From Diacronema lutheri (taxonomy: Eukaryota > Haptophyta > Pavlovophyceae > Pavlovales > Pavlovaceae), in contig JAGTXO010000061.1 of NCBI GenBank assembly GCA_019448385.1, positions 1-64,000 on the forward strand: 64,000 bases of DNA, in the 5' to 3' direction. The notes beneath the pieces are model-generated. The model searched no databases. It saw nothing but the letters and a program-made list of their open reading frames with translations, and was not told where the DNA came from. Numbering within the stretch: the first letter of the stretch is position 1; every line of letters starts with the position of its first letter. Of this stretch, positions 1-64,000 are shown piece after piece. Both the position numbers and the translations under genes were made by a program.

Positions 1-406
1 GTATAGATGGTCAAGCCAAATCCGATCAGGGGCACGATCGCGCCCCGAGTGCAGCGCGGGCCGTTCGGAAGGACGTCCTTGTGAGGGAGCTCTTCGCGTT
101 TGGCGAGCGGGGGAGCACGACGCGCAGCGTTGCTGCGGCGGCGTGCGGGGCGGCGAGCAGCGGTCGGGCTGCTCGCGACGAGGCCGGAGCAGACGGCGCC
201 GTGGCCGCCGGCGCAGGTGACGCGCGCCGACGAGCCGTAGCGAGCGTCCGTGATCCGCACGGCGGTTGGAGCGGGCCGGCTGGTGCGGCGCGCTCGGCCA
301 CGGGTGGCGGCGTGCACGGTCGTGCCGCGCGCGGCACGCGTCGCCAGCCGCGCGCGACCTGGGCAGAGCCCGCAAAGCGTCGACCGCTGCGCGGCTCGGC
401 CGTGCG
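1..406. other. gene-free stretch downstream of the Fanzor gene
   Basis: No gene is supported here. The stretch follows the stop of the minus-strand Fanzor gene and is uniformly GC-rich. Open frames exist in several phases but read as arginine/alanine/proline-rich filler without any motif. The left end of the mobile element may lie here or beyond the window edge; no terminal repeat was recognised. Confidence 0.5.
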
Positions 407-3150
407 TCAACGCCGGCCGCGCTTCGGCCCGCGCGCGCTGCCGCCGCCGGCACTGGCGCTGGCAGCTCCGCGGGCGGGGGTGCGGGCGCGAGAGCCGCCG
501 CCGCCACCGCCGCCGCGCCCGCCGCCGTCGTCGCCACCGCCGTCGCCGCCGCCGCCTCCCCCGCCGTCATCGTCGTCGTCGCCGCCGCCGCCTCCGTCGC
601 CGTCGCCGTCGCCGTCGCCCTCGCCGCCGCCGCCGTCGCCGCTGCCATCGTCGTCGTCGTCGTCGTCGCCCTCGTCGTCGCCCTCGTCGTCGCCGTCGCA
701 CTCGTCGTCGCAGTCGTCGCCCTCGCCGTGCACCATGCGCTCCTCACGCTCCCACACCTCGCCGCGCGCCCACCAGGCGAGCACGAGGGCAAAGCGCTCA
801 GGCGTCGACGTGGTGTCGCGCCCGGCCGCGTGCGCCGCCATGTCGTGCACGTCGTAGAAGATGTTGCGCGCGGCGTTGTAGTCGCGGTGCACGGGCTTCT
901 TGCCGCCGTTGCACGCCGGGCAGATGACGAGCGCGTGCACCGTGCGCGTGCCGCCCTTTGCCACGGGCAGGCGCGGGTTCTGCACGAGCTCCGCGCCGCA
1001 GCGCTGCAGCCTGCCGCCCTTGGCGAGCCGCGGCATCGAGCAGTGCATCGACGTGTACGGCTCGGGCACGAAGACGGCCGCGACGCCGCGCCGCCGCAGC
1101 TCGCGCAGCAGCCCCACCTGGAAGGCGGGCGGCGCGCCCTTGGGCTGCGCGCCCTTGTGGTCGCGCAGCCACTTGCCCACGCACACGAGCAGCCGGTCGC
1201 GCGTCACGCCGTCGACACAGTGCGCCGCGATGAGCGCCTCGGCGACGCGCGCCGCGTTGGACCGCCCGCCGCTGTCGCGCCGCCAGCGCTCCTTCCGGCG
1301 CGCCGGCGCGTCGTACACGTGCTCGGCGGCGCGCTCGCGCACCCGCGCGCTCTCGCGGTGGAAGGCGATGTATTTGCCCGCGTCGAGCACCTTGGCGCTG
1401 TGCGCCTCGCCAAGCCGCGCCTCGTCCGCCTCCACGCTGAACTCCTCGCCGCGCCCGTCGGTGCGCACGCGCCGCCGCGCCGCGTTGGTCTTGGCCGTCT
1501 CGCGCGCAAAGCCCGCGGCGCGCGCGCGCGCGCGCTGCGTGAACTGCCGCCAGACGGCCGCCCGCCCGACGTGCGCAGAGTAGGTGGTGATGTTGCCCAT
1601 GTTCGGGTCGGCCGCGACGACGACCGCCGCCTCGACGTCGATCGCCCGCCGCAGCTCGGAGCCGAGCGCGACGGCGATGCGCCCGTCCGGCCGGCGCCAG
1701 CGGTGCAGGACGCCCGAGCCGCCGGCCGGCGCCTGCGCCTTCGGCACGAGGACGGTCCCGACGGCGTGCACGGCGACGCCATCTGTCACCACCGACTTGA
1801 CGGGCTGCCGGCCCGGGAGCGGCACGCGCGGCAGCGGCGCGAGGCCAACCCACGAGCGCCGCGCGTGCCACGGCAGATCGGCCGGCGGCCGCTCGCGCCC
1901 GGCGTAGTCGAAGACGCGGTTGGAGATGTCGAAGCGCGTCGCAAAGACCGCGTACCTGACGCGCACGTCCGACATCGGCGGGGTGTTGCCGTTTGTGCCT
2001 GTCCACTTGATCGGCTCGCCATCGTGGTCGCGCAGGTCCAGCGCCTTGAGCCGCGCGCGCAGCTCCTTGCGCTCGTCATCCGAAAGCGTCACCCAGATGG
2101 CGCTCGCGGCGAGGCGCACGTTGCGCGGCACCTGCGCGCAGCGCGCGGCGCGCGAGCGCGCGGGCGCGTGACCAACCTGGCCGCGGGGCGGCGCGCACGG
2201 CGGCGGCGCGCGCGCTTGGGCGCTCGGCGGCGGCAGCGGCAGCCACGCCTCGCGCGCACATTGTGCGTGCGCAGCGGCGCCACATTGTACCGCGGCGGCC
2301 GTCCGGTCAGCTGCGTGTGGATGTGCGCGAGCCGGCAGAGCAGCGCCTGCCCCTCGGCCACGTGCTGCAGGGTGCGGATCTGCACGAGGAAGTAGCGCGT
2401 CGTGTGCCGGTCGTAGTTCCACCTTTTCGTGGGCGTGCACTTGTAGTCGATCTTGTGGAGGACCATGTCGGGCAGGTGGCGGTCGAGCGCGGCGGGGCAG
2501 CCGACGCGCGCGCCCTCCACGTCGCCGCGCAGCAGCCGCTCGCACAGCTCGCGCACGCGCGCGTTTCGCTGCATCTCGGGCAGCGCGACGAGCGCCTCGT
2601 CGCGCTCGACTGCCGCGCGGACGACGTCGCGGAGCAGCCCGTTCACGACGCGCGATGGGTGCATCAGGCACGCGGTGGACACCTGCGTCGCCTCCGCCTC
2701 GAGGATCTCCGTGAGGCCCACCGCGCAGACGGGCTGGACGCCCTCGGCCATCTCGCCGACGGCGCGCGCCGTCGCCGCCTTGGTCTGCGCGGCGGCTTGC
2801 TCGGCGGGCTTGCCTCGCGGCGCTGCACCGTACGTGCTCTCGTCCTTGTGCCAGCCGATGGCCGAGAAGATCGCACGGACGGATCCCTTGTCCATCGTGG
2901 TCGACGTGTGCACGCTGGTCGACGGGCCGCCCGACGCCGCGCCGACGGCCTGCGCGCTCGCCACCGCAGCCTCGTCGCGCACCACCTTGTTGATGACGCG
3001 GTACGCCTGTGTCGTGAGCCTGTGCACGGCCGCCGCGATGCGCCGCAGCTCCTTCCGCGCACCGGGCTGCGCCGTCACCGCCTGCGGCCCCGCGTTGAGC
3101 GTCGAGCGCTTGACCACGAAGCCCGGGAGCACGCTGCCGCGCGTGCGCGC
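407..3150 (-). other. Fanzor (TnpB-like RNA-guided nuclease) module
   Basis: This C-terminal module carries the RuvC signature of the Fanzor/TnpB family. RuvC-I is AADPNMGN with its Asp at 1607-1609. RuvC-II is VPEPYTSMHC with its Glu at 1061-1063. RuvC-III is HRDYNAARNI with its Asp at 881-883. Cysteines of the inserted zinc ribbon lie between II and III (MHC, QRCG, CPAC). Known family members are RNA-guided DNA endonucleases in eukaryotic transposons and large viruses. All catalytic acidic positions are present, so the nuclease core looks intact. It ends in an Asp/Gly tail. The module spans the 128-nt intron at 2132-2259. A guide RNA (omegaRNA) would be expected next to the gene; none could be recognised by eye. 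Confidence 0.85.
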
Positions 3151-6100
3151 CGTCGCGCCGCCGGCGGCGCGCGCGCTCGGCGCAGCGGGCTCGTCCACGC
3201 GCGCGCGCTCGACGCCGCGCGCGCGGGGAACGCTCGGCGCGCGCGCGCCCGCGGCGTCGCGCGCGCTCGCGGCGGCACCCGCCGCGGCGCGCTTGCCCGC
3301 GGCGCCCGACTCGCCGTGCGCGCGAAGCGGCGCCGACGCCAATGCCGACGCCGCGCCCGCGCCGCCGCTGCCGCTGCCCGATCCGCCCGCGCGCCGCTTC
3401 TGCTCGTCGCGCGTCTTGCGGAACTGGGCGACGAGGTCGCTGCTCACGTTGGCCTCAGGCTCCCACGTGTCGGCGCTCTCGTCGTAGCCCCGCCACCTGA
3501 TCCGGAACTGGAACGTCAACTTCTTGCCCGCCTTGCGGCGCTCGTCGACGACCGCCTCGACCTCGTACGTGCGCGCCTCCTCGTCGACGCTCGCGCCCGC
3601 CGCGCTCGCGCCCGTGTCCGGCCACCCAGCGACCGTGCCGCCCAGCCTCTCGGCGGCCGCGCGCAGCTGCCGCTCGCGCTGGGCGGCCGCGGCGCCTCGC
3701 GCGACCAGCGCGGGCAGCATGCCCGCGCCGCCCGCGAGGCCGTGCGCGCCGACGCTGGCGGTCATCAGCGCGTCGAGGCACGCGAACGTTGCGAGCGCAC
3801 ACGCGCCATCGTCGCCGCCGCGCGGCTGCGAGCGCACGACGGGCGATGGCCGCGGCTCCCCCTCGGCCGCGAGCAGCGGCCAGATCGCACTGGCCAGCGC
3901 GACGGCATGCGCGCCGACCGCGACGGCCACGTCCGCGTCGAGCGGCGCAAAGTCGTAGCGCACGAGCGCGGCCGGGCGCGAGTCGTCCGTCGGCCGGTCG
4001 GCGACGAGCAGCCCGACCGGGCGCGGCGGCTCGCCGGACGGCGCGGCGACGGGCACGCAGAGGAGCACGACGAGCAGGCGCGGCGTGCCGCCGAGCAGCG
4101 CGCGCGCGGCATCCGCCCCGTCGGCTCCGCCGCGCGCGGCCGCGGCGAGCAGCTCGGCCGCGCGCGTCGGGCCCAGCGCCGTGCGCGCGTCCTTGCGCGC
4201 GCGTGCGCGGGCCGTGTACGCGGCGCAGGCGTCGTCGAGCACCGCCGCGCTGGGCGCGGTGCCAGTCGTCGCCCACGCGCGCAGCGCGTCGCGCACCCGC
4301 GTGACGATCGCCTGGTCGACCGCCGCCTCGCCGGCAGCGTGCGCCGGCGCGCACGCCGGCGGTGCGGCGGCAGGCGCGAGCGCGGGCGCGCCGTCGGCGC
4401 CGTCAACGCCGACGGCGCCGTCGGCGCGCCGCCACGCGAGCTTCGCCTCGATCTGCTGCCGGACGGCGTGGCAGTGCCGGTCGATGCCGCGCGCGTCGTC
4501 GAGCGCGGCCAGCGCGTCCTCAGCGGCGGGACGGCCGCTCGCGTCCGCGACGGCCTGCAGGCAGAGCAGCGCGGCCGCACGCGCGTTGCACGCGCTCTGC
4601 GGCTCGGGCGCGAGCGCGAGCTCGAGCTCGAGCGGCGACGCGCCTCGCGCCGCGGCGATCGCGTCCATCAGCACGTCCAACCGCTGCACCAGCGCCCTGT
4701 GCGCGTCGCGCGGCGCGCCCGTCGACGGCGCGCGCGAGCGCGTCGCCAGGAGCCCGAGCGCGCGCGCCGGCGCGCCCGCCGGCGTGTGCAGCACGAGCAG
4801 CGCCGCGCCCGCCAAGCTCGCGTTGCGCGTGACGAGCGCGAAGATGCGCGTCGCCTCGTGCGCGCCCACCGACGCCCAGATCGCAGCGCGATCGGCGTCC
4901 GTCTGCGCGTCGCACAGGTCGCGCACGTCGTCCGGCGCGAGCAGCGCGCCGCCGCCGGCGGAGCGCGCGACGATCGCCCGCGCCTCCGCCACGAAGACGG
5001 CCTGCGGCAGGTCGGCGTGGCGCGCGTCGACGATGGCGCGCGTCGCGTGCACGCCGAGCTCCACGCCGCGGTAGAAGGCGCGCGCGTTGGCCGCGCGCGC
5101 GTGCGCCGGCCGTCCGTCCGCGTTGCGCCTCGCGCGCGCCTGCTTGCTCGTGCGCGCGAGGCCGTCGCGTGGCGGTGGCGGCAGCGTGGCGAGGAAGCGC
5201 GCGGCGGGCGGCGGCGCGCGCACGCCGCGCTGCCGCCGTGCGATGGCCGCGAGCCGCCGGCCCGCCGCGCTGCCGCCCGCGCCGACGTGCTGCCAGCGGT
5301 TGAGCGCCGCCGGTGGCGGCGGCGGCGGCGGCGCGGCGGCGGGCGGCGGCGCGACGGCGGGCGGCGGCGCGGCGGCGGGCGGCGGCGCGGCGGTGGGCGG
5401 CGGCGCGGCGGCGGGCGGCAGCGGCGGCGGCGCGGCGGCGACGGCAGCACCAGTCGGCTTGTCCGCCCACGCACCCGAGACGCTGTCCCAGGCCTTGCCC
5501 GGTGGCGCGCGCCCACGCGGCCGCGGGTGGCGGGCTCGAGCGGCGGGGGGCGGGCGGCCGGCGCGCCAGTCGAAGACAGGTGCAACCGTGGCGGCAGGCG
5601 CCGAGTGCAGCGCGTCGGTCACAGAGCGCGTGGTGCGCGCGGCGACCGTGGCGCGCATGGCGGGCGGGCGGTGAGCAGCGCCCGCCGGCGCGCCGGCGGG
5701 CGCGGCAGCCGGCGCGCCGGCGGGCGCGGCCGCCTCGAGCCCGGCGGAGGCGCCGCGCTTGCGCTTGCGCGTACCGCCGCGCGTGCGCCTGCGCGCGCGC
5801 CCGCCGCGCGCCCGTGCGGCCTGCGCGTCGCCAGCCGCGTCGCCGGCCGCGTCGCCGCGCCGCACGTAGACGACCGCGAACGCCTCCTCGCCGGTCCCGT
5901 CGACGCCGCCGCGCGCGCGGCGTAGGACCGACCGCCACTGCAGCCGCCGCGCGCGGCCGGGCTCGCACGCAAACCAGCGCCCACCGCGCCTGACGACGGC
6001 CACAAAGTCGTCGTCGCGCCGCCCGCGCCGGCGCGTGCGCAGCAGCACGCACTGCACGTCGAGCCAGCCCTCGTGCCAGTCGGCCGTGCTGGGGGCGACG

Positions 6101-9100
6101 CGAATCGACTGCGGGAGCTCGACGCCAAAGCCGGCGAGGCGCACGATGTGCGCGACGATGACGCTCGAAATGGCGGGGGCGCTCGACGGGTCGTCCGCTG
6201 CAGCGAGCACCGTCTCGCCCCAGTGCTCACGCGTGACGCAATCCGCGTCCTCGACGTGCACGTGCGCCACGCTCGCGCCGAGCTGGTGCAGCAACGCGCA
6301 GATGTCGGCGTCGACCGTCCTCTCCTCCTCGGCCGCCTCGGCCGTGCCGCGGGCGGCGGCGTCGCCCGCCGGCTGCCCGAGGTACGCGATCGCCCGCTCG
6401 ACGGCCGCGCGCTCCGCACGCGCTGCGCTGGCGATCGCCGCATTGCCGACGGGCGCGCGCAGCGCCGCGATCGCGTCTTGCAACGCCGTCGCGTCGCCCG
6501 TCGCCGCCGCCGCCGTCACCGCCGCCGCGCTCGCGGTGCCGTGCGCGACGGCGTGCAGCGCGGCGGCGCGCGCGGCGGGGATGCGCCCGTCCAGCGCGAG
6601 CACGAGCGGCGGCCCGGCCGGCGTCTGCTGCCGCCGGTGCCGCCGGCTCGCAGCCGGGTGGTCGGCGCGCGCGCGCTCGAGCCGCGCGCGCCGCTCGACG
6701 ACGCGCGCCCAGAAGGCCTGCACCCTCGGCTGCGCGAATGCAAGCCAGCCGGCGCCGCGCGTCACGACGTGCACGACGATCCGGTCCTCGTGCCTGAGGT
6801 ACTGCACGTAGAGCGCTTTGCTCACGCCGAGGACGTGCATGCCGAGCTGCAGCTGATCGCGGTGCGGCTGCGGCGGCCCGTCCTCGTGCGCCGTGGCGCC
6901 CGCCTTGGTGAGCGTCTTCACCTCGACGAGGACCTGCTCGTTGTTTTCGGGGAGGATGGCGAGCCCGTCCGGCGAGAAGGCGAACGGCGCGCTCTTGTCG
7001 TGCGGGTCCGCACGCACCATCGGCAGGTTGCACACGACGGTGATGCCGTACGCGGCCGCCAGCTTGCGCAGCGCGACGGCCTCGCCGAGGATGCCCGCGG
7101 TCGTCGCCTTGGTCCGCACCTCGCGCCGCCGCCGGTGCACGTACTCGTCGGTGAGCGTCTCGTGCGCGACGCCGGCGTTGTCGTTCACGACGTCGCCAAC
7201 CTTGCTGCCCGTGACCTCCTCCCATCGCTCGTCGTGCCAGCGCGGGCTGCGCTGCGCGGGCGCGCCCGCGCCGACGGCGTCGAGCACGCGGCGCAGCGCT
7301 GTGCCGTCGGGCGCAGCAGGCACGCGCGCGCGGTCCTGGGCCTCGCGAGCGTCGAGGACGCGGCCCGTAGTGGAATCTTGGGGTAGGTCGAGCTTGCTCG
7401 CCTCGCCGTAGCGGCTCTCCAGCTGGCGCGGTGCGTCGGCAGGGCCGCCGTCCGTGCGCGCACCCGACGCGCCCGCCAGTGCACGCGGCGCAGCGTCCGA
7501 GGCGCCCGCCGCGCCCGCGCCGCCGCCAATCGCGCCAGCGCACGCGCGCGCCGCGACCTGCGGACGGCCAGCCGCAGGGACCTCGTCCGCTCGGCCGGCC
7601 GCTGCGTCGGCCGTCCGCTTGGCCACCTCGCGCACGTCTCCGAGCGCGAGCGTGGCTGGCGCCGTCCAGCTCCCGTTGCGTTTGTCCCAACATTTGAGCA
7701 GCCCGCCAAGGAAGGGCGTGCCCGTCGGGCGGTCCTCGGGCACCTCCGCCAGGATCGCGTCGACGCGCAGCGCGGCCGCCACATCGCAGAACGCGCGCGC
7801 GGCGCGCGCCATCCGCTCGGCGCGCGCGCCGCCGTCGTCCGCCGCGCGGCGGATGGCGTGGCTCACGTGCGCGACGCGGAGCGAGACGACGGCGTGCGCC
7901 GGCGCGTCGGCGCCCGTGCCGAGCGTGTGCCGCCGGATGGCCAGCTGCCCATCGCCCATGCGCGGCGGCAGCGACGCGCACGCCGCGACGGTCGTCGTGC
8001 CGGCCGCGCTGTCGCACAGCCAGCTCGCCTCGCCGCCGCCCGCAAACTCAAAGGTCGCGAAGCCCTCGCGGCCGAAAAGCGCGACGAAGTGGTCGAGCAC
8101 CGCCTTGTTGATCGCGCGCGCCGCCGGCCGCGTCGATGCGCCGCGGGCAGCGCCACCCGCCGCGCCGCGCGCATCGCCGCACGTCGCAGGGCAGGTGCAG
8201 CCGGACGCGCGCACGCCGTCCGACCGCGTCCGCGGCAGCTCGAGCTCGCGCACCTTGGGGCAGAACCAGAGCGGGTTGGACGCCTCGAGGCACAGCACGA
8301 CGAGCCGCCCGTCCGTGCCGGCCAGCGCGCGCGCGTCGCGCAGCAGCTCGACGGCGAGCTCGGACGTCGCCGCGTGCACCGCCGGCTCGCCCGTCTCGCG
8401 GTCGGGCGGGAAGAGGCCGCCGCCGACGAGCGGGCTGGGGCAGCGGCCGAGCATCACGAGAAGCGGCGGCGGCGGCGTCTGCGGCGCCTGCTGCCCGACC
8501 GCAGCCGCCGTCAGCCCGGCCAGGTCGGAGCTCGTGCGGAGGGCCTTGAGCGCGACGCGCGAGCCGGTGCCCGCCTGCTCGGAAAACGTGGCGAGCATGG
8601 CGCACGTGCTCGCCCTCGCGCCGCACTGCCAGCTGACGCGCGCGAGGAGGCCTTCCAGCGTGTCGTTTTCGCGCGGCCGCGTGACCGCGTCGAGCGCCGC
8701 CGGGCCGAGCTGGAGGCTGCCGGGCGTGACGCACAGCACCGCCTCGTGGTAGGCGCGCAGCAGCTCCCTCGGCAGCTGCTCGGCGGGCGTCGCCGCCTGC
8801 CCGCCCACCCACCGTGCACCGTGGCCGCCGTCGCCCGCGCCCGCGAGCCGCACCGCCGGCCCGCCCGTGATCGCCGAGGTCGGCGGCGTGCCGAGCGCGT
8901 CGACGAGCGCGCGCACGGGCGCGACACGCCTGCGCGCAGCGTCCGCGCCGACGGCGAGCGCGGCGATCTGAGCGCCGTCCCATACGCGCTCCCTCGCGTC
9001 GTCCCGCGCGGCCGCCGGCGCGGCGCCCGGCCGCGCGCCGGGCGGCACCGCGCACGCCGCCGCGACGACCTCCGCGCGCGCGCCGGCGGCGTCGGGCGCG

Positions 9101-10953
9101 TGCAGCTGCGCGATCGCGCCAAAGAGCGCGGCGGCCGAGCGGTAGCGGCCGTGCGCCGCGACGAGCGCGTAGAGCACGCGCAGCGCGGCCACGCCCGCCT
9201 GGTCGGGCGCGTCGTCAGCGATTTGCTCGACCTCCCACGTGCGCGTGGGCGGCGGGCTGCCGTCGGCCGGGTCCGGACGCAGCGCCCACGCGCGCTCGAC
9301 GATCGCGTTGAACACGTCGCGCGCGGCGCCCTCGTCAAACTCGGCGGCGCCCGCCGCGTGCGCGCACCACCCGTGCACGCGCGACGTGGGCGCGTCCACG
9401 GCGCGCTGCACGACGAGCACCGCCGGCCGGTCGACGCAGCCGAGGCTCACCGCCGCGTGCTTGCCCTCGAGCAGCGCCGCCGCCGCAGCCTCGACCAAGG
9501 CGTCATCAGGCGCGTCGCCGACGACGACGGCACAGCCGTCGCCGTACTCGGCCTGCATCGCGGCGACGCACGACGCGACAAAGTCGCCGCCCGCGGCCGC
9601 CGCGTGTCGCGCCGCCAGCATCCGGCGCGCGATGGCAAGCCAGACGTACTCGGCCGGCGCGCGCGCGGCGCGCGCGCGAGGCGCGCCGGCCGCGCCGCGT
9701 GCGCCCGCGCGTGCGCCTCCAGCGGCCGCAACGGCCGAGGCGGCTGGAGCGGCGGTGAGCGTGCGCCGCGCGCGCTTCGCCGGCCGCGTGATGGGCGATG
9801 CACCCGCCATCGCACCGCCCGCAGCAGCCGGTGCGGCCGCCACAGCGCCCGCCGCAACGCCACTCGTCACGACGCCCGTGGCGGGCGGCGCGGCGGCGGA
9901 CGTGGCCGCCTCGACGGGCGTCGCGCAACTACCGCCAGCGGTCGCGGACGCGCCCGGCGACGCGTCGGCGAGGAGGTGGCGCAGCACGCCGCGCGCGAGC
10001 GCGACTCGCACGGCGAGCGTCAGCGCGCTCAGGCGGTCGGAAGGCGAGGCGTCGCGCTCGGCGTCGGCGGACGTGGCGGCAGCAGGCGGGGCGGCGGGCG
10101 GCACGGCGGCGGGCTGGGCGGCCGCCGGCGCAACCTCGTCGGCCTTGGCCAGCCAGACGAGCCCGGCGACTGCGAGCACGACGCTGTACGCGCCGACATC
10201 GTCACCCGCAACGCGCGCCAGCCGGGCGTGGGCGTCGGCCTCGGACACGGCGACGTGGAAGAGCACGTCGTCGCGGGCAGCTTGCTCGGCAAACTGACGC
10301 AGCTGCTTGGCCATCGTCACGCCGGCGACGCACGCCTCGCCCGCCTCTGCCTCGACCTGCTCGTCCTGGCCGATGGCGGACGCGCCGGCCTCGGCGCCAG
10401 CGTCGAGTGTCCGGCGGCGCTCGAGGGCGAAGCCACGCACACAGACGCGCTGGAGGCCGCCGAGCGCGCCCGCCTTCTCGTGCAGCGCGCACGACAGCTC
10501 GACCACCGAGTCCACGCGCCTCGCGGCGGCGCCCCCCCGCTCGCCGCGCGTGGCCGCGCGCACGACGAACACCGTGAATTGCGCGCGCTTCGCCGCGCGC
10601 GCCGACGCGCACGCGTGCTTCAGGAGCCGGCAAAGCGCGGGCCTTTGCGCCGCTGCGCCCCGCGTGCACAGCAGCAGTTGGCCGCGCTCGTCGCCCAGCT
10701 CCTGCTCGACGGCGGCCTCGAGCGCGTCGTCCGTCAAATCGCCGTGCTCCGTCGAGGCGAGCGCGCGCGCAGCCGCGAGCGCCAGCTCGCCTGCGCCCGC
10801 GCGCCGCCGGCGGCGCGCACCGGCGGGCGCGTGCGGCGCCGACGCGTGTGACGACGCCGCCGCGTCCGCGCGCGCACACGCGGCGCGCAACGCCTCACGC
10901 GCCGAGGCGGCCGCGCGCGCCCTGGGCGCGAGCTTCAAGAACGTGCGCGCGGC

Positions 10954-11026
<73 letters not shown>

Positions 11027-14000
11027 TCGCCCGCGTCGCCGGCCGGCGGCGGCGGTGGCGGCGGTGGCGGCGCGGCCACGGCGGCGGCAGCAGCGGCGGC
11101 GGCGGCGGTGGCGGCGGCGGCGGCGCCCAGCGCGGGCGGCGGCGGCGTGGCGGCGGCGGTGGCGGCGGCGGTGACGCCAGCGGCGGCCTTGGCGCCGCGC
11201 GTCTGCGGCGGCGTTTCGGCGCGATCGGGGCTGCCCCCGCCACGCACCGCGCTCGTGACCGCGCAGACGCCGCCCGGCGCACGATCGCTGGCCGCGCCGG
11301 TCAGCGCGACGCGGAGGCGCTCGCCGACAGCGTACATGTCCGCCACGCTGAACGTGCGCGGCGCGGACGAGCAGCCCGCCGCGGCGAGCGCGTCGTTGAG
11401 CGCGCCCACTATCGCGAGGCCGCACGTCGCGCCACGCTGCGCCGCCTCGTTGAGCAGCAGCGCGCGGCGCACGCGCGAAATGTCGAGACCCGCCGCGTGC
11501 AGCGTGGCAGTTATCGCCTTGGCGAGCATGAGCGCCTGCCTGCAGGGCGACGCGAGCGTGTCGACGAGCACCGCGTCGTAGCGATGCTCGCCCGCGCGCG
11601 CGACGCGCACAAGGCGCAACGCGGTGAAATGGCCGGAGGCGAGCTGCGCGCCGTCGTCACCGCCCGCGCCGCCGCGCTCGTCCGACGGGCTCCACACGCC
11701 GATGACAGCCTGCGTTGTCGCCTCGCTGCGCAGGCGGTGCAGCAGCGCGGCGCGCTCGGCGTCGTCCTGAAACACCGCGGGTTGCGCGGCGAGCGGCACG
11801 TGGCAGACATGCCCGCCGCCGGCCTGCCCGTGCACGCGCAGCACGACCTCGCAGCACGCGTCGACGGTTGAGGCGAGCATGTCGCCGCTGGCGATGCGCT
11901 CCACCTCTGCCTGCGGGAGGCCGGCGCTCGCGGCGGCGGCGGCCAGCCGGCGCGCAGCCGCGTCGCCCGCCCACGCAAGCAGCGCCGAGTTGGCGGGTTG
12001 GAGGGGAAGCTCAAGGGCGGCTGGTTCGGTGGCGGTAGCCTCGTTGGCAACGGGCACGTTGGCGGTGCGCGCGTTGGCGGCGGGCGCGGCGGCGATGGCT
12101 GGTGGGGCGGAAGACGCGCCCGCGGCGGCGGGCGCGGACGCGGCAGCGGCAGCGGCTAGTGGGGCGGGGAAAACGCCGTCGGTGGCAGGCGCGGAGGCGA
12201 ATGCAGGAGCAACTAGTGGGGCGGGAAAATCGGCGGCAGGCGCGAAGGCGGATGCAGCAGCGGCTAGTGCGGCGGGGAAAACACCGTCGGCGGCAGGCGC
12301 GAAGGCGGATGCAGGAGCGCCCAGCGGGGCGCAGAAAACACCGTCGGCGGCAGGCGCGAAGGCGACAGCAGCAGCGGCCAGTGGAGCGGAGGCGCAGGGC
12401 CACGCGCGCGCCAGCCGTGCAAGCCCAAGCCGCGCGCGAGCGACGCACGCGCCGATGGCCGAGGCGGCGGCGCAGGCCACGACGTGGCCTGGCACCGGTG
12501 TGGCCAGCCGCTCGCGGGTGTGCACGTCGAGCCGCGCCCCACGCCAAGAGCGGCGGCGCGCTGAACGGAGGCGCGCGACCCCGATCGATCCGCCCGCGCA
12601 CGCGCGCGCCGGCTCAGTGTGGCCAACGCGCGCCGCTATGCAAGGCGCGCGCGCGATAACGGCGGCTGTCGGCCGTGGCGTGCGCGTGGCGGCGCCGCGG
12701 CGACGGGCGCGGCACACGAGCCGCTCGGGCGCGCCGCCGCCGCGCGGCACGATGTCGAGCAGCACGGTCACGCCGCGCGCGCGCGCGACCGCCGTGCACG
12801 CGAGCCGCACGGGCAGCGGCGGCCCGTCCGGGCGCGCGAGCGCCGCCACCTCGGCGTCGGTGAGGCTGTGCAGCTCGCGGCGCGCGCGCGCGAACGCGGC
12901 GATGTCCGCGCGCAGCTCCGCGTCCGTGCCGAGCGCGGCACGCGCGTGCACGGGGAGCGACGCGCGCAGCGCGTGGAGCACGCCGCCGCGCGCGCCGCGC
13001 GGCGCCGGCGCGCGCTCGCGCTCAGCGCGCGCGGCGCGCGTGAGCTCGCGCACCGCGCGCGCGAGATTGCGCCGCGCGGCCGCGACGGGAGGGCTAGGTG
13101 CGCGCGCGCGCCGGTTGTAGCGCGGCCGCGCCGAGTCGAGGGGCGGCGGACGCGGTGCGTACGCCGCGGCGCGGCCCGCGCGCCAAAAGGCCGGCGGCGG
13201 GCGCAGCTCCGTCGCGTCGACCGCGGCCGCGAGCGCGCCGAGCGCGGCGTCGCTGTCGCCCGCCGCGTCGGCCGCGTCGACGAGCACGAAGAGCGCGCCG
13301 AGCGCGCGCGACGCGGCCGCCTGCGCGGCGGTGGGGCGGGCGCAGGCAGCGACGCATGCGGCCGCCATGCCGCGCGCCGCGGCGAACGCCGGTGACGTGA
13401 CGGCCGCGCCGATGGCAACGGCGGCGGCGGCGACGGTGGAGGCGGCAGCGCCGGCGATGGAGGTGGCAGCGGCGGCGGCGCTTGCCATCGCGCGGCGCGC
13501 GAGACGCGAGGCGCCACCGACCGCCGCCGCCGCAGCGCGCGCTGCGCGCGCGCCGGTGGCGCGCATCGTCGCCGCGCCAGGCGCCGCCGCGCCGACGCCG
13601 CCGGCGCCCGCGCCGTCGCCGCTCTCGGCCGTGCAGGGCTCCGATGGCGAACCCGGCGTGCGCTGGCGCGTGATGCGCGCGCCGAGGCGCGCGCTCCGCG
13701 CCGCGCGGCCGGCGACGTCGAGGAAGCGCCGTGCGCGCGCCGCGCGCAGGCCACGCGCGCGCGGCGGCGCACCGACAGGCGCCGAGCGCCGCGGCGCGCA
13801 CGCCGGCGCGTCGCTGTCGGGTTGCGCAGCGCGCGCGCGGGAACTCGGCGCGGCGTGTGCGGGCGGCGGGCGCGCGCCCGCGCGGCGCAGAGGCGCGAGG
13901 CGCCGGCCGCAGACGAGGCGTGTGCGCAACCAGGACGGCGAGGGCCGCAGGGCGCCGTCGACGTCGCGCATCGGCGGGCCGCGAGCCCGCCGCGCAGCCG

Positions 14001-17000
14001 TGCGGCGCGCGCGAGGCGCTCGGCGGCGCGCGCGCCGCACGGCGCGCGCGGCGGCGCGCACGCCAGCGACGGCTGCGGCCACGCCGCGCGCCAACACGGC
14101 CGCGGCGTGCGCCATCGCACCGAGCACGGCGCGTGGCGCGCCGAGCAAGCGCAGCAAGCGCGACGCCGTCGCGCGCGCCGGCGCACCGTGTGCAGGGGCC
14201 TCGCCAGCGCCAGCACCGACGCCGCCATCGCCGCAGCCGCAGGTGGCGTCGCCGCCGCCGCAGGCGTCGCGACGGACGCCGCCGCCGCCGAAACAACCGC
14301 CGCACACGTCGCCGCCGACGTTGCCACCCCAGCCGCCGTTGCGTGCGCAGGTGGCTGCGGCGCGTGCGTGCGGGAGGCGTGCCGTGCGGCGCGCATCACA
14401 CGGGCTGCGCGACGCGAGCGACGCCGCCGGGGTCCCCGCTGCGCCAGGCGCGCCGTGCGCGCCAGCCTCGCCGGCCTCGCCGGCGCGCGGTCGCGCGCTC
14501 GCCTCGACGTGGCCGCCTCCGCCGCCATCGCCGCCGTCGAACCGGGCGGCGGAGGGCTGCCGCTCGAACCGCTCGTCGGCGTCGGCCGCCACCGCCGCCT
14601 CGCGCTCCGCCGCCGCGGCGGCCGCACGGCGCGCGTGGCGGAGCGCGCGGCCGCCGTCCGCTGCGCGGCGTGGCGGCGCGGGCGCGGGCTTCGGCGCGCG
14701 CGGCCCCTCGGCGCGCTCGCGGAGCACGGCGAGCGGCGTGCCCGTGGCGACGCTCGTGCAGACGCGCCGCAAGGCGGCGCTTACGCACGCGTGGACGACG
14801 CGCGCCGTCCGCTTGTCGGCGGCGCGCGCGGCGCGGCGCGCGGCCTTGGCGGCGGCCTTTTTGGCGCGCCTCTGCTCCGCCTGCTCCGACAGCGCGCGCG
14901 CCTGGCGCTCGGCTGCGAGCGCGTCCTCGGGCGAAACGGTCGGCCTCGGCGGCCGCGCGCGCGCGCTGCGACGCTGCGCGCTGCGGCGGTCGGACGGCGG
15001 CTGCCGCGGCGGCGAGGACGGCGAGCGCGAGCTCGGCGTGGGCGACCAATCGCCGCTGACGGTTGCGAGCGGCGCAAACGGGTTGTCGTCCCCGCGACCC
15101 GCGGCGTGCGACAGTGCACGCGGCGTCGGGCGCCGGCCGACCGCTGGCGGGCCCCACTCGGACGGCGGCTCCGAGGGCGAGCGCGCCGTCGGCGCCGCGC
15201 GTTGCGCGGCCGGCGGCGCCTCCCGGTCCAGCGCCGCCTGCTCTCTCGCCGCGGCCTGCTCGTCACCCTCCGGCACGCCACGCGGCGCGAGCACCGCGGT
15301 GGCGCAGCGCGTCGCGTTGAGCAACGCCGCCTCCATCTGCCGCACGCTGGCCTTGGCGCACGCCACACCCTGTCTCGCCCGGCGCAGCGCCTCGTGCGCG
15401 CGGCGCACATCCGCGTCGGCATCTTCGCGCATGCCAAAGTGCGCCTGTTGCAGCCGCAGGTCCGCAGGGCGCCCCTGCGCGCGAGGGGCACGGGCGCGGC
15501 GGCGCGCAGGTGACGGAGCTGGCGCGCCGTTCTGCGCTGCGCGCACGCCAATCGACGGGCGCGCGCGCGGCGGGGCGCGCGCGCGCGCGCGCGCGCGCGC
15601 TGCCTACCCAGCCGCCGGCCGGCTCGCGCGAGCGCGCCAGCTGCTCCGCCGCCTCGGCGTCGAGCACGCGCTGCTGCGCCTCCTCCTCGCCCAGTGCAGC
15701 GAGGTGCAGCCGGCGGGCTGCCTTGCGGCAGTTGCCCTCCGCCTTGCCCACGGCCTTGCGCGCCGCGTCGACGGGGTCGTCGTTGGCTCTGGCGCGCCTG
15801 CGCTTGCCCTTGTCGGCGGGCGGCGGCTTGGCGCGCTGCAGCGTGCCGAGCGCGTCGTCGGCTCCGCGCGCGGCCGCCCGCGGGCGGCGGGCCCCAAAAA
15901 GCGCACCGGTCGCCGTGCGCGCCGCGCAAGCAACGACCAGCGCTGACATGCCGGCGAAGACCGCACCGCCCAGCGCCACGGTTGCCACGATGCGCAGCGT
16001 CCCGTGCGCAAGCTGCGCTGCCTCCGCCGCTTTGGCGGCCTCGCGCGCGCGCGCATCGGCGGCTCTCATCTCGTGCAGCAGCCCGGCCGCGCCGCTCGCG
16101 CCGTCGCGGCCGCGCGCGAGCTCGCACAGCACCGCCGCCGCGCGCCGCGTGGGCTCGCGCGCGAGCAGCTGCGCGCCGCCGTCGGGGCGCAGCTTCTCAA
16201 CGAACTCGACAAACGTCGCGTCGCGCCAGAGGGACATGCGGAAGGCCCTGTGCACCGCCCCCTCCTGCTCGCGCATCCGCCGTGCCGCCCGCCTGCCGTC
16301 GCGCGCGTGCGCGTGCGCGGCCGCGTCGAATCCCGCGACGCCGCGCTGCGCGTCGCGCGCGGCCGACGACGGCGCCGCCGCGCTGCCCGCCAAGGGCGCC
16401 GCAGCGGCGACGCGCGCGTGCGGAGCGACGGGATCGCCGGCGGCCGGCGGCTCGGCGCGCTGCGGCGTGCCGTTTGCTCCGCGCGCGGCCGTCCCGGGGG
16501 AGATGGCCGCGATGGCGCCGCCAGCCGCGCCGCGCGCCAGCCACGCGCATAGGCTGCCGACGAGCTCGCCGAGACCCCCGACGGTCGCCGCGGCGGCGAG
16601 TGCGCCGGGCTTGCCGGCCGACAGCGGCTCGCGAGCGTCGTCGTCGCAGCCGCCGGCACCCGTCTTGGCGAGTGCGTCGCGCTCGCCCTCGACGCCCGCC
16701 ACGACCGCCGCCCCTCCGTCGTCCGCCGCGCCGGCCGCGCGCGCGGCCGGGCGCAGAGGAGGCGTGCCGGTGCAGCCGTCGCCGCTCGTCTTCGCCGTTT
16801 CCTCCACTTTGGTCACTTCGTCGCCACCTGCGCCATCTCCGACGCCGGGGCCCTTGGTCACGCTTGCCGCCATGCGCGCCGTGCCCGCCGGCCAGCCCGC
16901 CGACTGCTCGAGCGCGGCGGCGAGCGGCGCGACGCGCGTCGACTCGGGCGCGCTCTCGTCATCGGGCTCGAGCGCGTTGTGCAGGCGCGCGAGCGCGCGC

Positions 17001-19282
17001 TCGACGGCCGCGGCGCCACTGCCGGGGGCGCGGCTCGCCGCGCGCACCGCGCGCCGCCAGGCCGGCGCGAACATGAGCGCCGGCTCGAGCGCCGCGAGCG
17101 CGCGCGCCTCGCGCGCGTCGCTCGCGCCGAGGCGCGGCGGCACGCGCGCGGCTCCGCGCGGCGCGGTGCCTCGGAAGCGTGGGCTCAGCGTGTAGGCGAG
17201 GTGCTGCGGCACGCCGCGCGCCTCCGCGCGCGCGCGTCCGTCCTCGACCTCGCGCCGCGCCTTCGCGATCGCCGGCGTGGCGCGCGCGAGCCAGTCGGGG
17301 TCGGCGGGCAGGTGGATCACGACGAGAATCGGCGCCCAGTCCAGCCGCGGGTTCTTGTGACGGTCGGGCACGACCCACACGAGCAGCACCGTGCCCTCCG
17401 CGCCGCACGCCGCCTCGTAGATCCTGGGCTGCGAGCGCCAATCGGGCCTGACGCGCAGCGCCCGCGCGTGGTCGATGGCGGCGGCGCGGTCGCCATTGAA
17501 GTGAACCGTCGTCACCTCGCCGATGACGGACCGGCCGGACCGCCAGCAGAACACCGCGTCCGCCGACCCGCCGGCGATGGCCGCGAGCGATTCGGGCGCG
17601 GCGAGCCGCGGCAAGCCCTCGAAGGCGGCAAAGTCCTCGTGCGCATTGTACACGCCGCCCCAGCCGTCGTGCGCGTACGCGCGCGCGGCCGCTCGTACCG
17701 CGCGCGGCTGGTTCTCCACGCCCGACGTCATGTGCCATGTCGTCCCCGCGAAGCCGGGCTCGCCCAGCTCGGCCCGCACGACGGTACCGTACCCCGCGCC
17801 CTGCGTCGGGGCGGCGAGGTGGTGCATGCCCGCGCCGGTCACGCCCTCCGTGCGCTGCCGCGTGACGATCGTGCCCGTCGCGTGCGCGAAAAGCGTGTCG
17901 ACCACGGCGGGCGCGCGCCCGCTGTTCGCCCGTAGCCGCGCCCTGCCCGCTTTTAGCTGCTCGGGGTCCTTGGCGTCGTACACGCGCGCGTCCGCGTCGC
18001 CCTCATCAGGCGCAGTGTAGACGCAGCGGCGTTCGAGCGGCGCCGAGCCACCGCCGTCCGCCGCCGCCGGCGAGGTTGGCGCCGCGCCCGCCGCCACCGC
18101 GCTCGTCGCCGCCGTGCCCGTCGCCACCGCCGCAGCCGCCGCGCCCGCGGGGTCGTCGTCCCCGTCCTCCGCGCCCTCCCCGTCGTCAGCGGTGGTGGCG
18201 TCGCCATCGTCCCCGTCGCCCTCGCCCCCGCCGAGGCTGCTGAATGGTCGGGGCCCCCACGCCGAGGCGGCGCGCCGCTGCGGCGCACGCGGCGGTGGCG
18301 CTCGCGACGGCGGCCTTGGCGCCGCCGCGCCGCGCGGCCTGGCCGCCGTCGACAGCGCGCGGCCTGCAGCGCCCGTGAGCGCGTCGAGCGCGGCCGTGCG
18401 TGCGATGCGGTCGTCGGGCGCGCGCAGCGCCGCCTCGACGGCCTGCAGCAGCCCGTCGGGCGCGGATCCGCCGACACTGGCATCGCACGCCTCGGCGAGC
18501 CGCGCGGCCTCGGCGAGCCGCGCGGCCTCGCGGGTGAACGGGCCGAAGCGCCTGGCGCGGTCGCCGAGCAGAGCGCCGATGGCGGCGCGGAGCGTGCGCG
18601 CGCGGGTCTCCTCGTACGCGGCCGTCGTGAGGCGCGCGAGGCGCGCGTCCAAAGCCTTCTTGATGTCGACAAGGACACTCGCGCGGCGGCCGTAGAGCGT
18701 CGATGCGCTCGCCACGACCTCGGCCGCGACTGTTGCCGCGGCGAAGCAACACGCGGCCCCACTCTGCGGGGGCGCCTTGAAGGCATCGATGGGCGGCGCT
18801 GTTCTGCCGATGCGCTGCGCAAGCTTCTTGATGAGCACGCCGGCCGCCGTGGCGTACGCCGATTCGCCGTTGCCCAAGGTGCGCGAATCGGCGAGCAGGG
18901 CGAGCGCGGCGCCGGGCGGCGCGCCGCGCTGCGCGGGCGGCGCGAGGAGCAGGTACGCCGCCGTCCAGTGCACGAGGCCGCTGGACGCGCGGAGGCAGAG
19001 CGGTAGCACGACCACGAGCACCTGCCCAAACCGGTCCGCATCCGCGCATGCTTTGCGCAGGTTGCGCAGCGCCACCTTGAGCGCATGCTGCGAGCACCCC
19101 GTGTCGCCCACCCTAACCCTGCTCGTGCCGAAATCCGCGTAACGCAGCAGGGCGATGAGGCAAGTGGATGGGACCACGTGGGGGTGGGTATCTCCCGGCG
19201 ACAGAATGGTGCTGAGGGCCAGCGAGAAACTGTCCGAGCCGCCCCGCCCGCCGGGCAAAGCGTCCTTCACGGAGTCCTCCAT
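407..19282 (-). CDS. giant Fanzor-containing multidomain protein of a mobile element
   Basis: Three exons fit together in phase 0: 19282-15608 (1,225 codons), 15474-2260 (4,405 codons) and 2131-407 (574 codons plus stop), about 6,200 residues. The introns are 133 and 128 nt with GTAGG/GTGCG donors and GCGCAG acceptors, like host introns here. The ATG at 19282 opens MEDSVKDALPGG. Order of recognisable parts: an Ulp1/C48-like protease (His-Trp near 18970, Asp near 18888, Gln-x6-Cys near 18747), a possible membrane segment near 15950, a second C48-like unit (His 11629, Asp 11560, Cys 11422), weaker C48-like units, a YqaJ-type exonuclease near 6.9 kb, a chromodomain near 3.5 kb and a Fanzor nuclease at the C-terminus. 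Long Ala/Pro/Arg linkers separate them. Most of the protein is unrecognised. The role is probably in movement or maintenance of a large element; protease units may cut the chain or remove SUMO/ubiquitin from host proteins (inference). Transcription as one mRNA is unproven; several smaller genes is the alternative. Confidence 0.6.
480..720 (-). repeat. GAC/GGC trinucleotide run coding an acidic Asp-Gly tail
   Basis: On the plus strand this is a run of gtc/gcc/gtcgtc triplets. On the coding strand it gives stretches of Asp and Gly at the very end of the Fanzor gene. Slippage of the triplets probably lengthened it. Confidence 0.7.
3395..3575 (-). other. chromodomain within the giant protein
   Basis: The segment begins TYEVEAVVDERR and continues through FRIRWRGYDESADTWEP to a NVSSDLVAQF helix. 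That is the standard chromodomain layout: first aromatic in YEVE, the W-x-G-Y core, and the TWEP motif with the second aromatic. Chromodomains bind methylated histone tails and occur in chromoviral integrases and some transposases, where they steer insertion. Here it sits directly N-terminal to the Fanzor module. Confidence 0.85.
6690..7190 (-). other. YqaJ-type exonuclease domain within the giant protein
   Basis: The pattern is GILGEAVALRKL, then FSPDGLAI (Asp codon 6967-6969), then VLVEVKTLTK (Glu 6922-6924, Lys 6916-6918), then HRDQLQLGMHVLGV and ALYVQY. This matches the D...ExK plus Q-helix layout of YqaJ/lambda-exonuclease-like viral recombinases, which resect DNA ends for single-strand annealing. 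The key residues look present. A recombination role in the element is inferred. Confidence 0.75.
10947..11200 (-). repeat. GCG/GGC trinucleotide runs coding poly-alanine and proline
   Basis: A pure (gcg)n run near 10950-11030 and interrupted gcg/ggc runs up to 11200 give more than 20 alanines in a row and proline stretches in the giant protein. It is slippage-prone low complexity sequence inside an open frame. Confidence 0.8.
12150..12395 (-). repeat. coding tandem repeat (FAPAADGVF type) in the giant gene
   Basis: About four diverged copies of a unit of roughly 60-70 bp encode SAFAPAADGVFPAPLAAAA-like peptides in the linker upstream of the second C48-like unit. The copies stay in frame, which supports translation of this stretch. 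Confidence 0.6.
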
Positions 19283-21184
19283 CTGCAGACTGTGGGCACG
19301 TCAGTGTCCGGATGGCGGCCCGGATGATACTTGGGAGAATTTACATGATGCCCTGGAGAATGCCCCGCTCTCCCACAACCAGGACCCGCCAGCGCGCCGA
19401 GCCTACTCGTTTGCCCGCGCCGCCTCTCTTTGCGCGCCCGAGCGCGGCCTCCGAGCGCGGCCAACGTCCTCCGGGGGCGTGCATCGTGGCTGCTCGGAGG
19501 GGCTGCGACGCGGCGAAAGCTCGCTGCGCGGCCGCAACGTGAGCGCGCGCGCGCGGCCGCGCGCCGGCCTGCGCTGCTCTGCACGGCCGCGCGCCGGCCT
19601 GCGCAGCCTCGTCGCGCAGCGTGAGCGCGAGCGCGCGCGAGGTGAGCTCGGCGGATGGGTGCGCGGCGGCGTTGGCGGCGGGTGCGGCGGCAGGCTGGGC
19701 GGCGGGTTTGGACGGAGAGTGTCGGGGAAGAACGGGGCGCATCCTGGCTGGGAGTTGGACGGCGCCCACCACGCGCTGGCGGATCCTGGTTGCCACCACC
19801 ACCCCCCCCCCCCCCCCGGAGACGAGGACCAGGGGCATGGCCGACTCGCTGCGCCGCACAGCGCGCGGCGCGCGGCATGCTGCGCGACCTCAAGCACATC
19901 CAGCCGCGCTCCGCCCACGCAACGCGCGCAATGCCGCGTTGCACTGCAGGTGTGCACGTGCGGCTCTCACGCGCACTGTGTTGCACGAACGGCATCACGC
20001 CACCGAGCTGCGTCCGGACCACGCGCCGCGCGCAGGCGACCACACAGGGGCGCGCCGCGCCGCGCGTGCGCGCCCTCGCAACCGTTGCAGCACGCTCTGC
20101 CTTGCACTGCGCCGAGCCGCCGCGCGCTGTGCGCGTGCATGCAGGGCGCACGCGTGCGACGAAGCGCGCGCGCGGCGAGGCGCGCGGGCGGCTCGCTGCG
20201 CGGGCGGCAACGCGCCCAGCTGCGCCCAGGCCAGGCGCGCGCCCGCGAGTGCCACCGGGACGCACTGCCCCCACCGGGGTCGCCGCGCGCTCTGTGTGTG
20301 CGCTCGCGCGCTGCGAGCGCGGCGGAACGTTCGTGCATGGCGCGAAGAGCGCGGCACCCGAAGACGGCTGCCCCGAGCCCGCGCCGGGTGGCAGCGAGCG
20401 GCGGCACCTCCTCGGCGAGCCCGCCCCGCGCCTTCCCCTCCACGTGGCGTTTTGAGGCAGACGGACACGCGCCCACACTGCGACTGGGCACGCTGCTCGA
20501 GGCAGACACGCACCCAACGCGCGCGCACCACGCGCCCGCGTCGGCGGGCCGGTGTGAACGAGCGAGAGCTCGGTGTCGCCAACGGGGGCACGGGCGCGAC
20601 TTCGGTCCGCCTCTCGACGGACGCAGGCGACGCTGCCGGGAACTTCCCCGACGCCTGCACATCCAGGGCTTCGAGGTACAGAGCTGGGCAACAGTGCCGC
20701 TCGTCACCGATGAGGCGGCCAAGCTCGCTATCCTTGCTGCCCTCGGCTCCACCAAACAGCCGGGCGACCCAACGGTTCGTGATCGCCTGGCCGCCAGGTG
20801 CGAACCGCGCCCGTGCAAGCGCTTCACCCGCATTCTCCGCCCCGCTGCGGACGTCCGCCTGCCGGCCGCGAACACGGCCGGTGCGCGTTGCCGCCTGGCC
20901 CAACACGAAAACCCGCCCGCCCCCGAGGCCGCAGGTCCTACCTGCCCAAGCGCAGCCCAACGGCACGCAGACAGCCCGCCTTGGCAACCGACTCGTGCGC
21001 GAGCGCTCCGCCCTCCACAAGAGCCTGCCCCACGCCACCGCCGACGCGGAGCCAGCGCAGCCGACGCCCCTCCGCGACGCTCGCGCCGCAAGGCGCAAGG
21101 GCCCCGGCGAGACGGCGTCAACCAAGCCCGCCGCTGGCACAGCGCCGGCACCCGGAGCCCACCCCAAGCCCCCGCGCACGCCTC

Positions 21185-21215
21185 GCCCCCCCCCCCCCCC
21201 CCCCCCCCCCCCCCG
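21185..21215 (+). repeat. poly-C homopolymer tract
   Basis: About 30 consecutive cytosines. It could form an i-motif or G-quadruplex, and its length is likely to be unstable. Confidence 0.9.
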
Positions 21216-21610
21216 ATCGGCGGACCGATTGCGTTTTGGTGCGCCAGGCTCAATGCGCCATCGCAGTGGCGGGCCCGCAGACGCAGACGCTGACATGCCC
21301 AACGCTGGGCACTGAGGCCGCAGGCCGGCCCTCCTGGACCTGGCGGGCGAGCTGCCCGCGCAGCGGCCACGCGAGCCTCGCACTGACCGTGGCGGTCGCT
21401 GCCACCGTGATAGCTGCGGGTGCGGCGGCCTTGGCCCCAACCCCATCATCCGTCTTCATCCCCGCCCTGCTCGCGCTCGCGGCCTGCGTCGGCAATCCCT
21501 GCACCGGGATCCGCCCCGCGAAGTCCACACAAGACTTATCCGTGCTGCACGCCAGCCGCGCGCGCCGACGCGCGCCGCTCCCACACGCTCACCTCCGTTT
21601 CCGCGGGCGG

Positions 21611-21642
21611 CCCAACGCCCCCCCCCCCCCCCCCCCCCCCCT

Positions 21643-21673
<31 letters not shown>

Positions 21674-21688
21674 CCCCCCCCCCCCCCC
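21611..21688 (+). repeat. long poly-C tract with rare interruptions
   Basis: Nearly 80 bases made almost only of cytosine with a few thymines, the longest homopolymer-like tract in the window. Confidence 0.9.
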
Positions 21689-21821
21689 GGCAGGCGGCCA
21701 TCGAGCCGCATTAGCACACCCGCCCGGGGCCTCCCGCCGCACCCGCAGCGGCTCGGCGCCTTGAATCCTCCCGTCCCCCGGGGTGAGGCCTTCAACCCGG
21801 GCCCAGCGCGCTCCGACTGCC

Positions 21822-21935
21822 TCACGCGCGCCAGCGCCAACCTCGGCGGCATGGTAGACCCCGAGCGAAAAGCCGCACTTCTCGCCGTCCTCGTCAGGCG
21901 CAAGTACGTTATCCTGCTCCTACTGCCGACGCGGC
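21822..21935 (+). mobile_element. possible remnant of a LINE endonuclease N-terminus
   Basis: The plus frame reads ANLGGMVDPERKAALLAV followed by a VRRKYVILLLLPT-like strand. This resembles the first strand and helix of the apurinic-type endonuclease of LINEs (N-x-R-G...K-x-x-x-L...I-x-x-L-Q-E-T). The Gln-Glu of the usual QET end is not there. Only about 40 residues match by eye and no reverse transcriptase was seen nearby, so the call is weak. Confidence 0.25.
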
Positions 21936-22230
21936 TCCCGCGCGCGCGGACTACTACGCCGGGCAGATCGCCGCAGACGCACGTGAGTGCACACGTGCGG
22001 ACAAGGCGCACACGCTCGACGTCCAGTTAGCGCACGTGCACGTGCGCGCCACTGGTCACATTTGAGCGTCCGTGCTCGCCCACAGCGTCGCCATCCACAA
22101 GATGCGCGCTGGAGCCATCCAAGCAGGGCTCTGCCTGCTCGGCTTCCGCAAGGCAATTTGGGCCGCGGACAGCGGACAGCGGACGGCGTGCGCGTGCGAG
22201 GTGCGAAAGGAGGAAGAAGGTAGGGAGAGT

Positions 22231-22238
22231 TGTGTGTG

Positions 22239-22268
<30 letters not shown>
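22231..22268 (+). repeat. poly-G homopolymer tract
   Basis: About 38 consecutive guanines on the plus strand, just beyond the apparent 3' end of the USP coding frame. Confidence 0.9.
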
Positions 22269-22271
<3 letters not shown>

Positions 22272-22273
<2 letters not shown>

Positions 22274-23697
22274 CGGCCGCCGGAGACGAGGACGCACTCA
22301 CCGCTGTTGGCAATGCGCGCGTCACGGAGACAACTTGGCGGGCCTCGCACGCAGCTGGGCCGATCGCCGCCGTAGAGATGTCTGCAGCCGTCTCCGCGAT
22401 GCCGATCGTCGCATCTGTTGGCACCGCTGCCATCTGCCGCACCCGCGGCCAGGCTGCCGGCAAGGTCGGCGCGTCGGGCTCCGAGCTCGGCCACGCAGGC
22501 GATGCGGCCGACGGCGGTGACGCTGAGCCCAGCGCCGGGTCCAACGGCTCCACGTCCAGCCGGCTGTGAACGAGCATGCTCGCACCACTTGCCCACGCCA
22601 GCGCGTCGGACTCAGGCACGTTGTAGATCTGCGCGGGCAACGCGCGTGCGTGCGGCAGGCGCGCGCGCGAGCTTTCAGGCCACGCGCGCGTGCCGCGCGG
22701 GAGGACGGGGCGGTCGCGGCTGCGCTCGACCGCCGGTCGCGGCACCGAGCGACCGTGCGCGCCGCCGCACGTTGTAGTCGTCGCACGGAAACCAAGCCTC
22801 GTTGCGGAGCACGATGGCGACAAGGTGCCCGCTCATCGGCCCCTCGCCCACGTGCACCACGCCGGCGACGGGGAGGTGGTCGCGCCCGCCGAGCAGCAGC
22901 CGCGGCGCGCACACGAGCGCGCGGTTGTTCTTGCACTGCGAGCCATTGCCGCGCGTCGTGCGCGGCGCCTCGACAGCAATGCTGGCTGGCGTGAGCACGC
23001 CCGAGTGGCCCGCGTTCGTGTGGCGATCCCGCGGCGGCCCAGCGGCGCCCCCCAGAGCGTGTGCAAGCGCGCGCGCCGCATCGCCGCCGACGCTGACGAG
23101 TACGGCGATGCCCTCGCCGGCCTCTGAAGGCACGGCGATCTGCTCGAGCACTGGCCCGACGCGTGTGTCGGCTTCAAAGGCCGCAGCGAGCCCGGGCACT
23201 CGGCCGAGCAGCAACCGGAAGAACTCAGCGGCATCCTGCGGCGTCCTTCGCGCGCCACGGCCCGAGATGACGTCGATGACGGACACAAGACACAGCCGTG
23301 TCGGCGCCCTGGTGTCCTCGATCAGCGTGCCAAAGTCCCGAAAACGCGCCCTCTCGACGCTGTTGGCACGGCGCGAAGCGGAGCGAAGCATCGCACGGAG
23401 CATGTTCAGGGCGAAGAGCGATTGCATAAGGACGGTCGTGTAGCACGCGCTGCCCTCGTTTTTCGCGCCTGCGCCGCGCCGCGCAGCGCCGGGTGTGCGG
23501 GGTGCGCACGCACGGTTTGCGGCGGGATGGAGGGAGGCTGGCTGGGCGCGCGCCGAGCCCGGCAAGCCGTGCAGGCGCTCACCACGCGGCACGCCGGGCA
23601 CTCTCACCGGCCACATCGGGCCGTCAAACGCGTCTTCCACAGGCTGCCGACCGACGACGTAAAACTTGCTCAAGGCGCCGCGCCGTGCACGCGCCAT
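22272..23697 (-). CDS. USP-type ubiquitin-specific protease of the element block
   Basis: The chain shows the USP landmarks in order: Cys box KNEGSACYTTVLMQSLF, the QDAAEFF motif, and the His box MSGHLVAIV followed by WFPCDDYN. Cys, His and Asp are all present, so a working deubiquitinase is possible. The first exon runs from the ATG at 23697 (an upstream ATG at 24087 is also in frame) to 22771. A 142-nt intron then joins DDYN to IYNVPESDALAW and a final hydrophobic strand ASMLVHS, as in the end of USP domains. The 3' end is uncertain because the frame runs into the poly-G tract. At about 470 residues it is near the minimum for a USP. It lies on the same strand as the Fanzor gene and helicase, suggesting one element, but a captured host gene is possible. 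Confidence 0.65.
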
Positions 23698-24596
23698 GCG
23701 CGCGCTGTTGCGGGCTGCGCAGCAGGGACGACGGGGGAATTGGCGAGCGAGGGTTGGGCGCAGATCAGCGTGGTGGCGCGGCAAGACGAGCGCGCGCCGG
23801 GCGCCTGGCGCGGAGGCGCCCCGCGCGAGGACGCGAGCCGCTTCTCGCACCGGACGGGCGCCCACGCGCAAGCCGGCTTTCGAGGGCTGGTGGATGGTGG
23901 CAGATGCCGAAACGGACACATGGAATGATGCGTCGGCGGCGCGAGCGCGGGACGATCTTGCCCGGGCAATTTTGCGCACGCTGCCAGCGCGCGTATGCGT
24001 GCGCATGCAGCGGGCGGCGCGCACGTTGCGCGTGACGGGGCGCCGAGCGGCACACCGGCGGGGACGCGCTCGCCGCTGCCGTGGCATCGTACGCTGCCTG
24101 CGTGCTGGCCCGCACGCACGTTGCCGGCGCGAGGGGACGGCGAGTGCGCCTCGGCCGAACAGGCGCGAACGTTACGCCCGAGCGCGTGGCCGGGCCCCGC
24201 CGACTGCACGCAGCGCCGGCCCAGGCGCGCATCCGCCCGACGCGGATTTGGACGACGCATCGACCGGCACGCCGAGCGTCTGCGCCCGCCTCGCGGCCGG
24301 TCGCGCCGGCCCCTCTTCGGCCCGAGGCCGCACGTCCGCCGCGCGCCGCTTTGGCGCGCGGCGCGGCGCTCCCGGAACGCGCATGGCACACGCGCGGTGC
24401 GCGGGCACGCCCGCAACGCGCCATTCCAGCGCGAGCAGTTCGGCAAGCTTGCAGCGCGCGAGCAGCCGGGCATGTGCCGCGGAAACACAGTTCGCTGTGT
24501 GCGCCGGCCGCGACGACACGGCGTAGCGGCGCGAGGCTGGCCGCCGGGGCCACGGGCGTACTGCCGTGGCGCGACGCCATGGTATGAGCATTAAAT

Positions 24597-24635
24597 TCAT
24601 CGGGGGGTGGGGTGGGGGGGGGGGGGGGGGGCGCG
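24597..24635 (+). repeat. G-rich tract
   Basis: A run of guanines with two thymine interruptions directly after an AT-containing patch. It marks the distal end of the helicase coding signal. Confidence 0.7.
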
Positions 24636-24639
24636 TTGT

Positions 24640-27608
24640 GCGCGCTCGGCGCGCGAGTGGTGCCAGTGGCGGGCGAGCCTCGTCGCCCACGGAGCCCGCC
24701 CCCGGCTCGGCGGCGCGCCGCCTGCTCGCCGGGTCGCGCACCGCCGTCGCCGCCGCTGCGCGCTTGCCCAGCTTGCCGGCAGGCGGCAGGCGGCGGCGAC
24801 GGCGGCGGCGGCGGCTGCGGCGCGAGCGCGACGCCGGGCGGCGGCAGCGCCGACGGCACGCGCGTGGCGGCGACCCACGCGGCGGCGGGCGGCGCGCCGG
24901 CTTGAGGCCCCTGCACGCCGGCCGCATTGGCGCCGCCCTGCGCGCCCGCGAAGGGCGCGCAGGTACGCGGGCCGGTCGCGCGGCGCGCGGTGCTGGCGAG
25001 CATCCGCCGGCTGCGCGTCGGCGCGAGCGGCGCGGCGGGCGTCGCGCCGGCGGGTGCTGGCCAGCACCGCGCGCCGGCGGCGCGCCCGCCGCCAGCGCGC
25101 CGCCCGCCGCCGGCGCCGCGCGCGCCGTCCGCGCCGCGCCCGCCGCGCTCGCCGCCACCGCGCGCCGCCGCCGCGCATTCGCGCGCGGCGGCGACGGCGG
25201 CCGCGGCGAGCGCCGCCGCCGCCGCCTCGCCACCGCTGACCGCGCGGAGCACCTCTTTGAAGACGACGCTGCGCGTCACGAGGTCCGCGCCGAGCGCAAA
25301 GCGGACGCGCGACGTGTGCCCGACGCGCGAAGCGGCCACGTGGAGCTGGCCGTGCGTGAAGCACGGCTCGGCGAGCCACACGCCCGCGCACCCGAGCGCT
25401 TGCCCCTGCGCCTCGTTACGCCGGCCGCACCGGGGAACTGGCGGTGCATCCGCACAAGCGCGAACGTGCCGTCGTCGGGCGAGTGGTGGTCGACACGCGC
25501 GACGAGCACGGTGCTGTCGCGCCCGGCGGCCGCGCCGGGGCGTGCGCACTCGAGCAGCCGGCCGCCGGCGCGCACGCCGCGCACGATCAGCCGCGTGCCG
25601 CCGCACAGCCCCTCGCCGGGCGAGAGGTTGCGCGGCAGCATCACCACCATCCCGGGCTTCAGGTCGAGGACGCGGTGCGGCATCTGCGCGTGCTCGAGCG
25701 AGTCGAGGAATTCGACCGACGCCCGCGCAATCTCCTTGCCCGCCCCGTCGTCGCGCCAGCTCGTCCGCCGACGCGCACCTCGCCGCCGCGCCCGGGAAGC
25801 GGCCGATCACCAGCCAGTTGATCCGCGCCACGTCCGTCTGCTTGGCGCAGAGCACCGCGCGGTCGCACAGCGAGCCGTCGTCGGTCCAACACGTCGCGCC
25901 GTGGACAAAGTCGTCACGAGCTCCGTCGGGTAGGCCGAGCCCACGCGGATGGGGACGCCGCCGACGGCCTCGGGCAGCTGCACGGGATCGAGCGGGAATG
26001 CGCCGGGCATGGCCCCGGCCGCCGGCACCGCCGCGGGAACGGCGCCGTCGCCGGGGCTGCGCAGCAGCTCCGCCCACTCGCCCGCGCCGAGCGCGTCGCC
26101 CGTGTCGCGCGCCGCGCTCGAGGCGCGAACGTTCTCGACCAAGGCGTGCTGCCGATCGTGCTGCCACGGCGCCGAGTACTTGAGGCAGGAGCGCACGATC
26201 TGCGCGCGCGAGCCGCGCCGCACCACCGGCAAGCACTGGCGAAAGTCGCCGGCGAGCAGCAGCGTCTCGCCGCCGAAGCGCTCGTCGACGCCCGTCACGT
26301 CGCGCAAACACCGATCAGGCGAGTCGAGGTGGCACCGCGTCTGCATCGGCGCCTCGTCCCACACGACCAGCCGCCGCGGCGGCCAGGGAGCGCCCGCGCT
26401 CGGAGCGCGGCACGCCATTGAACGGCTTGCCCGTCGGAGTCGGCACCGCCGGGCACCTTGAAGGTCAAGTGGAAGGTGCGGCCGTCGGGCAGCAGCGTGG
26501 CGGCGACGCCCGAGGACGCGCCCACGACGACCGCGTGCCCATCCGCGCGCACGGCGGCGATAATGGCGCGCTCGACGAACGTCTTGCCCGTTCCGCCCGG
26601 CGCGTCGCAAAGATGCAGCCGGTTGCCCACGCCGCGCAGCGCCGATTTGACGACCGCGCCGTGGAGCGCGCACTGCTGGCCGCCCTCGGCCATCGCCGCG
26701 CGCGCCGCCGCCGCGCTCGCAGCCCGCTCGGCGCGATCGTAGCCCTGCGCGCGCGCGAGCTCGCGCCCGCCCGGCCCGGCCGGCGCGCGCGCCGTGCGCA
26801 GACCGGCCACCGCCGCGAGCGCCGCCGCGCGCTCGCGCTCGTCGGGCACGTACAGCCCCGTGGAGTCGAACGTGTCGGCCCAGGCGGGCACGCCGTACGA
26901 GGCGAAGGCGTCCGAGCCGGGCTGCGGCCGCTGCTCGGCGCGCTTCAGGAGCATGACCCCGCACACGTTCCACTTGGTGCCAAACATCGAGCCCGTGAGC
27001 CCCGTGTAGACGCGGTCGAGCTGCGTGGCGATGGCGCAGACGTCCTCGTGCCGGATCTCGTCGACCGGTTCGCGCCGCGCGTCGACGAGCGGCACGACGC
27101 GCTCGGAGCCCGCCCACGTGAACGTGCGCGTCGACATGTTCAGCCGCGTGTGCGCGAGCGTGTCGTCCTCGTACTTGGGCTTGACGGCGGGCGAGAGCTT
27201 GCCGCGCACCTCCTCCTTCGAGAGGCCGCGCGTGTTGAGCAGCTCCTTCTGGCGCGCGTGCACCGTCTCGACGCGCTGATCGTCGATGGCGCGCAGGGCG
27301 CCAAAGTAGGCGTCCATCTGCGCGAGCGGCGCGCCTTCAATCGGCAGCTCCTTGTCGGTCACGCCGGCCGTGTACGCCGCCTTGTCGACGTCCGTCGGCC
27401 CGTACATGGTGCCAAAGTTGCCGTCGCCCGTGAGCTCGGGCCAGTCGACGACGCAGGGCGGCGAGACGAAGGCGAGCGCGCGGCGCGACGGCCCGTAGCT
27501 CAGCTTGTCGACCGTGCGCGCCTGCTCGCTCGGCTTGACCGGCCGCGTGCTCACGATCTCGCAGTTGACGAGCGCCGCGTCGAAGGCGCGCAGGTCGATG
27601 GCGGCCAT
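24640..27608 (-). pseudogene. PIF1-type helicase with unassigned N-terminal domain (broken)
   Basis: The gene starts at the ATG at 27608 (MAAIDLRAFDAALVN). About 300 residues of an unassigned domain follow, with patches such as GDGNFGTMYGPTDVDKAAY and MSTRTFTWAG. They recall single-strand DNA-binding proteins of large DNA viruses, but this is only an impression. Next comes a PIF1-like core: Walker A GGTGKT near 26590, Walker B VVWDEAPM near 26360, GDFRQCLPVV near 26240, and the late motif HVAASRVGH near 25340. The C-terminal part is Ala/Arg/Pro-rich. The coding signal is spread over more than one frame with about three or four breaks, so the copy is probably dead, although some may be unrecognised introns. 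PIF1 helicases occur in Helitrons, Polinton-like elements and algal viruses. No Rep/HUH domain is visible, which argues against a standard Helitron. Confidence 0.65.
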
Positions 27609-27785
27609 GGTCGTTGTGCGCGGGAGATCACGCTGCAGGCGGGCTCCACAGTAGGTTCGAGAAAAAAAAAAGCTGGGCCAACGGTCAGTCGAGCGCCACA
27701 AGCAATCCTCGGGAGCCGGTGGCCCAACCCAACCCAACGATCTTCGTCGCCACCCTTCGCGCGTTTTCCGTTCGCGCCCAAGCAG

Positions 27786-28084
27786 ACAATGAGACCACAA
27801 TCTCGGTGCTGCTCGGCGCGATGATGGGCCTCAGCGGCTCGGTGGCGATCGTGCTCTACGTGCGCGCGCGACGTCGCGAGGTGCAGCACGGGCGCGTGGC
27901 GACGCCGCGCATCATCCAGCGCCAGCTCGAGCTGCAGCTGCCGTGGGGCCGGCCGGACGAGGCATCCGTCGCCTCGCGTGCCGAAACGCCGGGCGTCGAG
28001 GCCGCGTCGCGCTCGGTGCGCGACGCGGCGCCCGAGCCGGACCCGGACGAGGGCTACGTGCGCGTGGCGAGCGCGGCGTTCTGA
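27786..28084 (+). CDS. small single-pass membrane protein, terminal exon
   Basis: Not a recognised family. The frame encodes about 100 residues: a short polar lead (DNETTIS), one hydrophobic span (LLGAMMGLSGSVAIVLYV), a basic RARRREV stop-transfer and a polar cytoplasmic tail ending DEGYVRVASAAF. A CAAGCAG acceptor at 27785 suggests an upstream exon. The frame is open back to 27614 but lacks a convincing ATG with a signal sequence. It is divergent from the helicase gene (ATG at 27608). It may be the remainder of a host gene at the element boundary. Confidence 0.45.
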
Positions 28085-28166
28085 GGCGCGCACGACGTCG
28101 CCCAGCCAGAGCAGCCCGGGGCGGGGCGAGTCCGGCTGCGCGGAGGTCCGGCTCGAGCGGGCGGGC

Positions 28167-28514
28167 GCCATGCTCTGAGGCGCCGCCGCTTTCTAAAAGG
28201 GTGTAGGGTGTAGGGTGTAGGATGCAAAACAAGCCCTCCCCACATTTGGGCCCGACGTCATTCCTTCTTCGAAGCCGTGACGTTACTCACATACGAGTAC
28301 TTTTACTTAGTGTAGGATGTATCTATTCTCTAAGTATTTGCATAGTGTAGGGTGTAGGATAAGTACGGTTACGAAAGTCCTACAGGGAGTGAAGGAATGA
28401 CGCTGTGACGAAAGAAGGAATGACGTCGGGCCCAGATGTGGGGAGGGCTTGTTTTGCATCCTACACCCTACACCCTACACCTTTTTGAAAAGCGGCGGCG
28501 CCTCAGAGCATGGC
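28167..28514. mobile_element. MITE-like element, copy 1, about 103-bp terminal inverted repeats
   Basis: The left arm 28167-28269 and right arm 28412-28514 are near-perfect reverse complements of equal length. Each contains three TGTAGGG-type units, then GATGCAAAACAAGCCCTCCC and a GACGTCATTCC motif. The 140-bp core is AT-rich compared with its surroundings and has further TGTAGGA/TGTAGGG units. There is no coding capacity, so it would need a transposase in trans. No clear target-site duplication was found. Confidence 0.8.
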
Positions 28515-28720
28515 GGCTCGACAGCATGGCGCCTATACAGCATGGCGTCGTCCAGCGTCACGCCGCGTCGTGGTCCTGCCGCTCCTCCGTGGCGCACGGA
28601 TGGCGCTCCTCCGTGACGCAGCCGAACGACGTCGCGGCGTCACGGCCCGGGCGCAGTCGCCATCCTGGACGCCACGCTGGACGACGCCATGCTGTCGAGG
28701 CGCCATGCTGTCGAGCCGCC
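28505..28720. repeat. GC-rich inverted arms between the two MITE copies
   Basis: About 54 bp next to copy 1 (28505-28558, units like GACAGCATGGCG) return as the reverse complement next to copy 2 (about 28666-28719). Together with the inverted MITEs this makes a near-palindrome of roughly 880 bp centred near 28610. Confidence 0.75.
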
Positions 28721-29049
28721 ATGCTCCGAGGCGCCGCCGCTTTCTAAAAGGGTGTAGGGTGTAGGGTGTAGGATGCAAAACAAGCCCTCCCCACATTTGG
28801 GCCCGACGTCATTCCTTCTTTCGTCACAGCGTCATTCCTTCTCCCCCCTATGGGACTTTCATAACCGTACTTATCCTACACCCTACACTATGCAAATACC
28901 TAGAGAATAGATACATCCTACACTAAGTAAAGGTACTCGTATGTGAGTAACGTCACGGCTTCGAAGAAGGAATGACGTCGGGCCCAAATGTGGGGAGGGC
29001 TTGTTTTGCATCCTACACCCTACACCCTACACCCTTTTAGAAAGCGGCG
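28718..29049. mobile_element. MITE-like element, copy 2, inverted relative to copy 1
   Basis: The left arm 28718-28820 matches the left arm of copy 1. The right arm starts near 28964 and ends at 29049, where the similarity to the outer GC-rich part stops. The core is the reverse complement of copy 1 with small differences, so the two copies face each other. It has no coding capacity. Confidence 0.8.
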
Positions 29050-29466
29050 CCGAAGGTGGGAGGATGCCACCCGTATGCGCGCGTTTGAACGTGCGCGGAC
29101 GGCCGTTGGCTTCGCGCCCTTTCGCCCACGGTTTGCGCGCCAACGGACCAGTCCTCCGCGGGCGCCGCGCATCGTCTCAGGGGCGGTCGGTGTGGTACGC
29201 CGCGCGCATCGTCAGCGCCGCGGCGTCGAGCTCGGCGAGCGAGGGCGCGTACGTGACGCCGCTCAGCACCTCGTCCGCGCCCGCCCTCGTCGCGCTCGCC
29301 GCCTCCGCAGTGCGCGCAGGCGGCTTCGTGACGGCACGCGAGGCCACGCCGCGCGCCGCAGGTGCCTTCGCGCGCTGCATCGTCTGTCTGCCGGTCCGAC
29401 GCGCTCTGCTCTGAACGAACGGACGGCACGCCCGACGAGATCTCGTCGCGTGCACGCTCGCACAGC
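29050..29466. other. gene-free stretch
   Basis: Sequence between MITE copy 2 and the unassigned coding remnant. Open frames are arginine/alanine-rich filler. No motif or repeat was recognised. Confidence 0.4.
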
Positions 29467-30299
29467 ATGTACCCCCAGAACGTCTCCGAGCTGCTGCCCG
29501 ACGAGATCTTCGGCGACGAGCTGCTCGTCGACCGGCACTACCGCGTGCGCATCCTTCAGCGCGTCGCCCGCCGCCGCGATGCGGCCGAGGCCAACGTTTG
29601 GCTCGACGGCGGGCCCGCCGACTCGGTCGTCGGCGCGTGCATGTGCGGCCGAATCTACGCGCTCAAGTGCATGGGCCGGCTCGTCCGCGGCGCCCGGATC
29701 CTCGCGCTGCTGCGCAAAAATGTGGCGCTCGCCACGTGCCGCGCACACCTCATGGGCCACATGCTCCAGCGCATCGTCGGCGACAGCGGCGTCGCGCGGC
29801 TGCTGCAGCTGGTTGCAGCTCGTTCGCGAGGATCACGACACGCTCAACGCCGAGCACCAGGCCTTGGAAGCACAGCATGACACCGGCCAAGTCATGCGAC
29901 GGCATGTGCGCGCGCGCCGACGCGCTCTCCAAGGACCTCGCACGGGCGCACGAGCACGCTCACAAGCTCGATGGCTATCTGGTGTGGTGCAGCGAGCGCC
30001 TCGGTGAGAGTGACTCTTTCAACGGAGCGCTCGAGAACCTGAACACGCGGTGCAGCATGAGATGTGCTGGCTCCACGCCGAGATGTCGTCGCTCGTTGCG
30101 AGTTCGCCCGAGGCTTACGCGAACGACAGCGAGGCCACCGACTTCAAGGACCACGGCGTGTGCGTCGAGTTCGATGTCTTCAACCGCGACGGGGTCGAGG
30201 GCGCGCCCGTGCCCGCGACCGCGCCCACGAAGGCAGAGCCGGGCATCGAGTCCGAGTGCATCGCGCCCGCACAGGCAGAGCCGGGCAGCGAGTCCGAAG

Positions 30300-30332
<33 letters not shown>

Positions 30333-30360
30333 GGCAGAGCCGCGCACCGAGCCCAAGTGA
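29467..30360 (+). pseudogene. unrecognised coding remnant
   Basis: From an ATG at 29467 (MYPQNVSELLPDEIF) a protein-like stretch runs about 110 residues with balanced composition and several hydrophobic helices (RILALLRKNVALATC, GHMLQRIVGDSG). Further downstream the plus strand keeps protein-like, helical and acidic character to about 30360, but in more than one reading frame. Either short introns were missed or this is a decaying gene. No family was recognised. The closeness to the element block leaves open an element or viral origin. Confidence 0.4.
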
Positions 30361-31607
30361 GCCAACGTGCCGCCGAACTCGCCCAAGCTCTCGTCGGTCG
30401 ACAGTCAGGCCACCGAGTACAAGACCTCCTACGCGAACTCACGTGCTCGCCACCTGCAACGCCTCGAGTTTACGCACGCGTTCGAGTCTGTGCAGGCCGA
30501 GGTCGCTTAGCCAAAGCGCGCCAAGGTTCCGGCCACCGGCGCATCCAGCCGCTGGCTGCGCAACACGGCGGTGCGCAACACCCGCAGCTCGGCCAACGGC
30601 AAGTAGCGCGCCGGCGCAGCGCACGGTATGCCGCGGCGAGCTCAGTCGCGAAGAGTGTCCGACTGGCCGCGCCCTCCACGGGGTGCACGCGCACTCGGCG
30701 CGGTCCGGTCAGTCAGGGGGCCTCAGCTTGCGCGATGCCAGTTGCGAGCCCCCCCGGAATCCGCCATTCTATTCTACTAGGCGTAAATCACCCAAGCCCT
30801 TCCGGTCGCCCGCATTCCGGGGTCGGACCCTCCGTCGGCCCGGCTCGGGCCCTCCGTCCGCCGCGCCCGCTCGACCCCGAATTCTACTCCAAATCGGCCG
30901 GTCAGGAGGGTGTCTCGGTCCTAGGCTCGTCATAAGCCTCGCCCCGACCCCTCGAGCGCTCATTGGCTGGCTTTTAACCCTTGATTGTACGACCCGGGTC
31001 GTACTCTCAGCCTTACACTGGCCGGACCAGCCCGGACCGCGCCGTATATACGCGCAGCCTGGCGCGTCCGCGCTGTCGGGTGCGGGCGGCGAGGCGGCGG
31101 GGCGGCGGGGCGAGGAGCAGGGCAACGAGTGGAGGGAGGACGCCGTCTCAACGCCGCAGCGCCTCGCCGTGCGCGCGCGCGTGGGCGTCGCGACGCCGCC
31201 GCACGCGCACGCGGCCGGCCGCGTCTCGCCCGTACCAAACGTGGCCGCCCGGCTGCCGCCCATCGACAGGCGCGAGGGCTCGCCCGGCTGCGCGACAGCA
31301 GACCCTTCGAGCGGGGTCGGTGCCACGCCGCTCGCGCGCCGCCCGCCCTTGCCGCCGGCGCGGCCGGCGCAGTCGGCGCGCGCGACAGGCGACGTGGGCG
31401 ACGGCGAGCCAGCGGAGCTGACTGAGACGACCTCAGACTCAGGGCAGCCCGTCATCTTCTCGGTCGCCGAGCTGGCTGATTCGGAGCGGAGTCGACGCTC
31501 ATGAGTTTTGACCGCCCACACCGGTTTCCAGCGGCCGATCGGGTCTGAGCACTTGCGAAGGACGTTTCGCAACCGCCGCCCCCATCGTGCCCGTCAAGCC
31601 GCCGGCG
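30361..31607. other. stretch without a supported gene
   Basis: Open frames occur on both strands. The plus frame ending at 31504 and the minus frame 31572-30769 both have plausible composition, so the strand cannot be decided. The part from 30700 to 31000 is less GC-rich than the genes and looks intergenic. A TATA-like motif lies at 31044. Confidence 0.4.
31044..31051 (+). promoter_or_regulatory. TATA-like motif
   Basis: The palindromic GTATATAC stands in GC-rich DNA about 560 bp upstream of the first ATG of the coiled-coil gene. If used, the leader would have to contain an intron or a first exon in 31080-31504. Confidence 0.3.
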
Positions 31608-32402
31608 ATGAGCGCGCGTCCCACGCAGCCGCCGTCGGCGTCGAGCAATCAGGTGGACCTGGGCTGGCGCCAGCGCGTGGACAAGGAGCTCACGCGCCAC
31701 CTCCTCCCGCCGGATGCGCCGCCCGCGCTCGCACAACCTCAGCCGCTCGCGGGCGCGCCGGGCCCGTGGGTGTCAAGCGGCCCGATCGCGGCGCACGCGC
31801 TTGGGCTGCCGCCGCTGCCGGCGCGCCACCGGTCGACGCCGGCTGCGCCGTCCGTACGCGCGCCGCCGCCCTGGGCCATCTCTGAGCCGGCACCATCCTC
31901 GGACGCGCCGGCCGGCGGCGATTCTTTCCGTGGCGCGGACGTGCGCCGCTCGCCGCTCGGCGGCCGCTCGCTCTCGCACGGCGCGCTTCGCGCGGCAAGC
32001 GGCGAGGCGGCGGGCGTGCCGTCGGCGCGCCGCGCCTCGTGGCGCGCGCACCAACCGCCATCCATCGCCGGCTCCGCCGCCAGCTCGCGCTGCTCGGGCT
32101 CGTGCGCGTCGCACTGCACGGCGCTGCCGTTTGCACGTGGCGGCGGCGTCTCCGAGGCACTCTCGGCGCGGACGGGCGCGACGGAGATGGGCTCGCGGCT
32201 CGAGATGCTCGAGCGGCTCTTCCACGAGGAGCGCGAGGCGCGCCAGAAGCTCGAGGCGCAACTCGCGCGCGTCGAGGCCGCGCGCGGCGCCCAACCCGCG
32301 CGCGCGAGCTGTCGCGCGGTTGCGCGCGCGCCGACCGCCGCGTGCGGCGGCGCGGCGCAGCCGCAGCCACAAGCGCGGCTTGGCGCCAGCACACGGAGGT
32401 AG
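31608..32402 (+). CDS. uncharacterised protein with C-terminal coiled coil
   Basis: The first ATG in the frame is at 31608 (MSARPTQPP), giving 264 residues; an upstream exon is possible. Most of the chain is Pro/Ala/Ser-rich and looks disordered, with one ordered-looking patch near the start (VDLGWRQRVDKELTRHLL). A helix with clear heptads lies near residues 195-230 (SRLEMLERLFHEEREARQKL). No family was recognised. It converges on the sulfotransferase gene with only 18 bp between stops. Confidence 0.55.
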   Translation: MSARPTQPPSASSNQVDLGWRQRVDKELTRHLLPPDAPPALAQPQPLAGAPGPWVSSGPIAAHALGLPPLPARHRSTPAAPSVRAPPPWAISEPAPSSDAPAGGDSFRGADVRRSPLGGRSLSHGALRAASGEAAGVPSARRASWRAHQPPSIAGSAASSRCSGSCASHCTALPFARGGGVSEALSARTGATEMGSRLEMLERLFHEEREARQKLEAQLARVEAARGAQPARASCRAVARAPTAACGGAAQPQPQARLGASTRR

Positions 32403-32420
32403 CCGACCGACCAGCGCTAG

Positions 32421-33392
32421 TCATCTTGCAAATTTGGCGAGGACGGCGCGCACCTGCCTCCGAAAGCGGCGCGTGGCAACAGCGTAGAGCAACTCATCCG
32501 CAGGGTCGCGCAGCGCGCGCGCGAGGTCCGGATGGCGGCGAAATATGATCGTCGTCTGCTTGTTCACGCGCACCGCGCTAAACTCCTGTGGCCGCGGCGT
32601 CCCACCGAGCAGCCGGTGGAAGAGACAGACCGATAGGTTCCACTCCTCGACGAGGCCGACGAAACCAAACCCAACGCTGCCCAGGCGCGCGGCGGCCGCG
32701 CGCGACTCGTTGGCGCGCAGTGCAAGCGGCTCGTTGCACGCGCGGCCTACGAGCATCCGTGCCGCGCAGCCGAGCGCCGCCGGCTGCTCCGCGTACTCGC
32801 GCAGGCCCGTCGCGCGCCGCAACGCCCTGCATTTGTTCAGCCGGCGCGCGTCGCGCACTGCGGTGCACGGCGGGGCATTCCGCATCTCGGGCGAGCAGTC
32901 CTGGATGCAGTGGCGGCCGTGCTTGAAGGCGGAGACGAGGCGTGTGGACGGTGCGCGCAGCATCGTCACGAACGCCCCCGCGTGCGCCGCCCACTCGCCG
33001 TCGCCGATCGGCTTGTGCGTGGCGGGCGAGTGGTCGAGCATCAGGCGCGCACAATGCTCGGCTGGCGGGAAGCGCTGCGCAAAGTGCTTCTCGTACATGG
33101 CGCTGAAGTCGGAGGCGGAGGCGGTGGGCGGGAGCGAGCACGCGTAGTGCCATACAGTGTTCATGAACGACGTGCCCGTCTTGGGCACGTGCACCCACCG
33201 CACCGGCCGGCGCGAGTGCGGCGGGTATGGGTGCGCGGCGCCGTCGCACAACGCCGCGCGCTCGGCGTCCGTGATCCAGCGCGCGTCGGCCTCGGACTCG
33301 GATCCGCCTTCGGCCGCTCGGAGCGCGGGCGGCGCAAGCGCGAGCGCGACCGCCGCAAGCCGGCACCATACCCGCGCCCGCCGCGGCGCCAT
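32421..33392 (-). CDS. membrane-anchored or secreted sulfotransferase
   Basis: 323 residues from the ATG at 33392, which opens a basic-hydrophobic signal or anchor (MAPRRARVWCRLAAVALALA). The PAPS 5'-phosphosulfate loop is VHVPKTGTSFMNT and the 3'-phosphate motif is LRAPSTRLVSAF. Both match the Golgi carbohydrate sulfotransferase family (Sulfotransfer_2 type), which moves sulfate from PAPS to sugars. Cys-rich stretches in the middle suggest disulfides and a lumenal fold. The likely role is sulfation of cell-surface or secreted polysaccharide. It lies 134 bp downstream of the kinase stop on the same strand; one continuous open frame across both genes is coincidental. Confidence 0.8.
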   Translation of the reverse strand: MAPRRARVWCRLAAVALALAPPALRAAEGGSESEADARWITDAERAALCDGAAHPYPPHSRRPVRWVHVPKTGTSFMNTVWHYACSLPPTASASDFSAMYEKHFAQRFPPAEHCARLMLDHSPATHKPIGDGEWAAHAGAFVTMLRAPSTRLVSAFKHGRHCIQDCSPEMRNAPPCTAVRDARRLNKCRALRRATGLREYAEQPAALGCAARMLVGRACNEPLALRANESRAAAARLGSVGFGFVGLVEEWNLSVCLFHRLLGGTPRPQEFSAVRVNKQTTIIFRRHPDLARALRDPADELLYAVATRRFRRQVRAVLAKFAR

Positions 33393-33526
33393 GCGCGGAC
33401 GACTTGGGACCGCCCAAACAGTCACTCTTGTCTGAGAGAAGTACGTTCGGTCAGGCGTGCAGCGCCGCTGGTGATGCCGGGCGTCAGGCCGCGCGCAACG
33501 GCCCGGCGCCTCGCGCCTGCCGGCCA

Positions 33527-36500
33527 TCAAATCTTGATGGCAAGCGACAGCGAATGGCCGCTCGCGCGCGCGTGTGCGCCCTTGGCCGGACCGCCGAGTA
33601 GGCCGGCGTCCGCCGGCCTGTCGTCCGGCGGCGGCGAGCCGTGAACGTTGCCCGCGCTGCCGCCCGCGCTCGACCCTCCGCCCGCAGCCGCCGGGCCGTT
33701 GCCCGCGTGCGCCGCGCCCGCGAGGCCGAGCGCGGCGAGCTGCTGGGCGAGCGACGGAGTGCGGAGCGCGCTGTGCTCGGCGGGCGCGCCGCCCGCCGCG
33801 CCGCCGGCCTCGGCGCTCTGCGCGGCGGGCGGTGGGCTGAGCTGCGCCTTCGCCAGCGGCAGCCATGCTGAAGTCGGCCCCTCGTAGGAGAAGCGGAGTG
33901 CCTCGAGCGCGTGCGCAAACTCCGAGGGCAGCGGCTCGAGGCATGGCGACGGCGAGAGGCAAAAGTTGGGCTCGCGCCCGTTCGCTGGCAGCTTGAGGCC
34001 GCCCTCGCCACCCTTGCCGCCCTTGGCCCGCGCGCCCTTGCCGCCGTTGCCACCGCCGGCCGCGTGCGCCGCGCCGGCCGCGCTGCGCTCGAGCGCGTCG
34101 TGTGGCGGCAGGAATGGCGGCGGGTGCGCCTTGGCGTGCAACTCTGCCCAGTCGAGGGACGAGAAGAAGGGGTGCGCCTGCGGGCGCACCCAGGTTCACG
34201 CGCACCGCCGCGGCGCGGCGCGAGTGGGCGCGGCGGCCGCGCGTGCAGTGCGCGCGCGGCGTGGGCGGCGCGGCGCGGCGCGGCGCGCAGCCGGCGCGGC
34301 GCCGACGCGCTCGCGACCGCGCGGCGCACCTGCAGCGCGGGCAGCGCCATCCGCTCGTCGGGCGCGGGCACGAGCAGCGCGCGCAGCAGCCCCTTGGCCA
34401 TCTGCGAGACGTGCGGCGGCCACTTTGGTTTGGCCGCGCGAATCTTGCGCACGAGCTCGCGCTGATTGGGCGCGACGAACGGCACCTCGCCGGTAAGCAG
34501 CTGGTAGAGCAGCACGCCAAGCGCCCACAGGTCGACCGCCTGTCCGTACTGACGGTCGGCGCGCGAGTCAGCGACCATCTCTGCGCGCACCGGGACGCGC
34601 GGCGGCAGCGGGGTTGCGCCGGGGCGGACGAACGGGTGAGTGGGTGAGTGGGTGAGTGGGTGGGTGGGTGGGTGGGTGAGTGGGTGGGTGAGTGAGTGGG
34701 TGAGTGGGTGGGTGGGTGGGTGGGTGGGTGGGTGGGTGGGTGGGTGGGTGGGTGGGTGGGTGGGTGGGTGGGTGGGTGGGTGGGTGGGTGGGTGAGTGCG
34801 TGGGTGGGTGGGTGGGTGGGTGAGTGCGTGGGTGGGTGGGTGGGTGGGTGAGTGGGTGGGTGGGTGGGTGAGTGGGTGAGTGCGTGGGTGAGAGCGCGCA
34901 GCGGCGCGGCGCGGCGGCGGGGCGGCGCGGCGGTGCGCGGTGGCGCGGTACCTGGCGCCATGTACTCGACGGTGCCGCAGAAGGAGGAGGCGCCATGCGC
35001 GCGCTGCGTGACGCCCATTTTAGAAAGGCCAAAGTCGGTCAGGCAGACGTGGCCATCCGCGCGCAGCAGCACGTTCTCGGGCTTGAGGTCCCTGCGCGAG
35101 GCGTGCCGGAGCGGCGGGAGGGCACGGCGGGGAGCTGAGGGTGGCGCACGCGGGGGCAGCGTGCAGCAGGGCGCACGCGCGGGCGGTGGGACGGGCAGAG
35201 GCCGTGCGCGCGGCACCCCGGCCGCGCGCGCGCGCGCGCGGCGCGCGCCCCGCCCCGCCAATCCTGCGTCGCGCGCTCGCCTGTGCACGACGCCGTGCGC
35301 GTGCAGATGGCCGAGGGCGAGCGCGACCTCGCCGGCGTAGAAAGCAGCGTGCCGCTCGGGCAGAAAGGCTTCGCGCTGGAGCAAACCGAAGAGCTGGCCG
35401 CCGGGCAGCAGTTCCATCACGAGGAACAACTTGCCTACGCACGCGCGCGCCGCACGCGCGCGCGCGCGCCGGGCGCGGCGGGCGTGAGGCGCGCGCGCGC
35501 GCGCGTGCGGCGCGCGCGCGCGCACAGCGCAGCGGCACGCACTGGGCGTCTGGAAGGCGGAGGCGAGCGTGACGATGAACGGGTGCGCGGCCTCGGCGTA
35601 CTGCGTGAGCACCGCGTGCTCCGCCGCCACGTCCTGCAGCGCCGCCTTTTTGGCGGCGAGCGAGCGCTTGCACAGCGCCTTCATCGCCCAGCGCGAGCCG
35701 TCGCGCCTGCGCACCACCTCGTACACCTTGCCAAAGCCGCCCGAGCCAATCTGCCGGACGATTTCAAAATCGGCGAGGGATGAGCGGCCGCATAACTTCT
35801 CGCGCGCCGGCGCCGACGCGCCCTCCGCCTCCGCGTCGGCGGGCGGCAGCGCGGCCGAGCACGACGCGCGCACCGACGCGAGGCTCAGCTCGCGCTCATC
35901 GGCCTCGTCGTCGCCGCCGCTTTCGTCCGACAGCGGCGCATCGTCGCCGTCGGTTGAACCGCCGCCATCGTGTGGCGCGTTGGTGGGGTCGGCGCTCGTC
36001 ATGATGGCGGGCGGCAGCATCAGCGTGCCGTCGAGACGCTGCGTTGCAATGCGCGCGGCCGCCGCTCCGCCAGCCGCGGCCGCGGCCACGCCGGCGGCGT
36101 CCGCGCTCGGCCGGTGCTCGGCCGCGAAACGAAGCGATCGCACCTGATGGGCGAAGTAGAGATCGACGGCACGGCGGTGCGCTTCGATCGTGTCCGCCCA
36201 CGCGCGCAGCTGCGCGCCGCCATCCGCCATGCCCGCCACGCCGTGCGCCAGCTGCGGCAGCGCGCACATGTCGACGCTGGTGGGCGGCGACGGCCATGCG
36301 AGCGGCGAGTACGCACGCCGCCCGAGCAGGGCGGGCAGGAGCTCGTCGAGCGCGGCGCACAGCGCGGGCGGCGCCGAGCACGGCGTGGTGGGCCCATTGC
36401 TGCCGCGCCGCGCCGCGCCAAGGTTGCCGCTGCTGCCGCCGCCGCCGCCGCCGCCGCCGTTCGCTGGGCGCTGATTGGCGGGCTGCGCGCGCGGCGGCGG

Positions 36501-37217
36501 CACGCCCGCCTGCCGCTCACGGCCGAGTCCGCTGCCCGCGGCGCCTCCCGAGCCGCGCGGTGCGCGCACGGGCGCGGACGCGACGGGCACCGCGCGCGGT
36601 AGCGAGCGCGCCCCTCCGCCGCCGCACGACGAGCCGATCGAGCTGCGCGCGCTGCCGGCGTGGCTGCGCCCGCCCACGGGCACGCCAAACGCGCCAGACA
36701 CCGACGCGGCCGCGGCCGCGGCTGCCGCGTCGTCGGCGTCGGCACCGTCGTCGTCAGCGCCATCGTCGGCACTATCCCAGCAGTCGCGCACGTCCGCCGT
36801 GCGACCGGCGGGCAGGCCCGCGCCCGCACCTGCGTCACAGTGCGCCGCACCGCTCTTGCGTCGCTCGGCGTTGCCGAGGCCGAGCGCGCTGCTGCTGACG
36901 CGCCGCTCGACGCGGCCGATCGGCGGCGGTGCGGGCGATGTGGGTGGAGAAGATCGGAAGAGCAGGTCCATGGAGAACTCCTGCGTCGCGGGTGGCGGCT
37001 CTTGCATCTCCGCAGCGCGTGCGAACGCCGGCCGGCCGCCGGCGCCGCCTGCGCCGTATCGGCCGGCTGCGGCGGTCGTGTGCGCGTGGCGCGTGTAGTC
37101 CGTCACCTCGAGCACAACACGGCCGCACGCCGGCGACTGGTGCGCATCGTCGTCAAGCGCGCCCGCGCTGAGCTCTCGCACGAGCTCCGCCGCCATGCCC
37201 TTCCTGCGGCGGGGCAT
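33527..37217 (-). CDS. AGC-family protein kinase, S6K/RSK-like
   Basis: Five exons add up in frame to 956 residues: 37217-35543, 35434-35281, 35091-34952, 34580-34330 and 34177-33527. About 470 disordered residues precede the kinase domain. Motifs: glycine loop IGSGGFGKVYEV, catalytic Lys in WAMKAL, hinge LFLVMELLPGG, HRDLKPENVLL, DFGLSKMG, the activation loop SFCGTVEYMAPE, and WALGVLLYQLLTGEVPF. The T-loop wording is closest to S6K/RSK. The AGC tail includes AHPFFSSLDW and ALRFSYEGP, which aligns with the hydrophobic motif FLGFTYVAP except that the first Phe is Ala. Likely a growth or stress signalling kinase activated by a PDK1-type enzyme. The intron that splits HR|DLKPEN appears to have a GC donor. 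Starts at 37256 or 37196 are also in frame. Confidence 0.85.
34637..34888 (+). repeat. TGGG/TGAG tetranucleotide array inside a kinase intron
   Basis: About 250 bp of (TGGG)n with TGAG and TGCG variants on the plus strand, that is CCCA/CTCA in the transcript. It fills most of the intron 34581-34951 that interrupts the APE motif of the kinase. The plus strand could form G-quadruplexes. Confidence 0.95.
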
Positions 37218-37290
37218 GGCAGGCGCAGGATGCCCGCCGGCCGGCGCTCGGTCCACCGGACCTCAAAATCTCTCCACAAGTCTTCTCCTG

Positions 37291-37324
37291 AGTGGATGTG
37301 AGACTTGATCAGAACACATCCACT
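37291..37324. promoter_or_regulatory. short perfect hairpin upstream of the kinase gene
   Basis: AGTGGATGTG and CACATCCACT form a perfect 10-bp stem around a 14-base loop, 74 bp upstream of the kinase ATG at 37217. It could be an operator or leader hairpin; the function is unknown. Confidence 0.4.
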
Positions 37325-37533
37325 TCAGTGTCGGCCGTCGGGCGCGTTTGGCGTGCTCGAGGACGACGAGGAGTGGGCGTCCACGGACCGCCCGCGGCCG
37401 CAAGAACACTCACGAGAAAGTGAGAGCGGCGCGCGCGACTTGAAGACCGCGGGCGTCGGGCCACGGGATCAGATCTAGCTATGCAGCGCCCTCGTCCTGC
37501 AGAAAACGCGCGGCTACACCCGAAAGTCGCGAG

Positions 37534-38823
37534 TCAGACGCCCAGCGCCGCGCCCGGATCGCGCTTGCACAGTGGGCACTCGGCGCATCGTCGGAGCCAC
37601 TCGCGGATGCATGCTGCGTGGAAGACGTGCGCGCACTCAAGCGCGCACGCGCGCTGTCCCGCGGCGAGCTGCTCGAGGCAGATGCAGCAGCAGCCGTGTG
37701 ACTGTGACGGTGCGCCGTCACTCGCAGACACACTGCTCTGGCTGACTGAGCACAGCGGGCGTGTGCGCACCTCAAAGACGGCGAGGCGCGAGAGCGCGAC
37801 GGCGGAGAGGCCGCGCGGCCTGAGCTCGGCGGGCCGCGGCGGCAGCGCGCGCGCCCTCCCGTCGCCCGCCGCGCCGCCCACGAGCCGCGCGAACATTCGC
37901 AGCTGCGCGCCCGGCTCCGCCCCGCCCGGCTCGGCGCTTGCCCCGACCGTCGGCGCGTCTCGATCCATGGCGGCCGGGGCGCGCCGGTTGTGCTCCAAAT
38001 CGGCCGCGAGCGCCGCGTCGAGCGCGAGCATTGTCGCGATGGCGCCACTGCGCGAGCGCTGCAGCGCGACAGCTGAGAGCGCGACGGTTGGCGCGCAGAT
38101 TGGCTGGGCGTTGGACACAGGCCGCGCGCGCCGCGCGCTGAGCGCGCGCGGAGCGTGCGCCGAGCCCGCTGCTCGCGCGCGCGTCTCTCGCAGCCGCGCG
38201 CTGAGGGGGCGCTGACCGGCTCGCGCATCGGGCGCGTCGGGCGGAGCGCAGCCGCCGCTGGGCGCTGCGAGGGCGAGCGCAATGCCGCGCGTGCCCATGC
38301 GCTCGAGCGCGAGGGCGACGAGCCGCTCGCGCGCGCCGGCGCCATCGCCGTCGGCAGATGCGGGTGAGCCGTCGTTGCCGGCGGCGCACTCAGCTGGGTC
38401 GCCGCCTGGCGCACCATGGGCGTGCGACGCGCGCGCACCGTCCGACAGGCGGCCGCGCGCCTCGCCGGCGGCGCCGCGTGCGCGCGGCCCCACCGAACCG
38501 TCGGTGCATCGCGAGTCCGAGGCATGACCGCCCGCGTGCGCTCGAGGCGCGGGTGCGGAAGCGCGTCCGACGATGGCCTCGGCTGCCCCCCCGCCGGCGC
38601 CGCATCTCAACACGCTCGGCTTCGGCGGCGGCGCGAGCAGCGCGAGGCGTGCCGCGCACGCCACCGACGCGCGTGCACCGTCGCCGTCGACATGGCCGTA
38701 AAGCTGCGCGGCGGCCCAGGGCGCGGCGCCGAGCGCTGCGCCGAGCTCGCGCGCCTCCGCGCGCAGCGCCTCGCTCTGCGCGCGGACCGAGTCGAGGAAG
38801 CCCGCCGTCCTCCCTCCGGCCAT
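37534..38823 (-). CDS. RING-H2 finger protein, probable E3 ubiquitin ligase
   Basis: 429 residues from the ATG at 38823 (MAGGRTAGFLDSVRAQ). The C-terminal RING-H2 has CCICLEQL, then ECAHVFHAACIREWL, then CAECPLC. All eight zinc ligands are present in the C-x2-C...C-x-H-x2-H-x2-C...C-x2-C order. The rest is Ala/Pro/Arg-rich with predicted short helices and no membrane segment. A RING-H2 at the very end is typical of E3 ligases that recruit an E2; the substrate is unknown. It is divergent from the FHA/SIM gene, whose first ATG is 61 bp away, so they must share a promoter. Confidence 0.8.
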   Translation of the reverse strand: MAGGRTAGFLDSVRAQSEALRAEARELGAALGAAPWAAAQLYGHVDGDGARASVACAARLALLAPPPKPSVLRCGAGGGAAEAIVGRASAPAPRAHAGGHASDSRCTDGSVGPRARGAAGEARGRLSDGARASHAHGAPGGDPAECAAGNDGSPASADGDGAGARERLVALALERMGTRGIALALAAPSGGCAPPDAPDARAGQRPLSARLRETRARAAGSAHAPRALSARRARPVSNAQPICAPTVALSAVALQRSRSGAIATMLALDAALAADLEHNRRAPAAMDRDAPTVGASAEPGGAEPGAQLRMFARLVGGAAGDGRARALPPRPAELRPRGLSAVALSRLAVFEVRTRPLCSVSQSSVSASDGAPSQSHGCCCICLEQLAAGQRACALECAHVFHAACIREWLRRCAECPLCKRDPGAALGV

Positions 38824-38884
38824 TGGCCGTTGACGCCACCAGGCACTGGGACTCGTGAAGTCCCAACCCGTCGTGTCCGTCGTT

Positions 38885-41800
38885 ATGCGCAAGATGGCAG
38901 ACGACCCCACGGCGCCGCTCGGCACGCGCGTGCTCGCTCGCATCCTCGCCGGCGACGGTCACGTGACGATTGGCCGCGAATCGGCGCTCCCGCCGGCACG
39001 CCTTGGGCAGGTCGCCACCGCCGCCGCCGAGCCGAGCGTGCCGCTGCCGGCGGAGTGCCGCTTCATCTCGCGCCGCCTCGCGGCCCTCGCAAAGGACGGC
39101 GGAGGCACGTGGAGGGTGGCGCTATGGGGCAAGCTTCGGATCAAGCAGCGTGCAGACGCATCGCACGAGCCCGTAGACGAGCGCTACATCCGCGTCGCGC
39201 CTTCCAGCGGCTCGCCCGCGTTTGCCGTGACCGCCGCGTGGAGCCCCGGCGACCCGGTCGCAACGCTCGGCGCACTGCCCGCGCTGCGCGACGGGGACAC
39301 AATTTCGCTCGGCAGGCACACGGCCACATGGTCCTTCGAGTTCCACACGCGTCTCGCCGATGGACGCGCAGCACAGCTGCTTGATCCGCCGCACGCGCCC
39401 CTGCTTCCGTGTGAGCTGCCATCATCGCCGCGCGTGCCCGCAACTCCGCCGGCGCAGGGGCGAGGCGCGCCTCGCACAACGAAAGCAGGGGCACGTGCGG
39501 CGCGGGGGCGAGGCGCGCTGCCGCTGCCGTCGAGCGTGGGTCCGGTCGAGCAAGCGCCGCCGTCGGCGCGTCTGCCATCGCTGATCCGCCTCTCACCGTC
39601 ACCGCCACCGTCATCGCAGCCGCAGCCGCAGCCGCAGCCGCAGCCGCAGCCGCAGCCGCACGGGCGGAAACGCTTGGCCCACTGCGCCGGGCTGCCGCAC
39701 GCCGACACGCACGCGCCGCGTCCGCGGCACGCCACGCCGTCCGCAGACGGCGCGGGCGTGCGCTCGGCAGAGCAGGCAGAGCCGAATGGAGGGCTGGCGG
39801 GCATGCGCGACGCGGTCGGCCCCGCCAACCGCATGGCGGCGCATGGCGCACTCACGCCATCGCCGCCATCCATGCCGCCGCTGCTGCACGCGCGTGGTGC
39901 GTGCGGCTCGGAGCGCACGAGCGCGGACGGGCAATGGGATCGCGGGCACGCGGCGCCGGCGTCGCTCGACCCGCCGCGCGCAGCCGCCGCGGCTGAGCGC
40001 GCGCGCGCAGCTGGCGACAGCGAAGCGGACGGCGCGCGCAAGAATGGTCGCGCGGCGGTCGGGCATGGCCGGCCGCCATTCTCCGAAGTTATCGATCTTA
40101 CCGCCTCGGTCATCGATCTTACCACCTCGATCATTGATCTTACCACTTCGTCGCACTGCAGCTATGATGCCGGTGCCGGCGGCGAGGTCGGATGTCGGGC
40201 CGCAGCGCCCTTGGAAGCTCATGGCGAGGGCGAGGTCAGATGTCGGGCCGCAGCGCCCTTGGAAGCTCATGGCGAGGGCGAGGTCAGATGTCGGGCCGCA
40301 GCGCCCTTGGAAGCTCATGGCGAGGGCGAGGGCGACCATGGGGAGGAGGGGGAGGTGGAGGAGGAGGAGGAGGAGGCGTACGCGGTTGCACCACTCGACG
40401 GCGGCGACGGGCGCGATGGATCTCTCGCCGAGCCGTCGACGGGCAAGTTGCACGCCGCCACCGAGACGCGTGCCTCCGAGCCGCGAGCGGCACACGCTGG
40501 CGTGCCGTGCGCGCGCACGGGTGTTGCAGCGCGCGCGCATTCGGAGCAGGACGTTGCGGATCGCGGCGCACGCAGCGGCAATCCCAACGGCGGTCGCACG
40601 CCCGAGCCGAGCGCTGCGCTGTGTGATGAGTTGCTGCACCGCGTTGTGCTCAAACAGGGCGTACTTGGCTTGGTTGTCGCGGCAATTCTCAGCCTGGCTG
40701 GTCGCACACAGCTCGGTGTCTCGGTGGTGGGCGACGGCACGGCTGCGGGCGACGGCGCCGCGGCTGCGGGCGATGACGAGAGCTGGCGCTGGCGCGTCGT
40801 CTGGGGTGACGGCGGCTTGCGCGGCATGCCGGCCGCGCAGGCGGTGCAGAGCGACCTGTCCACCGCCGAGGTGCGCGCGATCCTTGTGCCGACAGACGCG
40901 GCCGGCGGAGGCGGTGGGCGCGGCGGGTACGGCGGGCGCGGCGGGCGCGGTGGACGCGGTGGGCGCGGCGGAGGCGCGCCGGCTGACGCTCGCGGCACGG
41001 CTGGCGGCCGGGGCGGCGCGCACGGCGCGCCCGCGCCCACCCACAGCAGCGCACACCCGTTGCGCGGCGCGAGCGGCAGCGGCGGATCCGACGGTGCGCC
41101 GGGGACGCGCGCCTGCGCCGTCGGTTGGGCGGAACTGTCGCGCGCGCCCGTCAGCGCTGAGGACGAGCTCGAGCTCGTGTCGAATTCGGTCATGTCGGAT
41201 TCGGTCATGTCGGATTCGGTCATGTCGGATCCTGGCAGCGAGATGGAGGCTCGAGCGCCTCCCTCGCCTGAGGAGCAGGCGGCCCCCTGCCTGAGGAGCA
41301 GGCGGCCCCCTCGCCTGAGGAGCAGGCGGCCCCCTGCCTGAGGAGCAGGCGGCCCCCTCGCCGGAGGCGCAGGCGGGCCCCTCGCCGGAGGAGCAGGCGG
41401 CCCCCTCGCCGGAGGCGCAGGCGGGCCCCTCGCCGGAGGCGCAGGCGGCCCCCTCGCCTGAGGAGCAGGCGGCCCCCTGCCTGAGGAGCAGGCGGGCCCC
41501 TCGCCGGAGGAGCAGGCGGCCCCCTCGCCGGAGGCGCAGGCGGGCCCCTCGCCGGAGGAGCAGGCGGGCCCCTTGCCCGTCGATCCGCGCGGCGCACGAA
41601 CGCTTCGCGCGCCGCCCTTCGCCGATGTGTGCGCCAACGGCGTGGGTGGCGCGGACGGCGGCTGCGGCGAGAATGGCGCGAGCAGCGCGAGCGTGTGGTT
41701 CGACAAAGGCAGCGCGAGCAGCGGCTTCAGCTCTCGCCCTGCCAGCGCGTGCGACGCACCGCCGTCGAGCGGCGCGCGCCGCGCGCGCCACACGCGCACG

Positions 41801-42506
41801 CGCTTGTCGCCGCGGCTGCGCCCGCGGGCGAGGGCGCGGTCACGCACACGCTGCGCGCGTGTGGCGCGGACGAGCTGCCATGGCTGCCATGGCTGCCATG
41901 GCTGCCATGGCTGCCCTGCCATGGCTGCCATGGCTGCCCTGCCATGGCTGCCATGGCTGCCCTGCCATGGCTGCCATGGCTGCCCTGCCATGGCTGCCAT
42001 GGCTGCCCTGCCATGGCTGCCATGGCTGCCCTGCCATGGCTGCCATGGCTGCCCTGCCATGGCTGCCATGGCTGCCCTGCCATGGCTGCCATGGCTGCCA
42101 TGGCTGCCATGGCTGCCATGGCTGCCATGGCTGCCATGGCTGCCATGGCTGCCATGGCTGCCATGGCTGCCATGGCTGCCATGGCTGCCCTGCCATGGCT
42201 GCCATGGCTGTGCCCGGCGTGCGACGGGAGCAGCGCGGGCAGCGCGCTGCGTGTGCGCTGCGCGTCGTTCAGATGCGCGCCTACCTCGGGTCGCCGGGCG
42301 CGACGGACTCCCCCGCTCTGTGCGGGCTGGACTCCTGATCGTCCGGGAGCGCGAGCCGTGAGCAGCAGCGGCAAGATGGCGGGCCGCGTCTCTTGTGCGG
42401 GCTGCTCGAGGAGTGGGCGCTTGGCGACCTCTGCGCGGCACGCGCCGAGCTGCGCGCCGCCGGCGAGCGCGAGCTCATGCGCCACGTCGCACGCTGCGCC
42501 CCCTAA
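38885..42506 (+). CDS. FHA-domain protein with tandem SUMO-interacting motifs and RGG box
   Basis: The frame from ATG 38885 (or 38894, MADDPTAPLG) is open to 41341. Residues 15-160 look like an FHA domain: VTIGRES, CRFISRRLAAL, a GKLRIKQ-type strand and LRDGDTISLG, so it should bind phospho-threonine. Then follow a Gln-Pro repeat, three tandem VIDLT-type motifs (SUMO-interacting), three copies of a 16-residue repeat, an acidic stretch, a GGRGG-rich box and SVMSD repeats. At 41260-41575 lies a PSPEEQAA minisatellite whose units are 24 or 23 bp, so the frame slips and stops at 41341. The frame after the repeat (VDPRGARTLR) is the same as before it. A last exon probably ends at 42506 (LLEEWALGDLCAARAELR...HVARC). 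A nuclear, SUMO-linked role, for example in DNA damage signalling, is inferred. Confidence 0.55.
39619..39660 (+). repeat. hexanucleotide CAGCCG repeat coding Gln-Pro
   Basis: Seven perfect copies of CAGCCG in the FHA gene give an alternating Gln-Pro stretch. Confidence 0.9.
40088..40150 (+). repeat. three 21-bp units, each coding a SUMO-interacting motif
   Basis: Each unit encodes VIDLT(A/T)S or IIDLTTS. V/I-I-D-L-T is the canonical SUMO-interacting motif. The array is AT-richer than the gene around it. Confidence 0.85.
40184..40327 (+). repeat. three 48-bp units in the FHA gene
   Basis: Near-identical copies encode EVRCRAAAPLEAHGEG. The unit is a multiple of three, so the frame is kept. 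Confidence 0.9.
41187..41231 (+). repeat. three 15-bp units coding SVMSD
   Basis: Perfect tandem copies of a 15-bp unit in frame in the FHA gene, just before the PSPEEQAA minisatellite. Confidence 0.85.
41260..41575 (+). repeat. 24/23-bp minisatellite in the FHA gene
   Basis: About 13 copies of a unit like CCCTCGCCTGAGGAGCAGGC. Three copies are one base shorter (CCTGCC instead of CCTCGCC). Their combined shift is three bases, so the frames on the two sides agree while the middle is out of frame. Confidence 0.85.
41876..42211 (+). repeat. CATGGCTGC minisatellite
   Basis: About 335 bp of 9-bp units CATGGCTGC mixed with CCTGCC spacers that make 24-bp higher-order units in the first half, then pure 9-bp units. 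It is rich in NcoI-like CCATGG palindromes. It lies in the 3' part of the FHA gene, in an intron or in frame; all phases are open. Confidence 0.9.
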
Positions 42507-42788
42507 CACGCGGCCGCGCTCGACCAGATCAGAAGCCGCGGCTCGTCTTTCGCTCCCAGCGGACGACATGCTTTTTTTTTTCTCGCCCTCTGCTTCTTTA
42601 GACTCGCCGCTCGCGTGCTGGGCGTAGCGCGCTGCCTCTGGCCGCCGCCGCACGCAGCGCGCGGGACGAGCGCCGAGCGGGCGGCAGGGCGCGGGGGCGA
42701 TTTTCCAATTATTTTTGAATTCTTTTGTGAGCAGCACGGCTGGACCAGGACACAGAAAAAGACACGCCCGGATTCGAGGGACGGCATC

Positions 42789-43178
42789 ATGGTGCTCGGC
42801 AATGTGTTCGCCTTCGCGCGCGCGCGCGCCATGCAAGCACCGCTCACCTTCGTCGGCGTCTCGGGGTGCGCGGCGTGGTACGGCGTTTATGACTTGGCCT
42901 ACTTGACCACATCGACGATCATCGGCCACTCCACGGTTGGCCAATCGCTTGGTTGCAGGGCGGGTGGACACGCGGCCGGCTGCGCGCTCGGTGGTGCAGT
43001 CGTCGCATTGCGCTTCCCACGGGCGGCGATCTCGCTGGCGGTGTCGCGCGGGCAGTTCATGCAGGCGCCGTGGAGCGCCGCCCTGGCCGTCCTTGGCTCG
43101 TCCGCCGGTCTCGGAGGTCTCGCGGGCGCAGTCGCTCAAAAGTCGTGCGGCAAGCGAGCCCCGCCGGCGTCAGCGTGA
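42789..43178 (+). CDS. small hydrophobic membrane protein
   Basis: 129 residues from the ATG at 42789 (MVLGNVFAFARARAMQ). At least three hydrophobic spans are visible (APLTFVGVSGCAAWYGVYDLA, AGCALGGAVVALRF, AALAVLGSSAGLGGLAGAVA), with a basic C-terminus. An AT-rich patch at 42700-42730 precedes it. Small, glycine/alanine-rich helices would fit an organelle inner-membrane protein, but no family was recognised. Confidence 0.5.
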   Translation: MVLGNVFAFARARAMQAPLTFVGVSGCAAWYGVYDLAYLTTSTIIGHSTVGQSLGCRAGGHAAGCALGGAVVALRFPRAAISLAVSRGQFMQAPWSAALAVLGSSAGLGGLAGAVAQKSCGKRAPPASA

Positions 43179-43582
43179 AGCCGCACACATGCAGCGCACT
43201 GATCGCGGCCGCTTTAGTCAAGCACACACTTCCGGAGTGTCCGCGTGCGCCTTCTGGCTTGGCAACGCGGTTTCACATTGGCCTTGGGCTTGGCTTGTTG
43301 CCGTTGGCGTTGCCGATGGCCTCGCGCACTCCGACTCGCGATTCAGGACGCCCGGCAGCATGCTGCTGCGCGCGCGGGACCCGGTGGCACGAGCTGCCAC
43401 CGCCGCTGTGCGCACAGGGTGCCGCAAAATCAACGCAGGCGGCGGCGCGCCGCGTCCCGTGTGGACTGTGGACGCCTTCCCAGTTTCCAAGACGTCCAAT
43501 TTGTCGTCACCCAAAATTTTTGTCACCGTTCGCACCAGCCAGCGCACACGGCGCTGTACGGAGACCGTCGGGTAGGCGCGCC
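43179..43582. other. intergenic stretch upstream of the Sec14-like gene
   Basis: No coding signal. An A/T patch (CAAAATTTTTGTCACC) lies 70 bp upstream of the Sec14-like ATG and may belong to the promoter or leader. Confidence 0.4.
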
Positions 43583-45977
43583 ATGAGCTTCCGCTCGCAC
43601 ACGAAGAGGCTGCCGGCGCTGGAGCACGAGCCGCTGACTCCGGACGAGGCGTCTGTGCTCTTGCAAGCGCGCAGTGCACTCGGCGATGACTTTGCCTCCC
43701 TGCCGCGTGACGTGCTCGTGCAGTTTGTGCGCGGGTGCGGAGCGCGCGCCGTACTCGCTTCGCGCGCGCGCGCGCGCGCTCGCTCCCCGCCCCGCCCACC
43801 CGCGTGCATCCGCCTTGCGCCCACGCCGCGGATGGCGGCAGCTACATTGACGAGGCCGATTGGGCGGGGTCGTGCATCAAGCACCTGCGCGAGCTCGTCG
43901 TCTGGCGGCAGCGCGAGGGCGTCGACGACGTGCTCGCGCGCGCGCCCGACCGTCGCGACGAGTTCGAGCGGATGTGGCGCACGTCGGTGATCGGCGAGGA
44001 CGGCGCCGGTCATCCGGTCGTGGTCGAGTCGCTCGGCCGCATCCCCGCGTCCGACTTCCAGGCCGCCTTTGACGAGCCGCTCTTCTTGCGCCACTGCGCG
44101 TACAACAAGGAGACGTTGCGCCGGCTGTGCATCCACACATCGCACCGCACGGCACGGCGAGTGTACAAGTTTGTCGTCGTGCTCGACATGCACGGGCTCT
44201 CGCTGCGGCACACGGCGCGTCCTTTCCTGCACATGATCAAGACGTACATCTCCGCGTTTGGCAACCTCTACCCCGAGTCGCTTCAGAAGCTATACATCGT
44301 CAATGCGCCCCTTGTCTTCACCGGCACGTGGGCCATCATTCGGCCGCTGCTCCACCCGCTCACCGCGCGCAAGATCGCGCTCTTCGCGCATTTGGATAAG
44401 GCGACCAAGGTGCGCGCGCCCGCGCCGCACCGCACTGCGCCGCGCATCGGCCCTCCGGCCGTGACGCGCGCGCTCTCGTTGGTGCGCTCACGGCCGCCAG
44501 CCTTCTGCGCGCGCCGCTCGCGCCAGGCCATGGAGGCCGACGGCGTGACGCTCGGCACGTCGCTCGACGCAGCGTACGCGTCCGGCGACTCGTGCTCGAC
44601 GCTTGTCCGCCAGCACGGCCTCGCGTCCGCCGAGCTGCGGTCGTACGTGCCGGCAGCAGAGTTGGCTCTCTATGAGGACTCGATCGAAGATGCTTGCGCG
44701 CACGTCGCGGCCGCGCGCGCGCTCCAGTCGCCTGCATCGTCGACGGTCGCCTCGCCGCGCTCGTCGTTTGCGCGCCCGTCGAGCGCGCCCGCCGCACCCG
44801 CCTCCCTGCCGCGCCCGCCGCTGCCGAGCGTCGACGAACGTTTCGCCGTCGCGCGCACGGGCCCAGCGGCGAGTGGCGAGGTCCATGCGGCACTTGTGCG
44901 CCGCATCGACACGAGCCGGCAGCGCGCTTCGTGCGCGCCGGCGCAGTTGGCGCCTACCGGCAACGCCGCGCTCGTCGCCGTCGCGCCAGAGGGCGTCGTC
45001 GTCGTCGGCGCGAACGGCGCGAGATGCGTTACGTGCACGACGACGACCGGCACGCTTGAGATCGAGGCTGGGCGCGTCGTGCACTTTGCGCTGCTGCTGC
45101 CCGCGCGCGAGCTCATCTGGTTCGTCGCCGAGGCGCCGCTCGCCGCGCACCTCATCGCCTGCGCCGCGCGCGCGGACGACGGGCCGTCCGCCGCCGACGG
45201 CGACACGCGCGCGGCGCACGGCGCGGCGCCCGGCGCGGCGCTCGGCGGCGCGCGCACGAGCGCGATGATCGGCACCATGCTGCTGCGCCGGGTGCACGGA
45301 GGTGCGCGGCGCGCCGTACACGGCGGCGGACGCGCCCGCGCGCGCCGCCGCCCTCCCGCCGCCCTTCCCTCCCCCTCCCTTTCATTTCCCGCCACCCTTC
45401 CCTCCCCCTCCCTTTCATTTCCCGCCACCCTCACCCCCCCCCCTCCCCCCCCCCCCCCCTCACCCCGCCTCCTTCCCATTTTCCCGCCGCAACGGTGCGG
45501 TGGACAGGCGCGCGCCATGTGCTGCTCTACGGCGACGACGGCTCGACGCTGTGCGCCAAGCGGACGACGGGCGCGGCGCAGATCGAGCTCGCCGTCTCCA
45601 AGATGCTGGGCAGAGGTGACCCGTCGATTGGCGCCGGCAGTTGGGTCGACCTGCTCGCCCAACCCGGCGGCGGTCCGGCGGCAGCGGCGCACGGACCGAC
45701 GGAGGCGCGCGCGGGCGGTGCGGCGAGCGCAGACGGCGCTGCGGTCGAGCGCATAGCGGGCGCCTCCCACTCGGCGGCCGAGCAGCCGCGCACCCTCGCG
45801 CCGAGGCCGACGCTGACGCCGACGCCGACAGCCACCAGTACGGTCAAGGGCGCGAGCGGCGCGGGCGCGCCGCCGAGCGCGCCGCCCATGTTGCTCGTCC
45901 TCGCGGTCGTGGCGTCGCTTTGCGCGGCGAACTTGGCCATCCTCGGCAAGTGGCGCCTCGAGCTGACGTGGGAGTGA
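43583..45977 (+). CDS. Sec14-like lipid-transfer protein (CRAL-TRIO plus GOLD-like) with C-terminal membrane segment
   Basis: Four exons (43583-43734, 43842-44409, 44527-45301, 45508-45977) give 654 residues. The N-terminal CRAL-TRIO helices read DVLVQFVRG followed by YIDEADW and LRELVVWRQREGVDD. The lipid-binding domain includes YKFVVVLDMHGLS, IKTYISAFGNLYPESLQK and YIVNAPLVFTGTWAIIRPLL. These are hallmarks of Sec14/phosphatidylinositol-transfer proteins. After a Ser/Ala/Pro linker a beta-rich segment (LEIEAGRVVHFALLL, HVLLYGDDGSTLC) resembles the GOLD domain of SEC14L and patellin proteins. The chain ends with a hydrophobic span (MLLVLAVVASLCAANLAIL), unusual for soluble Sec14 proteins and suggesting tail anchoring. 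The third intron holds a duplicated 33-bp C/T-rich unit and a poly-C tract. Confidence 0.85.
45355..45475 (+). repeat. pyrimidine-rich tandem duplication and poly-C tract in an intron
   Basis: Two copies of a unit like CCACCCTTCCCTCCCCCTCC, then a long C tract, all within the third intron of the Sec14-like gene. It may act as an extended polypyrimidine tract before the acceptor at 45507. Confidence 0.8.
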
Positions 45978-46002
45978 CTGAGTGTGGCGGAAGTGACAAA
46001 AT

Positions 46003-46032
46003 GGGGGGGGGGGGGGGGGGGGGGGGGGGGGG
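46003..46032 (+). repeat. poly-G tract after the Sec14-like gene
   Basis: About 29 consecutive guanines 26 bp after the stop codon. It could help transcription termination by G-quadruplex or R-loop formation; this is inference. Confidence 0.9.
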
Positions 46033-46233
46033 CGGGGAACGGGGCAGGCGTGCACGAGGTCGTCGCCCCGACCTTGGGCATGGACCGCGCGCTCTTTTGC
46101 TCGCCACATTTCGTCGCGCCTCGGCCGGTCGGCCATCGCCCGTCGGCCCTGTGACTCGCCCGGAAACCTATGTAACGGCGTTGGGAAGGCCGTAACGTAC
46201 GTTGCCGTTCCCAACGATATTCTCAGCGCTTCC

Positions 46234-46611
46234 ATGGCCCGCCCGCCAGCAGCGGACGAGCGCCTGGCGCTCGTGTGCGCCGCCGCGCTGCTCGGGGCGT
46301 CAAGGGCGCAGCAACCCACTGCCTCCTCCGGCGCGATTGACGCGGGCGAGATCGACGCGGTCGAAACGATCTCGATCTGGGCCGTGCTGCTGCTGCTGCA
46401 CATCCTCCTCGTCGTCGCCTTCTGCTTTTGCGAGCGGCCGATGGCGGACCCTTTGCGGATGCAGCCGGTCGTCGAGCAGAACGTGCGTGGGCCCAAGAGC
46501 GTCGGCGCTGATACGGGCCGGAGCGCGCGCTCCTCCGAGCTTGTTGGGCAATCGTCGCGCGGCAACACGACGGCGCGCTCGGCGGCTCACTCGGACCGTT
46601 CGTACCGCTGA
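46234..46611 (+). CDS. small protein with signal peptide and one membrane span
   Basis: 125 residues. A signal peptide (LALVCAAALLGASRAQ) is followed by a short acidic ectodomain (AIDAGEIDAVETISIW), one transmembrane helix (AVLLLLHILLVVAFCFC) and a 50-residue Ser/Arg-rich cytoplasmic tail. The ATG at 46234 is the first in frame. No family was recognised. The layout resembles the membrane protein at 27.8-28.1 kb, but the sequences do not clearly match. Confidence 0.6.
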   Translation: MARPPAADERLALVCAAALLGASRAQQPTASSGAIDAGEIDAVETISIWAVLLLLHILLVVAFCFCERPMADPLRMQPVVEQNVRGPKSVGADTGRSARSSELVGQSSRGNTTARSAAHSDRSYR

Positions 46612-46761
46612 GCGTGCGCGGGCACGAGGGTCGCCGGCAGGGCTGGAGGGGAGGCGGGGGCGCGCGCCGCTGCACGTGCGGCCCGGGCGCCGCGGCAGCG
46701 CGCGCGCGTGGCGCCCAGCATCAACCCTACTACGTGCGGCTCAGAGTAGCATAATTACGTG

Positions 46762-48302
46762 TCATCTCTCGCGGCTCAGCGCGGCCGCCGCGGTGCGGAC
46801 AGCGGGCGCGCTCGCCTTTGCCGGCAGTGTGCCCGCGCCACGCACCGCGCGTCCAGCCGATTTTGCGCGGTGGTTCGTCGCGGTGCCCGGCCGCGGCGCG
46901 GTGTCGCGCGCGCCGGGTGCGTCGCCGGCCGAGGCACGCGCGCCTGTGGCGGCGGTGGGCGTGCGCGGCCGTGGCGAGGACCGGTTTGCGGCCCAAAAAT
47001 TGGCCTCGCGCTCGGCTGCTGCGCGCGCCGCGCCGCGCTCGGCCGCCCTGTCCCGATTCCTTTCGCAGACTGGCACGTGCCGCTCGTAGGCGACGCTGTC
47101 AAACTTGCGCGCGCACAGTGGGCAGGTCTCGCGACTGTCCTCGCCACCGGACTGTGCGAGCGCGAGCGTGGACGGACGAGCACGGCGCACACCGCGCGTG
47201 AGGTGCCGTGCGCGTGCCGGCCGTGCGCGACGTGCGGCGGGCCGCGCGCACCTTGGCCGCGTGGCCGGCGGAGCGCGAGGCGGCTTTGCTCGGCGAGGGC
47301 GAGCCGCGGCCGGGCTTGCTCGGCGAGCGCTCCGACGGCGACGAGGCGCGCCGCTCGGACGGCGCGAGGTCGAGGTGAAGGAGGGCAGCAGGAGGATCGC
47401 CTCGTCGGTGTACGCTCGAGGTCGTCCCATGCCGGCGCGACGCGGGTTCGCCAGTGGAGGCGTTGGCGGAGGGGTGGAACGTGCCGCTGCCGCGGACGCA
47501 CGCGGCCTCGTGCCGCGCGAGCCGGTCTACGCGGAACGTGCGTGCGCAGTTCTGCGAGCGCGCGCGCGATCGCGGGCAGCGCAGAGTGGGCAAGACGGCG
47601 CGCGCGCGCGCGCGCGCACGGCAGGCGTCGGTTCGCGCGGCGCGGCGCGCAAACCTTGCACTTGGCCATCTCGACGGCCAGAATTGCCTCGTCCGCGTCG
47701 AGCGCGGCGAGCGTCGAGTTCACGTCGTATGACGCTGCTGGCCGCGGCAGAGGGCGGTCGGGCGGAGACGGCGGCCGCGGCGCGGGCGCGGCCTCGCGCA
47801 ACGCGGCGGCGGCGACGGCGGGCGCCAAACGAGGGGCGGCGGCGGCGGGCAGCGAAGATCGCCGACTTGCGCTGAGGGCGGCGCTCAGCTCATCCGCCGG
47901 CACCGACCGCTCGAGCGGGCGCGTGAGCAGCGCGTCGAGCGACGGCGCTGGCTGCGCGGGCATGGCCGAACCGTGCGCGCTCGGTGGGTGCGGCGGGTGT
48001 GCAAAGCGCGGCGCCTCGGTCGCAAGCTGTGGCGCGGTCACGGTCGGGTCGCAGATGAAGATAAGCGGGCGCCCGTCGCCCACGTCCGCGCCGAGCGAGC
48101 GGCCCGACGCCAGCGTCTCGATGATCGGCTCGAGAGCGATCGAGATGTGCCGTTTGACCTCCTCGGCGATCACGGCAGAGACGAGCGGTGCGAGCTCGGC
48201 GGCCAGCGCCGTCAGCGTGTATTCCGTCGCGAACTTGCCTAGCTGTAGCGTGGCCGTACCGTGCGTATGCACCGCGCCGTTGACACCCTTGCTGCCAAAC
48301 AT
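46762..48302 (-). CDS. ZC2HC1-like protein with two C2HC zinc fingers
   Basis: Three exons (48302-47655, 47551-47252, 47151-46762) give 445 residues. The first finger is split by an intron: MAKCK joins NCARTFRVDRLARHEAAC, giving C-x2-C-x12-H-x4-C. The second is CPLCARKFDSVAYERHVPVC. Two such fingers with basic Ser/Pro linkers (SPSKPGRGSPSPSK) are typical of the ZC2HC1/FAM164 family, whose members are often linked to cilia or flagella. The N-terminal 150 residues have a helical patch (TLTALAAELAPLVSAVIAEE) of unknown function. The ATG at 48302 is preferred because the one at 48374 would overlap the divergent NTF2-like gene. It converges on the small membrane protein gene. Confidence 0.75.
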
Positions 48303-48345
48303 GTTGAGCACGCAAAGGCGTTCGAAAGTCGCCGAAACGGTCACA

Positions 48346-49590
48346 ATGGCCGTTGTCGTGCACCGATGGGACACCAGCTCGCGTGAACGCCCCGTGGAGC
48401 CTGCGCTCGGCGCCGTCGCGAGCGGTCGAGCTGATTCGCCGCCGGTCTTTGCCGTCCATGTGTGGGCTCACGAGACGGACGGCGGCTCGCTCGAGCGCCC
48501 TGCGGCGCTCATGCTCGGCGGGGCTTCGGGCGACGGCGACTGGCAGCGCGGCGAGCGCGTGGACGCGCGCGGCCGGTCGTTCAACGTCTTCTCGCTGCAC
48601 CACGCGCTCATCCAGCTGCTCCATTCGCGTCGCCTGCGCGACGTGGACGCGATGCTCGACGACGAGTGTGTGCTCGAGGCGAGCGGCGGATCGCACTGCG
48701 CGGGCGAGGTGGGGACGTTTGCCGGCCGGCGCGCCGTGCTTGCGCAGCTCTCGCGGGAGGTGGAGGACGCGCACGGAGGGCGGATCGCCTCGGTCGAGCC
48801 CATCGCGCTCTCCGCGTTCGGCGAGACGCACACGCTTTGGCGCTCGGCAGGCGCTGTCGCCGCGCCACCGCCGCCGACCAACCGGCCGCGCCAGCGCTCG
48901 TCACCCGCGCAGCACGCCCCGCGCGTCGCCGCGTCGGCCGCGGCGAATCCGCCGCCATTTCGCATCGCTGAGCGGATTGAGTGGTCGCCCGACGGGCGCG
49001 CGCGCCGCATCCGCCGGCGCGAACCGGCGGCGCTTTCGCAGTTGGAGTGGTCACGCGCAATTGCCGCTGCGCACAGCCGCGTCGCCATCGCCGAGCACCT
49101 CGCCGAGGGCGTCACGTACATGCAGCCGGGCGGCAGGGTGCTGCGCGGGCGCGCGGACGTGCTCGATGCGCTCGGTGCGCTCAGCGCGCGCTTGCACGGC
49201 CACGTGCGCAGCCGCTCGGCTCCGCTCGAACTTGGCGCAGGCGGCGGCGGGGGCGGGCGCGCGTCGCAGCTCGAGCTGTGCGGTGATTGGCTGCCGATCG
49301 GCGCGCGGCCCGGCGCGCGCGGCGTGCGCGCGCGAGTGCGCATGCTCGAGACGCTGACGTGGGCGCCGAGCGGGCACGTGCGCGAGATCACGCACGCACT
49401 CATCCCGCGCAGCGCGCCGGCCGCCTTGCCGTGCGCGCCGTCGGCGCGCGCCGCCGCCGCCGCCGCCGGCAGCAGCGACAAGGACGAGACTGTCGCGCAC
49501 GCGGCGGCGCGCCGCATGAGCGGCACGAGCGCGGGCGGGCGGGGCGTACGCGCGCAGAGGCGCGGACTCGCGCGGCGGCGGTGCGGCTGA
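48346..49590 (+). CDS. protein with two NTF2/SnoaL-like domains
   Basis: 414 residues from the ATG at 48346. The first alpha-beta unit (about residues 75-235) has HHALIQLLHSRRLRDVDAML, CVLEASGG and a late strand FRIAERIEWSPDGRARRI. The second (about 245-370) repeats the layout: IAAAHSRVAIAEHLAEGVTY, a GRADVLDALGALS helix and MLETLTWAPSGHVREITHAL. The recurring pattern of a helix, a D-x-D-type turn and a closing W-x-x-x-G strand is what NTF2-like/SnoaL domains show. Catalytic residues cannot be named, so enzyme versus binding role is open. Further exons may follow; a short protein-like stretch ending at 50004 (GICSIGWEVCVGWHAALV) is a candidate. Divergent from the ZC2HC1-like gene with 43 bp between start codons. 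Confidence 0.6.
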   Translation: MAVVVHRWDTSSRERPVEPALGAVASGRADSPPVFAVHVWAHETDGGSLERPAALMLGGASGDGDWQRGERVDARGRSFNVFSLHHALIQLLHSRRLRDVDAMLDDECVLEASGGSHCAGEVGTFAGRRAVLAQLSREVEDAHGGRIASVEPIALSAFGETHTLWRSAGAVAAPPPPTNRPRQRSSPAQHAPRVAASAAANPPPFRIAERIEWSPDGRARRIRRREPAALSQLEWSRAIAAAHSRVAIAEHLAEGVTYMQPGGRVLRGRADVLDALGALSARLHGHVRSRSAPLELGAGGGGGGRASQLELCGDWLPIGARPGARGVRARVRMLETLTWAPSGHVREITHALIPRSAPAALPCAPSARAAAAAAGSSDKDETVAHAAARRMSGTSAGGRGVRAQRRGLARRRCG

Positions 49591-50084
49591 CTCGTGCGGC
49601 CCCGGTCCGGCTGACTCGAGCGGCCCCGGTCCGGTGTTCGCCCGGACGGCGCGTGGGCGGCGCGGGCGGCGCCGGGCCGGGCCCGCGCGAATGCGAGGGC
49701 GAGGGCGCGGACGCGTGCGCGCGCGGCGTCAGCGGCGGCCAGGCCGAGGCGGAGGCGGAGGCGGAGGCGGAGGCGGAGCTGCCCGTCGCGCGCCATGCGC
49801 TCGCGCTGCCCGCGTCCCCCGCATCTGCCGACGGCGACAATGCCGACGCCTACACCGGCGCGTGCGCCCGACGGCATCTGCAGCATCGGGTGGGAGGTTT
49901 GCGTCGGGTGGCATGCGGCACTTGTGCGCATGCAGCACGCGGCCGCGCTCGCGCCGCTCTGCCGCGCGCTCGCACCGGCGGTGCGCTTGCTGCCCAGGGA
50001 ATGAGGCGAAATTCCGGGGGGCGAAATGCAAATCTGAGTATTTCGCCCCGAAATCTCATTCCCTGCTGCTGCCGCGGCATGCCG
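49591..50084 (+). other. stretch between the NTF2-like gene and the minisatellite
   Basis: It contains a 20-bp GCGGCTGACTCG-type direct repeat near 49580-49630, a (GAGGCG)n run near 49745-49780, the possible terminal exon ending at 50004 and an inverted repeat at 50000-50063. No independent gene is supported. Confidence 0.4.
50000..50063. repeat. imperfect inverted repeat
   Basis: GGAATGAG...GGGGCGAAAT and ATTTCGCCCC...CTCATTCC face each other across a short AT-rich loop. It can fold into a stem of roughly 20 bp. It sits just before the 45-bp array and is less GC-rich than its surroundings. Confidence 0.65.
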
Positions 50085-52075
50085 GGCGGGCAGGGATCGT
50101 CTTGGCGAAGGATGAGGCTGTGCGCAAGTGGCGGGTAGGCGTCGTCTTGGCGAGGGATGAGGCTGTGCGCAAGTGGCGGGCACGCGTCGTCTTGGCGAGG
50201 GATGAGGCTGTGCGCAAGTGGCGGGCAGGCGTCGTCTTGGCGAGGGATGAGGCTGTGCGCAAATGGCGGGCAGGCGTCGTCTTGGCGAGGGATGAGGCTG
50301 TGCGCAAGTGGCGGGCAGGCGTCGTCTTGGCGAGGGATGAGGCTGTGCGCAAGTGGCGGGCAGGCGTCGTCTTGGCGAGGGATGAGGCTGTGCGCAAGTG
50401 GCGGGCAGGCGTCGTCTTGGCGAGGGATGAGGCTGTGCGCATGTGGCGGGCAGGCGTCGTCTTGGCGAGGGATGAGGCTGTGCGCAAGTGGCGGGCAGGC
50501 GTCGTCTTGGCGAAGGATGAGGCTGTGCGCAAGTGGCGGGCAGGCGTCGTCTTGGCGAGGGATGAGGCTGTGCGCAAATGGCGGGCAGGCGTCGTCTTGG
50601 CGAGGGATGAGGCTGTGCGCATGTGGCGGGCAGGCGTCGTCTTGGCGAGGGATGAGGCTGTGCGCAAGTGGCGGGCAGGCGTCGTCTTGGCGAGGGATGA
50701 GGCTGTGCGCAAGTGGCGGGCAGGCGTCGTCTTGGCGAGGGATGAGGCTGTGCGCAAGTGGCGGGCAGGCGTCGTCTTGGCGAAGGATGAGGCTGTGCGC
50801 ATGTGGCGGGCAGGCGTCGTCTTGGCGAGGGATGAGGCTGTGCGCAAGTGGCGGGCAGGCGTCGTCTTGGCGAGGGATGAGGCTGTGCGCAAGTGGCGGG
50901 CAGGCGTCGTCTTGGCGAGGGATGAGGCTGTGCGCAAGTGGCGGTCAGGCGTCGTCTTGGCGAGGGATGAGGCTGTGCGCAAGTGGCGGGCAGGCGTCGT
51001 CTTGGCGAGGGATGAGGCTGTGCGCATGTGGCGGGCAGGCGTCGTCTTGGCGAGGGATGAGGCTGTGCGCAAGTGGCGGGCAGGCGTCGTCTTGGCGAGG
51101 GATGAGGCTGTGCGCGAGTGGCGGGCAGGCGTCGTCTTGGCGAGGGATGAGGCTGTGCGCAAGTGGCGGGCAGGCGTCGTCTTGGCGAGGGATGAGGCTG
51201 TGCGCAAGTGGCGGGCAGGCGTCGTCTTGGCGAGGGATGAGGCTGTGCGCAAGTGGCGGGCAGGCGTCGTCTTGGCGAGGGATGAGGCTGAGCGCAAGTG
51301 GCGGGCAGGCGTCGTCTTGGCGAGGGATGAGGCTGTGCGCAAGTGGCGGGCAGGCGTCGTCTTGGCGAGGGATGAGGCTGTGCGCAAGTGGCGGGCAGGC
51401 GTCGTCTTGGCGAAGGATGAGGCTGTGCGCAAGTGGCGGGCAGGCGTCGTCTTGGCGAGGGATGAGGCTGTGCGCAAGTGGCGGGCAGGCGTCGTCTTGG
51501 CGAGGGATGAGGCTGTGCGCAAGTGGCGGGCAGGCGTCGTCTTGGCGAAGGATGAGGCTGTGCGCATGTGGCGGGCAGGCGTCGTCTTGGCGAGGGATGA
51601 GGCTGTGCGCAAGTGGCGGGCAGGCGTCGTCTTGGCGAGGGATGAGGCTGTGCGCAAGTGGCGGGCAGGCGTCGTCTTGGCGAGGGATGAGGCTGTGCGC
51701 ATGTGGCGGGCAGGCGTCGTCTTGGCGAGGGATGAGGCTGTGCGCAAGTGGCGGGCAGGCGTCGTCTTGGCGAGGGATGAGGCTGTGCGCAAGTGGCGGG
51801 CAGGCGTCGTCTTGGCGAGGGATGAGGCTGTGCGCACGTGGCGGGCAGGCGTCGTCTTGGCGAGGGATGAGGCTGTGCGCAAGTGGCGGGCAGGCGTCGT
51901 CTTGGCGAGGGATGAGGCTGTGCGCGAGTGGCGGGCAGGCGTCGTCTTGGCGAGGGATGAGGCTGTGTGCAAGTGGTGGGCAGGCGTCGTCTTGGCGAGG
52001 GATGAGGCTGAGCGCAAGTGGCGGGCAGGCGTCGTCTTGGCGAGGGATGAGGCTGTGCGCAAGTGGCGGGCGCGC
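50085..52075 (+). repeat. 45-bp minisatellite, about 44 copies
   Basis: The unit starts GGCGTCGTCTTGGCGAGGGA and is almost invariant, with recurring single-base variants (AAGTG/AAATG/ATGTG/GAGTG, AGG/AAG). Because 45 is a multiple of three and few stop codons arise, long frames run through it on both strands, for instance a 15-residue repeat VLARDEAVRKWRAGV. No start, motif or flanking exon ties any of these frames to a gene, so it is treated as non-coding satellite DNA. Confidence 0.95.
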
Positions 52076-52220
52076 TCCGCGCGCAGCTCGCGCGGTTGAG
52101 CGGCGCGAGTGGGATCGCACGCGCCAAGGTCACATCTGGTGTACACGCCGTCGCGCCTGTGTGCGGCCGTCTTCGGCGTGCGTGCCTGAGCGCACATTGT
52201 GCGCAAAGACGGACGGCGCG

Positions 52221-52246
52221 AGGGGGGGGGGGGGGGGGGGGGGGGG
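52221..52246 (+). repeat. poly-G tract
   Basis: About 26 consecutive guanines between the minisatellite and the EF-hand gene. Confidence 0.9.
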
Positions 52247-52397
52247 CAAAAAGGCAAGGTGACGCGCATCACGCGTTCGCACCGTGGCGCCGCGTTCCGC
52301 TTGCTTCGCTGCGGGGGCCACAGCGGAGACCGATTGGGCGGTCGTCTCATCTCTCAACTGACGCTCGTCAGTCGGCAGTCCTAGGCAGCGAACATTG

Positions 52398-52416
52398 TGC
52401 GCACATTTTGTGCGCA
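52398..52416. promoter_or_regulatory. hairpin upstream of the EF-hand gene
   Basis: TGCGCAC and GTGCGCA form a 7-bp stem around ATTTT, 39 bp before the ATG. The core ACATTGTGCGCA also occurs near 52193, so it may be a repeated regulatory motif. Confidence 0.35.
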
Positions 52417-52448
52417 TCGTTTCGGGACGCAGCGAAGTTCCGGAGTTC

Positions 52449-52470
52449 GGACAGATGAATTCATCTGTCC
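52449..52470. promoter_or_regulatory. 22-bp perfect palindrome covering the start codon
   Basis: GGACAGATGAATTCATCTGT plus CC is its own reverse complement and contains the first ATG of the EF-hand gene (52455). In RNA it would hide the start codon in a hairpin or allow pairing between transcripts. An alternative ATG is at 52491. Confidence 0.5.
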
Positions 52471-53194
52471 TCCCCGGGGTGGGAAAAACGATGCGGACGT
52501 TTTCTCCCGAGCAGCTCCGGAATCTGCGTGAGGTCTTCGACGTGCTGGACGAGGACGGCTCGGGGGTCTGCGCCCGCGCAACCGCGCGGCTTGACCCGGC
52601 GTGGCCTCAGACTTGGGCTCAGCAGCCGCGCGCGCATTCTCCGGCGCGTGGCGCGCAGGTGATCACCGCGGACGAACTTTTCGCCGTCCTGCGCAAAATC
52701 GAGCCGACGGCCACGATTCAGGCCGCAGAGGCGATGATCCGCGAGGTGGATGCCGATGGGGATCGCGTCATCCGATTCGACGAGTACGCGCCCCGCCGTG
52801 CATCGCGCTCGCGTTGCACCGCCGTGCGCCCTCGCCAATGCACGGCGCGATTTGGGCGCTCCGCGCCGGCGCGGTGATCCCCAGATTCAAAGCGATGATG
52901 GAGGCAAAGCTGAACCAGCCATCGGGTGTCGCGGACATGCTGCGGCTGCTCGACCTCGACCGGAACGGCGTCCTGACGCGCGCTGAAATTCGCGATGCGC
53001 TGCAGCGCATGGACATGCTCGTTCTGGAGGACGATATCGACGAGATGATGCGCACATGCGACCGAGGCGGCAAGGGCCATGTGACTGCGGCGGACCTCGC
53101 CGCTATGTTTGTCGAGGCGGGCGTCTCGACCGATCCGGCCGGCCGTCGCACTAGCGCAGCGGCGGGGCAAGCGCAGGCGAAGCCCCCTCTTTGA
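52455..53194 (+). CDS. calmodulin/centrin-like EF-hand protein
   Basis: Three exons (52455-52565, 52659-52783, 52885-53194) give 181 residues. Four EF-hands are visible. EF1 is DEDGSGVITADE and is completed across the first intron. EF2 is DADGDRVIRFDE and is completed across the second. EF3 is DLDRNGVLTRAE. EF4 is DRGGKGHVTAAD, with Gly at the third ligand position and Asp at position 12, so it is probably a weak or lost calcium site. The lead FSPEQLRNLREVFDVLDEDG is typical of calmodulin and centrin, and a 20-residue extension precedes it. A calcium sensor, possibly flagellar or cytoskeletal. It converges on TMEM209 with 20 bp between stops. Confidence 0.85.
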
Positions 53195-53214
53195 CCTCGT
53201 CCGAACTCGCATCA

Positions 53215-55824
53215 TCATCCGCCGTTCGCCTCAAGGGCCGCATGCACGGCGGGCAGCTGCACCGCCTCGAGCTCGTCAGACCACGGCTCGAGCACAGAAA
53301 GCAGCGGCCTGCCGTGCACCGGCAACAAGGCGGCAAGCGCGCGCAAGGCGCAGGCGCGTGCTCAGCGCTCAGCGCGCGCGGCGCGCGGCGCGCGGCTGCG
53401 CGCGCACCTGTATGGGTGCGAGTGGTCGAGGTCGATGCCTTCCGCCGGGCGCGGCATCATCGCTTCTCGAAAGGCGGTGTGCAGCTCGGCGTCGAGGCGC
53501 GCGCGGCCGAGGACGCCGCCGCCCTTCGCCACGAAGAGCGCGAGGAGGAGGACACAGTCGAAGACGTTGTTCTCGCCCGAGCGCACAGGCCAGGGGCGCA
53601 GCTGCGCGAGAAGGTCGTAATGCGCGCCGCCGCCCGCCTGCTTGCACGCGCCGCTCGCGCCGGGGAGCGAGCGGCGCTTCACAATCACGATGGACGATCG
53701 CGCCTGCTCCGCGAGCGGCTGACCAGGCGGGCAGAGGTGCTTGCTCGAGAAGGACGTCATTTCGTCTGCGCGCACCCAAAACGCCTCGTTGCGCGCGGGC
53801 GCGGGCGCGGGCGCCACCGCCGGCTGCGCCGGCGCGCCCCACGCGCCGCAGCCGAAGAGCGACGAGCCGCCCGCCCCGCCGCCGAAGCCGCGCCCGCCGC
53901 CAAAGAGCGAGCCGCCGCCGCCGCCGAGCGCCGGCTGCTGCGCCGGCGCGCTCGGCTCGGCGGTCGCCGGGCGGCCATCGACGCCTGGCGGCGGCGGCAC
54001 GAGCACCGCGTCCAAGAAGGTGGAGAAGATGTGCATAACGATCTCGGCGTCGGTGGGCAGCCCACCCTCCCACTGCGCGCCACCGCAGCTGCTGCCGCAC
54101 ACGCCGCCACCCACGTCGCTCGAGCGCGCGCCCGCGCCCACGCCGGCCGCCGCGTTGGCCGACGGCGTGCCGCCCGCCGCCGCACCGTCGCCGCCGTCCC
54201 AGCAGAAGCGGGCGAGGCAGTGGCCCTGCGCGAGCTGAAAGGTGCGCCGCTTGACGTACGCTGCGCGCGCGCCCTCGCTCGCCGCGCCGTCGAAGGCGCC
54301 CGCGTACACTGGAATCTTCCAGAAGCGCGCGAGCTTCGCACGCTGGTGGACGAGGGGATGGCCGCCATTCGCTGCGACCCACTGCGCGGGCGGGAGCGGC
54401 ACGCCAGGCGGCGGGGCGGCGGCGGTCGGTGGCTTGGCGGCAGCGGCGCTGCCGAGGCCAAGGCCAAGCCCGCCGCCGCCAAAGCCGAAGCCGCCAAACA
54501 AGCCGCCGCCGCCGCCGCCGCTGCCGCCGCCAATGCCGCCGCCGGCCGCCGCGCGCTGCGCTGCGAGCTCCTGTGCGCTCGGCACGGGCGCGGACGGTTG
54601 GGCAGCCTCGGCCTTGATCGCGGCGTCGTTGTCGCGCGCGAGCGCGACGAGCGGCTTGAGCACGACCGCCGCGAGCCACAGCCGCACGTTCCCGCGCCAC
54701 CGCTCGAGAAGCTGCGGCTGTACGCGCAGCTCGCGCAGCACGAGCGACGCGCGGTGCGCGTGAAGCAGCGCGCCGTCGAGGCGGTCGCCCGTGTGCGGCA
54801 CGTACATGGCCTTGTGGTACTTGGCGTCGGGCGAGAGGCCCGACCAGCACGCGCCACCGAGCGGACTGCCCGTCCACGCGCACGCCGCGGCGCCGGCCGG
54901 CGTGTGCGGCGACGCCCAGCGCGGCGAGAGACAGCTTGCGCCGCCGCAGCCATCGTGCGAGCAGCACGCACCGCCGAGGAGGGGCGAGTGGTGGTGGTGC
55001 TGCCCGAGCGGCGACGCGCCCATCCCACCGCCGCCCATTGGCCCGAGCGGCGACGTGCCACCAAACGCGCCGCCGCCGCTGCCGCCGCCGCTCACGTGCG
55101 CGAAGCGGCCGCCGCCGCACGGACCGGGCGTGCCGAGCGCGCCGCCAAAGCCGTCGGCGGCGGCGGCACACGAGGCACCGCGCGCGAGCGGCGACGCGCC
55201 GTGCAGGTAGCGCTCGAGCGAGTGCCGGTCGACGATCGGCGTGCAGCGCAGATCAGCGCCGGCCAAGGCGGGCGACGAGCGCGACGCGTATGGCGCCGCG
55301 CCGAGCGAGTGCGGCGAGGGGCGGCCGGCGGTGCTTGGCGTGTGGCGCATCGGCGCGGGGGAGAGCGGAGCGCAATTCCAGCTCATGGGCTGCGCGTCCG
55401 CGCGCGCCGCGTACTCAGCCATCGACTCGGCGATGCGCGGCGTCGGCGCGCGGCGTGGGCCCGTCGGAATGTCCGACGCGCGAGGCGGCGCGCCGGCGGG
55501 CGGCGGGCCGGGTGCGCCGAGCCGGAGGCGGAGCCAGTGGGCGAGCGAGGCGGCGAAGAAGAGCGCGCAGACGGCGGCGAGCGAGTATCCCGCGAGCACG
55601 GCGAGCCACAGCAGCCAGACCGGCGAGCCGCGCAGGCCGCCGAGCACGTGCGGCCGCGAGACGCCCACCGAGCAGCCGAGCACGGACGCGCCCACGACCG
55701 ACGCCTCGCAATCAACGACGGTGAGCAGGCCGAGCTGAGCGCTGCCGAGCGCGACGACGAGGCTCAGCAGCGACGTCTCGCTCAGCCGCGTGCGCTGCGC
55801 CGGGGGCCGCGCGCGCAGGCCCAT
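53215..55824 (-). CDS. TMEM209-like nuclear-envelope protein
   Basis: Two exons (55824-53408, 53308-53215) give 836 residues. Two membrane spans lie near the N-terminus (SLLSLVVALGSAQLGLLTVV and VWLLWLAVLAGYSLAAVCAL). A long Gly/Pro/Ser-rich linker follows, with many GASPLG-like phrases. The C-terminal domain carries LARFCWDGG, LPTDAEIVMHIFSTFLDAVL and a closing NNVFDCVLLLALFVAKGGG, as in TMEM209 (Pfam cytochrome b561 N-terminal family). In animals TMEM209 is a nuclear-envelope protein linked to nucleoporins. The last exon (RPLLSVLEPWSDELEAVQ) is inferred from splice sites that keep the frame. Divergent from the IGPD gene. Confidence 0.8.
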
Positions 55825-55883
55825 GACTTGCCGCGCCGAAGCCGTGCAGCTCGCGAGCTCCCCGGGAGAGGGCTTTTAAATAA
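55825..55883. promoter_or_regulatory. 59-bp shared promoter between TMEM209 and IGPD genes
   Basis: Two ATGs point away from each other across 59 bp. The only AT-rich element is TTTTAAATAAATGG, which runs into the IGPD start codon. Transcription of at least one gene must start within the other's coding region or very close to its ATG. Confidence 0.6.
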
Positions 55884-57251
55884 ATGGCATCGTGCGAGGC
55901 GATGCGCGAGGGCAAGGTGGCGCGCACGGCGGGGAGCGGCAGCGCGGTAGTCGAGCGAGGCGCGATACGGTGTGAGGCGACGGTGGTCGATCTCGGTCCA
56001 AAGATGCCCAACGCCACGGGCATCTGCTTTCTCAACCATATGATCGACCAGCTCGTCTCGCACGGCCAGCTCGGCATCGGCGTGCAGCTGTCGATCGGCG
56101 GCGTGCCGTGCGAGCCCGAGGTGGACTACGCGCTGCAGGGTGCGGCGGCGCGGGCGGCGACGCCGGAGGCTCTCGCGCACGCCCGCCCGCACGACCAGAC
56201 CATCTTTGAGCTCGTCGGCGAGGCCCTCGGCGCGGCGCTGCGTGGCGCCGCGGCGGACGCGCTCTCGCACGCGCCAGCGACGCTCGGCGCGAGCCGGTTC
56301 TGCGCGCCGCTCGACGAGGCGGTAACGGAGGCGGTGGTCGATCTGCGCGCCGCGTCGCACTTTGCCTTTAGCCTCGAGCCGTACGGCACCATCCCGCCCG
56401 CCGGCCGCGAGTGGATCGGCCTCTACCGCACGGCGTACACCCGCCTCCTCTGGCAGCGCCTGCACGGTGCGTTGGGTGGGCGGATGGAGCTGCTCAAGCT
56501 GCGTGGCGCGAACGCGCATCACATCGTCGAGGCAACGTTCAAAGCGTTTGCGCGCGCGCTGCGCGCCCATCTCGACGCCGCGCGGCCGCCGCACGGCACG
56601 CCGCCCTCAGCGGCGCCGCGCGAGGGCGCGCGCTCGCGCCGCACCAAGGAGACATCCATCTCCGTGGCGCTCGCGCTCGACCCGCCCGGTGGCGACGGCG
56701 CGGCGCGCGAGGACGCGTGCGTGGTCACTGTGCGTACGGGCGTCTCGCTGCTCGATCGAATACTCGCTGAGCTTGCAACGTACGCGCAGATGCGGCTTGC
56801 CGTGTCGTGTGATGGCGATGTGCACATTGATGACCATCACACGGCGGAGGACGTGGCGATCGCGGTCGGGCAGAGCCTCGCCGATGCGCTCGGCACCAAG
56901 GCCGGCTGCAACCGGATGGGCTCGGCCGATGCGTGCGAGGGCCGCGCGCGCGTCGAGGTGGTTGTCGATCTGTCGAACCGGCCGCATTTTGAATCGGACC
57001 TCGAGCTGCGAGAAGAGTGGGCGGACGGGATGGCGTGCGAGATGGTATTGCACGTCTTCGCCTCGCTCACGACGAACGCGCTCTGCACCGTGCATGTCGT
57101 CCAACGCGCCGCCGGCGACGGCGACGGCGCGTGCGCCGAGCTCGCGATCGCGACAGCGCGCGCGTACGGGCTAGCGCTCCGCCAGTGCGCCGTTATCGAT
57201 CCGCGCCGCGCGGGCCTGACGGCGAGCTCAAAGGGCACGCTCTCGGCGTGA
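55884..57251 (+). CDS. imidazoleglycerol-phosphate dehydratase, tandem fusion
   Basis: 455 residues in one exon, about twice the usual length. IGPD (EC 4.2.1.19, HisB/HIS3 activity) is the sixth step of histidine synthesis. Domain 1 (about 10-245) has GICFLNHMIDQLVSHGQL, LDEAVTEAVVDL and a good C-terminal metal motif AHHIVEATFKAFARAL (His212, His213, Glu216). Its N-terminal HHxxE is replaced (HDQTIFE, residues 103-109). Domain 2 (about 250-455) starts RRTKETSISVAL and keeps DDHHTAEDVAIAVG (His318, His319, Glu322) and the SSKGTL end, but its C-terminal motif reads AELAI (418-422). Normal IGPD needs both motifs, and they meet at subunit contacts. The two domains could therefore form one composite site (inference). 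A plastid transit peptide is not obvious. Confidence 0.85.
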   Translation: MASCEAMREGKVARTAGSGSAVVERGAIRCEATVVDLGPKMPNATGICFLNHMIDQLVSHGQLGIGVQLSIGGVPCEPEVDYALQGAAARAATPEALAHARPHDQTIFELVGEALGAALRGAAADALSHAPATLGASRFCAPLDEAVTEAVVDLRAASHFAFSLEPYGTIPPAGREWIGLYRTAYTRLLWQRLHGALGGRMELLKLRGANAHHIVEATFKAFARALRAHLDAARPPHGTPPSAAPREGARSRRTKETSISVALALDPPGGDGAAREDACVVTVRTGVSLLDRILAELATYAQMRLAVSCDGDVHIDDHHTAEDVAIAVGQSLADALGTKAGCNRMGSADACEGRARVEVVVDLSNRPHFESDLELREEWADGMACEMVLHVFASLTTNALCTVHVVQRAAGDGDGACAELAIATARAYGLALRQCAVIDPRRAGLTASSKGTLSA

Positions 57252-57811
57252 CGCGGCGACAGCACGCGCTGCGCTGCGAGCTCAGGGAGCGCTCGTAGGA
57301 GCGCGTGCCTTGCGCGCCCAAACAGGGCCGCGGGATGCGTCCCCGCGCATGTGCAGCCGCGCAGTCCGCCCTTCTCGGCTTGGGCGGTGGGGTGGCGGAT
57401 GGGGTGGCGAACGCGGTGTAGTGGAGGCAGGGTGGCTCGACGAGCGCGAGGGTGAAGTCATGCGTGGGCATTGAGCACACGATTGCAGGGGAGGATAGGG
57501 GGGGAAAGGCGTCATTGAAAGACCTCACGCGCTCTGACAGTCAGGCTCCGAAGTCCAGGCACTGCCAGCCCTTGCCAAGCCGCACGCGCCCCTCGCGAGG
57601 AGCAGCAGCAGCGCGTGCCCTTCACAGTGCGAGCACGCGCACTCTCGCCAATCAGCGCCGGCGCGGTGCGCGACCGAGAGCGGGCGAGCGCAACACGCGT
57701 CGCAGGTCGTGACGGCGTTTGGCGGCGTCGCACTTTGTGAACTGACCGTTTGGCGTGTGCAGCCCGCGAGTGCACCGGCGTCGAACCGTCGACGCAGCGC
57801 GCGAAGCGGCC
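57252..57811. other. intergenic stretch between convergent genes
   Basis: This lies between the stops of the IGPD gene and the first ARM/IQ gene. Open frames here are not supported by composition or motifs. No terminator or repeat was recognised. Confidence 0.5.
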
Positions 57812-60069
57812 TCAAAACCAGACCGGCACGACTTGGCGCACGAAAATCGTCGGCCCGATCGCCCTGGGGCGCGGTCGGGCCGCGATCGCCCCGGCGGGCA
57901 GCAGCTGCGGGGCCACCGGGTTGGAAGGGCTTTTTCTCCCGCGGGGGCTCCGGCCCCGTCTCCTCGCCGTCCCGCCTCGAGTGCGCCGCCCTTCCGAGCG
58001 CACCATCGCGGCCGCTTCGTCCATCGCGCTGAGGTATGCCGCGTAGACCCCCTCGCGCGCGGCGACGAGCCGGCGGAACGAGGCCTGCCATGCGGCGCGC
58101 GGCGCGTGGCTGGCGCGTTGGGCGCGAGGCGCACGGCGCAGCGCGGCGCGGCGCCCGCGCAGCGGTGCGCACGCGACGCACCTGCAGCATGGCCGCCGCG
58201 AGCCGGCGCACGTCGTCGGCGGAAAGCCCGTCGCGCAGCCGCTCCGCGCGCGCCACGACGAGCGCGCGCCTCGCGCGCGCCTCGCGCGTCCGTGCCTCCA
58301 CCTGTCGCCGCTCGTGCGCGCGCGCTCGCTCGGCCGCCTCCTTGGCCTCGACGTACCGCCCGATGTGGCGGCGCACCGCGCGCCTGCGCGCAGCGGCTTG
58401 AAGGCGAACGGCCGCCTTGTCCTGCTGCGCCTGCGCCTCCGCCGCCGCCTCCTCGGCGACGCGCGCGGCGGCGGCCGAGCCGGCCGCCGCTTCGGCCGAC
58501 CGGCGCGCCGCATCGCGCGCGCGCGCGCGCAGGCGCTCGCGCTTGAGCTCGTCGCGCTCGACGGCGGCGGCGGCGACGCCGACGGACGCCTCCTCCGCCG
58601 CGTCGACGGCCTCGCGCGCCAGCTCGTGCGAGAGCGCGGCCGCCTCGGCCGCGCGGTCGGTCGCGCGGCCGGTCGCCGCCTTGGCCTCCGCCTCCGCGCG
58701 CATCTGAAGTTGCACGTCGGCCTCAGCGGCGCGCGCGGCGGCGGCGGCGACGAGCCACTCGACCTCCGCGACCTCGGCCATCTGCGACGCCTCGCGCGCC
58801 TCGCGCGCGAGCGACGCCGCCGCCGCGCCCAGCTCGGCCGCGGCCGCGGCTGCTGCAGCGGCCGCACGAGCGACGCCCTCTTTAGAAAGGGCGCCGCCGC
58901 TGCCGGCCGCGTGCGCGCGCGCGAGGCGGAGGAGGTCCGCGACGGCATCGGAGCCGAGCATGCGCGCGATCTGCCCGCTTGCCGCGCCCACGTCCGAGCG
59001 CGACGAGCTGCGCCGGTGCTTGCCGCCACCGCTCGCGCGCGCGCCGGCGGCGGGCGCGTCGAGCGCGTCGAGCGCAGCCGCTTCGGTCGCGACCTGGGCG
59101 ACGCGCGCGCGCGCCGCGTCGGCGCTCGCCGCGGCGGTCGTCGCGGCCTCGGTCGCGCGCGCGGCCGCCTCGAGCGCGGCGGGCTCGCCGCCCGCCGCGC
59201 GCGCCACCGCGCGCGCCGCGTCGTCCGCCGCGTGCGCGGCGGTCCGCACGATGCGCAACGAGGCGTTCTCGGCCTCGGCGAGCCGCGCCGCCACCGCCGC
59301 CTCGCGCACGCGCACGGCGGCGAGCGCCTCGGCGCGGCGCGCGGCGAGCTCGGCGCTGGCGATGCGCTCGGTGATATCGGCCTCCGTCCTGCGCGCCCTC
59401 TCCTCGACCTCCGCAAGCCGCGCGGCGACGCTCGCCTCGTGGCGCGCGAGCGCGTGCGGCTTGCGTCTTTGGACGAGCGTCGAGCGGAAGGCGGAGAGGC
59501 GGCCGAGCGATTCGCGCCGGTGCTCGGCGAGGAGCGGCCGTTCGGCCTCCTCCTGCCGACGGAGCGTTGCGAGTGCGAGGTCGGCCGCCGCCATCCTCGC
59601 GAGTGTGCCGCGCATGTGCGCCTGCACGAGCGTCGCTGCGTGCAGTTGTGCGCGCTGCGGCGACTGGCGCACGTTGGCGAGCGCGCCCGACGCGACGGTG
59701 GCCATGTGCGCGTTGGGCACCTGCGCGAGCGCCTCGAGCCGCGCCTCGACGGCGGACGCGCCGATCTGTGCCATCAGCTCGTATGATTCGAGAACCTCCG
59801 CCTCGGCCCTGGCGGCGCGCGGCGGCGCGCCGCGCGCGGCGGCGCGCGTGGGTGGCGGCGCGCGCGCGGCGGCGCTCACGGCCGGTGCGCGCGGGCGCGT
59901 GCGCGCCGCCGCGCGCCGTGAGCCGAGCGGCTCACAAAATGTTCTGAAGGCACGCAGTGCCGTAGTAGACTGTCGGGGGGTCTGAGCTCATCAAAGCATC
60001 GACGAGCAGCGTGAGCGCGCCCGCCTTGGCCAGTGGAGCGGCCGCGCCGATCGACGCCAAGTTGGTCAT
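57812..60069 (-). CDS. armadillo/IQ-motif protein, gene A
   Basis: Three exons (60069-59936, 59808-58182, 58084-57812) give 677 residues. The first exon carries an armadillo-like start (APLAKAGALTLLVDALMSSD, then TVYYGTACLQNIL) that continues across the intron into AEAEVLESYELMAQIG. IQ motifs follow (AATLVQAHMRGTLARMA and AAVRLQAAARRRAVRRHIG), which bind calmodulin. Between them lies about 300 residues of Ala/Glu/Arg-rich helix with coiled-coil character. The last exon has SFRRLVAAREGVYAAYLSAM and a basic tail. The family resembles IQ/ARM proteins of flagella and cytoskeleton; the exact role is unknown. The single-exon frame that opens at 59879 has no ATG and misses the first exon. Confidence 0.7.
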
Positions 60070-60145
60070 CGTCGCGAGGCAAAGGGCGGCCTAAGGGGCG
60101 AGCGCGCGGCGGAGAGCGGGCGGAGAGCGGGCGCAGCGCGGAGGG

Positions 60146-62193
60146 TCAACGCTGGGCCGCTGGGCCGAAGGGGCCGCCAGGTTGAGCCCGGAGAATTTTG
60201 GAGGAGGGACGGGTAAAAAGATGGGAGAAGGCAGCGGGCAGTGCTCCGCACATAGCCCAGCGGACGAGGCGAGCCGGCGCGCGCCGCACCGAATGCGATT
60301 CTCCGGAGGCCACCTCGTGCGCGGCAAGGCCGGCGAGGTCGGCTGGCAGCGACGACTGAGCGACCGCGAGCGCGACCGCCTGCTCCTGCTCGACGCTGAC
60401 GCCCTTGAGGAGTTCAAAAAGCGCCTGAGCGCAAGGCGCGCGCGCGCGGCCGCGGCGGCGAGCGCGCGGCGAGCGCGCGGCGGGCGCACGGCGGGCGCAC
60501 GGCGCGGCGAGGACGGCAGGCGGCCAACGTGGAGTCGGGCGAGGACGGCGAATCGGGCGGCAGGCGGGCGGGTCGCGGCGTGCGGGCGCGCGGCGTGTGC
60601 GCGCAGCGGCGCGCGCCCAGCGCCGCCGTGCACCTGCACGGCCGCCATGCGCTCGTCGCGGGCAGCGCGCGGCGCGATTCTGAAGCCGAGGTTGGTGAGC
60701 GCACGGAGCAAACGCATCCGCTGCGCCAGCTCGCGTTGCGCGCGCAGCCGCGGCAGCTCGGCAGCGACGAAACGGCGCGCATGCCGGCCGCGCGCGATCC
60801 GTTGGATGCGCGTCGCGCCCGCGTACCTCCGCGCCTCGCCGCTCGGTGGCAGCGACCCGCGCACATCGTTTGGCGGCACGCCCGTGCCGGCCGAAGCCGT
60901 CGCGCGAGCGTCGGCCGGGCTGCTGCCGCCGTGCCACGTGGCCTTCGTTGGGCCGGCGGGCGCGGGGGCGCTCGGCGAGTGAGGGCGCGGCGGCGGCGGC
61001 GGCGGTGGTGCACGCTCGTCCCGCACCGCGCCGCTCGCCGCCGCGCCCTCCGCGTGCGCACCGCCTCCGCGTGCGGCTGGCAGCTCGCTCAGGGGTGCCG
61101 CGTCGGCCAACCGCTCTTCTGCCGGCTGCGCGCGGCTGCAGCTCGCGTCGACAAGGCGGGCGGAGCTTAGCGGCGTGGACGCGGCCGCGTCGTCGGTTGA
61201 CGCTGCCACCCCGGCGCCGCTGGCGGCCGGCGGCGGCGACGACGCGCCGCCCCCGCGTGGCGCGTGCGGGCCCGGCAGCTCGGGCGACTCACGTGACGAG
61301 CGGCGTCGCGCGGACGCGGAGGAGAGGCGCAACGCCTTACTTGGCACAGGCGCCGGTTCGCCCTCCGCGCCCGCGTCCACCGCTGGCGTTCCGCCGCCGC
61401 CGCGCGGCGACTCTGCGCGCGCGTTCGCCTCGCTCCTGGCTGAAAGCCTCCGACGCGCGGGCTCCGAGCGCGGGCTGACGGCGACGAGGCCGCCGGCGCT
61501 CAAGCGGAGGCTGCGGCGCGCCAGGCTGGTGGGCAGAGGAGAGTCGATTGCGCCCGCCTGCTCGCCCTCGGCACTCTCGTCCGCCGCGTCCGCCTCCGAC
61601 GGCGTGCGCGCGGAGCGGGCGGAGGTCGAATCGGCAAACGCCTCGTCGCGCGCGTAGACGAGGCCGATCACAGCCTCGGCGGCGGCGGCGGCGAGCCGCG
61701 CGGACTCGTCGCCAACGTGATCGTCACCAAGCACCATCTGCAGCACGTCCACCTGCGCACCGCCCGTGTTGATCAGCTCGGCGAGCAGCTCGGCATCGGC
61801 GAGCATGGGCAGCAGGCCGCGCACGCCACAGTTGCGCAGCTGCACGTCGGGCGAGATCGTCGAGCGCATGAAGAGGTCGAAGGCGCCGGCGGCTCGGAGC
61901 GCGGCAACGAATGACTCGCCCAGCTGCGCGGCGTGCACGAGCGCCGCCTCGGCCACGTGCGCCATCGAGACGAGCTCGGGGTAGCACAGCCGGCCGGTGA
62001 GCCACACGAGGTTCTCGGCGAGGCCGCTCTCGAGCGCCTCGGCGAGCGCGTCGAGCTGGGCGGGCGGGGCAGAGGCGGCGTCTTGCACCAGCTGCAGCAG
62101 CCCGTGCAGCGGCGCGCGGAGCCATTCGCCCACCTCTTCCTGCGCGTTGAGCACCTTCGACAACTCCGCCGCTCGCGCGGCGAGGGTTGCCAT
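60146..62193 (-). CDS. armadillo/IQ-motif protein, gene B
   Basis: Two exons (62193-60634, 60424-60146) give 612 residues from the ATG at 62193 (MATLAARAAELSKVLN). Residues 1-165 are helical with armadillo-like phrases (LRNCGVRGLLPMLADAELLA, AAAAAEAVIGLVYARD). A disordered Ser/Arg/Pro region follows, then an IQ motif (ATRIQRIARGRHARRFV). The last exon (ALFELLKGVSVEQEQAVAL) ends in a basic tail. It lies just upstream of gene A on the same strand with 76 bp between them, and the shared ARM-plus-IQ make-up suggests a diverged tandem pair. It is divergent from RPL26, with ATGs 88 bp apart. Confidence 0.65.
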
Positions 62194-62281
62194 GCTTGTG
62201 GCCGTTATCTTTTTGCGCTTTGACCGCGCGCGTCTCCTCCGGACTGTGTCCGGCTGAAGCCACGAGGCCGGGGGAGGCACC

Positions 62282-63256
62282 ATGAAGTTCTCCGCGAGCG
62301 TACGTGCCGCAGGGTGAAGGCGGGCGCGGCGAGGCTTGCTCGGCCGACGCCCGACGCGCAGCATGTAGCCTCTTTGTCGGGCGCGCGTCTGCGCGCGTCT
62401 GTGCGCTTCGTGGTCTAGCTCGCGAGCACCACTTCGCGTCTCGCGCCGACCGAGCGCGTGGGCCGCGCCTACCCTCCCGCGCTCCGTCCGCAGGTCTCGT
62501 CGTCGCGGCGCAAGTCGCGCAAGGCGCACTTCACGGCGCCGTCAAGCGTGCGGCATAAGATCATGTCTTCGCCGCTCTCCACCGAGCTCAAGCAGAAGTA
62601 CAACGTGAACGCGGTGCCCGTCCGGAAGGACGACGAGGTGAGCGTCGTGCGCGGCACCCACAAGGGCCGCGAGGGCAAGGTGACGCAGTGCTACCGGCGC
62701 AAGTGGGTGATCCACATCGACCGTGTCGTGCGGGAAAAGGCGAATGGTGCGTCCGCCGCGCGCCCGCGCATCGTGGTGCGCATGGCACGCACAGAAGGGC
62801 CCGGTGGCGAGGGGTGCCTGCGTCTGGGCAGCAGGCGGGCCGCTCGATGGCCGGCAGCTTGGAACGGCGGCCAGCCGCGGTGGCAACACTGCCATGCGTC
62901 GAGCTCGGCGTACGGCACAGCGTGCTCCTTGCGCAGGGCCAAGGGGCGGGCTCTTGGCCTGGCGCTGCCGGTCGAACCGGCGCGCTGCGCGGGCCGGCCA
63001 GGCGCCAGCGGCGTTCGGCGCTGCCGTGATCGTCAGCCGCTCACCGCGCTGGCGCGCGCGCCGGCTGCACGCTCGTGCGACTCGCCCGCGCTCAGGCGCC
63101 AACGTGCAGGTCGGGATCGACCCGTCCAAGGTGGTGATCACCAAGCTCAAGCTGGACAAGGACCGAAAGCGCATGCTCGAGCGCAAGGACAGCAAGAAGG
63201 CGCAGGCCAAGGGCAAGGGCAAGTACACCGCGGAGGAGATGGTTGACGTCGATTAG
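62282..63256 (+). CDS. RPL26: 60S ribosomal protein L26 (uL24)
   Basis: Three exons (62282-62299, 62494-62746, 63096-63256) give 143 residues. The six-codon first exon MKFSAS ends at a GTACGT donor and joins [16 protein letters not shown], the universal start of eukaryotic L26. Then come [15 protein letters not shown], the KOW motif [18 protein letters not shown] and [20 protein letters not shown]. The short C-terminal Lys-rich tail and EEMVDVD end are ordinary. It binds 25S/28S rRNA near the polypeptide exit tunnel. A tiny first exon followed by an intron is usual for ribosomal protein genes. Confidence 0.97.
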
Positions 63257-63545
63257 GCCGTCGCGCAGATCCGTACACTCCGAACAGCCGCGCTGGTCGC
63301 ACGCCGTTCGAGGAGCGCAGCTGCCGCTGGCGCTGCGATGGGGTGCCGTGCCGTGCCGCGCGACGAGCGCCACGGGCAACTGGCCTACGCCGCGTCCGCG
63401 TCAGAAAGGGGTAGTACGCGGCGCGGCGGCGGAGGGGGAAGATGGCTCACTGTTTCTGCGCGTGGACGCCATTGTTTTCCCTGCGATCAAAAAGATAGTG
63501 CGAAAGTGCCGTTGCGCACGCGGGCGGCCTCCGGCCGAGGCGAGG

Positions 63546-64000
63546 ATGACGCTGAGCGTGTCAGACGTGCGCGCGGTGGCGTCCAACGTCTTCCTTTTTG
63601 GCCTCGTCCTCGGCATGGCCGGCACGATCGAGCCCAAGGCCTTTGAGAAGCGCGTTCGCGAGTATCGCGGCCTCGTGATGGGGCTCGCGTCGCAGTTTGT
63701 GCTCCTGCCCTTCCTCGGCTTCCTGGTGGTGCGCTCGTTCAAGCTCGACGCCGTGGCGGGGATCACGCTGCTGATCACCACCACCTCACCTGGCGGCGGC
63801 TTCTCTGGACTGCTCTGCTCGCTGTGCAACGCCGACCTGGCGCTGTCGGTCGCGATGACGACCGTCTCGACCGTGATGGCCATGTTCCTCATCCCGCTCA
63901 ACTGCCTGATCTACATCAACTCGCTCTACGGCGTGAGCGTGCAGCTGCCGTGGGCCTCGCTTTGCCTGTCCGTCTCGGTCGTCGTCGCCGCCGTCGCCGT
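63546..64000 (+). CDS. SLC10-type (bile acid/sodium symporter family) transporter, 5' part
   Basis: An open frame starts at ATG 63546 (MTLSVSDVRAVASNVF) and runs off the window edge, so only about 151 residues are seen. It begins with hydrophobic helices (NVFLFGLVLGMAG, LASQFVLLPFLGFLVV). The family signature follows: TTTSPGGGFSGLLCSL, then NADLALSVAMTTVSTVMAMFL, then IPLNCLIYINSL. This matches the crossover region of SLC10/ASBT-like transporters, where sodium is bound. Algal relatives include pyruvate and glucosinolate-type plastid carriers, so bile acids are not implied. An upstream exon with a targeting peptide is possible. Confidence 0.85.
   Translation, partial: MTLSVSDVRAVASNVFLFGLVLGMAGTIEPKAFEKRVREYRGLVMGLASQFVLLPFLGFLVVRSFKLDAVAGITLLITTTSPGGGFSGLLCSLCNADLALSVAMTTVSTVMAMFLIPLNCLIYINSLYGVSVQLPWASLCLSVSVVVAAVA

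Follow-up and report, generated by a model that had tools for sequence, protein, structure and literature searches.

A giant open frame ending in a Fanzor-type nuclease within a multicopy 31-kb element of the alga Diacronema lutheri

Introduction

Fanzor1 proteins are found in Helitron2 transposons, full-length copies of which insert after a fixed motif and have no TSDs (PMC3627910; statements drawn from this paper and from PMC10711439 refer throughout to the available portions of their text). Among the closest systems described are the Chlamydomonas Helitron2 elements CRe-1,2,3 (Bao and Jurka 2013, PMC3627910), which resemble the element reported here in their algal host, a multi-exon Fanzor1 gene, a fixed 5' motif, TSD-less full-length copies and the lack of ordinary TIRs. 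The D. lutheri element differs from them in its 31-kb size and in the thousands of codons that precede the Fanzor in frame, a giant frame not being described for CRe-1,2,3 in the available text of PMC3627910. It also adds a chromodomain and a RecE-like exonuclease, and its insertion motif is TATATA instead of TTTT.

A fixed motif at one side and an unconstrained flank on the side of the nuclease gene are likewise features of the IS200/605 TnpA-TnpB elements (PMC10711439), whereas the D. lutheri element is eukaryotic and giant, and an HUH TnpA was not found in it. The absence of a TIR and the presence of GTATA at both junctions recall IS607 and Crypton elements, but no recombinase was recognised. 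The Mucor MCi-2 elements are similar in being unclassified, TIR-less Fanzor elements with swapped 5' regions; they differ in their smaller size (a 6-kb shared part plus 1-3 kb) and in having 11- or 12-bp TSDs, and a giant frame is not described for them in the available text (PMC3627910).

Results

A 31-kb element with near-identical copies

The window analysed is a whole stretch of 64,000 nucleotides of the D. lutheri genome. It begins with a mobile element that was delimited as follows:

1..31043, minus strand (gene sense): whole mobile element, 5' end at 31043 and 3' end at 1
1..48, minus strand: 3' terminus (...GGATTTGGCTTGACCATCTATAC), with a GC-rich hairpin at 29-46; 221 genome matches
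1..406, minus strand: non-coding stretch from the Fanzor stop to the end of the element, a candidate terminal signal or scaffold of a guide RNA
31020..31043, minus strand: 5' terminus (GGCGCGGTCCGGGCTGGTCCGGCC, minus strand); 248 genome matches
31044..31051, no strand assigned: motif GTATATAC adjoining the 5' end, with [GC]TATATA at the right junctions of other copies

Base 1 of the window is also base 1 of the contig. When 18 copies were compared, flanking identity broke down at this base, and the standard 3' terminal bases were found at 18 of 20 loci, the window's own counted. Copies on contigs C34, C4 and C85 are collinear with the window element (98.6-99.96% over the stretches compared), and those on C4, C34, C85 and C71 are 98.6-99.98% identical over aligned stretches. 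The long open frame had been read in the first-pass annotation as being under coding constraint or very young; the near-identical copies revealed mild purifying selection (ratio 0.59-0.84) and no significant avoidance of stops (P 0.06).

When the 43.5-Mb genome was searched for both termini with up to two mismatches, 221 3' ends and 248 5' ends were detected and, unlike in CRe-1,2,3 (PMC3627910), there was no excess of 3' over 5' ends. Pairing was carried out on contigs up to C43 with 88 left and 99 right ends, all of them mismatch-free, out of the 221 and 248, and yielded at least 59 pairs among the matches listed, 29 left and 40 right ends being partnerless. Some of the latter come from contig ends, and some perhaps from a mismatched partner. 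By extrapolation, the element would account for about 9-14% of the assembly, and the giant gene described below is probably the principal gene of a 31-kb transposable element, young and abundant, in the nuclear genome of the haptophyte D. lutheri.

The first-pass annotation dealt with the giant gene only, and the surrounding multi-copy element had gone unnoticed.

Exons and introns of the giant gene

Three long open frames are present on the minus strand, at 15263-19300 (1,345 codons), 2089-15603 (4,504 codons) and 407-3454 (1,015 codons), from which the following gene structure was derived:

15608..19282, minus strand: putative exon 1, 1,225 codons, with no recognised domain
15475..15607, minus strand: putative intron 1, 133 nt, GT-AG, proposed from sequence only
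2260..15474, minus strand: exon 2, 4,405 codons
2132..2259, minus strand: intron 2, 128 nt, GT-AG
407..2131, minus strand: exon 3, encoding the C-terminal part of the Fanzor, with RuvC and zinc finger, and an acidic Gly/Asp tail, with the stop at 407-409; a 512-aa part is stop-free in 84 of 84 scored copies

Both introns start with GT and end with GCGCAG and, because they are in phase 0, each exon is a multiple of three. The first-pass join of three open segments through phase-0 GT-AG introns was confirmed: the exons (3,675 + 13,215 + 1,725 nt) give 6,204 codons with a single terminal stop, and the protein begins with MEDSVKDAL at position 19282.

Three observations give good support to the exon 2-exon 3 junction: the Fanzor spans it; the annotated D. 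lutheri protein KFE25_006464 (P0006) runs through it at the same residue in a protein-level comparison; and the C71 copy carries two additional nucleotides within intron 2 that leave exon 3 undamaged. At the other junction, the sequence of putative intron 1 is identical in all four full-length copies compared, and an exon-1 probe gave 156 matches genome-wide, a count at the edge of tolerance, as the probe was back-written from the protein and lies 1-2 bases off the genome. A 21.5-kb subtype of the element has the giant frame with a different N-terminus and lacks exon 1. The proposal of a single gene running through both introns was partly supported, by the exon 2-exon 3 junction; the exon 1-exon 2 junction is putative, and a single mRNA and a single protein including exon 1 are predicted from the joined frame.

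An alternative to the fusion is a Fanzor translated on its own, through an internal promoter or start immediately upstream of the chromodomain, the upstream giant frame being another protein and the fusion a mere open frame in a GC-rich genome. Accidental long frames are indeed common: among 600 composition-matched simulations of the exon-2 stretch (Markov orders 1, 2 and 5; 200 each; both strands), the longest frames had medians of 864, 1,104 and 1,092 codons and maxima of 1,693, 2,370 and 2,371 codons, respectively, and the antisense strand of the C71 copy has one of 2,902 codons. In addition, P0006, which is a gene model only, starts at a methionine inside the N-terminal part of the Fanzor. 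However, the exon-2 frame, with 4,504 codons stop to stop, is far beyond all of these simulations, its GC content by codon position (0.815/0.660/0.912) is coding-like, and both the exonuclease and the chromodomain lie in it. Moreover, exon 2 was open in all six further copies read, two of which have another N-terminus. Separate translation is a serious though less probable possibility, and the giant frame with a Fanzor-type nuclease at its end is real. The probabilities given to this and the other alternatives below do not exclude parts of the preferred explanation.

Domains of the giant protein

Profile searches along the protein matched a RecE/lambda-type exonuclease, a chromodomain and a Fanzor1-like nuclease, located as follows:

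6688..7263, minus strand: RecE/lambda/YqaJ-type exonuclease domain (phrog_434, 6.7e-15)
3415..3567, minus strand: chromodomain (PF00385, 6.7e-12; best solved chromodomain, 7.6e-9)
2260..3135, minus strand: N-terminal Fanzor part, placed here from P0006 and because it runs on into the C-terminal part
860..1099, minus strand: zinc-finger domain of TnpB/Cas12f-like TNB type within the Fanzor (PF07282, at residues 786-865 in the exon-3 frame)

That the giant chain ends in a Fanzor, as first proposed, was corroborated by the PF07282 match and by Fanzor1 motifs in frame with exon 2. The PF07282 match (1.4e-6) is only just above threshold, with 28.8 bits for a cut-off of 26.3, and the TnpB model NF040570 scored far under its own cut-off. 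The published Fanzor1 pattern, D-X(125,275)-[TS][TS]xx-C4 zinc finger-X(5,50)-RD (PMC3627910), is present in the form of D5805, TS 5990-5991, C5994, C6008, C6034, C6037 and RD 6046-6047, numbered from the fused start, although the first cysteine pair of the zinc finger is C-x13-C, not CxxC. The glutamate relocated in Fanzor1 proteins to six residues before the zinc finger (Ealt; PMC10711439) was also found (E5987-PYTSMH-C5994), as was the TDG motif reported for their WED domain (PMC10711439), within the sequence KSVVTDGVAV of exon 3, where placement in a WED domain is putative. By contrast, RuvC-I reads DPN here, and DPG at this position is described as occurring "near exclusively" in Fanzors, a feature that is therefore not absolute (PMC10711439).

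No family model matched the N-terminal Fanzor part, and the Fanzor part alone had only non-significant matches to solved structures, Cas12f1 (0.35) being ranked below an unrelated protein (0.17). A search with the spliced Fanzor returned two matches, a 98% identical one in an ENA contig and an annotated D. lutheri protein, and the scoring of 8,000 candidates detected no Fanzor from outside this family at E 0.001.

The match to phrog_434 covers the nuclease core of the exonuclease. TIGR03033 (3.1e-5) was under its cut-off, and so was PF09588 in the window (0.0021), whereas the latter was above its cut-off in the C71 copy (28.2 bits). When compared with solved structures, exon 2 matched chromodomains only, and the other two frames gave no matches at the limits used. 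Whole-protein homologues of exon 2 were absent at E 0.001 or better among 1,317 candidates scored. Tandem copies of an Ulp1-like protease, perceived by eye in exons 1 and 2, were rejected, as self-comparison and Pfam gave no support for them.

Other contents of the element

Upstream of the giant gene, the element contains the following features:

22678..24171, minus strand: open frame, matching ubiquitin hydrolases at about 23203-23469 (USP/UCH; PF00443, 4.3e-8)
25279..27830, minus strand: PIF1-family helicase over several frames, not intact (PF05970, 1e-24 and 4.2e-14; PF21530, 9.6e-14)
28166..29052, no strand assigned: nested inverted-repeat block with arms of up to 207 nt

At two of the four frame changes of the helicase in the window, no intron of at least 30 nt fits. 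The frame-break stretches are identical in three of three cases in the C34 copy, two of three in C85 and none of three in C14, and comparison of the helicase/USP region between the window and C14 showed no clear codon periodicity. A homologue search with the helicase frame returned a single, identical match. Scans of the window with Rfam (gathering threshold) and for tRNAs gave no matches.

Neither Rep/HUH nor DDE domains nor tyrosine or serine recombinases were detected in the element frames scanned, with Pfam on the listed frames and PHROGs and NCBIfam on the three main frames, a search in which small spliced exons could be missed. A strand-transfer enzyme may act in trans or sit unrecognised in the giant protein.

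The size of 31 kb, the lambda-type exonuclease, the PIF1-type helicase and the USP-like frame could also be expected of an endogenous virus or virus-derived element. This origin is very improbable, as Pfam scans of the listed frames detected no capsid, DNA polymerase or packaging domains, and three scans of viral contigs revealed no close relative of the exon-1, exonuclease or Fanzor parts.

Ends and insertion sites

On the plus strand of the window, the insertion motif reads [C/G]TATATAG. At the right junctions, [GC]TATATA was found in 24 of 27 other copies and in three of five read later, and the flank opposite this TATATA-type motif is unconstrained. No terminal inverted repeats were found in the element. 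Among eight copies with both ends read, seven lacked an adjacent duplication and one had an adjacent 13-nt direct repeat; another of the eight, on C39, has 15 shared nt that lie away from its junctions. A 227-copy repeat beside some insertions gave no clean before/after pair for an empty site, the repeat itself ending in TATA and its flanks being unique.

The non-coding 3' stretch was compared with a diverged small derivative on C27. After the stop, 289 of 302 aligned bases agree, with 8 gapped, whereas the low-complexity coding tail gave 239 of 369; there is no match over the final 99 nt, where 18 of 33 aligned bases agree and 66 are gapped. The predicted RNA fold of this stretch is not significant (z -1.4), and folding of the 3' hairpin is unexceptional (z -0.7 and -1.0).

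The lack of a TIR, the lack of a TSD in seven of eight copies and the fixed 5' flank are Helitron2-type traits, and the element could be a Helitron (Helitron2/Helentron) proper, moved by rolling circle, with captured genes and with a Rep that is missing here and supplied in trans. The presence of a PIF1-family helicase, though frame-broken in the window, the occurrence of Fanzor1 in Helitron2 (PMC3627910) and a 93% match over 122 bp linking the helicase region to the locus of the only Helitron_like_N match of the genome argue in the same direction. This origin is nevertheless somewhat unlikely: no Rep domain was found in the element, the single PF14214 match of the genome lying outside it, at C63:35738-36019 in a 326-codon frame; the terminal hairpins do not fold clearly better than shuffled sequences (z -1.7, -1.0 and -0.7); and near the 3' hairpin there is only a 6-nt candidate for an asymmetric inverted repeat.

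Integration by a site-specific recombinase, either a Crypton-type tyrosine or an IS607-type serine enzyme, with GTATA as a short crossover core, is doubtful. The left terminus GTATAG and the commonest right junction, GTATATAG, have five bases in common, IS607 elements recombine between matching short motifs (PMC10711439) and serine recombinases are encoded by some Fanzor2 elements (PMC3627910), but the frames scanned contain no recognised recombinase domain, the right motif starts with C in several copies and the core is lacking in three of 27.

Discussion

We favour, as a rather likely explanation, that the element is a giant new relative of the TIR-less, Fanzor-bearing elements of Helitron2 or IS200/605 type, in which the Fanzor is in frame with a giant multidomain protein. 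Beyond the boundaries, copies, junction motif, open frames and named domains observed, we infer a guide RNA, a TAM, cutting and copy-back. Insertion would take place as in IS200/605 or Helitron2, with one end set beside the fixed motif. An RNA from the 406-nt 3' non-coding end, reading into the flank, would load the Fanzor, which would cut the empty donor site with the motif as TAM and the flank as target. The exonuclease and host repair would then copy the element back, while the chromodomain would keep the complex attached to chromatin.

A bolder proposal, put forward tentatively and considered unlikely, is that of a novel class of giant DNA transposon without TIRs: the Fanzor would be the C-terminal domain of a polyprotein of about 6,200 residues with a RecE-type exonuclease and a chromodomain, copying would proceed by guided cutting and exonuclease-driven recombination, TATATA would be both insertion motif and TAM, and about a tenth of the host genome would be occupied.

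The family described here bears on how transposons use Fanzor nucleases. It has recently multiplied to around two hundred sharply bounded insertions with a conserved insertion motif, its Fanzor shares a reading frame with a recombination exonuclease and a chromatin reader, and it gives direct testable predictions as to the TAM, the guide RNA and the form of the protein. D. lutheri is a marine alga grown in aquaculture. In the available text of its published genome paper, the repeats named are LTRs and LINEs only, and this element may be the largest single repeat family of that genome.

The giant frame and its introns

The first-pass annotation had proposed a single giant gene of three long open segments, joined in phase 0 through two introns and ending in a Fanzor nuclease. 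All three frames were found:

Open frames of the giant gene
15263-19300, minus strand, 1,345 codons; includes putative exon 1 (15608-19282)
2089-15603, minus strand, 4,504 codons; includes exon 2 (2260-15474)
407-3454, minus strand, 1,015 codons; includes exon 3 (407-2131, the Fanzor C-terminal part)

Both introns, putative intron 1 (15475-15607) and intron 2 (2132-2259), start with GT and end with GCGCAG, and joining the exons in phase 0 gives 6,204 residues plus a stop. As GC content is high (75-83%) over the window's initial 20 kb, which favours long frames, chance was tested by simulation; the longest frame in 600 sequences of the same Markov composition had 2,371 codons, against the 4,504 observed. 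The GC content of exon 2 by codon position (0.815, 0.660, 0.912) looks coding.

Intron 2 is supported at the protein level by the continuity of KFE25_006464, an annotated D. lutheri protein. It probably reports the spliced junction, as it aligned with the giant frame without gaps, with one difference in the 69 residues before the junction and five in the 37 residues after it. This protein joins about 106 Fanzor residues to a SAM-domain protein, and its run into SAM domains past the Fanzor part may reflect a chimeric gene model or a captured exon. The element copy on contig C71 has a 2-base insertion inside intron 2, outside the exons. Intron 1 is putative, predicted from the sequence alone. 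Two copies of a 21.5-kb type, on contigs C14 and C17, carry about 2.4 kb in place of window 12002-22270, and their giant frame is open for 4,190 and 4,191 codons, respectively, with another N-terminus. A giant frame with the Fanzor at its end is well supported; that it continues into exon 1, and that one product of about 6,200 residues is made, are putative.

Domains of the giant protein

Profile searches along the protein recognised, in the exon 2 frame, a RecE/lambda exonuclease (phrog_434, 6.7e-15) and a chromodomain (6.7e-12), with the Fanzor coming next and spanning intron 2; no domain was recognised in exon 1 by profile and solved-structure searches. Three published features, the long motif, the relocated glutamate and TDG, are present in the Fanzor, with DPN instead of DPG as its RuvC-I motif. 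Since its PF07282 score was just over the cut-off, and no Fanzor outside the element's own family appeared among 8,000 scored candidates, this Fanzor is divergent. The available portions of the literature on Fanzor with chromodomain described no fusion of the two.

The gene belongs to a 31-kb mobile element

The original observation was right and understated the object, as the gene belongs to a mobile element at window 1-31043, with its sense on the minus strand (5' end 31043, 3' end 1). In this genome (43,492,796 bases in 103 contigs, the window's being 197.6 kb; for the published D. lutheri assembly, PMC8379373 gives 103 contigs, 43,502,671 bases and 73.25% GC), at least 84 copies of the Fanzor C-terminal part were counted, 98-100% identical and with no internal stops (84 scored of 448 candidates). 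Beyond the Fanzor stop, 18 copies were alike for about 410 bases and abruptly unrelated from window base 1. The copies on C34, C4 and C85 were collinear with the window over the stretches retrieved, and the common sequence of copies stops at about window 31043. The window's contig begins exactly at the element end, and others, such as C12, C8 and C3, start or stop at most 1 base from it, as is natural where an assembly breaks at the edge of a repeat.

The terminal patterns had 221 and 248 matches genome-wide (at most 2 mismatches), and reversed-pattern controls had none. Among the ends listed, 59 pairs gave a mean element size of 28.0 kb (24 of 30.95-31.08 kb, 13 of 21.4-22.2, 8 of 29.1-29.4, 7 of 26.0-26.9 and 7 others). 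Extrapolation gives a genome share of 9% (156 copies of 26 kb) to 14% (221 copies of mean size), figures that include copies truncated at contig ends and, in a few cases, contig ends that represent one and the same insertion. No description of this element was found in the accessible parts of the literature on Fanzor, algal Helitrons and D. lutheri transposons. A 1,613-codon frame with a protein kinase domain (window 32421-37262) adjoins the element's 5' end, and the flanking host region contains a 45-bp tandem repeat (window 50085-52071, 44 copies, 97% match).

Upstream part and transposase search

On the 5' side of the giant gene, the element carries a nested inverted repeat block, a PIF1 helicase and a USP-type frame. 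Between that frame and exon 1 lie runs of C or G, 29-71 nt long (window 21186-21214, 21618-21688 and 22240-22268), in a stretch absent from the C14 and C17 copies.

The helicase is distributed over several frames with four frame changes, two of which (41 and 44 bases wide) are too narrow for an intron; of the other two, one has room for just one candidate intron (32 bases, GC-AG) and the second for ten, of 34-58 bases. Three of the frame-change stretches were sought as exact strings, and all were present in C34, two in C85 and none in C14, a copy without parts of the helicase; the C4 stretch does not extend to it. The helicase thus appears to be non-functional in the window and in C34, and probably also in C85.

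No transposase was identified in the frames of the element that were scanned. The genome's sole Helitron_like_N match, of Helitron Rep-type, lies in a short frame at C63:35738-36019, and a 122-base stretch of this locus resembles the helicase region of the element at 93%, a hint of an ancient connection to Helitrons. In the accessible literature, no paper was found on a combination of YqaJ, PIF1 and a transposon.

Junctions and insertion geometry

In plus-strand orientation of the window, 18 of 20 loci (window counted) had any sequence and then GTATAGATGG at the left junction, the exceptions being one with two changes and one at a contig end. At the right junction, 24 of 27 other copies had [GC]TATATA directly after GGACCGCGCC, and 23 of the 27 had [GC]TATATAG there; two pairs have common flanks, so that the 27 represent 25 distinct sites. 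Five further right junctions read CTATATAC, GCATATAG, GTATATAG, ATATATAG and again CTATATAC, with [GC]TATATA in three, and the window's own is GTATATAC. In a 14-base search, the left terminus did not recur at the opposite end of the element. An adjacent direct 13-base repeat was present in one of the eight copies with both ends read, and the C39 copy had 15 common bases, 19 and 34 bases from the junctions.

These patterns indicate that, in the sense direction, the element is placed behind a fixed motif, whereas its 3' flank is free. IS200/605 elements share this geometry, as do the Helitron2 elements described in PMC3627910. The five bases common to both junctions, GTATA, also fit a recombinase crossover. 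Another repeat, present in 227 copies and starting about TATACTAACGGCGCTTACGTCAGG, likewise has unique flanks and an edge with TATA, and the element's 5' end directly adjoins it in several copies.

Selection and age

Differences of four copies from the window (C34, C85, C71, and C14 for window 1-12002) were pooled. The 274 coding differences comprised 186 non-synonymous, 88 synonymous and no stops, whereas random placement of the same base changes predicts 205.6, 65.6 and 2.8, respectively (ratio, P 0.0015; stops, P 0.06). By copy, the ratio was 0.79 in C34, 0.84 in C85 and 0.78 in C71, none significant, and 0.59 in C14, where 0 of 2,000 simulations were as low. The exon 2 indels of each copy total multiples of three (C34, -24; C85, +9; C71, +29, +4, +18, -24; C14, missing N-terminal part excluded, +3, +3, +5, +1, -30). 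This amounts to mild constraint on the giant gene, in an element family that is young.

Non-coding 3' end and proposed working

A small diverged derivative at C27:48018-50226 (about 2.2 kb) keeps 323 nt of the 5' end. In the non-coding end 3' of the Fanzor stop it matches the element at 289 of 302 aligned bases, against 239 of 369 in the low-complexity coding tail; its last 99 bases differ from the element. Such retention would be expected if this end had a regulatory role or served as scaffold of a guide RNA, a reading weakened by the terminal change and by the RNA fold of this end, which was not significant.

If the element were IS200/605-like, the TAM would be the fixed motif beside its 5' end, and the guide would match the free flank at its 3' end as target. 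From this analogy we infer that, with the motif as TAM and the flank as target, the Fanzor would re-cut empty donor sites.
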